Source of the DNA: an uncultured Alphaproteobacteria bacterium
Lineage (GTDB): Bacteria > Pseudomonadota > Alphaproteobacteria > HIMB59
DNA length: 35,377 nt
Direction: 5' to 3'
Assembly: GCA_902613185.1 (NCBI GenBank)
Contig: CACMGP010000002.1
Coordinates: 1-35,377, forward strand
The notes beneath the pieces were generated by a model. It searched no databases. It had not been told where the DNA came from and saw nothing but the letters and a program-made list of their open reading frames with translations. This document shows, one piece after another, positions 1 through 35,377 of the stretch (the stretch's first letter is position 1; each line of letters begins with the position of its first letter). Made by a program: the position numbers and the translations under genes.

Positions 1-20
1 AAATGATACATTATAAATTG

Positions 21-518
21 ATGAGATATATTTTTGTACTTCTTCTAAGTTTGCCATTATTTTCGATGAATTTGAATGCAGAGTATGAGATGCATATCCC
101 AAATTGTACTCAAAAAGGTGTTGAAAATTGCGGAGGTTTTTTATTTGATAATGAAACTGGGGATGTCCTTTTTTGTGGTTCTGAGAGTTGTATCGATTTA
201 AAACTACCAAAATCTTGGAAGGCAAAACAGAAAGATAAACTATCAAAACAAGATCAAATATTAGAAATGCTCTCTAATATTCAGGTTGGATCTGTCAACA
301 CAGTTCAAAATGTTGAGCCTTCCTCAGATACAAAAATTGTAAATCAGGAAGTAAAATCAGAAGAAAAGAAAGAAGAAAAAGAGGTTGTCAAAAAAGAAGA
401 GAAAAAAGAGAAGAAGATAGAAAAGTGTGACAAAGAAAAGAAAAGTTTGTGTAAAGGTTCTGGTGGCATGCAACTTGGAGGAACCGGAATGAAACTTAAG
501 AAACCAACAAAAAAATAG
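21..518 (+). CDS. Secreted hypothetical protein, Cys- and Lys/Glu-rich
   Basis: I do not recognise this protein. An in-frame ATG at 3 would add six residues, but the ATG at 21 opens directly into a typical signal peptide (MRYIFVLLLSLPLFS..., probable cleavage after LNA), so I chose it. The real start cannot be fully judged because the window begins here. The mature part opens with a small domain holding four cysteines in about 30 residues (NCTQKGVENCGG ... FCGSESC), which could form disulfides in the periplasm. A helical stretch and a strongly charged Lys/Glu-rich segment follow, then two more cysteines and a Gly/Lys-rich tail. The charged part is low complexity and says little about function. 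The next gene starts one base after the stop, so the two are probably cotranscribed. Confidence 0.6.
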   Translation: MRYIFVLLLSLPLFSMNLNAEYEMHIPNCTQKGVENCGGFLFDNETGDVLFCGSESCIDLKLPKSWKAKQKDKLSKQDQILEMLSNIQVGSVNTVQNVEPSSDTKIVNQEVKSEEKKEEKEVVKKEEKKEKKIEKCDKEKKSLCKGSGGMQLGGTGMKLKKPTKK

Positions 519-519
519 T

Positions 520-747
520 TTGAAAAAAAAACAAAAGAGATCATTAGCTTCTTTAATATTAATAAGAGAAAAACTTGCCCATGACTTATGTAATGAGATT
601 TATATGAGTAAAGATGAAGCTTATGAAATTATAGACTTTGCTTTCCAGCTTAGTGATAAATTACCTGAAACCTATGATCAACTGAAATCAGAAATAAAGT
701 CTTATATAATTATTAATATGTTATCTCTAGTTACTAAATTCCACTAG
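520..747 (+). CDS. Small hypothetical protein, TTG start
   Basis: This is a 75-residue protein of unknown function, predicted mostly helical, with no signal peptide or obvious membrane segment. It begins at TTG one base after the stop of the upstream gene. No Shine-Dalgarno sequence is visible, so translation may depend on coupling. A shorter alternative starts at ATG 604 (MSKDEAYEII). Its last 14 bases overlap the end of the convergent gene on the other strand. The position directly behind another gene and the even, uninterrupted frame support a real gene, but the evidence is weak. Confidence 0.45.
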   Translation: MKKKQKRSLASLILIREKLAHDLCNEIYMSKDEAYEIIDFAFQLSDKLPETYDQLKSEIKSYIIINMLSLVTKFH

Positions 748-1336
748 TATCAATTTCTTCTTTTGAAATATTTTCTTTATTTTCATCAAGTAAATTTTCA
801 TAGTTCGAATTTTCATTACTCAAATAAGCACTATCAGTTAAAATTATATCCATTCTCCTATTATTAAAGCTATAATCACAAGTAACTGAGAAAATTAACT
901 CACTACTATTAGATTTATTGCTAAGATAAATTTCCCAAGTTGTTTTACTTTTAAGTTTATTTGGAAATTGTTTAACTTCAGTTTGAAATAATTCGGTGTT
1001 TTTCTTTTGAAATGAATTAATAAAGCTATCTTGAATGTCAAGGCACTCAACAGGACTGAGTTGCAATTGATTATTTGAGCCGTGAATTTCGTAAATATTT
1101 CCTGTTTTTGTTGATTTTAATGTGTATTCATTAAGATATTTGTTTGCTATCAAGACGTTGTCCTCTTTAATAGAAATGCTCTCAATATTACCTTTCTTTA
1201 ATTTTATTCTACCATCATTTTCATACCTGAGAATGTCCTCATACAATTTATAACCAAAAAGCTCAATTGATTGTGCATTCAAACAAAAAAACATGCTTAC
1301 CGTGAATAATGTCTTAAACATAAGGAATTTTAACAT
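734..1336 (-). CDS. Hypothetical periplasmic protein
   Basis: I do not recognise this 200-residue protein. It has an N-terminal signal peptide (hydrophobic core FLMFKTLFTVSMFFCL, probable cleavage near LNAQS), so it is likely periplasmic. An internal ATG at 1321 would give a shorter but still plausible signal peptide. The mature protein looks beta-rich in the middle (an ...IYEIHGSNNQLQLSPVEC region) and ends in an acidic Asn/Glu-rich tail. Two cysteines (one in PVECL, one in VTCDY) could pair. It is the third gene of a three-gene unit with the ParA ATPase and the gene before it (4-base gap). Confidence 0.55.
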   Translation of the reverse strand: MLKFLMFKTLFTVSMFFCLNAQSIELFGYKLYEDILRYENDGRIKLKKGNIESISIKEDNVLIANKYLNEYTLKSTKTGNIYEIHGSNNQLQLSPVECLDIQDSFINSFQKKNTELFQTEVKQFPNKLKSKTTWEIYLSNKSNSSELIFSVTCDYSFNNRRMDIILTDSAYLSNENSNYENLLDENKENISKEEIDTSGI

Positions 1337-1340
1337 TGAT

Positions 1341-1790
1341 TTAGTTCTTTAAAATAGTGTTGAGCGGATATGGAACATCTTTGATAGAAAATTTATGACA
1401 ATATTCAACACCCTCTAAAAGTTTTGACCATAGTTCGTTTGCATCCTTTTCTAATTCTGGGATCGAATATGATGCTAAGCTTAAAAACCATATCTTAAAA
1501 GAGTCCTTTGATAGTCTATCGACATTTGAATTAACTAATGTGGAAAAAGTATCTTTCCACTGTAGTAAGAGAACATCAGCTTCTTTTTTTGATAAATTCT
1601 GTGGTGATATAAAGTATTTTTTTTGAAGTGTTGATTTATCTTGTTCTAGGATAGATGTTTTAAATTGGAATGCATTATCGAGAATTGATGCTTTTTCTTT
1701 GCTATCATTTATTTCAATCCAATTAATAAAACCTTTCAATAATCTTGAGCATATGTCATGGAGTTGTTCATTATCTATTTCTTCATTCAT
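1341..1790 (-). CDS. Hypothetical cytoplasmic helical protein next to ParA
   Basis: This 149-residue protein has no recognised family. It lacks a signal peptide and membrane segment and is predicted almost wholly helical, with several Trp residues. It lies 15 bases downstream of an orphan ParA ATPase and 4 bases upstream of a secreted hypothetical protein, so the three are probably one operon. Its place beside ParA could make it the partner or cargo adaptor of that ATPase, but this is a guess from position only. It does not resemble ParB: no helix-turn-helix or ParB-box motif is visible. Confidence 0.55.
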   Translation of the reverse strand: MNEEIDNEQLHDICSRLLKGFINWIEINDSKEKASILDNAFQFKTSILEQDKSTLQKKYFISPQNLSKKEADVLLLQWKDTFSTLVNSNVDRLSKDSFKIWFLSLASYSIPELEKDANELWSKLLEGVEYCHKFSIKDVPYPLNTILKN

Positions 1791-1805
1791 ATAATTTATT
1801 AAAAT

Positions 1806-2444
1806 TTAAAATTTCAAGAATGACTGTATCTCTTTTGCTAGAGCCAACATTTCTAAACACCCTTTTCCAGTTCTTTGTTTTTCTACTACTGTTAACCCTA
1901 ATCCCATAGTTGATACAAATATTTGTCTATTACCCAAAATCGTCTTTGCTTTTTTAACATTCATTTTATTAACAAATTTATGTGCTTCTTGAATAAGTTT
2001 AGATTTTGCATTTGCTCTATTAATGAGTATTAATATCTCTCTTTTTTCTCTTTTCGCTAATTCAATTATGGACTCCGTGGCCCAAAAATCCACTTGAGAG
2101 GGAGATATCGGTATAATGACAAGGTCAGCTATTTCAATTGCTGGTCTTCCATCAGCGTCAATTTTGGGAGGAGTATCAATTATTACTAAATCAGATTTTT
2201 CTTTAAGCGTTTTTGCCTCATACTGTGCGCCCCAGAGGCTTGCTGTTTTAAACTGAATCATGTTTTTATTTTTAAGTTTTTCATTTCTGGTAATAAACCA
2301 CTTACCTAAACTGCCTTGAGGGTCTGTGTCGAGTAATGTCGTGGATAAATTATTTTTTAAAGAATAAACAGCAGCTAAATTTGCAGCTATAGTGGTTTTT
2401 CCAGAGCCTCCTTTTTGTTGAGCGATGGTAATAACCTTAGACAC
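1806..2444 (-). CDS. ParA/MinD-family partitioning ATPase (orphan)
   Basis: This is a P-loop ATPase of the ParA family (COG1192 type), 212 residues, cytoplasmic. It has the deviant Walker A KGGSGKTT at residues 11-18, with the signature lysine K11 that supports dimer-dependent hydrolysis. The DTDPQG motif is at 38-43, and Walker B (VIIDTPP) is around 86-92. Such proteins move DNA, granules or protein clusters across the nucleoid. No ParB and no recognisable parS cluster is in the window, so it is an orphan; its cargo is unknown. Translation starts at GTG. No Shine-Dalgarno is visible, and a TATACT hexamer ends six bases before the start, which would make the mRNA leaderless. Confidence 0.9.
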   Translation of the reverse strand: MSKVITIAQQKGGSGKTTIAANLAAVYSLKNNLSTTLLDTDPQGSLGKWFITRNEKLKNKNMIQFKTASLWGAQYEAKTLKEKSDLVIIDTPPKIDADGRPAIEIADLVIIPISPSQVDFWATESIIELAKREKREILILINRANAKSKLIQEAHKFVNKMNVKKAKTILGNRQIFVSTMGLGLTVVEKQRTGKGCLEMLALAKEIQSFLKF

Positions 2445-2450
2445 AATTCA

Positions 2451-2456
2451 AGTATA
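2451..2456 (-). promoter_or_regulatory. Possible -10 element of the ParA gene
   Basis: Read on the minus strand this is TATACT, ending six bases before the GTG start. That would place the transcription start at or next to the first codon. No convincing -35 is seen, and in such AT-rich DNA a chance match is possible. Confidence 0.35.
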
Positions 2457-2561
2457 AAAATAAAAAACTCTTAAGAAAGCTTTATTAAAAAAAAGTTGTG
2501 GGTTGATAGGTACTTAGAATAGGTTTGGTAAAATTATATAGGAAATAAACCTCATATCATC

Positions 2562-2567
2562 TATATT
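2562..2567 (+). promoter_or_regulatory. Possible -10 element of the iron-alcohol dehydrogenase gene
   Basis: TATATT lies six bases before the GTG start at 2574, again predicting a leaderless or nearly leaderless mRNA. No Shine-Dalgarno sequence is present upstream of the start. Confidence 0.35.
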
Positions 2568-2573
2568 GCTATC

Positions 2574-3737
2574 GTGAAAGCGTTTCAATTCAACACTACT
2601 CCTGGAATAAGATTTGGAAGTGACTATTCAATAGGCACAGCAGAAGAGGTTTCTAAAAAACTTGGTAACAAAATACTATTTGTAACTGATCCGGGTTTAG
2701 TAAAAATTGGGTTACACGAAAGAACAATTACTGAGCTTCAAAAATACTCTGAAATTTTAATTTTTGATAATGTTGAAGCTGACCCATCTATAAAAACACT
2801 TATGAGTTGTGTACAACAGGGAAGAGATTTTGATGCAACAGGTGTAATTGGATTTGGTGGTGGATCATCAATGGACGTATCGAAATTAACTGCACTTTTG
2901 ATTGGCTCAAACGAAAATATTCATGAAGCTTGGGGAGTGGCTAATGCTAAAGGGCCTAGGCTCCCTCTTGCACTTTACCCAACAACTTCTGGTACTGGTT
3001 CTGAAGTAACTCCAATTTCTATTATCACACAAGAAGATTTAGAAAAAAAAGGAGTCTCCTCTCCTATTATACTTCCAGACCTTGCAATTCTTGATCCATC
3101 ATTAACGCTCGGTCTTCCCCCTCACATTACTGCTGCTACCGGTATTGATGCAATGGTCCACGCGATAGAGTCTTATGCTTCAAAAAGTGTGAACAATAAT
3201 TTGATCTCCCAAACACTTGCAAAGGAAGCATTGAAGCTTTTAGGTAGTTCTATAAGACAAGCTGTCATTAACGGAAAGGATATTGAAGCAAGATCAAATA
3301 TGCTTGTTGGCTCTATGTTAGCAGGTGTCTCCTTTGGAAACTCTCCAGTTGCTGGCGTTCATGCTTTAGCATATCCGATTGGAGGCACTTATCATGTCCC
3401 TCACGGTCTTTCCAACGCACTTGTCCTGCCATATGTTTTAAGATTTAATATATCTGATCAAAATGCATCAAAACTATACAGTGAAATAGCCCCGATTGTT
3501 TTTCCAGATATTGATACAAGCACCAGCACTCAAGATATTTCTTCAAAATTCATTGAAAAGTTGTCAGATCTATCAAGTGAATTAGGTTTAGAACAAAGAT
3601 TAAGAGATCTCGACATCCCTGAAACTGCATGCGAAACAATGGCTAGAGATGCTATGAAACAAACCCGATTACTAATCAATAACCCAAGAGAAATATCTGA
3701 AAAAGATGCTTTTGATATTTATAGGTCTGCATGGTAA
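2574..3737 (+). CDS. Iron-containing (group III) alcohol dehydrogenase
   Basis: This NAD(P)-dependent Fe-type alcohol dehydrogenase of 387 residues matches the family length. The nucleotide-binding motif GGGSSMD is at 95-101, and the PTTSGTGSE loop at 136-144. The four metal ligands appear to be D192 and H196 (in GIDAMVHAIESY), H263 (VHALAYP) and H277 (HVPHGLSNA), almost the same numbering as E. coli FucO. The family oxidises or reduces small alcohols and aldehydes such as lactaldehyde, ethanol, butanol or hydroxybutyrate; the sequence does not settle which. It starts at GTG. A weak hairpin follows and an ABC gene begins 73 bases later, so it may or may not share that transcript. Confidence 0.93.
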   Translation: MKAFQFNTTPGIRFGSDYSIGTAEEVSKKLGNKILFVTDPGLVKIGLHERTITELQKYSEILIFDNVEADPSIKTLMSCVQQGRDFDATGVIGFGGGSSMDVSKLTALLIGSNENIHEAWGVANAKGPRLPLALYPTTSGTGSEVTPISIITQEDLEKKGVSSPIILPDLAILDPSLTLGLPPHITAATGIDAMVHAIESYASKSVNNNLISQTLAKEALKLLGSSIRQAVINGKDIEARSNMLVGSMLAGVSFGNSPVAGVHALAYPIGGTYHVPHGLSNALVLPYVLRFNISDQNASKLYSEIAPIVFPDIDTSTSTQDISSKFIEKLSDLSSELGLEQRLRDLDIPETACETMARDAMKQTRLLINNPREISEKDAFDIYRSAW

Positions 3738-3754
3738 AAACTTCATCTGATAAG

Positions 3755-3774
3755 AGATGGTAAATTTATCATCT
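3755..3774 (+). terminator. Weak hairpin after the alcohol dehydrogenase
   Basis: An 8-bp stem (AGATGGTA / TATCATCT, with one G-U pair) encloses a four-base loop. No clean T-run follows, so termination would be inefficient at best. Confidence 0.25.
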
Positions 3775-3810
3775 TGAATTATTAAGATTTTAAATTAAAT
3801 AATATGAAAA

Positions 3811-4512
3811 ATGTTAAGTGTAATAGATATTTCTAAAAATTTTGGCGATTTTACTGCCATTAATAAACTCTCTTTTGAGGTCAAAGTTGGTGATGTGATG
3901 GGGTTCCTTGGACCTAATGGTGCTGGCAAAACAACTTCCATGAGGGTAATAACAGGTTATCTTAAATCTGACAGTGGAAACGTTATCATAAACAATAAGG
4001 ACATTGAAATAGATCCCATTCACACAAAGTCAATGATTGGCTACTTACCTGAAGGTGTTCCACTTTATTTGGACTTTTCACCATATCTTTACCTAGACTA
4101 CGTTTGCCAGGTAAGAAATATAAAAAACTCAAAAGTAGCAATAAAAAAAGTAATTAATGATCTGCAATTAAATGAAGTAAAAGATGTTCCTATTGAAACT
4201 TTATCAAAAGGTTTTAAAAGACGTGTTGGAATAGCACAGGCTCTTATTCATAATCCCAAATTACTGATCTTAGATGAGCCAACTGATGGATTGGATCCCC
4301 TTCAAAAGTTTGAAGTAAGAAAATTAATTAAAAAATTATCTAAAACGAAAGCAATTATAATTTCTACACACATTCTTGATGAAGTCCCAGAGGTTTGTAA
4401 TAAGTGTCTTATTATTAATGATGGACAAAAAGTCTTTGAGGGAACTCCAGCACAGCTTAAGAAAAAAATTGGTAAATCCCTAGATGAAAAATTTAGAAAG
4501 TTAGTAAGCTAA
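3811..4512 (+). CDS. ABC transporter ATP-binding protein (ABC-2/GldA type)
   Basis: This is a 233-residue ATPase of the ABC-2 exporter class. Walker A GPNGAGKT is at 34-41, the signature LSKGF at 131-135, Walker B LLILDEP at 151-157, and the switch histidine in STHILDE near 187. It energises the membrane protein encoded next, whose ATG overlaps its stop by one base. The downstream GldG-like and DUF4340 proteins complete a cassette that is widespread in non-gliding bacteria and whose substrate is unknown. The nearest named relatives by gene order are GldA/F/G of Flavobacterium, but no other gliding gene is here. Confidence 0.9.
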   Translation: MLSVIDISKNFGDFTAINKLSFEVKVGDVMGFLGPNGAGKTTSMRVITGYLKSDSGNVIINNKDIEIDPIHTKSMIGYLPEGVPLYLDFSPYLYLDYVCQVRNIKNSKVAIKKVINDLQLNEVKDVPIETLSKGFKRRVGIAQALIHNPKLLILDEPTDGLDPLQKFEVRKLIKKLSKTKAIIISTHILDEVPEVCNKCLIINDGQKVFEGTPAQLKKKIGKSLDEKFRKLVS

Positions 4513-5231
4513 TGTTGGCGCTAATTAAAAGAGAACTTAAATTATATTTTATTACTCCTGTCGCCTATATTTTTACTGCAATATTTATTTTGACCTCTAT
4601 GTCCTTGACATTTTATTTTGGCTCGTTTTTCTCCTCAGGAGTTGCAGACTTAACAGTTTTTTTTAGTTTTATCCCATGGGTTTTTATTTTCTTTGTCTCT
4701 GCAGTTACTATGAAAAGTTGGTCCGAGGAAAAAAGACTTGGTACTATTGAATTATTAATGACTTTGCCAATTCCTTTGTGGAAGATAGTGTTGAGTAAAT
4801 TTTTTGCAACTTGGGCTTTTGTTGTATTCTCAGTTGTTTTGACGTTTCCTATTTGGATTACAGTAAATTATCTTGGAAACCCTGATAACCTTGTAATTAT
4901 TGGCCAATATCTTGGTGTTATTATCATGGCAGGTGCTTATGTCTCTCTTGGAATTTTCTTTTCTTCGTTAACTAACAATCAAATAATTGCTTTTATTTTA
5001 TCTATTTTAGTCTCATTTCTTTTTACCATAAGTGGGTTTCCTCTTATGATTAATTTTATAACTGGGATTTTACCTATTGAAATAGTAGAACTCATTTCTA
5101 GTTTTAGCTTTTTGACTCACTTCTCAAGTATCCAAACGGGTTTCTTCTCAATTAAAGGATTGTTTTTCTTTTTATCCTTTATTGCTCTTTGGAATTATTT
5201 AACAATTATAAAATTTTTAAATCGAGACTAA
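4512..5231 (+). CDS. ABC-2 type permease, GldF-like
   Basis: This is an integral membrane protein of 239 residues with about six hydrophobic segments, beginning ...ITPVAYIFTAIFILTS. The EEKRLGTIELLMTLPI segment after the second helix is typical of the GldF/NosY-like ABC-2 permease family: a charged cytoplasmic coupling region before the third helix. It pairs with the ATPase upstream; the ATG overlaps that gene's stop by one base, and its own stop overlaps the next ATG by one base. The cassette order ATPase, permease, GldG-like, DUF4340 implies one inner-membrane complex. Substrate is unknown. Confidence 0.88.
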   Translation: MLALIKRELKLYFITPVAYIFTAIFILTSMSLTFYFGSFFSSGVADLTVFFSFIPWVFIFFVSAVTMKSWSEEKRLGTIELLMTLPIPLWKIVLSKFFATWAFVVFSVVLTFPIWITVNYLGNPDNLVIIGQYLGVIIMAGAYVSLGIFFSSLTNNQIIAFILSILVSFLFTISGFPLMINFITGILPIEIVELISSFSFLTHFSSIQTGFFSIKGLFFFLSFIALWNYLTIIKFLNRD

Positions 5232-7066
5232 TGAATAAATTTTTACAAAAAAACTATCTTATAGTATCTATATTAAGCACTGTTATTTTATTTTTGTCCT
5301 TTAATTTTATAATCCAAAAAATCAATTTTAATTTAGGAGTTGATTTTACCTCTACCAAAACTTTTACTCTTTCAAGTGGCACTAAGAGAGTTATAGACGA
5401 AATAGAAGAGCCATTAAAAATTACTTTTGTGTATAGCAGAGACTTGTCTAAAAATATTCCAATTATTCAAAATTATGCTAATCAAGTTCAAGGTCTATTA
5501 AACAGATATTCAGATCTAGCCTCAGGTAAAATTGAATTAAACTTTATTGAACCAGAGCCTTATTCAGATGATGAAGATTATGTAAATAGATATGGTGTGC
5601 AGGGTTTTCCTATAGATCAAGAAGGGTCCAAAGTATATTTTGGATTAATTGCTTCAAATACAACAGATGACATAGAAACTGTTCCCTTTTTTGATCCCTC
5701 AAAAGCTGGCACATTAGAAAAACAATTAACTGACATTGTATACAAACTTAATAGATCAAAAAAACCAATGATTGGTTTTTTATCATGGGTGGACACTACA
5801 CCACCAATGATGCCAAATAATCAACTTGGACAAGGAGAATACACAATACTTGAGGAGCTTAGTTATTTTTATGATTTTGAGTTTTTAGATACAGACATAG
5901 AGAGTTTTGAGGGTATAGACTTATTAATAGTTTATCACCCCTCTGATATTAGTGACAAAACTGAATATGCAGTTGAACAATTTATCTTGAATGGGGGAAA
6001 ATCAGTTATTTTTGTTGATCCATTTTTTGAGAAAAATGACCATTCAAATAAATCATCAAATTTAGAAAATGTCTTAAAAACCCTCAATATTAACTATAAT
6101 AGCAATGTTATTTTAGATGGTGCTCAAGCAACAAGACTGCAAACACAACAAAACATAACTGAAAATACATCTTTGCAAACTATGTTGAAATTGAATTGGC
6201 CTGAAGTCAGAGGACAGTTCATCAATCAAGCTGAAGAAATTGGAGACGGTTTATCTTTAATTAGACTTGTGTCTCCAGGTGGTCTTTCCCCATTAAATGA
6301 TGAAAGTGAAATTTCTTACACTCCTATTATGTCCTCCAGTGAGGTAACAATGGATCTACCTATGAAAGAGGTACATGATCCAATTAAGCTCATTAATAAT
6401 TTTCAGCCAACAGGTATTAGCTATGACTTTGGTGTAAAATTAAGTGGTATTGCAAAAAGTAATTTTAATGATTTTGAATTTAAAAATGATAATCATTTAG
6501 AAATATCCTCAAAAAATATAAATGTGGTAGTTTTCAGTGACGCTGATTTTATAAGAAATGCCTTTTGGGCAAGAATTCAAAAGTTTTTAGATACCAATGT
6601 AATAGAGGCGACATCTGATAATGGAAGTTTAGTTACAAATGTGTTTGACTCAATGACAGGTTATGATGAATTTATTGATCTAAGAAACAAAGAAGCTCCA
6701 TTTAGACCGTTTGTTGTAGTTCAAAAACTTCAAGCAGAAGCAGAACAGATGTATCTAGGACAAGAACAGCAATTACAAGCTCAACTTGATAATACATTAA
6801 ATCAAATTCAAAATTTATCAGGCGGTAGAGATGTAGAAAGTGTCAATTTATCTGACAAACAATTAATGGAATTAGCAAATTTTCAATTACAAGTAGAAAA
6901 TACTCGTAAACAACTAAGAGAAGTTAGAAGAAATTTAAGTAAAGATATAGATCGATTAGCAAATCAAATAAACATATTAAATACTTTTTTAATCCCTGTT
7001 CTTTTAATTCTACTAATGTTTTTTATTCCAAGACAACTCGGTATCAGAAAAAGAAAAAGCAGATAA
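5231..7066 (+). CDS. GldG-like ABC auxiliary membrane protein
   Basis: This protein of about 611 residues resembles the auxiliary component of the gliding-type ABC system (COG3225). An earlier in-frame TTG at 5189 lies inside the permease gene; the ATG at 5231 overlaps the permease stop by one base and leads straight into the N-terminal transmembrane helix, so I use it. The order is one TM helix, a large soluble extracytoplasmic region (with the family-like LSSGTKRVIDEIEEPLKIT near the start), a Gln/Asn-rich coiled coil over roughly the last 100 residues, and a C-terminal TM helix ending in basic residues. The soluble part is presumably periplasmic. Function is unknown in bacteria that do not glide. 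Confidence 0.85.
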   Translation: MNKFLQKNYLIVSILSTVILFLSFNFIIQKINFNLGVDFTSTKTFTLSSGTKRVIDEIEEPLKITFVYSRDLSKNIPIIQNYANQVQGLLNRYSDLASGKIELNFIEPEPYSDDEDYVNRYGVQGFPIDQEGSKVYFGLIASNTTDDIETVPFFDPSKAGTLEKQLTDIVYKLNRSKKPMIGFLSWVDTTPPMMPNNQLGQGEYTILEELSYFYDFEFLDTDIESFEGIDLLIVYHPSDISDKTEYAVEQFILNGGKSVIFVDPFFEKNDHSNKSSNLENVLKTLNINYNSNVILDGAQATRLQTQQNITENTSLQTMLKLNWPEVRGQFINQAEEIGDGLSLIRLVSPGGLSPLNDESEISYTPIMSSSEVTMDLPMKEVHDPIKLINNFQPTGISYDFGVKLSGIAKSNFNDFEFKNDNHLEISSKNINVVVFSDADFIRNAFWARIQKFLDTNVIEATSDNGSLVTNVFDSMTGYDEFIDLRNKEAPFRPFVVVQKLQAEAEQMYLGQEQQLQAQLDNTLNQIQNLSGGRDVESVNLSDKQLMELANFQLQVENTRKQLREVRRNLSKDIDRLANQINILNTFLIPVLLILLMFFIPRQLGIRKRKSR

Positions 7067-8071
7067 ATGTATATTAAAAATTTAAAAATATTGGTTTTAC
7101 TATCTTTTGGTTTTTTAATTATTGCCCTTGGTATGTATTTTGATGGCAAAAATATCTCTAATAAGTCATCATCTGAAGTATTATTTCCTAGTTTTGATGA
7201 TGTTTTACCAGAAATAGCATACATTGAATTTTCTAATCAAAATGGAAAATCTGTTATTGAAATCATTGAAAATCAATGGCTTATTTCAAGCTCAAATAAT
7301 TTTCCGGCAAATACTGAGCTTTTAAGTAGGTTTTTTATTCAACTTCGTGAAGCAAATATTTTAGATGCTAAAACTAATCGTGAAGATCTTTTATACAAAT
7401 TGGGTCTAGATGATGAAAATAAAATGCAATTAATATTAAAATCTGAAGACGATGTAGTATTGTATTCACTAGATATTGGTATTTATAATTATAATATCCC
7501 AGGATCTTACATAAAGGCCCCTGAGTCTAATCAATCTTATTTGGTTTCAACAAACTTAACCGCCGATGTATCTGATTTCTACTGGGTGCCCACCGATTTA
7601 ATAAATATTGGTAAATCTCAAATTCAATCAATTCAAATTTATAATCAAAATATGATTAACTTAAGTGTCAAAGAAGGAGAGCTAAAACATACAAATTTGA
7701 CCTCTCAATTTAATGAAATTGATAATGATAAAATTATTGATGCTCAAAATATATTAACTGATCTTCAACATAATGGCTTTATACTTAAGACAGAATTACC
7801 TAACTCTTCAGATTTAAAAGCTAGGTTTACACTCAATAATGGAACTATAATTTTTGTAAATCTTTACGATATTGAGGGTAAAGGTGTTCATGCTACTTTT
7901 GATTGGAATTATGTCGATGAAAAAGTTCAAATATCAAAGTTTATAGATCCATTGCTAGATGGAAATCAAATACAAGTTAGTTCGGTTGCTTTTTTAAATA
8001 ATTTTGCTTTTAGCGTTCCTCAAATATTTTTTGATACATTGAATATAAAATTAAGAGAAAAAACCGAATAA
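7067..8071 (+). CDS. DUF4340 domain protein
   Basis: This is a 334-residue membrane-anchored protein with a single N-terminal hydrophobic helix (LKILVLLSFGFLIIALGMYF) followed by an extracytoplasmic region with repeated short beta-rich units. Position directly after a GldG-like gene, with no gap, is the standard setting of the DUF4340 family, and the pattern of IEFSNQNGKSVIEIIENQWLI-type repeats fits. Its role is unknown; it probably binds to or extends the GldF/GldG-like complex in the periplasm. Its stop codon abuts the stop of the convergent galM gene with no base between. Confidence 0.75.
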   Translation: MYIKNLKILVLLSFGFLIIALGMYFDGKNISNKSSSEVLFPSFDDVLPEIAYIEFSNQNGKSVIEIIENQWLISSSNNFPANTELLSRFFIQLREANILDAKTNREDLLYKLGLDDENKMQLILKSEDDVVLYSLDIGIYNYNIPGSYIKAPESNQSYLVSTNLTADVSDFYWVPTDLINIGKSQIQSIQIYNQNMINLSVKEGELKHTNLTSQFNEIDNDKIIDAQNILTDLQHNGFILKTELPNSSDLKARFTLNNGTIIFVNLYDIEGKGVHATFDWNYVDEKVQISKFIDPLLDGNQIQVSSVAFLNNFAFSVPQIFFDTLNIKLREKTE

Positions 8072-9025
8072 TTATTCTATTTCTCCAATTTCAAACTTAA
8101 TTTGGTGTTTATAGATTTGTGATGGGTTTAATTGCGTTGAAGGAAATTTTCGATTATTGGGTGCGTTTGGAAAACCCTGAGTTTCAAAACACATACCTTG
8201 ATATTTTTTTATTTTAATACGATTACTGGAATATTTTAAATGCTGACCAGTATAAAATTGAACACCAGGTTGATTTGAAAAAATTTTTAGGGATATATTG
8301 CTTTTTGGTGATTGTATTTTAGCTGCAAACTTAGAATTTTTTTTTATGATGAAATTTTCATCAAATCCCTTGAATTTATTAGTAAATTTATCGCGTATCC
8401 TAGTTGATTTTTTAAAATCAAAACGTGTTCCTTTTACATTCATTACCCTACCAGTAGGTATATTTTCAGAGTCATTTTCTAAGTACTGATTTGAATTGAT
8501 TTGGACGTGGTGATCAAAAATATCTTTTTTAATTTTATCTAAATTCCAATAGGCGTGATTTACCAAATTAACGTGAGTAGTTTTTGATGTTTGTGCACTT
8601 ATATTGATTTTGAGAGTCGAATTTGCAATTGAGTAATCACAACTGGAATATAATTCTCCTGGGAAACCCTGATCTTTATCTGGTGATATACAATAATAGC
8701 TAATATGAGATTTGGAGAAGCTCTTAACTTGCCAAATTTTTGAGTCAAACCCTTTTTTACCACCATGTAGTATATTTTTTCCCTCATTTCTAGTTAATTT
8801 GTATTTTACTCCTTTGATCTGAAATTGAGCTTTTTTTATTCTATTTGCATACCTGCCACATGTTGCGCCTAAGTAATTTTTATTATTTTTATATGATGAG
8901 ATATTTCCTAAATTTAGAATTAAATTGATTTTTTTCTTTTTATAAAAAACTTCAAATAATGTTGCACCAATATTGAGAGTCTTAACTCTTAAAAACTTAT
9001 TTTCAATTGTGTGCGATTTAATCAT
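8072..9025 (-). CDS. galM: Aldose 1-epimerase (mutarotase)
   Basis: This enzyme interconverts alpha and beta anomers of aldoses, in the cytoplasm here since no signal peptide is seen. At 317 residues it fits the GalM family. Key residues by comparison with Lactococcus GalM: R58 (GRYANRI), H87 (LHGGKKGFD), the acid H157 (VNHAYWNL), D222 (FDENF) and the base E281 (FETQGFPNAPN). It is the last gene of the long minus-strand catabolic block, six bases after the aldolase gene. This suggests that the sugar taken up by the upstream ABC transporter is an aldose or is handled with aldoses. Lysine content is high, as expected for AT-rich DNA. Confidence 0.93.
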   Translation of the reverse strand: MIKSHTIENKFLRVKTLNIGATLFEVFYKKKKINLILNLGNISSYKNNKNYLGATCGRYANRIKKAQFQIKGVKYKLTRNEGKNILHGGKKGFDSKIWQVKSFSKSHISYYCISPDKDQGFPGELYSSCDYSIANSTLKINISAQTSKTTHVNLVNHAYWNLDKIKKDIFDHHVQINSNQYLENDSENIPTGRVMNVKGTRFDFKKSTRIRDKFTNKFKGFDENFIIKKNSKFAAKIQSPKSNISLKIFSNQPGVQFYTGQHLKYSSNRIKIKKYQGMCFETQGFPNAPNNRKFPSTQLNPSQIYKHQIKFEIGEIE

Positions 9026-9031
9026 GAATGA

Positions 9032-9862
9032 TTAAATTTTTGAAATATTCTCTAAAACTTTTTTTGTTACTTCTTTTAATCTTGGAATAGTTGAATTGAT
9101 TAATTTAATACGGTCATAAGTATTTGGATCTTTTGCAATTTCCTCTCTTAAAGTATCGCCGAAAGTTTTTCTGAGTTCAGTGCCGATATTAAACTTACAA
9201 ACATTCGTTGTATTTGCTATCGTTCTTTTAAGTGTATCGTCGATACCGCTACTTCCGTGAAGCACCAATGGTACTTCGGTTAAGGTTTCTATCTTCTTTA
9301 TGACTTGCATATCAATAGAAGAGGATTTGTTTGTCTGTAAGTGTACGTTTCCTGCACTTATCGCCATAGCATCACATTTGGTTAATTCAGCAAATGTCTT
9401 CGCTTCTTCTGGATCTGTGCTTTGTGACTTAGCACCATCATTGTAACCAACAAATCCAATTTCTCCCTCAACGGAAATATTTTGTTTATGAGCTAATTCA
9501 ACGATTTCAATTGTTTTATCAACGTTTTCATTAAGTGAAAGCTTGGATCCATCAAACATTACAGATGTAAATCCGTTGTCAATTGCCTCTAAACACTCTT
9601 CTTTAGTATAACCATGATCTAAATGACAAACTATTGGACTAGATGATTGCTCAGCCAAGTATCTAAACATTTTACCTAAAACTGGCAGAGGTGTATTCGC
9701 TCTACAACCTGGTCCTGCTTGAAGAATCACAGGCACCTTGAGCTCTTCGGCTGTTTCTGCATAACATCTTGCATCCTCCCAACCTAGTACCACTAATCCT
9801 GCAATGGCATAATTATTTTTTTTTGCTTCTTGTAAAACTTCTGAGAGGCTAGCTATCGTCAT
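9032..9862 (-). CDS. iolJ: Class II ketose-bisphosphate aldolase, IolJ type
   Basis: This is a zinc-dependent aldolase of 276 residues. It carries the catalytic aspartate D82 and metal ligand H83 in CHLDHG, the SVMFDGS strand at 100-106, E134 (VEGEIG), H174 (ISAGNVH) and H202 (VLHGSSG). Next to IolB and IolC the most likely reaction is cleavage of 5-dehydro-2-deoxygluconate 6-phosphate into malonate semialdehyde and DHAP. Two points argue for caution. The usual Gly after the third metal histidine is Leu here, and the loop after E134 is shortened, so fructose- or tagatose-bisphosphate specificity remains possible. Its ATG overlaps the iolB stop by four bases. Confidence 0.8.
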   Translation of the reverse strand: MTIASLSEVLQEAKKNNYAIAGLVVLGWEDARCYAETAEELKVPVILQAGPGCRANTPLPVLGKMFRYLAEQSSSPIVCHLDHGYTKEECLEAIDNGFTSVMFDGSKLSLNENVDKTIEIVELAHKQNISVEGEIGFVGYNDGAKSQSTDPEEAKTFAELTKCDAMAISAGNVHLQTNKSSSIDMQVIKKIETLTEVPLVLHGSSGIDDTLKRTIANTTNVCKFNIGTELRKTFGDTLREEIAKDPNTYDRIKLINSTIPRLKEVTKKVLENISKI

Positions 9863-10701
9863 TTATATTTTGCTATCATATCCTTAATACCTGGGATTGT
9901 TTCTAATTGGTAAGCATGGGTTTTTTGGAAAGATTGAATAAGTGATCTTTGAGAAAGACCTACTAGGATTGTAAAATAATACATCTCATATCCTGGGGCA
10001 ACCACACATGGATGATATCCTTTATTTATTGCAATAGTAGAGCCATTAAAAAGTTGATAACCGTGACCCTCTTTTTCGTCTTCTGATTGCATAATTTGAA
10101 CACCAAAACCATGTCCTGGTTTAAATCGATAATTATAAACTTCATCATGCCGTGTTTCTTGAGGGAGATCATCTGTGTCGTGTTTGTGAGGAGGGAAGCC
10201 TGACCACCCTCCAGCGCCAACAGTATATAATTCATTTACTAATAATCGACCAACTTGATCATGATGTTTCGCACCCAAGATATGTTTAATTTTTCTGTGA
10301 GTTTTTGTATCGTCTGAGCCATATTGAACAACATCTAGTTCTTCTTTTAAAACGAGAAATGGCTCTAATTTTTTTTCATAAATTCCACCAGCTATGAAAC
10401 ACTCAGAGGAGTCAGATAAACAAGTAATTTTACATTTTGAATTTGTAGGAATATAACTACCCTCAGGTTCACCATCCCATACGTCAGTTGTTCTTTTTCC
10501 AATCTGTCCTAACTTATTATCCTCCACAGTAATCTCGACGATACCTGTTGCTGGAACTACGCTACTTTCATGTTTTGATAGTTGGTATTCATAGGACTCA
10601 CCTTTTTTTAAATTGATAATATTAAAATAAACTAAGGGTACTGTTTCATTTGTTTCTCCAAATAAAGCTTGATTTTTATTATCTGAATAAGGGATGTGCA
10701 T
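9859..10701 (-). CDS. iolB: 5-deoxy-glucuronate isomerase
   Basis: This 280-residue cupin-fold enzyme isomerises 5-deoxy-D-glucuronate to 5-dehydro-2-deoxy-D-gluconate in myo-inositol breakdown. Family signatures are clear: WSGFPPHKHDTDD near residue 168, the EVYNYRF segment, GHGFGVQIM, and the C-terminal NKGYHPCVVAPGYEMYYF. The histidine-rich segment provides the metal site. A good Shine-Dalgarno (AAGGAG) precedes the ATG and lies within the end of iolC; the two genes abut. Together with iolC and the aldolase it forms the lower part of the inositol pathway. Confidence 0.93.
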   Translation of the reverse strand: MHIPYSDNKNQALFGETNETVPLVYFNIINLKKGESYEYQLSKHESSVVPATGIVEITVEDNKLGQIGKRTTDVWDGEPEGSYIPTNSKCKITCLSDSSECFIAGGIYEKKLEPFLVLKEELDVVQYGSDDTKTHRKIKHILGAKHHDQVGRLLVNELYTVGAGGWSGFPPHKHDTDDLPQETRHDEVYNYRFKPGHGFGVQIMQSEDEKEGHGYQLFNGSTIAINKGYHPCVVAPGYEMYYFTILVGLSQRSLIQSFQKTHAYQLETIPGIKDMIAKYK

Positions 10702-11664
10702 CTATAACTCCTTTTGATTTTGGTTAATAAATTTTTCTAATTCCTGATTGTTGGGCATAGCTGAGGAACAACCTACTCTTGTTACAACTATTGCAGCATT
10801 TGCGGAACCCCGAATTACTGCATCCTCTAAACTAAGGCCATTGTATAGGGAGCTTATAAAACCTCCATTGAATGCGTCGCCTGCACCCGTGGGTTTAATA
10901 GCTTCGACATTGAATGTCCCGTATTGGCTCTCATTTTCTTTAGTAAATACTTTAGATCCCTCTTCGCCCATTTTATAGACAATCACTGATGGTTTTTTTT
11001 TAATATACACTTTTGCTAATTCAAGTCCATTTGTGGAATTATCAGCCACATTAAATTCCAAATCGTTTCCAATGATAATATCCATTTCATTCATAATTTC
11101 CTTATAAACATCTGATTTGATTGTATCAGACTCCCAGTTGTAAGGCCGATAATCAAGATCGATTATTAATGGTATCTTGAGATCTGAAGTTAGTTTTGAG
11201 GCAACCAAAACAGCATTCCTTGAAGGTTCTCCTGAAAGCGCAGTTCCAGAGATGAATACTGCAGAGTAATTATTAAAATTAATTTTATTAATATCCTCCT
11301 TATTAAGTTGTAGATCACAAGGATTACTTCTGTAAAGAATAGATTGGTTATTTTTTAAAATAGTTTCAACAACAGCTATTTGTGTTTGAAATGATTTATT
11401 AACTTTTCTGCAGTGTTCTACACCAACTTTGAATTCATTAAGTTTGTTAATTATGTATTCTCCGATTGCATCGTCAGATATACAAGTAAGTAAATCAGTG
11501 CTGACACCCAAGTTCGATAGAGCAACACAAGTATTTGCCGCCGAGCCCCCTAAATGAGAAGAAAAGTTATTTACATCGGAGATTTTTGTACCGGGTGGCT
11601 CTGGATAAATATCTAATCCTGCTCTCCCTATTACAAGAATTTTTTTTGTATTATCAAATTTCAT
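10702..11664 (-). CDS. iolC: 5-dehydro-2-deoxygluconokinase (PfkB family)
   Basis: This ATP-dependent sugar kinase of 320 residues phosphorylates 5-dehydro-2-deoxygluconate at C6. PfkB signature 1 (GGSAANTCVALSNLG) begins at residue 39, and signature 2 (PTGAGDAFNGGF) at 258, with catalytic base D263. The DLDYRPYNW segment at 169-177 is characteristic of IolC rather than of ribo- or fructokinases. It lies directly before iolB. No strong Shine-Dalgarno is visible, so translation may be coupled to upstream genes of the operon. Confidence 0.9.
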   Translation of the reverse strand: MKFDNTKKILVIGRAGLDIYPEPPGTKISDVNNFSSHLGGSAANTCVALSNLGVSTDLLTCISDDAIGEYIINKLNEFKVGVEHCRKVNKSFQTQIAVVETILKNNQSILYRSNPCDLQLNKEDINKINFNNYSAVFISGTALSGEPSRNAVLVASKLTSDLKIPLIIDLDYRPYNWESDTIKSDVYKEIMNEMDIIIGNDLEFNVADNSTNGLELAKVYIKKKPSVIVYKMGEEGSKVFTKENESQYGTFNVEAIKPTGAGDAFNGGFISSLYNGLSLEDAVIRGSANAAIVVTRVGCSSAMPNNQELEKFINQNQKEL

Positions 11665-11698
11665 TTAATGAAAATTAAGTCTAGAGGAATTATTGTAA

Positions 11699-12856
11699 TT
11701 ACTTAAGAATTTTTTGTATTTCCTCTTGTGAAAAATAATCTGTCTTCTTAAAAGTAGTCTTTATCTCTTGGGGTGTTTTGGTGTCTGCTGCCTTCATTGT
11801 TGATTGAATAATATCCAAAACGTGTAACGATAATTCTCCGCTACATCTGTGTTCAAGTTCATTATCAATACAGTATGCCATTTCAGCTAATCCGACACCA
11901 CGGTAGTTCGCATTAGTTGGCGACTCATTAGCCCTACCGCTATGAGATGTAATATTAATTTTACCAAGGGGCATATCATCAGTTTTGTGTTCTTGCCAAA
12001 CACCACTATCATCAGTACTTGTGTATACTGAGCCTCCAAACATATTTGGATCAGGCACAATCATAGAACCTTTATCGCCGTAAAGCTCTATGTGATTACG
12101 TTGGTGAGCTACAACATCAAACGATAAAGTTATTTGAATTAAAGCCCCATTATGAAATTCTAAATTAACTAAATAGCTAGTTTGACATTCCACATCAAAC
12201 TCCTGATCTTTTTTTGGACCTATGCCTATAACTCTTTTATCGAAAACTTTGGTAGAAATACCATGAACGCTTTTAGCAGGGCCAAGTAAATTTACTAAAG
12301 CTGTTAAATAGTATGGTCCCATATCTATAACTGGGCCACCTTCATTATTTGCAAACCATGGTTCAGGATTGGGATGATAAGATTGAACTCCTGGATAAGC
12401 AAAAATCGCATTTCCAAGTCGAACATTTCCAATTTTATTATCGTTTATTAATTCAATAGATTTTTGAATTCCACCACCCAAAAAAGTATCAGGAGCATTG
12501 CCAATGTATAAGTTTTTACTTTTAGATAATTTTAAGAGATTTTCACCATCTAAAAAATTTACAGCCATTGGTTTCTCACTATAAACATGTTTACCACTCT
12601 CCAGCGAATTTTTTGCTACCTCGTAATGAGCCTTTGGAATAGTTAAATTTAAAATAATATCGACTTCACTATCATTTAATATTTCATCAACAGAACAAGA
12701 GTTTATATTATAAGTTTCGGCACATTTTTTAGAATTTTCATGATTAATATCAGCACATTTAATTATGCGAAAATTATTAAAATAATCATGTCCTCTAAAA
12801 TATGTTTCAGAAATATGACCACATCCTATTAAGCCAACATTAAAGACTTTGTTCAT
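11699..12856 (-). CDS. Gfo/Idh/MocA family oxidoreductase
   Basis: This NAD(P)-dependent sugar or cyclitol dehydrogenase has 385 residues. The Rossmann motif GLIGCGHIS is at 8-16, and the catalytic-lysine motif EKP at 94-96. In the second active-site motif (GGPVIDMGPYYL, from 173) the usual histidine two turns after the Asp is replaced by tyrosine (Y182), as in glucose-fructose oxidoreductase-like branches. It is longer than IolG (about 335) and clearly different from the iolG at 27071, so it probably acts on another sugar: the one imported by this operon's transporter, or an inositol isomer. Nine bases separate it from the aldehyde dehydrogenase gene. Confidence 0.88.
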   Translation of the reverse strand: MNKVFNVGLIGCGHISETYFRGHDYFNNFRIIKCADINHENSKKCAETYNINSCSVDEILNDSEVDIILNLTIPKAHYEVAKNSLESGKHVYSEKPMAVNFLDGENLLKLSKSKNLYIGNAPDTFLGGGIQKSIELINDNKIGNVRLGNAIFAYPGVQSYHPNPEPWFANNEGGPVIDMGPYYLTALVNLLGPAKSVHGISTKVFDKRVIGIGPKKDQEFDVECQTSYLVNLEFHNGALIQITLSFDVVAHQRNHIELYGDKGSMIVPDPNMFGGSVYTSTDDSGVWQEHKTDDMPLGKINITSHSGRANESPTNANYRGVGLAEMAYCIDNELEHRCSGELSLHVLDIIQSTMKAADTKTPQEIKTTFKKTDYFSQEEIQKILK

Positions 12857-12865
12857 AAATATGAA

Positions 12866-14323
12866 TTATTTGTCTAGGCCGCACATATTGATGTATTTTA
12901 TTTCAATAAAATCATCAATTCCATACTTTGAGCCTTCTCTGCCAAGACCAGACTCTTTTATTCCTCCAAATGGTGCCTCTGCTTTTGAAGTTAATCCAGT
13001 ATTGACTCCAACCATTCCGTATTCAAGTGCCTCAGCAACTCTCCATATTCTTCCGATATCTCTGGAATAAAAATAGGATGCAAGTCCATATGGTGAGTTA
13101 TTTGCGAGTTTAATTACTTCTTTTTCATCTTTAAATTTGTATATTGGAGCCACTGGCCCAAATGTTTCTTCAGTTGTAATTTTTGCTTCTGGTGGGACTT
13201 CAGTGAGGATTGTAGGCTGATAAAAGTTCATTCCCAAAGAATGTTTAGATCCACCAATTGCAACTTTTGCGCCATATTGTAATGCATCTTGGACATGCTC
13301 CTCTACTTTACTTAAAGAGTGCTCATCAATCATGGGTCCAGAGGCATTTTCCTCATTTAAACCATCTCCTACTTTTATTTTAGAGACAGCATCAACAAAT
13401 TTTGAACAGAACTCATCATGAACTTTTTCTTGGACATAAATTCTATTTGCACAAACACAAGTTTGTCCTGTATTTCTAAATTTGCTTTGGATTGCACCCG
13501 CAACTGCATCATCAATATTTGCATCATTAAATACAATGAAGGGTGCGTGACCACCAAGTTCCATTGAGACTTTTTTTACAGTTCCAGAACATTTCTGTAA
13601 AAGTATTTTTCCAATTTCTGTTGAACCTGTAAAAGATAATTTTCTGACAATTGGATTTGTGGCTAATTCCTCTCCGATTTCAGAGGCCTTTCCTGTAATT
13701 ACATTTAAAGTTCCTTTTGGGAAACCTGCCTCCTCAGCCAAAACAGCTAGTGCGAGTGCAGAATAAGGAGTTTGACTTGCTGGTTTAATTACAACTGGGC
13801 ACCCAACAGCTAAAGCTGGTGCACATTTTCTTGTAATCATAGCATTAGGAAAATTCCATGGTGTAATAGATGCCACTACACCAACTGGTTGCTTCAAAAC
13901 AACAATTCTTCGATCGGTCATGGGATCTGGAATTGTATCTCCATAAACCCTCTTTGCTTCTTCTGAGAACCATTCTACAAAAGAGGCTCCATAGCCTATT
14001 TCTCCGCGTGACTCATTTATTGGTTTTCCTTGTTCAACTGTCATGATTTGAGCTAATTCCTCTTTATTTTCAATCATTAAATCAAACCATTTTCTGAGTA
14101 TTTCTGATCTTTGACGTGCAGATTTTGCCCTCCATTCAGGCCAGGCATTATTTGCTGCTTCTATAGCATTTCTAGTTTCAGATGTTCCGCACTTAGGTAC
14201 AGTGCCGATCTCTTTCAAGTTAGCTGGATTGTTAACAGATATTGTCTCACCTGAGACGGCATTAACCCATTCACCGTTAATGTAGCACTTATCTCTATAA
14301 AATTTTGAGTCTTTAATTTCCAT
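12866..14323 (-). CDS. gabD: Aldehyde dehydrogenase, succinate-semialdehyde dehydrogenase type
   Basis: This is a 485-residue NAD(P)-dependent aldehyde dehydrogenase. Active-site residues are N157 (TPWNFPNA), E255 (MELGGHAP) and the nucleophile C289 in GQTCVC, with a second cysteine at 291. The C-terminal pattern (YGLASYFYSRD, EYGMVGVNTG, APFGGIKESGLGREGS) is that of GabD rather than methylmalonate-semialdehyde dehydrogenase (IolA). In this operon the substrate need not be succinate semialdehyde: malonate semialdehyde from the IolJ step, or acetaldehyde from an acetoin-type cleavage, are alternatives. It lies between the lipoyl-domain gene and the Gfo/Idh gene. Confidence 0.88.
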   Translation of the reverse strand: MEIKDSKFYRDKCYINGEWVNAVSGETISVNNPANLKEIGTVPKCGTSETRNAIEAANNAWPEWRAKSARQRSEILRKWFDLMIENKEELAQIMTVEQGKPINESRGEIGYGASFVEWFSEEAKRVYGDTIPDPMTDRRIVVLKQPVGVVASITPWNFPNAMITRKCAPALAVGCPVVIKPASQTPYSALALAVLAEEAGFPKGTLNVITGKASEIGEELATNPIVRKLSFTGSTEIGKILLQKCSGTVKKVSMELGGHAPFIVFNDANIDDAVAGAIQSKFRNTGQTCVCANRIYVQEKVHDEFCSKFVDAVSKIKVGDGLNEENASGPMIDEHSLSKVEEHVQDALQYGAKVAIGGSKHSLGMNFYQPTILTEVPPEAKITTEETFGPVAPIYKFKDEKEVIKLANNSPYGLASYFYSRDIGRIWRVAEALEYGMVGVNTGLTSKAEAPFGGIKESGLGREGSKYGIDDFIEIKYINMCGLDK

Positions 14324-14347
14324 AAATATTTATAACAGTTTTAATTC

Positions 14348-14575
14348 TTATTCTACAGTGGCAATTTTACCACCTACAGGGATCATGTCTCCTTCTTGTG
14401 CAATTATCTCTGTTAATTTTCCATTAACTGTTGAAGGTATCTCAGCAGCTGTCTTATCAGTCTCAACTTCGCAGAGTATATCTCCTTCTTTTATTTCATC
14501 TCCGACTTTTTTAAGCCACTTTACTACTTTTCCCTCGTCAACAGTTTCTCCAAGGGATGGCATTATTATTTCCAT
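14348..14575 (-). CDS. Stand-alone lipoyl-domain protein
   Basis: This is a 75-residue single lipoyl domain, complete from start (MEIIMPSLGETVDEG) to end. The modification lysine is K41 in the canonical VETDKTAAEI turn. Normally this domain is the N-terminal part of an E2 acyltransferase; here the gene stops after the domain, with no E1/E3-binding domain and no catalytic domain. It starts two bases after the E1-beta stop and has a good Shine-Dalgarno (AAGGAG). It is the likely acyl acceptor for the two E1 subunits encoded upstream. How the acyl group reaches CoA is not explained by anything in the window. Confidence 0.9.
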   Translation of the reverse strand: MEIIMPSLGETVDEGKVVKWLKKVGDEIKEGDILCEVETDKTAAEIPSTVNGKLTEIIAQEGDMIPVGGKIATVE

Positions 14576-14577
14576 AA

Positions 14578-15561
14578 TTATTCTCCTTTTAGTTTTTTTA
14601 TAACCTCATTTACAATTAGTTCCACTGAGGGAATTGTATTATCTTCGAGTATGTCAGCACTTGGTAAAGGTACATGTGGTGTAGTTACTCTAGTGACAGG
14701 GCCTTTTAAATTTTTAAAACAATGTTCTGAGATTAAAGATGATATTTCCGCTCCCCATCCACAAAGTCTTGGATTTTCTTCTACTGTCAAGACATGACCA
14801 GTCTCGATTACAGATTTTTTTATTGTTTGTAAATCTAGGGGCACTAGAGATCTCAGATCGATTACCTTTGCATTAATATCGTGTTTGTCTTTCAAAATTA
14901 ATGCAGCCTCTTTTGCTCTTTGTGCCATTAAAGCTAAACCAATAATAGTAATATCTTTTCCCTCGTGAAGCGTATTAGCCTCCCCGATAGGAATGGATAT
15001 ATCAGTTTGTTCAATTTCTTCTTTAAATGCATAAAGTGATTTATGTTCATAAAATATAACGGGATCAGGGTCCTTTACAGCACTATCCATCAAACCCAAC
15101 ACGTCACTAGGGCAGCTTGGTGCGACTACTTTTAAACCTGGTATCATCATAGACCAATTCTCTAAACTTTGAGAATGTTGTGCACCAAATTTTGACCCTC
15201 CACCGTTTGCGGTCCTAATGACCAATGGAATGTTGATTTGGCCATCTGACATATATCTAGTTTTAGCAATTTGATTTGCCACAATATCCCAACAGACAGC
15301 TAAAAAATCTGAAAACATTATTTCTGCTATTGGTCTTAAGCCTGTCATTGCTGCACCCATAGCTGCACCTAAAATCGCCTGTTCTGAAATTGGTGCATCC
15401 ATGACTCTCTCTTTACCAAACTCCTCTAAGAGACCGACGGTCGCTTTAAATACTCCACCCGCAGCACCTACGTCTTCGCCAATAAAAAAAACTTTTTGAT
15501 CTTTTCTCATGGATTGAGCTATAGCGAGTGAAACACTTGCTCTGTATGTTAATTGTGCCAC
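14578..15561 (-). CDS. acoB: 2-oxoacid/acetoin dehydrogenase E1 beta subunit
   Basis: This is the beta subunit (327 residues) of a heterotetrameric thiamine-diphosphate E1 enzyme. Typical motifs are FFIGEDVGAAGGVF, the DAPISEQAILGAAMGAA stretch and AQHSQSLENW (active-site histidines), followed by PGLKVVAPS and YEHKSLY. The C-terminal transketolase-like domain contains VIDLRSLVPLD and VEENPRLCGWG. The overall pattern is closer to acetoin dehydrogenase AcoB than to pyruvate dehydrogenase. It overlaps the alpha-subunit gene by 13 bases, implying translational coupling and equal stoichiometry. Confidence 0.85.
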   Translation of the reverse strand: MAQLTYRASVSLAIAQSMRKDQKVFFIGEDVGAAGGVFKATVGLLEEFGKERVMDAPISEQAILGAAMGAAMTGLRPIAEIMFSDFLAVCWDIVANQIAKTRYMSDGQINIPLVIRTANGGGSKFGAQHSQSLENWSMMIPGLKVVAPSCPSDVLGLMDSAVKDPDPVIFYEHKSLYAFKEEIEQTDISIPIGEANTLHEGKDITIIGLALMAQRAKEAALILKDKHDINAKVIDLRSLVPLDLQTIKKSVIETGHVLTVEENPRLCGWGAEISSLISEHCFKNLKGPVTRVTTPHVPLPSADILEDNTIPSVELIVNEVIKKLKGE

Positions 15562-16553
15562 TCAGAACCTCCATTAGCCCATACATCAGTATATATTTCT
15601 TTAATTTCTGGAATTGGAGAAGTCATGGAAATTTCAGTTGCTTTTTCAACTTGATCCTTAATTTTCTCCTCAATTTCAGAAATTATTTTTTCATTGATAT
15701 TAAAATCTAACAACTTTGCTCTGTAATTTTTTATTGGGTCTTTGTTTTCCATCCAATCTTTTACTTCCTCATCAGGTCTGTACTTACCTGGGTCAGCTCT
15801 TGAATGCCCACTATGTCGATAAGTCTTGGCCTCAATTAAACTTGGACCTTTACCCTCTCTCGCTTTTGAAATAGCTTTTTCTGCTGTTCTGAGCATTTCA
15901 TCAGCATCATTTCCGTCCACAATAATTTTATCTAAATCGTATGCACCTGCTCTATCAGCAGCTGGGTGCTCAACAGCAGTAACTTCATGAATTGGTGTAT
16001 ATTCCATATATAAATTATTTTCACAAACAAAAACTATGGGTAAATTCCAAATTTTTGCCATGTTCAATGCCTCATGGAATGCTCCGATATTCGTAGTACC
16101 GTCTCCAAAAAAGCAAACGCTTACCTCATTTGTTTTATTATATTTTGATGCTAAAGCAGTGCCATTGGCTATAGTTAAATGAGCACCTATAATAGCATAT
16201 GAACCCATAACTCCATTATCTACATCTGTAAGATGCATGGATCCTCCTTTACCTTTCATCAAGCCACACTGTCTACCCATTAATTCTCCTAAAACTCCCT
16301 CGATTGAGGATCCTCTTGCGAGTGTATGTGCGTGCCCACGGTATGTGCAAAATGTATAATCGCCCTGTTTCAAGGCGACTCCAAAGGCACCTGCAATAGC
16401 TTCCTGACCTAGAGCTAAATGGCTAGTACCTTTGATAAGATTTTGAAGAAAAAGATCATATGCTTTTTTTTCGACTAACCTTAATTTCAGCATCATTTCC
16501 CATAATTGAAGTCTTTTCTCTTCTCCTATATCGTCATTTAATTTATCTACCAT
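15549..16553 (-). CDS. acoA: 2-oxoacid/acetoin dehydrogenase E1 alpha subunit
   Basis: This is the thiamine-diphosphate-binding alpha subunit, 334 residues. The TDP motif starts at GDGTTNIGAFHEALN (150-164) and ends at the VFVCENN segment around 174-180. The active-site loop region TYRHSGHSRADPGKYR near 255 is typical of the family. The LYMEYTP segment after the TDP motif favours acetoin dehydrogenase (AcoA) over pyruvate or branched-chain enzymes. Its ATG overlaps the M24 gene's stop by one base. With E1-beta and the lipoyl protein it would carry out decarboxylation or C-C cleavage of a 2-oxo acid or ketol, transferring the acyl group to lipoamide. Confidence 0.87.
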   Translation of the reverse strand: MVDKLNDDIGEEKRLQLWEMMLKLRLVEKKAYDLFLQNLIKGTSHLALGQEAIAGAFGVALKQGDYTFCTYRGHAHTLARGSSIEGVLGELMGRQCGLMKGKGGSMHLTDVDNGVMGSYAIIGAHLTIANGTALASKYNKTNEVSVCFFGDGTTNIGAFHEALNMAKIWNLPIVFVCENNLYMEYTPIHEVTAVEHPAADRAGAYDLDKIIVDGNDADEMLRTAEKAISKAREGKGPSLIEAKTYRHSGHSRADPGKYRPDEEVKDWMENKDPIKNYRAKLLDFNINEKIISEIEEKIKDQVEKATEISMTSPIPEIKEIYTDVWANGGSEWHN

Positions 16554-17842
16554 TAATATTTATTAGCTATAGGTAGATCTTCAGCGGGAAACAAGGAAAT
16601 CACTTGGCATCCTTTATCAGTAACAATCAATTCTTCTTCAATTCGCGCGGCAGAATAACCATCTTTTGCAGGACAGTAGGTTTCAAGAGCAAAAACCATT
16701 CCTTCTTTAATTTCGTCAGGTGAGTCCATTGAAACCAATCTACTGATTATTGGTCTTTCATGAATTGCCAAACCTAAACCATGTCCAAACTGTAATGCGA
16801 ATGCTGACATTTCATTTGCAAAACCAAATTCCTCAGCCTTCGGCCATACTGATGCAATTTTATCTGTAGATACTCCAGGTTTTACAAGTTCAATGGCTTT
16901 GTCTAGCCACTCTCGACATTGCTTGTAGGCATCATTTTGAGAGTCTGATGCCCGTCCAATATTGAAGGTTCTATAATAACAGGTCCTGTAGCCCATATAA
17001 GATTGAAGTATGTCAAAGAAAGCTTGATCACCAGGTCTAAAAATTCTATCTGTAAAATTATGTGGATGCGGATTACATCTTTCGCCTGAAATGGCATTTA
17101 TTGCTTCAACATCATCTGAACCAAGTTCGTATAAAAGCTTATTTGCATTGGCAACTATTTGGGCTTCACTAACGCCAGGCTTCATAGTCTCATAAATTTG
17201 ATGATAAGTTGCATCAACCATCGATGCAGCCTGGTTTAATAACATTAGCTCATCTCTTGATTTTATTTCCCTGGCTTCAAGAAGAATTTGCTGTCCATCA
17301 ATTATCTCTAAACCCTCTGCTTGAAGAGCAAACATCATTGCTGGTTCAACAAGATCCACACCTACGGGTTCATTTGCTACTCCCTTCTCATTTAACATTG
17401 ATTTTATTTCTTTTGCAGCATTTTTCATTAATCCTGCATCAGGATGAACTGTACCCCTTAAGCCTACCATCCCTGCCTTCCAATTTTCTTTTGGAAGCCA
17501 AGGCGAAAATAATTGGTGATGTTTAGCAGCTGAACCGAAATCCCACAGCACAGGATCATGGTCTTGAGCTAATAGAGAATATCTACATATTTTGTCTCTT
17601 GACCACTCTCCAATAACTGTGCTTGTGAGATATCTGATGTTGTTATTATCAAAACAAAGGAGTGAACCGGCTTTTGAATTTTTTAGAGCCTCTCTAGCTC
17701 TTCCCAGTCTATATTTGTGAAGTCTAGGAAAGTTAATTCTCTCTTCATAATCTACATTTGTTCTTCCATGTGATGGTACTCTTCTATGCCAATCGTAATT
17801 TGGATTTATATCTTCAGGTTTTATGATTGAAGGTTCGCTCAT
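16553..17842 (-). CDS. M24 (creatinase/prolidase-fold) family protein
   Basis: This is a 429-residue 'pita-bread' fold protein with an N-terminal creatinase-like domain (to about 190) and a C-terminal M24 domain. Metal-site candidates by alignment to prolidase are D277 (FFDI), H354 (GHGLG), E387 (ALETY) and E402 (RIEEEL), with the proton-shuttle-type H361 (IHERP). The second aspartate, expected 11 residues after D277, is C288 (TCYYRT). It is therefore not a standard two-metal aminopeptidase. Relatives with altered metal sites include creatinase, ectoine hydrolase and the DMSP lyase DddP. Its setting between an SDR and E1-alpha suggests that it prepares a small substrate. Function is open. Confidence 0.8.
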   Translation of the reverse strand: MSEPSIIKPEDINPNYDWHRRVPSHGRTNVDYEERINFPRLHKYRLGRAREALKNSKAGSLLCFDNNNIRYLTSTVIGEWSRDKICRYSLLAQDHDPVLWDFGSAAKHHQLFSPWLPKENWKAGMVGLRGTVHPDAGLMKNAAKEIKSMLNEKGVANEPVGVDLVEPAMMFALQAEGLEIIDGQQILLEAREIKSRDELMLLNQAASMVDATYHQIYETMKPGVSEAQIVANANKLLYELGSDDVEAINAISGERCNPHPHNFTDRIFRPGDQAFFDILQSYMGYRTCYYRTFNIGRASDSQNDAYKQCREWLDKAIELVKPGVSTDKIASVWPKAEEFGFANEMSAFALQFGHGLGLAIHERPIISRLVSMDSPDEIKEGMVFALETYCPAKDGYSAARIEEELIVTDKGCQVISLFPAEDLPIANKY

Positions 17843-18646
17843 TTATTGAATTACCATTCCTCCATCAATCATAAGTATTTGTCCTGTCATGTAATCAGAC
17901 TCACTAGACGCTAAAAATGATGCTGTGCCCACGACGTCTTCAGGATAGGAATACCTCTTCATCAAAATCATATTCTCTGCAATTGAGTCCATCGACTCTC
18001 CGGGTTTATCGAATTTTCCAATTGCAACTAAATCTTTATCTAGTTGCTCCCATAACTCTGTTCTTACTACGCCAGGGCCATATCCATTAACGGTAATGCC
18101 ATGCTCAACTAAACTTTTTGCACCACCTTTTATTAAAGCAGCTATGGCATGTTTGCTCATTCCATAAACCACAACATCATCAAAAGTTTCCCTGGATAAA
18201 ATAGAAGCTACATGAATAATTTTATATGGTTCTTTTTGTTTACCTTGTTTAATCATTTGCCGAGCTTGTTCTTGCATACCTAAAAGAGCTCCTCGAACAT
18301 TTATATCCATAATAAAATCATAATTTTCCTCAGTTATATCCATGAAGAAGAGTGGTTTGTTTACTCCAGCATTATTTATAGAAACATTAAGACTACCAAA
18401 ATTTTCAACTGTTGCTTTTACAGCAGCTATGTGATCTTCACGATTTCTCACGTCTACTTTACATGAAATAGCCTCACCTCCAGCTGACCTAATTCTCTCT
18501 TCAACCTCTTTACAACCGTCAAGGTTTACATCTGTTAGACAAATTTTGGCTCCTTGGGCAGCAAAGTGCTCACCTACTGCAGCGCCCATACCTTGTGCAG
18601 CTCCAGTAATTAGGACATTTTTCCCTTTTAGTCTCTCTTTATCCAT
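17843..18646 (-). CDS. SDR oxidoreductase, 2,3-butanediol/acetoin reductase type
   Basis: This classical short-chain dehydrogenase of 267 residues has the cofactor motif TGAAQGMG at 14-21, NNAG at 91-94 and the catalytic triad S148, Y161, K165. The C-terminal half strongly recalls acetoin reductase/butanediol dehydrogenase (BudC): GITVNGYGPGVV, TELWEQLD, then SDYMTGQILMIDGG. Given acetoin-dehydrogenase-like E1 genes downstream, a ketol or diol substrate is plausible; sorbitol- or galactitol-type activity is an alternative. It is the first gene after a 69-base gap that holds a promoter candidate, an operator-like palindrome and a good Shine-Dalgarno (GGAGG). It probably heads a sub-operon. Confidence 0.87.
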   Translation of the reverse strand: MDKERLKGKNVLITGAAQGMGAAVGEHFAAQGAKICLTDVNLDGCKEVEERIRSAGGEAISCKVDVRNREDHIAAVKATVENFGSLNVSINNAGVNKPLFFMDITEENYDFIMDINVRGALLGMQEQARQMIKQGKQKEPYKIIHVASILSRETFDDVVVYGMSKHAIAALIKGGAKSLVEHGITVNGYGPGVVRTELWEQLDKDLVAIGKFDKPGESMDSIAENMILMKRYSYPEDVVGTASFLASSESDYMTGQILMIDGGMVIQ

Positions 18647-18663
18647 AAATTTCCTCCGAGTTT

Positions 18664-18669
18664 ATTATA
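18664..18669 (-). promoter_or_regulatory. Candidate -10 element of the SDR sub-operon
   Basis: TATAAT is read on the minus strand, followed within a few bases by the GGAGG ribosome-binding site of the SDR gene. The centre of the operator-like palindrome lies 39 bp upstream of this hexamer, the same distance as at the SBP promoter. Confidence 0.45.
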
Positions 18670-18676
18670 TAATATG

Positions 18677-18700
18677 TATTTGAATTACTGACTTCAAATA
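18677..18700. repeat. Second inverted repeat overlapping the operator edge
   Basis: TATTTGAA (18677-18684) and TTCAAATA (18693-18700) form a perfect 8-bp inverted repeat with an 8-base spacer. Its half-site shares the TTCAAATA core with the neighbouring palindrome and could be an auxiliary binding site. Confidence 0.4.
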
Positions 18701-18716
18701 TATTCAAAATGAATAT
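18700..18716. promoter_or_regulatory. Operator-like palindrome, copy 1
   Basis: ATATTCAAAATGAATAT is made of perfect 7-bp arms around a three-base AAA centre. It sits between the second permease gene (ending in its stop codon) and the SDR gene, about 54 bases upstream of the SDR start. Near-identical sites occur at 23495 and 27012, each at another promoter of the sugar/inositol genes. Confidence 0.65.
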
Positions 18717-19750
18717 TATCTACCTAAAGCCGATCTCTTTTTTTCCAGCAAAGATGTTTTTCGTTCATCAATTGTGGCAAGCAGACTTTTCCTAGCTTGC
18801 CGCGAGTCAAATACCCTAGACATAGTTTGGAAAACTATAACGATTACCAAAAGCACTGATGTAAATAATTGAACAAAATGAACCTGAAGTGCATAGAATA
18901 CGAGACCAGTATTTAAAAAATTAACTGTTAAAGCTCCGATAGCAGCTCCTAAAACACCACCCTTTCCCCCTAGTATACTCACACCTCCAACAAAAGCTGC
19001 TACAGTTCCTGCTAAAAGAAGGTATTGCAGTCCTAAGCCTTGAGCCGTTCCTGATTTCAAACCAATTACAGTTCCAGCAAAACCGGCACAAAAACCTGAT
19101 AGCGCAAAAGCTATAATCATTGGGCGTCTTAAAGGTATACCTGCAGTAAGTGCTTCTTTTCTTGCACCACCGATCGCATATATTTCTCTTCCATATTTTG
19201 TGTAACGCATAAAAATTCCTACACAAATGAATATGAAGATAACCGTTAGGCTAGCAGGAGAAAAATACATTAAAACTTTAGTAGTAATAAAATCAGGAAC
19301 TCTAAAATCTGTTAACATAACCGTTTTTTCTTCAGCAATTAGTAAAGCCACACCTCTAAGCAACATTAGCGTACCAACTGTAATCACAATCGCTCTTATT
19401 CTTATGAAAGCTATAACAAAACCTTGTGTTGCACCGATTAAAGTTGAAACTGAAAGTCCTATAATCATCGCTAATGGGGCGCCTAAGGGGTCTGTTAATT
19501 TTACAACTATCACAGCGCATAGGGCTGCGTTGGACCCAATTGATAAATCAATTTCTCCAGCAATTATACAAATTGTTAATGCTAAACCTACAAGACCCAA
19601 GACTGCAAACCTTTCAAGAATAGCGAAACTAATATTGTGGCTAAAGAAAACTTCAATATTAATTGCAAAGAATACGTAAACACAAAATGATAATAAGATT
19701 GCAAAAGAGAGATCTACATCTTTAGTAATCTTTTTTATAAAATTTTCCAT
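18716..19750 (-). CDS. Sugar ABC transporter permease (RbsC type), second permease
   Basis: This is a 344-residue inner-membrane permease with about eight to ten hydrophobic segments. The family motif GEIDLSIGSNAALCA is near residue 65 and AFVGGVSILGGKGGVLGA near 255, both hallmarks of the ribose/rhamnose/autoinducer-2 permease family. It follows the first permease with a one-base overlap (base 19750). Systems with two different RbsC-type permeases include Lsr (AI-2) and RhaPQ (rhamnose), so a heterodimeric channel is likely. The C-terminal tail is rich in Arg and Lys. Confidence 0.92.
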   Translation of the reverse strand: MENFIKKITKDVDLSFAILLSFCVYVFFAINIEVFFSHNISFAILERFAVLGLVGLALTICIIAGEIDLSIGSNAALCAVIVVKLTDPLGAPLAMIIGLSVSTLIGATQGFVIAFIRIRAIVITVGTLMLLRGVALLIAEEKTVMLTDFRVPDFITTKVLMYFSPASLTVIFIFICVGIFMRYTKYGREIYAIGGARKEALTAGIPLRRPMIIAFALSGFCAGFAGTVIGLKSGTAQGLGLQYLLLAGTVAAFVGGVSILGGKGGVLGAAIGALTVNFLNTGLVFYALQVHFVQLFTSVLLVIVIVFQTMSRVFDSRQARKSLLATIDERKTSLLEKKRSALGR

Positions 19751-20790
19751 TATTCCTGAGCCCTACTTCCTTTAGCAAATAAACCAAAAACAATGATACT
19801 AAACACGATCATTAAGCCCACACCAACTATTCTAGGTCCACTATTAAATCCTTGTAAAACCATCATATTATCAACCATAGCAATAAAAATTGCTCCCAAA
19901 CTAGTTCTTAAAGTAGATCCATAACCACCCATTATTGAATTTCCACCAACCATGACAGTTGCTATAACGAGTATTGTCATATCACCTGATGATCCAAATT
20001 CTGCAGAAAAATAATTAGATTGAGCACTATCCATTTGAGCAACAAAAGCTACTGCAACAAATGCACAACAAACAGAACAGATTGTGAAAACAATTATTGC
20101 CATGGAAAAATTTTCATGGCCAGTGGCTTTTCCAGCAGCTTTGTTTGCTCCAACTAAATAAACTTTCCTTCCAAAATTTGTATGTCTTAAAACTATCTCA
20201 GCTGCAATGGCAATTAAAATAAAAGACCATGTGATACTTGGAAGACCCAAAAAAGAACCAGTTCCTAACCATTCTGCATCATGAGGTCTAGTAAAGTTTA
20301 TTACAAGGTTATCACTCCACCATGCACCAATACCATATAGGATGCCTGCTCCACCTAATGTTACTACAATTGGGTTTCCTCCCATTCCAACAAAATATCC
20401 TTGTATTACTCCACTTACGACACCTACTGCTAAAGCAGCTAATAGTGAAACTAAAAAGTTTCCTGCAAGATCCGGTGATCCAAAACCAGTAGCCATACCC
20501 ATGGCAAACGTAACACCACAAATTGATGCTGTTTCTTTTAATGACAATAAAAAAAAATTTCCTGACAAAGTTACAAATGTAAGTCCTATAGCCATAATGC
20601 CATATAGTGCTGCATCTCTGATAATTGCTTTAAAATTGGTTATTGTTAAATAATTTTCTGTGAAAAAAATTCCATATATAAACATCACAGCAAAAAGTGA
20701 CAACAAAATAGCAAGAAGTGTGCGATCTTTATAGAATTGTAGAAATTTTGCAGAAAAAGGTAATTGATTATTTTCGATGATAGCACTCAT
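19750..20790 (-). CDS. Sugar ABC transporter permease (RbsC type), first permease
   Basis: This 346-residue multi-span membrane protein is related to the next permease but clearly distinct. The motif after the second helix is LSGNFFLLSLKETASICG, where the usual (E/D)IDLSVG core of the family is altered. The C-terminal loop VMVGGNSIMGGYGSTLRTS matches the family. It overlaps the ATPase gene by four bases (ATGA type). The altered first motif suggests that the two permeases are not equivalent. Substrate is unknown; a sugar or polyol is likely from the surrounding genes. Confidence 0.9.
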   Translation of the reverse strand: MSAIIENNQLPFSAKFLQFYKDRTLLAILLSLFAVMFIYGIFFTENYLTITNFKAIIRDAALYGIMAIGLTFVTLSGNFFLLSLKETASICGVTFAMGMATGFGSPDLAGNFLVSLLAALAVGVVSGVIQGYFVGMGGNPIVVTLGGAGILYGIGAWWSDNLVINFTRPHDAEWLGTGSFLGLPSITWSFILIAIAAEIVLRHTNFGRKVYLVGANKAAGKATGHENFSMAIIVFTICSVCCAFVAVAFVAQMDSAQSNYFSAEFGSSGDMTILVIATVMVGGNSIMGGYGSTLRTSLGAIFIAMVDNMMVLQGFNSGPRIVGVGLMIVFSIIVFGLFAKGSRAQE

Positions 20791-22295
20791 AGGTTTGTCT
20801 CGTTAAATGGGTCAGTAATCTCTTTAAGAATAAGAGGTGTTTTAATTTTTTCTAATCGGTGTTCATCAATCATCATTCCTCTATAAAATGTAATCACCCT
20901 GTCAGGAAGATATGTGATTTCTTGGATATCAGTTGAGGCAAAAATAATTGTAATTCCCCTTGCTGCTAATTCTCTCATTCTTTGATATATCTCTGATTTA
21001 GCACCAACATCAACACCTCTTGTCGGCTCATTCACAAGCAATACATCGGGCTTAATTGAAAGCCATTTTCCTAATGCTACTTTTTGTTGATTTCCGCCAC
21101 TTAAAAGACCTGACTCATCGTGCATTCTTTTGACATCAATTAAGAACTCTTTTGCTAAATTTTTGGAATAATTATCCTCAGAACTGCCAAAGTTAAAACC
21201 ATATTTTGATATAGCACCAAGTGCTGGGGATGTTAAATTCTCAAATATTGGACGTCCAAGAAAAAGACCATCTTTTTTTCTATCGGAGGAGCAATATGCG
21301 ATTTTTTTCTTTATAGCATGACTTGGTGATTTTGGTAAAAAGGTTTCACCGTTCAAAGTGAGTGAACCTGATCTAGATTGAAGTGCGCCTGCTATGGAGG
21401 CTAATACTTCACCTGCTCCACTACCAAGTTGCCCAGAGAGTCCAAGTATCTCTCCCTTGAAGGCTGAAAAACTAACCGGCTCTAAAACGCCATCAGGCCA
21501 AAGTTCTTTTACTTCTAATTTTGGATCATCACTTATATGGTCAGCTTTTGATGGGAACATATTTGCCAATTCTCTTCCAAGCATAATTTCAACTAGTTTA
21601 TTTACATCAATATCTTTAGTTTCTTGAATACCTTGACTTACTCCATCTCTTAATATTGTTATTCTTTTTGTAATCTTAAAAATTTCGTCCAGTCTATGAC
21701 TTACATATATTATTGATTTACCATTTGCTGCAAGACGCTCAACCATTTCTAAAATTCTTCGACTCTCTGCTTCACCCAACGCAGCTGTAGGCTCATCTAA
21801 AATTAAAATTTTTGCTTCTCTCGAAATTAATCTAGCTACTTCTACCAAATGTTGTTCACCAACAGATAATAAATTTATTCTAGTAGTTGGGTCTACTTCA
21901 GTTAATCCAACTTCATCAAGATATGGGCGTGCCATCTTTGCTAATGTATTAAGAGTGGCAAATTTTTTTACTTTAGCCCCAGTAAGAAAAATATTTTCTG
22001 CAACTGACATATTAGGAATCAAGCTTAATTCTTGTTGAGCAATAGCTATGCCAGACTCCTCTGCTTGTGAAGGCGTTTCAAATTTTACTTCTTTACCATT
22101 GATTTGATAGCTGCCTTTAAAACCTGGGTCAAATCCACTTATAATTTTTACAAGAGTTGATTTTCCAGCTCCATTTTCTCCAACTAGTCCCATAATTTCA
22201 CCTTCATTTATCTCAAAATTTGCCTCTTTTAGAGCCTGTATTGCACCAAAAGTCCTGGAAACTTTTGAAATTTTGAGAATTGGATTTGTGGACAT
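20787..22295 (-). CDS. Sugar ABC transporter ATP-binding protein (RbsA type, two ABC domains)
   Basis: This is a 502-residue fused double ATPase. In domain 1, Walker A GENGAGKST is at 39-47, the signature is LSVGEQHLVEVAR and Walker B is ILILDEPTAAL. In domain 2 the Walker A is degenerate (GQLGSGAGEV), as usual in RbsA, whereas the signature LLSGGNQQKVALGKWL and Walker B VLLVNEPTRG are intact. It powers import through the two RbsC-type permeases encoded next. An intergenic hairpin separates it from the binding-protein gene upstream, which fits the usual excess of binding protein over membrane components. Confidence 0.95.
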   Translation of the reverse strand: MSTNPILKISKVSRTFGAIQALKEANFEINEGEIMGLVGENGAGKSTLVKIISGFDPGFKGSYQINGKEVKFETPSQAEESGIAIAQQELSLIPNMSVAENIFLTGAKVKKFATLNTLAKMARPYLDEVGLTEVDPTTRINLLSVGEQHLVEVARLISREAKILILDEPTAALGEAESRRILEMVERLAANGKSIIYVSHRLDEIFKITKRITILRDGVSQGIQETKDIDVNKLVEIMLGRELANMFPSKADHISDDPKLEVKELWPDGVLEPVSFSAFKGEILGLSGQLGSGAGEVLASIAGALQSRSGSLTLNGETFLPKSPSHAIKKKIAYCSSDRKKDGLFLGRPIFENLTSPALGAISKYGFNFGSSEDNYSKNLAKEFLIDVKRMHDESGLLSGGNQQKVALGKWLSIKPDVLLVNEPTRGVDVGAKSEIYQRMRELAARGITIIFASTDIQEITYLPDRVITFYRGMMIDEHRLEKIKTPLILKEITDPFNETNL

Positions 22296-22331
22296 ATTAA
22301 AAGAGATTGTACACCTTTTTTATTTATTAAC

Positions 22332-22360
22332 TACACACAGGGATGGTTCCCCTGTGTGTA
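22332..22360 (-). terminator. Hairpin between binding-protein and ATPase genes
   Basis: ACACACAGGG and CCCTGTGTGT form a perfect 10-bp stem with a 7-base loop, extended by one T-A pair. On the transcribed strand no T-run follows, so it is more likely an mRNA-stabilising or partial-attenuation element protecting the binding-protein message than a full terminator. Confidence 0.75.
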
Positions 22361-22385
22361 AAAATTATTATGAAGAGACTAAAGC

Positions 22386-23429
22386 TTAGTCCCAAGCACC
22401 TGAGCAAAGCTCGTTGATGCCATATAACTTACCATCAAAGCCTCTAAGTGCTGTGAAGTCCATAGTGGCACCAGTCACTGAAGGGTTAGGCGTAAAGTTA
22501 ATGTAGTTTGCTAGCTTACCGTTCTCCATGTACTCTTTAACAAGAGCTATAGCTAATTGACCTTCATGAAGAGGTGATTGTAGAGTAGTACCAAATTGCT
22601 TTCCATCAGTAATCATCTGCTTATCACCGTTACACACAGTACCAACTGTAATGACAGCATCACTATCTACACTGCCACTTTTGCCAGTACCTGCATACCA
22701 GTCAACATTATAACCAGCTTCTTCTAAAGCCTTAATACCACCAGTTAAGATAGCGTCGTCCATACCATATACAAAATGAATTCCCTGATCTTTAACTTTA
22801 GCTATTAGCTTAGCTGCTCCTTTATAACCGTTAGCCTGTCCAAATCCCTCACCGATGTCACCGATAAGATTTAAGTCAGTTCCAGCGATAGCTTGTTTGA
22901 AAGCATTTATTGATAAGCCATATCCACCGTAAGAATGAGGATATGATAATGCAATTACATTATATCCATCTCCACCAGCAGCTTGTTTCATCTTCATAGC
23001 TTTAACCATCATCTCACCTGCGTTATAAGCGCGAAGACTATCATCTGGTCCGGCATATCCAAAGATGAATGCTTTATCTTGCTCATTAGGTAACTGATTG
23101 ATTTTTAAAACTGGTACTCCAGTTTTAGCAAGCTTTCTTAACGAACCTAAACCCGCAACAGCATCAGGTGGCCACCAAATAAATACATCAGGTAGTGCGC
23201 CACTTGACAAGTATTGTTCTACTTGTTGGTTTTGCTCTGCTTGGTTATAGTTGTTTTCAAAAACAGTAATATCATAGCCATATTGCTCTGCTGTAGCTTT
23301 AATACCTTTAACGAACGCACCAACATAAGCCTCAGATGATGCAGCATTAAAAGAAACGATTTCAACTGCTTTAGCTGAACCGAAAGAAAAGCACATTAGA
23401 ACAGCTAATACTTTTATTAGTTTGTTCAT
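22386..23429 (-). CDS. Periplasmic sugar-binding protein (type I, RbsB-like)
   Basis: This is a 347-residue solute-binding protein with a signal peptide cleaved probably after A21 (SAKA). The mature part has the type I periplasmic-binding fold (FVKGIKATAEQYGYD, ALPDVFIWWPPDAVAG, FVYGMDDAILTGGIKALEEAG). Three cysteines remain, of which two near the C-terminal half could pair. A strong Shine-Dalgarno (AGGAGG) precedes the ATG. Codons look cleaner and GC is slightly higher than in neighbours, as is common for highly expressed binding proteins. It heads the long catabolic block and is divergent from the HTH-SBP regulator gene across a 112-base promoter region containing the operator-like palindrome. 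Confidence 0.94.
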   Translation of the reverse strand: MNKLIKVLAVLMCFSFGSAKAVEIVSFNAASSEAYVGAFVKGIKATAEQYGYDITVFENNYNQAEQNQQVEQYLSSGALPDVFIWWPPDAVAGLGSLRKLAKTGVPVLKINQLPNEQDKAFIFGYAGPDDSLRAYNAGEMMVKAMKMKQAAGGDGYNVIALSYPHSYGGYGLSINAFKQAIAGTDLNLIGDIGEGFGQANGYKGAAKLIAKVKDQGIHFVYGMDDAILTGGIKALEEAGYNVDWYAGTGKSGSVDSDAVITVGTVCNGDKQMITDGKQFGTTLQSPLHEGQLAIALVKEYMENGKLANYINFTPNPSVTGATMDFTALRGFDGKLYGINELCSGAWD

Positions 23430-23458
23430 ATTGATCCTCCTAATATCCTTATCTTTAA

Positions 23459-23464
23459 ATTATC
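23459..23464 (-). promoter_or_regulatory. Candidate -10 element of the sugar-binding-protein gene
   Basis: GATAAT is read on the minus strand. The operator-like palindrome centre (23503) is 39 bp upstream. A small hairpin (AGAGAT / ATCTCT, 23477-23491) lies between them, near the expected -35 position. Confidence 0.35.
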
Positions 23465-23494
23465 TATGATTTATTAAGAGATTTAATCTCTAAT

Positions 23495-23511
23495 ATATTC
23501 AAATTGAATAT
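23495..23511. promoter_or_regulatory. Operator-like palindrome, copy 2
   Basis: ATATTCAAATTGAATAT is made of perfect 8-bp arms around one central base. It lies between the divergent binding-protein gene (start 23429) and regulator gene (start 23542). It sits far upstream of the former's -10 but overlaps the expected -35 of the latter, the arrangement expected of a regulator that controls a target and itself from one site. Confidence 0.7.
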
Positions 23512-23522
23512 TTTAATGAATT

Positions 23523-23528
23523 TATAAT
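23523..23528 (+). promoter_or_regulatory. Candidate -10 element of the HTH-SBP regulator gene
   Basis: A perfect TATAAT lies 13 bases before the ATG at 23542. The predicted leader is only about seven bases and has no Shine-Dalgarno (the region reads AATCCCCTCAA). Confidence 0.5.
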
Positions 23529-23541
23529 ATAATCCCCTCAA

Positions 23542-25227
23542 ATGAATAGAAACGAGATAATCACTCTTTTAAAATTCGTAGATAAAACGAGACTTTTATT
23601 TAACAGATCTATTTCAATTAAAACAATTGACGCTGATTGGAATATTTTTTCTTATGTCATCATCAACCATCTTGACAATAAAATTACCACTACTACGAGT
23701 ATCATACAGGCATCAGGTTTGCCATTTGCAACTGGTTTGAGAAGAGTAAAAAAACTCATTCAAGAAAAAAAATTAATTCAAAGATCAAAAACTAAGTCAG
23801 GTAAATCTTTCTCTATTCATCCAAGTAGTAATCTTATTAAAGAATTCACAGATTATTTACTTTCAATCAAAAAAGAGGTGGCCTTGAACTTAGGTTACAA
23901 CGATTTTAATGACAATTATTTTTTTGGAACATCATTATCCGCAGGAAATATTATACCTGCTCCAAATGTTATAATTAATCAAAATAAAAAATATAAAAAA
24001 ATTAACTTTCTTGCCAATGATAATCCCACATTTAAAGTAATAAATAAGAATATTGATTTTTTTGAATATATACTTGATTGTGAAATTGAACTTACTATAG
24101 AAGGTGATTTGAATAAACTACTTAATGAAATAATTAAAAATTCCTCATCAAATAAAAAGTCTAAATTTGACATTGTTGCTTTTAATATTCCATGGATTGG
24201 ACAGTTAACTAAATTAAATTGCCTTCTTCCTTTAAATAATTTTGTGAAAGATGTTGGGATAAATTTAAATGACTTTCACTATTCAGGAGTAAGATCAAGT
24301 TCTTTTAATAAAAAACTTTATGGGATACCAATCGAGGCAATTCCTGATCTATTATTTTATAGAACAGATATTTTTCAAAAATATGCTTTGAGTCCACCAA
24401 AAACATTTCAGGATTTGCTCCGTGCCTGTGATGTATTAAAAGCTGATAAACAGATAGAAAGTCCTATTTCTTGGCCAGCTAAAAAAGGACAACCACTTGC
24501 CACTAGTTTTATATTAGCTATGGCAAATTATGGAAAACCATATGTAAACCTTAGGTACATTGGAAAAAATATTTATGATTTGGACGTAGAAAAAACACTT
24601 TTAAAGGCAAATTTTTTATCTGATGCATCTTTTGAGGCAGCAAAAATGTTGAAAAAATTGACAGCATACTCACCAAACGAGCTATCTGCTCATTCCAATG
24701 ATGAATGTGTTGAATATTATAGTCAGGGTAAATCAGCAATGGTAATGAATTGGAGTAGTAGAGCACATTTGTTTGAACTAAATGAGGCTTCACCCGCATA
24801 CAAGAAAACTGGTTATTTACCAAGACCTGCTGGAAATTCCTCTTTTCAAGTATCTCCAATAGGTGGGTTTTCGTTGGGTATACCTTCAAATATCTCTCCT
24901 GAAAAAATACCTTTTGTTATGAAAAATATTCGAAATTTTGTCTCTCCTGAGTTTATAAAATATTATATCGAACATGGCAGTTTATCATCTCCCGTTTTTA
25001 GTGTCGTTAATGATCCTGAAGTAAGAGCTCTTAGTCCAATATTTAATGAAATTGATAAAATGGAAAAGGAGGAAAAAATTATAGAGTGGGCAAGATATCC
25101 TCTACCGACCTATTCAAATATTATTGAAGATGTTGGTCATAAAATTTATGAGTATATTTTTTTGAATAAGGATTTGGAAGCTACACTAAAAAGTTGTCAA
25201 CAAAGTGCCGAAAAATATTTAAATTAA
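23542..25227 (+). CDS. Winged-helix regulator fused to a MalE-like solute-binding domain
   Basis: This 561-residue protein has no signal peptide or membrane helix, hence is predicted cytoplasmic. Residues about 33-95 look like a winged helix-turn-helix (TTSIIQASGLPFATGLRRVK as the HTH, then a basic wing KLIQRSKTKSGKSFSI). Residues about 155-555 match the family 1 extracellular solute-binding fold: FDIVAFNIPWIGQL, LLPLNNFV, KLYGIPIEAIPDLLFYRTDIF, PPKTFQDLL, and later GKSAMVMNWSSRA. I infer a one-component transcription factor that senses a sugar-like ligand with a domain normally found in the periplasm. The logic resembles SgrR, which uses an unrelated SBP family. It is divergent from the transporter operon and close to three copies of one palindrome. 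Confidence 0.85.
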   Translation: MNRNEIITLLKFVDKTRLLFNRSISIKTIDADWNIFSYVIINHLDNKITTTTSIIQASGLPFATGLRRVKKLIQEKKLIQRSKTKSGKSFSIHPSSNLIKEFTDYLLSIKKEVALNLGYNDFNDNYFFGTSLSAGNIIPAPNVIINQNKKYKKINFLANDNPTFKVINKNIDFFEYILDCEIELTIEGDLNKLLNEIIKNSSSNKKSKFDIVAFNIPWIGQLTKLNCLLPLNNFVKDVGINLNDFHYSGVRSSSFNKKLYGIPIEAIPDLLFYRTDIFQKYALSPPKTFQDLLRACDVLKADKQIESPISWPAKKGQPLATSFILAMANYGKPYVNLRYIGKNIYDLDVEKTLLKANFLSDASFEAAKMLKKLTAYSPNELSAHSNDECVEYYSQGKSAMVMNWSSRAHLFELNEASPAYKKTGYLPRPAGNSSFQVSPIGGFSLGIPSNISPEKIPFVMKNIRNFVSPEFIKYYIEHGSLSSPVFSVVNDPEVRALSPIFNEIDKMEKEEKIIEWARYPLPTYSNIIEDVGHKIYEYIFLNKDLEATLKSCQQSAEKYLN

Positions 25228-25228
25228 A

Positions 25229-26050
25229 TTATTTTATTTCCATTTTTTCTGCAGGCTGAGGTGGTGCAAAAGGATACCCTCCCCACACCGACTGATCAAA
25301 GTTTACAACAGAACCTGTCATCATACCTGAGTCATCAGATGCTAAAAATGTTACTGCTTTAGCTACCTCCTTTGGATCAAGCAATCTTCCAAATGGTTGA
25401 GCTTTACCAGCATCTTCTAGCCAATTTTCTGAGGCGCCATGATATTTTGTTTGAATCTCATGCTCTCCATCCGAAGCCATCCAACCAATATTTAATTGAT
25501 TAACTCTTATTTTATTTTTTAATAATGCGAATGCTGTATTTCTAGTTAATGTTGCAAGAGCCCCCTTTGATACACAATAAGTTGATATGAATGGTTGGCC
25601 AGTCATAGCTGCTACAGATCCAATATTAATTATTGAACCTTCTATGTTTTGTTCAATCATAATTTTCACAGTATCTTGAATTAAAAAATAAGGACCTTTT
25701 AAGTTGGTACCTATCATTTTATCGAATAATTCTTCGCTCGTATTAACAATATCTCCCCTATCAGTAATACCGGCAGCGTTAACAAGAACATCCAATCTCC
25801 CAAATTCTTGTTTGGCAACTGAAACTGCATTTCTACACTCTTGGACCTCTCCTAGGTCTGTTTTTACAAAAATTACTTTACATCCAGTTTCATCTTGAAT
25901 TTTTTTTGCTACCTCATTTCCTTTATCTTCTTTTCTACCAATTGTGACAACACCTTCAGCTCCGCTATCAGCAAAATTTTTTGCGATTGCTGCCCCTAAA
26001 CCTTGTGTTCCTCCAGTCACTAGTGCAAACTTTCCCTTAATACTATTCAT
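25229..26050 (-). CDS. SDR family oxidoreductase beside iolE
   Basis: This classical SDR has 273 residues. The cofactor motif TGGTQGLG is at 12-19, NAAG at 91-94 and the catalytic triad S145, Y158, K162. The C-terminal part has an unusual substrate loop (NIGWMASDGEHEIQ ... YHGASENWLEDAG) and ends FDQSVWGGYPFAPPQP instead of the common DGG tail. Its ATG overlaps the iolE stop by eight bases, so it is translationally coupled to inositol catabolism. It may oxidise another inositol isomer or a ring ketone derivative; the exact substrate cannot be read from sequence. Only one base separates its stop from that of the convergent regulator gene. Confidence 0.87.
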   Translation of the reverse strand: MNSIKGKFALVTGGTQGLGAAIAKNFADSGAEGVVTIGRKEDKGNEVAKKIQDETGCKVIFVKTDLGEVQECRNAVSVAKQEFGRLDVLVNAAGITDRGDIVNTSEELFDKMIGTNLKGPYFLIQDTVKIMIEQNIEGSIINIGSVAAMTGQPFISTYCVSKGALATLTRNTAFALLKNKIRVNQLNIGWMASDGEHEIQTKYHGASENWLEDAGKAQPFGRLLDPKEVAKAVTFLASDDSGMMTGSVVNFDQSVWGGYPFAPPQPAEKMEIK

Positions 26051-26954
26051 CTCTATAATCCTCTATCTCATATCCATACATACTTAAGCACTCTACAAGT
26101 TCTTTATTTCCAATTTTAGCGTATTCAAATGGGTTTGCTTTGGCAGGATCTTGCTCTGCCTCGACAATGAACCATCCCTCGTAGTTATTATTTGATAATG
26201 TCTCAACTACTTCCTTAAAATTAATATTTCCATCTCCAGGTACTGTGAAAGCCCCTTCTAACACAAAATCTAAAAAACTTTTTTTTGATCGATCTAAATC
26301 ATTTACAACCTTTGAACGAATGTCTTTAGCATGAAAGTGATTTATTCTTTTTGCATATTTATTTATTACTCTCAAAGAGTTGCCTCCTGCAAAGGTCATA
26401 TGGCCTGTGTCAAATAAGATTTTTACTGCCTCACCTGTGTGGTTCATCAATTTATCAAGCTCATCCTCAGTCTCAATCGCTGTACCCATGTGATGATGAA
26501 ATGAAATTGGCACACCAAAATCTGCGCAAAATTCTGCAAATAATGTTAGTTTTCTTCCATACTCTCTAAAGTCCTCACTGTGTATTTTTCTTTTTGTGTT
26601 TAAAGGAGCATTTCTAATATTTTGGATAGTTCCAGATGTTTCTCCATATGCTAAAACTGCTGCGCCTAGGTCTCTGAAGAGAGTGAGTTGTTGAAGGACT
26701 TTATCTTTTTCATTTTCTAGGTCATTATCGAGCACAGTTCCTGAATACCACCCTGATGCCAGGTATAATTTGTGATTTTTTAAAATTGGACCTAGTTTTT
26801 CAGGAGTTTTTGGAAATTTTCCACCTGTTTCCACACCTGTAAATCCAGCAAGTTTTGACTCACTAAGGCAGGTATCCAAGGAAGTCTCTCCTCCAAGTTC
26901 AGGTAAATCATCATTGGACCATGCTATGGGTGCTATTCCCAATTTTGCTTTCAT
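26043..26954 (-). CDS. iolE: myo-inosose-2 dehydratase
   Basis: This 303-residue TIM-barrel enzyme of the AP-endonuclease-2/xylose-isomerase-like superfamily dehydrates 2-keto-myo-inositol to 3D-trihydroxycyclohexane-1,2-dione. The N-terminus GIAPIAWSNDDLPELGG and the ETGGKFPKTP segment are signatures of IolE. Metal and substrate residues lie in SFHHHMGTAIE, LFDTGHMTFAGG and HFHAKDIR, with the late glutamate in WFIVEAEQDP. A strong GAGGAGG ribosome-binding site precedes the ATG. It is divergent from iolG, and the shared promoter region carries the third palindrome copy. Confidence 0.95.
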   Translation of the reverse strand: MKAKLGIAPIAWSNDDLPELGGETSLDTCLSESKLAGFTGVETGGKFPKTPEKLGPILKNHKLYLASGWYSGTVLDNDLENEKDKVLQQLTLFRDLGAAVLAYGETSGTIQNIRNAPLNTKRKIHSEDFREYGRKLTLFAEFCADFGVPISFHHHMGTAIETEDELDKLMNHTGEAVKILFDTGHMTFAGGNSLRVINKYAKRINHFHAKDIRSKVVNDLDRSKKSFLDFVLEGAFTVPGDGNINFKEVVETLSNNNYEGWFIVEAEQDPAKANPFEYAKIGNKELVECLSMYGYEIEDYRDE

Positions 26955-26973
26955 AAACCCCTCCTCAAGAAAG

Positions 26974-26979
26974 ATTATA
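26974..26979 (-). promoter_or_regulatory. Candidate -10 element of iolE
   Basis: TATAAT is read on the minus strand, a few bases before the GAGGAGG ribosome-binding site. The palindrome centre (27020) is 41 bp upstream. Confidence 0.45.
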
Positions 26980-27011
26980 AATAAATAAACCTTTTAAAGA
27001 ATACTTAAATT

Positions 27012-27028
27012 TTATTCAAAATGAATTT
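27012..27028. promoter_or_regulatory. Operator-like palindrome, copy 3
   Basis: TTATTCAAAATGAATTT has the core ATTCAAAATGAAT (27014-27026) identical to copy 1, with only the outermost bases changed. It is centred between the divergent iolE and iolG genes. It belongs to the same motif family as the sites at 18700 and 23495. Confidence 0.65.
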
Positions 27029-27056
27029 TTTTTTATTTTTTAAATTAAAAGAATAC

Positions 27057-27062
27057 TATACT
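27057..27062 (+). promoter_or_regulatory. Candidate -10 element of iolG
   Basis: TATACT lies eight bases before the ATG with no Shine-Dalgarno between. The palindrome centre is 37 bp upstream. Confidence 0.4.
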
Positions 27063-27070
27063 TCTGTGAT

Positions 27071-28075
27071 ATGAAAAAAGTCAGTATTGCAGTTATTGGG
27101 TGCGGGCGTATTGGCCAAATGCATGCTAAGAATATTCAACTTCATGAACAGACAAATTTAGTATGCATTTATGACCCAAATGAAGAATTTGCAAAAAAAG
27201 TATCAAATGATTTAAGCGTACTTGCTGTGAAAAGTGTTGACGATATTTTTAACAATAATGATATTGATGCTGTTCTTATATCTTCCCCAACAAATACACA
27301 TATTGATTTCATAGAAAGATCTGTTGCATCAAAGAAACCTGTTTTGTGTGAGAAACCTATTGACCTCGATATAAAAAAAGTAAATGAGTTTTCAAAAAGA
27401 CTTCTAGGTAATAAAGTTCCAATACAATTAGGCTTTAATAGAAGATTTGATCCTGGTCATCAGGCTGCAAAAAAATCTTATATTGATGGTGAAATTGGTG
27501 AGCTTCATCAATGTCTGATTACATCTAGAGATCCTGGTCTGCCGAGTTGGGATTATTTAAAAGTGTCTGGTGGGCAATTTAGAGATATGACAATTCATGA
27601 TTTTGATTTAGCCCGTTTTATGCTTGGTGAAGAACCAGTTAAAGTATTTGCAATTTCTAATGCTTTAATAGATCCAAAAATAAAATCTGAATTAAATGAT
27701 AGTGACACCTTGATGATCATAATGGAAACAGCCTCGGGGAAACAATGTCACATAAACAACTCTAGATCAGCAACTTATGGATACGATCAAAGAGTTGAGT
27801 TGTTTGGAAGTAAAGGGATGGTTATATCTGAAAATAGAAAGCCACATGAATTGAAAAAATATAATTCAGAGTTTGTTGATAAGAGTGAGCCCTATTTAAA
27901 TTTTTTTATTGAGAGATACCAAGAGTCTTATATGAATTCTATTAGCTCATTTGTCGAAACAATTTTGGAAAAAAAGCCTGTATCTGTTGGCTTTGAGGAC
28001 GGAAGAAGAGCTCTTCTCTTAGCCGAAACTGCCTATAAATCTGTCAAAAGTGGGAGGATGGAAAATATTGATTAA
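27071..28075 (+). CDS. iolG: Inositol 2-dehydrogenase
   Basis: This NAD-dependent enzyme oxidises myo-inositol to 2-keto-myo-inositol, the first catabolic step. At 334 residues it has the usual IolG length. The Rossmann motif IGCGRIG is at 9-15, and catalytic K95 lies in CEKPIDLD. D172 and H176 in RDMTIHDFDLARF fall at the same numbers as in Bacillus subtilis IolG. The segments QLGFNRRFDP and NNSRSATYGYDQRVE are further IolG signatures. It is divergent from iolE, which encodes the next enzyme. Scyllo- or chiro-inositol activity cannot be excluded. No Shine-Dalgarno is seen. Confidence 0.93.
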   Translation: MKKVSIAVIGCGRIGQMHAKNIQLHEQTNLVCIYDPNEEFAKKVSNDLSVLAVKSVDDIFNNNDIDAVLISSPTNTHIDFIERSVASKKPVLCEKPIDLDIKKVNEFSKRLLGNKVPIQLGFNRRFDPGHQAAKKSYIDGEIGELHQCLITSRDPGLPSWDYLKVSGGQFRDMTIHDFDLARFMLGEEPVKVFAISNALIDPKIKSELNDSDTLMIIMETASGKQCHINNSRSATYGYDQRVELFGSKGMVISENRKPHELKKYNSEFVDKSEPYLNFFIERYQESYMNSISSFVETILEKKPVSVGFEDGRRALLLAETAYKSVKSGRMENID

Positions 28076-28085
28076 ATTTATGCAT

Positions 28086-28099
28086 TTATTCATGAATAA
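28086..28099. promoter_or_regulatory. Palindrome with the same half-site but no spacer
   Basis: TTATTCATGAATAA is a perfect 14-bp palindrome 51 bases upstream of the aldolase gene. Its TATTCA/TGAATA arms match the operator-like motif, but the three central bases are missing, which would rotate one half-site on the helix. It may be a different operator or chance. Confidence 0.35.
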
Positions 28100-28110
28100 T
28101 AAAAAATTGT

Positions 28111-28116
28111 TATAAT
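28111..28116 (+). promoter_or_regulatory. Candidate -10 element of the HpcH/HpaI aldolase gene
   Basis: TATAAT follows the perfect palindrome at 28086, which would overlap the -35 position. A second, weaker hexamer (TAGTAT, 28135-28140) ends ten bases before the ATG. The choice between them is open. Confidence 0.3.
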
Positions 28117-28150
28117 TATATTTTTAAATAATTTTAGTATCTAACACTCA

Positions 28151-28972
28151 ATGATTGAAAACAAAGTAAAAACTAAATGGCAAAAAAAAGAAATAGTTCT
28201 AAATAGTTTTTTATCAATACCCAATACTTTTACTGCTGAAATTATGTCTGAGCAGGGTTATGACGCCCTGACCATTGACTATCAACATGGGATGATTGGC
28301 TTTAGTGATTTATTTACAATGTTGCAAAGTATTAGAAATAGTGGTGTCACTCCAATCTGTAGAGTTTCAGGACTAGATCACGCCGTAATATCTAAAGTCA
28401 TGGATGCAGGAGCATTGGGAATAATATGTCCTATGATTAATAATAAAGACCAAGCGCAAAAACTTGTTCAAGATTGTAAATATCCACCAGTGGGTATCAG
28501 AAGTTTTGGTCCAACGAGAGCTAACTTTTCAGTTAGTTCAAATTATTTTTACGAGTCAAATGAGGGAACCTTTTGTCTAGCTATGATAGAAACTCAAGAA
28601 GCATTTGATAATCTTGATGATATAGCATCCACACCTGGTCTTGATGGACTTTATATTGGTACAGCAGATTTAACGATAGGACTGAACAAAGGAGAGTTAA
28701 CACCTGGATTTGATCGAACAGAACCTGAGATGATTGAGTCTAAAAAGAAAATTTTAGAAATTGCTCATAAACATGGGAAAGTTGCATGTCTTCATTGTGG
28801 AACTCCAGAGTATGCTGCAAAGGCTACCGAATGGGGTTTTGATCTTGTTACCATTACTAATGATGTAAGGTTGCTATCAGGTGCTGCGGCAACTCATGTA
28901 AGAAAGTTTAAAGAGCTAACTAATCAAAAACACGATGAGTCTGATAAAGATAATAATCCTAGCTCTTACTAG
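28151..28972 (+). CDS. HpcH/HpaI family aldolase
   Basis: This class II (metal-dependent) pyruvate aldolase has 273 residues. Active-site residues match HpcH closely: H46 (DYQHG), R71 (CRVSG), E147 (MIETQEA) and D173 (GTADLTIG). The PMINNKDQAQKLV and PPVGIRSFGPTRA segments are typical. The family cleaves 2-keto-3-deoxy sugar acids or 4-hydroxy-2-oxo acids to pyruvate (or oxaloacetate) plus an aldehyde. Beside iolG a sugar-acid substrate is likely. A palindrome lies upstream. Its stop is nine bases from the stop of the convergent ABC ATPase gene. Confidence 0.9.
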   Translation: MIENKVKTKWQKKEIVLNSFLSIPNTFTAEIMSEQGYDALTIDYQHGMIGFSDLFTMLQSIRNSGVTPICRVSGLDHAVISKVMDAGALGIICPMINNKDQAQKLVQDCKYPPVGIRSFGPTRANFSVSSNYFYESNEGTFCLAMIETQEAFDNLDDIASTPGLDGLYIGTADLTIGLNKGELTPGFDRTEPEMIESKKKILEIAHKHGKVACLHCGTPEYAAKATEWGFDLVTITNDVRLLSGAAATHVRKFKELTNQKHDESDKDNNPSSY

Positions 28973-28981
28973 TAAAAAATA

Positions 28982-29773
28982 CTATACGGCCTCAAGCTCT
29001 TTTGCTAGATCACCTATTTGAGCGCCACCAGCCATTAAACGCTTAACATCATCTCCGCCTAATTCTGATGACTTTCCAGATCCTATTACTTCACCCAAGC
29101 TTAAAAATGTAAATCGATCAGCTATTAGCCTCGCATGGATTTCATTGTGAGTAATCAAAATAATTGCGATATTCCCTAATTGTTGGACTTTTTTTATAGT
29201 CTTTAATACTTCCATTTGTTGTTTTTGTCCAAGAGCCGATGTTGGCTCATCCAAGATTAATATTTTAGCTCCAAAGTATATCGCTCTAGCAATCGCCAAA
29301 GTTTGTCTCTGTCCTCCAGACATCGTACCTACTAACTGAGTCGGATCAGAGATATTTATTCCTATCTTGCCCATCTCAGCGATAGTAATTTCATTCATAT
29401 TTTTAAAATCTAATATTCCAAGAGGTCCTGGGCCTTTTTTTAACTCATTACCCAAAAAAAAGTTTCTAGTAACCGATGTAAGTGCGTTCAATGCTAAATC
29501 TTGGTAAACAGTTCCTATGCCTGCGCTTGTAGCTTCTCTTGGGGATCCAAATTTCACTTCATTTCCATCAACTTTAATCACACCAGATGTAGGTTTGTGA
29601 ACACCTGATAAAACTTTTATCAGAGTTGATTTTCCGGCACCATTATCACCAAGAAGTGCGTGAACCTCTCCAGGCAAAACATTTAAGGAGACACCGTTCA
29701 GTGCTGTGAATGTACCAAACTTTTTAACTAAATTTGTAATCTCAATAAATGGGGCTTGATTATCTTGACCCAT
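28982..29773 (-). CDS. Sugar ABC transporter ATP-binding protein (FrcA type, single domain)
   Basis: This is a 263-residue single ABC domain, unlike the double RbsA-type protein of the other transporter. Walker A GDNGAGKST is at 42-50, the signature is MSGGQRQTLAIARA, Walker B is ILILDEPTSAL and the H-loop is ITHNE. The closest class is FrcA/IatA, which forms homodimers for fructose or inositol uptake. Its start overlaps the permease stop by one base. With the iol genes beside it, inositol or another simple sugar is a reasonable substrate, but this is inferred from position only. Confidence 0.93.
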   Translation of the reverse strand: MGQDNQAPFIEITNLVKKFGTFTALNGVSLNVLPGEVHALLGDNGAGKSTLIKVLSGVHKPTSGVIKVDGNEVKFGSPREATSAGIGTVYQDLALNALTSVTRNFFLGNELKKGPGPLGILDFKNMNEITIAEMGKIGINISDPTQLVGTMSGGQRQTLAIARAIYFGAKILILDEPTSALGQKQQMEVLKTIKKVQQLGNIAIILITHNEIHARLIADRFTFLSLGEVIGSGKSSELGGDDVKRLMAGGAQIGDLAKELEAV

Positions 29774-31362
29774 TATATACTACCTATAATTCTTTTTCGG
29801 ATATTTTCATTTGTTAGCGCAGAGGCTATGATTACTAAACCTAAAAAGACTCTATAAAATGATCCATCGATTCCAGGGATATAGAAGAAAGCCTCTTTTG
29901 CTATTCCAAAAATAAATGCACCAACACATATACCTAAAATTGTTCCAAAGCCACCTGTTAGTACAACACCGCCAATAACAGCAGCAGCAATTGCCTCTAA
30001 TTCTTTTAAATTTCCTTTAGCCGCATCTGCGGTATTAACCTCGAAAACTTGGCAAGTTGCAAATACAGTTGCACAAAAAGCAGAAAACATAAATAGAGAT
30101 ACTTTAACTTTATCTGTAGGCACACCATTAGCTTTAGCAGCACTTAAGTTTCCACCAGTAGAATAAATCCAGTTACCAGCCTGTGTTCTACTTAGAACAA
30201 CATAACAGATTATGGCTATAATAAGCCAAATCATTACACAAGAGTACAGCCCTGGAGCAAATTGGTTTCCAAAATTATTGGTATTCCAATCAATTGGAAA
30301 ATATAGCCAATCAAATACAGGCTCTAAAATATCTCCACCAAAAAAGTTAGCGACAGGTTGAGCTGAGTATAATGAATCTATATAAACCCTTGCTATATCA
30401 ACATCTGTGACAGTTTTTGCAACTACAGGATCGATTTTAAAGTTAGCAATTTTTTCTTGTATCATCCCGACCATATATTCGTTTCCAGTAGCCTGAGCAT
30501 TTGCTAGAGCTTCTTGCAAAGGTTTGGTGCCTTTATCCACCAAAATTTGAGTTTTGGCATCTGCTACCCTTTGATATGTATATTCGAGTCTTTCAGTTAT
30601 TGCTGCTACTGTATCAGCTGGTAATGTTTGAGCTAAAGATACAAGGTCAGCTTCTGGAAGAGCTTTTGCTTTTTCACGAACCATTTCACCATGTCCGGGA
30701 ACATTTACAATATTTTTAATATCTGGGATTTCTGTAACTGTTGTAGCGCCTTTAGCTTGATCTGGTCTATGATTGAAAGAGCGAAGAGAAACTTCTGTAA
30801 GTCCTCTTAAAAAAAATAATCCACCAAGTGTAACGATGAAAGAAGGTAAGCCTGATCTAACTACAATGGTACCTTGTATCCATCCAAAAAAAAGTGTGAA
30901 ACATAAAGTAATAAATATTGCTAGTATTGGGGAAACATCAGCAATGTGGAAAACCGTATAAAATTCTATATGGAAACCTCCCTCAAAAGATATATAGGGA
31001 ACAATAAATGAAAAACCCCACCTTAAAATCATTGCCATACAGGCTCCTGCGAAACCAATCATAGATCCAATAGATAAGTCAAACTCACCAGCAATTATTA
31101 AAAGCCCAGCACCAATTGCTATGATTCCAAGTTGAGATATAACTCTTAGAAAGTTTCTAATACCTAGTGCATTAAAACCCTCACCTGTAAAAGGGTTCCA
31201 AGACATTTCACCAGCAGGGATGGAGAAATAGCCAAGCATTCCAAATAAAAGCAGCATAACTCCAATAGGTCCAATTTCTGGTCTTGAAACCAGTGTGGTA
31301 AGCCAAGTTTTCTTTTGGTGCCTATCAGACTCTTGTCTTTGGGGAGTTGAGGTTTTAGCCAT
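29773..31362 (-). CDS. Sugar ABC transporter permease with a large insertion
   Basis: This 529-residue permease belongs to a family normally 320-350 long. The family motif GEFDLSIGSMIGFAG (92-106) and late GGVVLTGGFGTILG are intact. Between VTLGGLFFLRGLTE (177-190) and the next helix (from about 370) lies an extra, soluble, mostly helical segment of roughly 150 residues (about 197-350). It is rich in Ala, Lys and Asp and has no membrane span. By family topology this loop should face the periplasm, where it could meet the binding protein. The reading frame is uninterrupted, so it is not a fusion artefact of a frameshift. Confidence 0.9.
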   Translation of the reverse strand: MAKTSTPQRQESDRHQKKTWLTTLVSRPEIGPIGVMLLLFGMLGYFSIPAGEMSWNPFTGEGFNALGIRNFLRVISQLGIIAIGAGLLIIAGEFDLSIGSMIGFAGACMAMILRWGFSFIVPYISFEGGFHIEFYTVFHIADVSPILAIFITLCFTLFFGWIQGTIVVRSGLPSFIVTLGGLFFLRGLTEVSLRSFNHRPDQAKGATTVTEIPDIKNIVNVPGHGEMVREKAKALPEADLVSLAQTLPADTVAAITERLEYTYQRVADAKTQILVDKGTKPLQEALANAQATGNEYMVGMIQEKIANFKIDPVVAKTVTDVDIARVYIDSLYSAQPVANFFGGDILEPVFDWLYFPIDWNTNNFGNQFAPGLYSCVMIWLIIAIICYVVLSRTQAGNWIYSTGGNLSAAKANGVPTDKVKVSLFMFSAFCATVFATCQVFEVNTADAAKGNLKELEAIAAAVIGGVVLTGGFGTILGICVGAFIFGIAKEAFFYIPGIDGSFYRVFLGLVIIASALTNENIRKRIIGSI

Positions 31363-31417
31363 TATTTAATTTATATAATTTTAATAAAGATCATTCAGTT
31401 TAATTATACTTAAATAT

Positions 31418-31448
31418 AAAAAAAGTGGGCAGTTTACTACCCACTTTT
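31418..31448 (-). terminator. Hairpin with T-run after the second binding-protein gene
   Basis: AAAAGTGGG and CCCACTTTT form a 9-bp stem with a 10-base loop; on the minus-strand transcript it ends in a run of seven U. It lies 20 bases after the binding-protein stop and before the permease. It is most likely a partial terminator that lets binding protein exceed permease and ATPase. Confidence 0.8.
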
Positions 31449-31467
31449 CAAGATTTATAAGATTATA

Positions 31468-32370
31468 CTATCTATCAATACCTGCTAAAGCAGCAACTGA
31501 TGAAGCATTTGACTTGTCAACAAATCCTGGACCTGATGGAATGTTTGCACCAGGTAAAAGGCCAGCACCGTTGTTGTATAAGTGTAATACTACAACAGGC
31601 ATATAACCTTGTAGACGTTGTTGTTGGTCAATTGTGAAAGCAACTTTACCCTCATTGATTAAGTCCATAACAGGTGGGCTCAAGTCAAAACAAGAGTGGT
31701 GTACTGACATACCTAACTCATCGATAGCCTGTTGAACTCCAACACAAACGTGCGGACCAACTGATAATACTGCATCAACATCTGGGTTTGCTTGTAAACC
31801 AGCAGCAGCTCTTGTTGGGATAGTAGCAGGATCGTTTGAGCTATCTACTAATTCAGTAGGAATAGCTTCACCGTAACCACCACATCTATCTGTCAAAGCT
31901 GTGTTGTAAGCTTCTTGAATCATGCAAAGAGCTTTTGTAGCACCTTCAGCTTTTGCTCTTGCACCAGCAGATTGACCAGCAAGGTATTCAGGCTGACCAA
32001 CGTGCATTAGTGCACCAAGTGAAGCAGAAGACTCAAGACCTGAGTTCATTGTGATGACTGGAATACCAGCAGCAACAGCGTCTTTAATTGCTTGACCTAA
32101 AGCTTCAGGATCTGGAAGTGAAACTACCATTCCATCAGGCTGAGTTGCTGCAGCAGCAGCAATTGATTTTGCCATGTCACCCATGTCACCTGAAGGGTTG
32201 AAGATATATTCAAAATCTGCACCTACGTGTCTAGCAGCATCTTCACCACCTTTTTGCACAACAGGCCAGAAAGGGTCTTTACCCTCACCGTGTGTTACCA
32301 TTACATATCTTTCAGCAAATGCAGAAAGAGATAAGAATGATACAAGAATTGTAAGAATTATTTTTCTCAT
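31468..32370 (-). CDS. Periplasmic sugar-binding protein (type I, simple sugars/inositol)
   Basis: This is a 300-residue solute-binding protein. The frame stays open to 32436, but the ATG at 32370 follows a strong AAGGAGG site and opens a perfect signal peptide (MRKIILTILVSFLSLSAFA, cleavage after A19), so this is the start. The mature part has the type I fold: VTHGEGKDPFWPVVQKGGED, FNPSGDMGDMAKSI, DGMVVSLPDPEALG, VDAVLSVGPHVC. Codon choice is cleaner than in neighbours, consistent with high expression. It heads the second sugar transporter operon; the protein class includes inositol- and ribose-type receptors of alphaproteobacteria. Confidence 0.94.
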   Translation of the reverse strand: MRKIILTILVSFLSLSAFAERYVMVTHGEGKDPFWPVVQKGGEDAARHVGADFEYIFNPSGDMGDMAKSIAAAAATQPDGMVVSLPDPEALGQAIKDAVAAGIPVITMNSGLESSASLGALMHVGQPEYLAGQSAGARAKAEGATKALCMIQEAYNTALTDRCGGYGEAIPTELVDSSNDPATIPTRAAAGLQANPDVDAVLSVGPHVCVGVQQAIDELGMSVHHSCFDLSPPVMDLINEGKVAFTIDQQQRLQGYMPVVVLHLYNNGAGLLPGANIPSGPGFVDKSNASSVAALAGIDR

Positions 32371-32373
32371 AAA

Positions 32374-32382
32374 TTCCTCCTT
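32374..32382 (-). promoter_or_regulatory. Strong ribosome-binding site deciding the binding-protein start
   Basis: AAGGAGGAA on the minus strand lies four bases before the ATG at 32370. It favours this start over the upstream in-frame start at 32436. A TATAAT hexamer just upstream (32389-32394, minus strand) is a candidate -10. Confidence 0.8.
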
Positions 32383-32570
32383 AATTATATTATAACGAGA
32401 GCATAATATTAATTTTTTCAAGCAAATCCAAAACATTTGTTACTTAAAATCATGCAATTTGATCATTTGCGACAAAAAAAATCAGAGTAAACATCAAAAA
32501 GTTTCAATAATCAAAAATTTTAAGTATTTCTGGTGTTTTACTTATAATAAATCAAAGCACATTAGTTAAA

Positions 32571-33974
32571 TTAACTATGAATATAAGTTTCCCAATTTAG
32601 ATAATTACCACAAGCCTCATTTAATATTTCACCCGTTTTTGAAGCATTCATCACTACATGGTGTTCATAACCGTGTCTACAAACATATTGCATTAATTTT
32701 TGAAGCTTAGGTACTTTTGCAACAGCTCTTGTACCAAAAGTGTTTAAAGGATCATCAGTTAGCTCTCCCTCTCCAAAGTAGCATTTTATTTTACCTAAGT
32801 TATCATCAGTGGAAATCCTTCCATAAGTTAGAGGATTGGATGGGGTTCTACCTTCAAGTGCACCATGGGTTTTTTCCTCACCAAAAACACTTCCCAAAAT
32901 AGGTGCTGTACTTATTTTCAAATCAGGGAGGAAACTTTTAGCCCAATTTCCACAGTGAAATAAAACACACTTTTCCTCGTCTTGGTCATAATTATTATTC
33001 CAATCAACTAAAGCACTAGGACTGTTTGAGGCTAATTGCATAGCATACATCGTTAAAGTTCCAGTGACATCTACTTCACAAGCACTTGGAAGCATATTTT
33101 CGCTCATCATACTCATTGACGTACAAACATTACATCCATAATTTTCTTGAACACTTGTCCAACATTGAATAGCAGTAGCATCGAGTTTGTTTGTTTCAAC
33201 AAAATCATTTAAAACAACATCGAGCCTCGCAAGCTGTAATAATTTTTCAGATGGGGTAGCAGTAGTATCTCCATAACCTGAAATTCTATTCATCGAGTCT
33301 TTAACTTTTTTGCTATCATCATTAAGTTCTTTAGCTTTACCAAGGACTTCTGACAAATCGATAGTGGTGACACTAATACCATGGCGTTCTAAAATTTTTT
33401 CACTGAACCTGACTGTATTAAAAGCTTGAGGTCTTGCTCCAACAGCTCCTATTCTGACTCTCCTCATACCTTTCACTACTTTACAAATTGAAATAAATTT
33501 ATTTAGCTCATGATCAAATTCATTTCCGGACAAACTTACAACATGGCTTTTTGTTAAAGAGTACTTTATTCCATATTGATAAAGATTATTACAAACAGAT
33601 ATTTTACCACAATAAGCATCTCTTCTATTCGAGGGTTGCATTTTATCTAAATCATCTGGAGTTGCTTGAACGAGAACAGGCACATCTAAACCTGATAGTC
33701 TAATTGTGTCAGCTACTCCTTTTTCATCACCGAAATTAGGTAAGACCACTAATATACCCTCTATTTCATCTTTATGGGATTTAAAAAGATCAGCACACTT
33801 TTGAGCTTCAAGAAATGTTTCCACTCCACCCAGCTTGGTGTCTGAGTCTTTTAAAATAATAGGTTTTAAACCTTTATTCTTGAAAATATTTAAAACTTCA
33901 TTTCGAGCCTCAGTAATAAGATGATCTGGAAAAAAATCTCTATTACCTATTATTATACCTAATGTTGATGACAC
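32571..33974 (-). CDS. L-fucose/L-arabinose isomerase family protein
   Basis: This 467-residue cytoplasmic protein belongs to the FucI/AraA-like isomerase superfamily. The metal site is recognisable: a glutamate near residue 300 in ACEVDVTGTLTMY and an aspartate 24 residues later in LVDWNNN, the same spacing as E337/D361 of FucI, then FHCGN and a late His cluster (HGYEHHVVM). It is shorter than FucI (about 590), like other uncharacterised members. It presumably interconverts an aldose and a ketose. It starts at GTG after an AGGAGG site and is divergent from a split transketolase, which suggests the ketose formed is later cleaved by transketolase. Confidence 0.82.
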   Translation of the reverse strand: MSSTLGIIIGNRDFFPDHLITEARNEVLNIFKNKGLKPIILKDSDTKLGGVETFLEAQKCADLFKSHKDEIEGILVVLPNFGDEKGVADTIRLSGLDVPVLVQATPDDLDKMQPSNRRDAYCGKISVCNNLYQYGIKYSLTKSHVVSLSGNEFDHELNKFISICKVVKGMRRVRIGAVGARPQAFNTVRFSEKILERHGISVTTIDLSEVLGKAKELNDDSKKVKDSMNRISGYGDTTATPSEKLLQLARLDVVLNDFVETNKLDATAIQCWTSVQENYGCNVCTSMSMMSENMLPSACEVDVTGTLTMYAMQLASNSPSALVDWNNNYDQDEEKCVLFHCGNWAKSFLPDLKISTAPILGSVFGEEKTHGALEGRTPSNPLTYGRISTDDNLGKIKCYFGEGELTDDPLNTFGTRAVAKVPKLQKLMQYVCRHGYEHHVVMNASKTGEILNEACGNYLNWETYIHS

Positions 33975-34044
33975 GTCTTATTACCTCCTACCTTACTAAA
34001 TGTAATATATAATAATTGATCAAGCCTAGAAAGGGGATATTCTT

Positions 34045-34050
34045 TATCTA
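34045..34050 (+). promoter_or_regulatory. Possible -10 element of the split transketolase operon
   Basis: TATCTA lies six bases before the ATG, with no Shine-Dalgarno between (TTCGCT). This would be another leaderless start. Confidence 0.3.
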
Positions 34051-34056
34051 TTCGCT

Positions 34057-34884
34057 ATGAATGAGAAAAATTTAAAAAAGAAATCATTAGAGTATAGAAA
34101 GACTATTCTTGAAATAATTTTTCAATCTGGTGCAGGTCATACTGGGGGGAGTCTTTCTTGTATTGATATTTTGAATGTTCTTTACAATTCAGTTATGGAC
34201 ATTTCTCCCAAAAATTTTCCGAACTTGGATCGTGATCATTTTATTCAAAGTAAAGGACACTCTGTGGAAGCATTATTCACAGTATTATGTGATTGCGGTT
34301 TTTATTCAAAAAAAGATTTAAATACCTTGAATCAATTTAATTCACACTTTATTGGTCACCCTACAAAAAAGGTACCTGGGATTGAACATAATACTGGAGC
34401 CCTTGGTCACGGTCTTTCAGTCGCTGTGGGTTTAGCAATATGCAAAAAAATTGATCAAAAAAACAATAAAGTGTTTTCTTTATTGGGAGATGGAGAGCTG
34501 TCAGAGGGTTCCGTTTGGGAGGCTTGTACTACTGCCTCAAAATATAACTTAGATAATTTAATTGTAATTGTTGATAGAAACGATTTACAAATAACTGGAA
34601 AAACTGAAGATGTAAATCCTATTGAACCAATTGATAAAAAATTTAAGTCTTTTGGTTTTGAAACTATTTCTACTAATGGTAATAATATTTCTGATCTTTT
34701 ATATGTATTTCAGCATGTCCCCGTTAAGGAAAATAAGCCAACTGTAATAATTGCAAAAACAACTAAAGGATCGGGTGTAAGTTTTATTGAAAATCAGATT
34801 AACTGGCACCACAAAGTACCGAGTAAGGATGAATATGAAAGCGCTATCTCAGAGTTAAATGAGAAACTAAATTCTTATGAATAA
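34057..34884 (+). CDS. Transketolase, N-terminal (TDP-binding) subunit
   Basis: This 275-residue protein equals the first domain of transketolase. Catalytic and TDP histidines are H28 (GAGHTGGS), H68 (KGHS) and H118 (GALGHGLS). The TDP motif runs GDGELSEG at 144-151 to the IVDRN segment ending at 175. The substrate-facing GSGVSF and NWHHKVP segments are present near the end. Split transketolases of this type act in special sugar pathways as well as pentose metabolism. The partner subunit gene begins eight bases before this one stops. The nearby FucI-like isomerase and sugar transporter point to a dedicated catabolic role. Confidence 0.92.
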   Translation: MNEKNLKKKSLEYRKTILEIIFQSGAGHTGGSLSCIDILNVLYNSVMDISPKNFPNLDRDHFIQSKGHSVEALFTVLCDCGFYSKKDLNTLNQFNSHFIGHPTKKVPGIEHNTGALGHGLSVAVGLAICKKIDQKNNKVFSLLGDGELSEGSVWEACTTASKYNLDNLIVIVDRNDLQITGKTEDVNPIEPIDKKFKSFGFETISTNGNNISDLLYVFQHVPVKENKPTVIIAKTTKGSGVSFIENQINWHHKVPSKDEYESAISELNEKLNSYE

Positions 34885-35377
34885 AATTGGTAAACCAAAT
34901 CTTGAGGTCTTTTCTGAGACACTACTTAAAGAGGCAAGGAAAAATAAAAATATTATAGTTGTTACAAGTGACTCGAGAGGATCAGGTAAATTGGTTCCTT
35001 TTGGTAAAGAATTGCCTAATCAAATCATTGAAGTTGGCATTGCTGAACAAAATTTGGTTGGAGTTTCATCAGGATTGGCTGCGGGGGGAAAGATTGTATT
35101 TGGAGTATCACCTGCAAGTTTTCTAACTGCTAGGGCTTTAGAGCAAATAAAAAATGATGTTGCTTACTCTGACCTAAATGTTTCGTTAATAGGTATTAGT
35201 GCAGGAATAAGTTATGGACAGCTAGGATCTACGCATCACTCCATCCATGACTTTGCTACTTTAAGAGCAATAAATAACATGACAATAGTTGCACCTGCGG
35301 ATAACTTTGAGGCAGCCGAAGTTATAAAACAAGCTATTTCATATAATCATCCCCTATACATTAGGTATGGGAAAAAA
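34877..35377 (+). CDS. Transketolase, C-terminal subunit (partial, runs off the window)
   Basis: This frame starts at ATG 34877, overlapping the end of the N-terminal subunit gene by eight bases, and remains open to the last base (167 codons seen). The pyrimidine-binding domain of transketolase is clear: VGIAEQNLVGVSSGLA with catalytic E57, then SPASFLTARALEQIKND, YGQLGSTHHSIHDFA and PLYIRYGKK. The missing remainder should hold the end of this domain and the transketolase C-terminal domain, about 140 more residues. The overlap implies translational coupling and equal amounts of both subunits. Confidence 0.92.
   Translation, partial: MNKIGKPNLEVFSETLLKEARKNKNIIVVTSDSRGSGKLVPFGKELPNQIIEVGIAEQNLVGVSSGLAAGGKIVFGVSPASFLTARALEQIKNDVAYSDLNVSLIGISAGISYGQLGSTHHSIHDFATLRAINNMTIVAPADNFEAAEVIKQAISYNHPLYIRYGKK

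Follow-up and report, generated by a model that had tools for sequence, protein, structure and literature searches.

LacI proteins combine a LacI helix-turn-helix (HTH) with a type I periplasmic-binding-protein domain, and the sugar regulators of this family are one-component proteins in which an HTH is joined to a domain derived from a periplasmic sugar-binding protein, the operator is palindromic and the catabolic regulon is local. LysR-type regulators pair a winged helix with a two-lobed, periplasmic-binding-protein-like sensor and have a divergent target, with an activator-like operator position accompanied by autorepression. In Escherichia coli, SgrR fuses an HTH to an ABC-type solute-binding domain, with an N-terminal domain particular to SgrR and a sensor of the SBP_bac_5 type. 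The locus described here, located in a 35,377-nucleotide stretch of an uncultured alphaproteobacterium of the HIMB59 lineage (hereafter, the window), would, as interpreted below, resemble LacI systems in its one-component design, palindromic operator and local catabolic regulon, LysR systems in its winged helix, type of sensor, divergent target gene and activator-like operator position with autorepression, and SgrR in joining an HTH to a solute-binding domain; the DNA-binding domain of its candidate regulator has a predicted fold that matches mostly MarR-type structures, with weak E-values.

Domain architecture of the candidate regulator

The protein and its N-terminal domain are encoded as follows:

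23542–25227, plus strand: regulator, 561 aa; MarR-like winged helix at the N terminus, followed by a fused MalE-type solute-binding domain (SBP_bac_1/8)
23542–23901, plus strand: DNA-binding domain of the regulator, residues 1–120; AlphaFold2 model, with weak HTH_24/MarR matches in some relatives

The AlphaFold2 model of the 120-residue DNA-binding domain (mean pLDDT 92.5) contains helices at 31–44, 51–58 and 62–74 and wing strands at 78–82 and 90–94, while a full-length model built from 14 sequences was poor (pLDDT 62). The nearest solved structures to the DNA-binding model in Foldseek were mostly of the MarR type, with weak E-values (best 0.005, none at 0.001). The other domain matches sugar solute-binding proteins (SBPs); at E-values up to 5, Pfam detected only SBP_bac_1 and SBP_bac_8 in the window protein. 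Both SBP models were matched by all 11 family members examined, which align over their full length, and weak MarR matches in Pfam were found in two of the 11 and not in the window protein. NCBIfam offered no name for the regulator.

The protein differs from the LacI family in its MarR-like DNA-binding domain and its SBP_bac_1/MalE-like sensor, and neither the LacI HTH nor a type I sensor was matched in Pfam at E-values up to 5. Unlike in LysR-type regulators, a complete solute-binding domain of MalE size (~400 aa) forms the presumed sensor, and neither the LysR DNA-binding domain nor its substrate domain was matched in Pfam. The SgrR N-terminal domain and SBP_bac_5 were likewise unmatched in Pfam, and MarR proteins differ in that here an additional ligand domain is fused behind the winged helix. 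Literature searches returned no description of an HTH plus MalE-type SBP regulator among the matches listed. Thirty novel regulators have been reported (PMC5507952), and the regulator may have been predicted earlier among them. Synthetic allosteric regulators made from binding domains for use as biosensors (PMC6079105) have an architecture similar to that of the HTH-SBP protein.

Palindromes in the window and the genome

The original prediction placed one palindromic motif at three catabolic promoters. Three intergenic palindromes (O1, O2 and O3) are present, each one base shorter on either side than first described, in the following setting:

9032–9862, minus strand: class II aldolase, iolJ position
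9859–10701, minus strand: iolB-like isomerase (158.5 bits, cut-off 205)
10702–11664, minus strand: iolC-like kinase (297.5 bits, cut-off 300)
11699–12856, minus strand: Gfo/Idh/MocA oxidoreductase
12866–14323, minus strand: aldehyde dehydrogenase (ALDH)
14348–14575, minus strand: free-standing lipoyl domain, 75 aa
14578–15561, minus strand: E1 beta
15549–16553, minus strand: E1 alpha, 2-oxo acid or acetoin-type dehydrogenase
16553–17842, minus strand: M24 peptidase-family protein (DddP match weak: 114 bits, cut-off 600)
17843–18646, minus strand: SDR dehydrogenase, first gene behind O1
18669–18697, minus strand: promoter-like pair of the SDR block, TTGAAG-17-TATTAT (one found against 0.8 expected in shuffles; weak alone)
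18701–18715: candidate operator O1, TATTCAAAATGAATA; permease gene on one side, SDR-E1-iolCB block on the other
18716–19750, minus strand: ABC permease, BPD_transp_2
19750–20790, minus strand: ABC permease, BPD_transp_2
20787–22295, minus strand: sugar ABC transporter ATPase
22386–23429, minus strand: ABC importer component, periplasmic sugar-binding protein (Peripla_BP_4)
23496–23510: candidate operator O2, TATTCAAATTGAATA; transporter SBP gene on one side, regulator gene on the other, the two diverging
23504–23533, plus strand: promoter-like pair of the regulator, TTGAAT-18-TATAAT (one found against 1.4 expected; weak alone)
25229–26050, minus strand: SDR oxidoreductase behind iolE (NF004847 above cut-off)
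26043–26954, minus strand: iolE, inosose dehydratase (TIGR04379 above cut-off)
27013–27027: candidate operator O3, TATTCAAAATGAATT; between the divergent iolE and iolG
27071–28075, plus strand: iolG, inositol 2-dehydrogenase (TIGR04380 above cut-off)

O1 adjoins the end of a permease ORF (18716–19750) within a run of same-strand genes. Exact TATTCAAAWTGAATW occurs three times in the genome (1,350,150 bases in 11 contigs, 92% complete), as O1, O2 and O3 in this one cluster. The first inspection by eye, which revealed no other copy in the window, is correct for exact matches, and a copy with one mismatch lies at 22768–22782, within the transporter SBP gene. Genome-wide, eight places besides O1–O3 differ from the motif by one mismatch, seven within ORFs and one at a gene junction. 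At up to one mismatch the genome gave no excess (12 strand matches against 10 for a reversed control), so that it is the exact matches and where they are located that carry the signal. In the window, a scan at up to three mismatches found 39 places against 24.6 expected, a number reached by 4 of 100 shuffles and weak alone.

Further sites anticipated at other sugar genes, such as iolD and iolA, were not found, and the regulon appears local. A relaxed consensus added only two exact genome matches: the first where an sdhB-like ORF ends, directly before an mdh-like ORF, and the other across a gene junction. Given these locations and the recurrence of both words in genus genomes without the regulator (among the matches listed), we rejected them as regulon members; these two words therefore do not track the regulator. 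In 22 genus genomes lacking a regulator or SDR orthologue, the relaxed consensus occurred 38 times against 19 for the control, a surplus due in part to two recurrent words in or around coding sequence.

Conservation in the lineage and the wider motif

The genus sample comprised 52 genomes of the HIMB59/AEGEAN-169 lineage, and 21 cluster loci of the genus were compared. O1 is found upstream of the SDR gene in all 21 (19 exact, two with one mismatch) and O2 before the regulator in all 21 (20 exact, one with one mismatch), while O3 is present in 16 of the 20 loci having both iolE and iolG and is missing from one clade (L055–L058). Conservation at orthologous promoters, as predicted, is therefore complete for O1 and O2 at up to one mismatch and partial for O3. 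Among the 29 order genomes holding the SDR gene, O1 is exact in 27 and has one mismatch in two; a regulator orthologue was found in 27 genus genomes, and in the 25 where its 5′ end is assembled, O2 is exact in 24 and has one mismatch in one. Across the 52 genus genomes, exact TATTCAAAWTGAATA was counted 54 times and the reversed control once, with 51 of the 54 at the two orthologous promoters. In eight representatives, the identity of the O2 core is 0.95 against 0.55 in the flanks. These comparisons support the view that O1–O3 would behave as a single operator set.

The order's other family, represented by 110 genomes, yielded no full-length regulator homologue; exact matches numbered 32 and those of the control 42. 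Of the 32, 30 were examined, and every one of these falls within a stop-free frame of at least 250 codons, mostly in one recurring context, and the matches were rejected as other regulons on these grounds.

Homologues of the regulator occur in roseobacters, rhizobia and Vibrio at 27–34% identity, often with TATYCANNNTGRATA at the promoters of their clusters, and the window regulator itself has a palindrome of this type within 500 bp upstream. The consensus was fixed on HIMB59 and Vibrio, and 29 further loci were held out, these being partly non-independent (two from Phaeobacter, two from Shinella, L187 with L191, three from G829 and two from G277). In the 500 bp upstream of their regulators (15 kb), 17 sites with at most one mismatch were detected in 13 loci, against 0.04 expected, and six in the remaining 335 kb. 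The other 16 loci have no such site upstream of the regulator, several of them having sites at other cluster promoters instead. Seven loci (L164, L168, L172, L177, L186, L187 and L191) have 2-mismatch sites only, and three (L188, L190 and L182) have none at up to two mismatches in the stretch first examined.

The gene context of the sites varies. At rhizobial loci, an oxidoreductase gene precedes the regulator, and seven have sites with 0–2 mismatches before that gene. L194, whose regulator shows 32% identity, carries a related cluster of importer, SDR and M24 genes and has sites at the SDR/SBP and M24 promoters. In Vibrio penaeicida, a 33% homologue lies amid related genes with three intergenic palindromes, 2–3 mismatches from the HIMB59 form. 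Where homology is limited to the DNA-binding domain, L039 and L064 showed just 2-mismatch places and L063 one 1-mismatch place, 8.5 kb away. Since its homologues from other families and from Vibrio are accompanied by a related palindrome, the HTH-SBP protein probably binds these sites, as had been proposed.

Judging from sequence, these proteins probably constitute an unrecognized transcription factor family with no Pfam or NCBIfam name, represented among several families of Alphaproteobacteria and in one Vibrio or more. In this family a MarR-like winged helix would have captured a cytoplasmic MalE-type domain as a putative sugar sensor, and TATYCANNNTGRATA would be the common operator. Annotation labels its members extracellular solute-binding proteins (25 of 31 plasmid records), and they may for that reason have been overlooked as regulators.

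Proposed mode of action, candidate ligand and implications

On the evidence of the sites and their company, we consider it very probable that O1–O3 are operators of the 23542–25227 protein, a predicted one-component sugar or cyclitol sensor that would activate transport and catabolism and repress itself. The regulator would be cytoplasmic, and its homodimer would read TATYCA-N3-TGRATA, the half-site being TATTCA in the HIMB59 lineage and mostly TATCCA elsewhere. A sugar or cyclitol taken up through the adjacent importer would bind the solute-binding domain, and the ligand-bound dimer would change state and switch on the importer, the SDR-E1-lipoyl-ALDH-iolCB block, iolE-SDR and iolG. With O2 over the −35 region of its own promoter, the regulator would also hold down its own expression.

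A sigma-70 scan gave one candidate per region, not exceeding shuffles, and statements on promoters therefore rest on reading by eye. Read in this way, the distance from the operator edge to the presumed −10 downstream of it is 26–33 bp at four target promoters and 17 bp at the regulator's own. O1 is 3 bp upstream of the −35 of the SDR block, and the −35 of the regulator promoter falls within O2. The sole promoter-like match at iolE/iolG is on the minus strand (that of iolE) at 27084–27055, beyond O3. This match disagrees with the −10s read by eye at iolE/iolG. Transcripts of iolG and of the regulator gene may have leaderless starts.

The same regulator and operators might instead form a classical repressor system, in which all promoters are blocked until the ligand releases them, an alternative that deserves weight but that we judge the less probable. 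Repression is common among regulators of the MarR and LacI types, O1 is near enough to a −35 hexamer to hinder polymerase, O2 covers that of the regulator gene, and the promoter-like match at iolE/iolG would have its start upstream of O3. However, the spacing read by eye at the four target promoters is the usual activator position, the operator lies inside the core promoter only at the regulator's own gene, and 9 of the 29 held-out loci have paired sites 21 bp apart, an arrangement common for activators, though not proof.

For the favoured activator of sugar or cyclitol catabolism, myo-inositol or an early inositol intermediate is a tentative candidate ligand, and we doubt that the protein is specifically the lineage's inositol regulator. 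iolE and iolG score above curated cut-offs (iolC and iolB fall below), most loci retain the operator between iolE and iolG, and an iolG-like gene (37%) lies near the Vibrio homologue. Yet the 19–20-kb stretches of L161–L167 have no match to iolE, iolG, iolB or iolC (tblastn, E ≤ 1e-8), so that the label of inositol regulator is not established; moreover, the iolG-like match in L194 is only partial (29%), one clade has dropped O3, and the periplasmic SBP (22386–23429) matches ribose-binding proteins only weakly.

Further regulators are present in these genomes, and one of them could read the palindrome while the HTH-SBP protein has a different role; this seems improbable, given that HTH-SBP genes from Vibrio and from several families of Alphaproteobacteria have the palindrome nearby, amid differing gene orders, and that in the family without a full-length homologue the exact matches examined lie in long stop-free frames. 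Chance AT-rich palindromes, a DNA structural element or a terminator, with no dedicated regulator, can be practically dismissed: the window is AT-rich, mildly enriched at three mismatches and set in a genome without one-mismatch excess, but the three exact genome matches share one cluster and are kept across diverged orthologues, a terminator scan around O1, O2 and O3 found none, and the motif lies upstream of relatives' genes at loci of which many are 56–66% GC. An Rfam scan of the window gave zero matches at the gathering threshold.

A regulator of the proposed kind would mean that the HIMB59 lineage has retained a local switch dedicated to sugar, whose operator can be read and whose regulon can be tested. 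A known operator would allow regulon searches in new genomes and ligand assays by gel shift. More generally, proteins annotated as extracellular solute-binding proteins may be intracellular transcription factors.

The regulator, its predicted operators and the sugar cluster

The original prediction placed one palindrome at three catabolic promoters, and copies are indeed present at all three places in the window, in the following setting:

18701-18715, predicted operator O1, palindrome TATTCAAAATGAATA, before the SDR block
23496-23510, predicted operator O2, palindrome TATTCAAATTGAATA
27013-27027, predicted operator O3, palindrome TATTCAAAATGAATT
22386-23429 (SBP) down to 18716-19750 (permease), minus strand, sugar ABC importer: SBP, ATPase, two permeases
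Behind O1, minus strand, in order: SDR, M24 protein, E1 alpha, E1 beta, lipoyl, ALDH, Gfo/Idh/MocA oxidoreductase, iolC, iolB, aldolase
23542-25227, plus strand, regulator gene, divergent from the SBP gene with O2 between them
On either side of O3, divergent: iolE-SDR (minus strand) and iolG (plus strand)

In NCBIfam, iolE and iolG exceed the curated cut-offs and iolC (297.5 versus 300) and iolB (158.5 versus 205) fall below theirs; inositol is likely part of the cluster's chemistry. The lipoyl domain of the O1 block is free and 75 aa long. A second sugar transporter (29773-32436) is 89% (SBP2) and 91-92% (permease) identical in several genomes, versus at least 95% for adjacent genes, which hints at a replacement of this segment.

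The regulator matches the Pfam families SBP_bac_1 (E 8e-19) and SBP_bac_8 (9e-17) within residues 189-492; its N-terminus has no Pfam match, and some family members give weak HTH_24, HTH_36 and MarR matches. The DNA-binding domain, modelled by AlphaFold2 from 20 input domains (pLDDT 92.5), comprises helices 3-24, 31-44, 51-58, 62-74 and 96-117 and wing strands 78-82 and 90-94, and its top Foldseek ranks are mostly MarR-type, with E-values from 0.005 and none at 0.001. The full-length model (pLDDT 62) resembles the sugar-binding proteins 5iai, 6dtq and 1eu8, and a sequence search with the regulator likewise yields sugar-binding proteins. Most plasmid records of the family (25 of 31) annotate it as an extracellular solute-binding protein, one as a sugar transport system periplasmic component, and five have no annotated gene there. 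Binding-protein folds are a familiar basis for one-component regulators, such as LacI, LysR and SgrR. A fusion of a MarR-like winged helix to a MalE-type domain, paired with this operator, did not turn up among the papers listed in literature searches, and neither Pfam nor NCBIfam has a name for the architecture. Free-standing homologues of the DNA-binding domain (L039:1495-1935 and L064:9813-10247; 144-146 aa, 45-48% identical) lie, by reading, between creatininase-like and cyclase-like genes; their C-terminal stretch resembles the linker of the fusion, and they look like derivatives without their former sugar-binding domain.

In the proposed mechanism, a cytoplasmic homodimer of the regulator would read the palindrome, and its solute-binding domain would sense a sugar or cyclitol. 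By reading, the operator edge lies upstream of the -10 box by 26 bp for SDR, 29 bp for iolG, 31 bp for the SBP gene and 33 bp for iolE; at the regulator's own promoter the distance is 17 bp, and the -35 box lies inside O2. Promoter scans at the operators gave results not above chance, and their sole match at iolE/iolG does not fit an activator pattern; that the regulator is a repressor is possible, if somewhat doubtful. The distance pattern fits activation of the target promoters together with repression of the regulator's own gene, which we infer to be its mode of action. The presumed -10 boxes of iolG (27057-27071) and the regulator (23528-23542) leave just 8 bp to the start codons, a spacing suggestive of leaderless transcription of both genes.

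Conservation of the sites in the genome, genus and order

Across the genome (1,350,150 bases), exact TATTCAAAWTGAATW occurs only at O1, O2 and O3. Eight further places have one mismatch, seven of them within ORFs and the eighth at a gene junction, and at up to one mismatch the 12 strand matches are no excess over the 10 of a reversed control; the case therefore rests on the exact sites, their positions and their conservation. An extension of the motif to further sugar genes, such as iolD and iolA, had been expected; no such spread was seen in the genome with either the exact or a relaxed consensus, and the window's second sugar ABC operon (28982-32436) also has no site within two mismatches of TATTCAAWWTGAATA. 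A near-operator, TATACAAAATGAATT, lies within the transporter SBP gene (22768-22782). Of the 21 cluster loci, 15 have it again at up to two mismatches, a recurrence that may come from coding constraint, given the 91-100% identity of the protein in them. A second near-perfect palindrome, AGAGATTTAATCTCT (23477-23491), has its centre 19 bp from O2; most of the closest relatives (at least 97%) retain it and the 72-77% clades do not.

With the regulator as query (E <= 1e-20), 34 of 162 genomes of the order gave matches, including SBP-only and DNA-binding-domain-only ones. In the 21 genus cluster loci fetched (L042-L062), the expected conservation at orthologous promoters held for O2 (20 exact, one with one mismatch) and for the site before SDR (19 exact, two with one mismatch); O3 is found in 16 of the 20 loci carrying iolE as well as iolG, L054 being without iolE. 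O3 is missing from the alignment in L055-L058, the 76-77% clade, which keeps both genes; judged from sequence, this would be the natural loss of a regulon member. Among eight diverged representatives, core identity at O2 was 0.95 versus 0.55 over the remaining intergenic sequence; at O1, compared on seven rows, it was 0.87 versus 0.56, or 0.98 versus 0.68 without L062, where the site is shifted in the alignment. The low value at O3 (0.19 versus 0.56) arises because the site is lost in one clade and shifted in L062.

A full or partial regulator orthologue is present in 27 genus genomes, with the 5' end assembled in 25; O2 is exact in 24 of these and has one mismatch in G115. G158 (contig edge) and G133 were omitted from this count. 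On the G133 contig (L035), residue 162 of the ATPase gene is joined directly to regulator residue 192, which is an assembly fault or a rearrangement. Order-wide, 27 of the 29 genomes with SDR have an exact O1 and the other two have one mismatch. Across the 52 genomes of the genus there are 54 exact matches versus one for the reversed control, and O1 and O2 account for 51 of them. In the other family of the order (110 genomes), hand counts gave 32 exact matches versus 42 for the control; the 30 examined all lie in long stop-free frames and were rejected as operators. Genome G152 carries a 41% regulator paralogue (L054:12318-13961) before its SDR block, with an exact operator between them at 14063 and an iolG-like gene (43%) behind the paralogue; no iolE match was found within the fetched stretch.

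The relaxed consensus TATYCANNNTGRATA was derived from HIMB59 and Vibrio and then kept unchanged. In 22 genus genomes without a regulator or SDR orthologue it matched 38 times versus 19 for the control (hand counts), and the recurrent words among the matches listed, TATCCATTTTGGATA and TATTCATAATGAATA, are the two extra relaxed matches of the own genome. Both were rejected as regulon sites for their positions and because they do not track the regulator, recurring in genus genomes that have it and in others that lack it. The extra matches lie as follows:

L196:1501-1515, end of an sdhB-like ORF, immediately before an mdh-like ORF
L006:1501-1515, over a gene junction

Sites in homologues beyond the genus

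Vibrio penaeicida has a full-length regulator homologue (33% identity). Near it lie genes for E1 alpha (63% identical to that of the window) and an iolG-like protein (37%), and the last part of an M24 gene (73% over 66 residues); E1 beta, ALDH and a lipoyl E2 were also read there, together with a sugar ABC importer. Its intergenic palindromes TATCCAAAATGGATA, TATTCATAATGGATA and TATCCATTATGGATA are two to three mismatches from the HIMB59 form.

The relaxed consensus was applied to a held-out set of 29 additional loci. Plasmids of roseobacters, rhizobia and Skermanella supplied 18 of them, drawn from 31 records with a match at E <= 1e-40; the 13 left out are additional records of Phaeobacter, Tritonibacter and R. 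tumorigenes. The other 11 came from two overlapping searches, one of 385 and one of 398 genomes across the class and phylum, where 8 and 6 genomes respectively, own genus included, matched at E <= 1e-70. In the stretch from 500 bp before the first aligned regulator residue to 20 inside, we found 17 sites at up to one mismatch, in 13 of the 29 loci, versus 0.043 expected from shuffles, and 29 sites at up to two mismatches versus 1.0 expected. The rest of these loci (335 kb) held six sites at up to one mismatch.

Paired sites (up to two mismatches each) exactly 21 bp apart occur in 9 of the 29 loci. In rhizobia, an oxidoreductase gene precedes the regulator, and the divergent region before it has a site that is exact in L184, with one mismatch in L169 and two in L183, L186 and L187; at the same distance, unannotated L189 has an exact site inside the longest oxidoreductase-frame reading, and L191, where ORFs were not listed, has a two-mismatch site. 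A site just behind the regulator is exact in L185 and has two mismatches in L168. L194, whose SDR, M24 and SBP are 70-73% identical to the window's and its regulator 32%, has sites at 4452 (exact) and 4472 (one mismatch) in the SDR/SBP divergent region and an exact site at 15993 before M24. L192 and L193 have only two-mismatch sites, before a permease gene; none within two mismatches was found in L188, L190 or L182, and a wider stretch round L182 (L195) added no place to the one counted for L193. Across 51 hand-picked promoter sites, the fourth base is T in 93% of the HIMB59 half-sites; elsewhere it is C in 83%.

Genes shared among the neighbourhoods

Six roseobacter-type loci (L162-L167) encode clear relatives of the SDR (57-59%) and M24 protein (65-67%) of the window, and their E1 alpha is 37-38% identical; the divergent periplasmic SBP is at 23% or under threshold, so the importer differs from that of the window. 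In the Skermanella locus L161, SDR is 50% identical, and M24 and E1 alpha gave no match. The M24-family protein (16553-17842) accompanies SDR in HIMB59, the six roseobacter-type loci and L194 (65-70% identity to the window's in the latter seven), which suggests a shared catabolic step. No match to iolE, iolG, iolB or iolC was found in L161-L167 at E <= 1e-8. From this comparison, the constant part is the regulator, its operator and a sugar importer, often with SDR and M24, and inositol is apparently not a constant of the regulator family.
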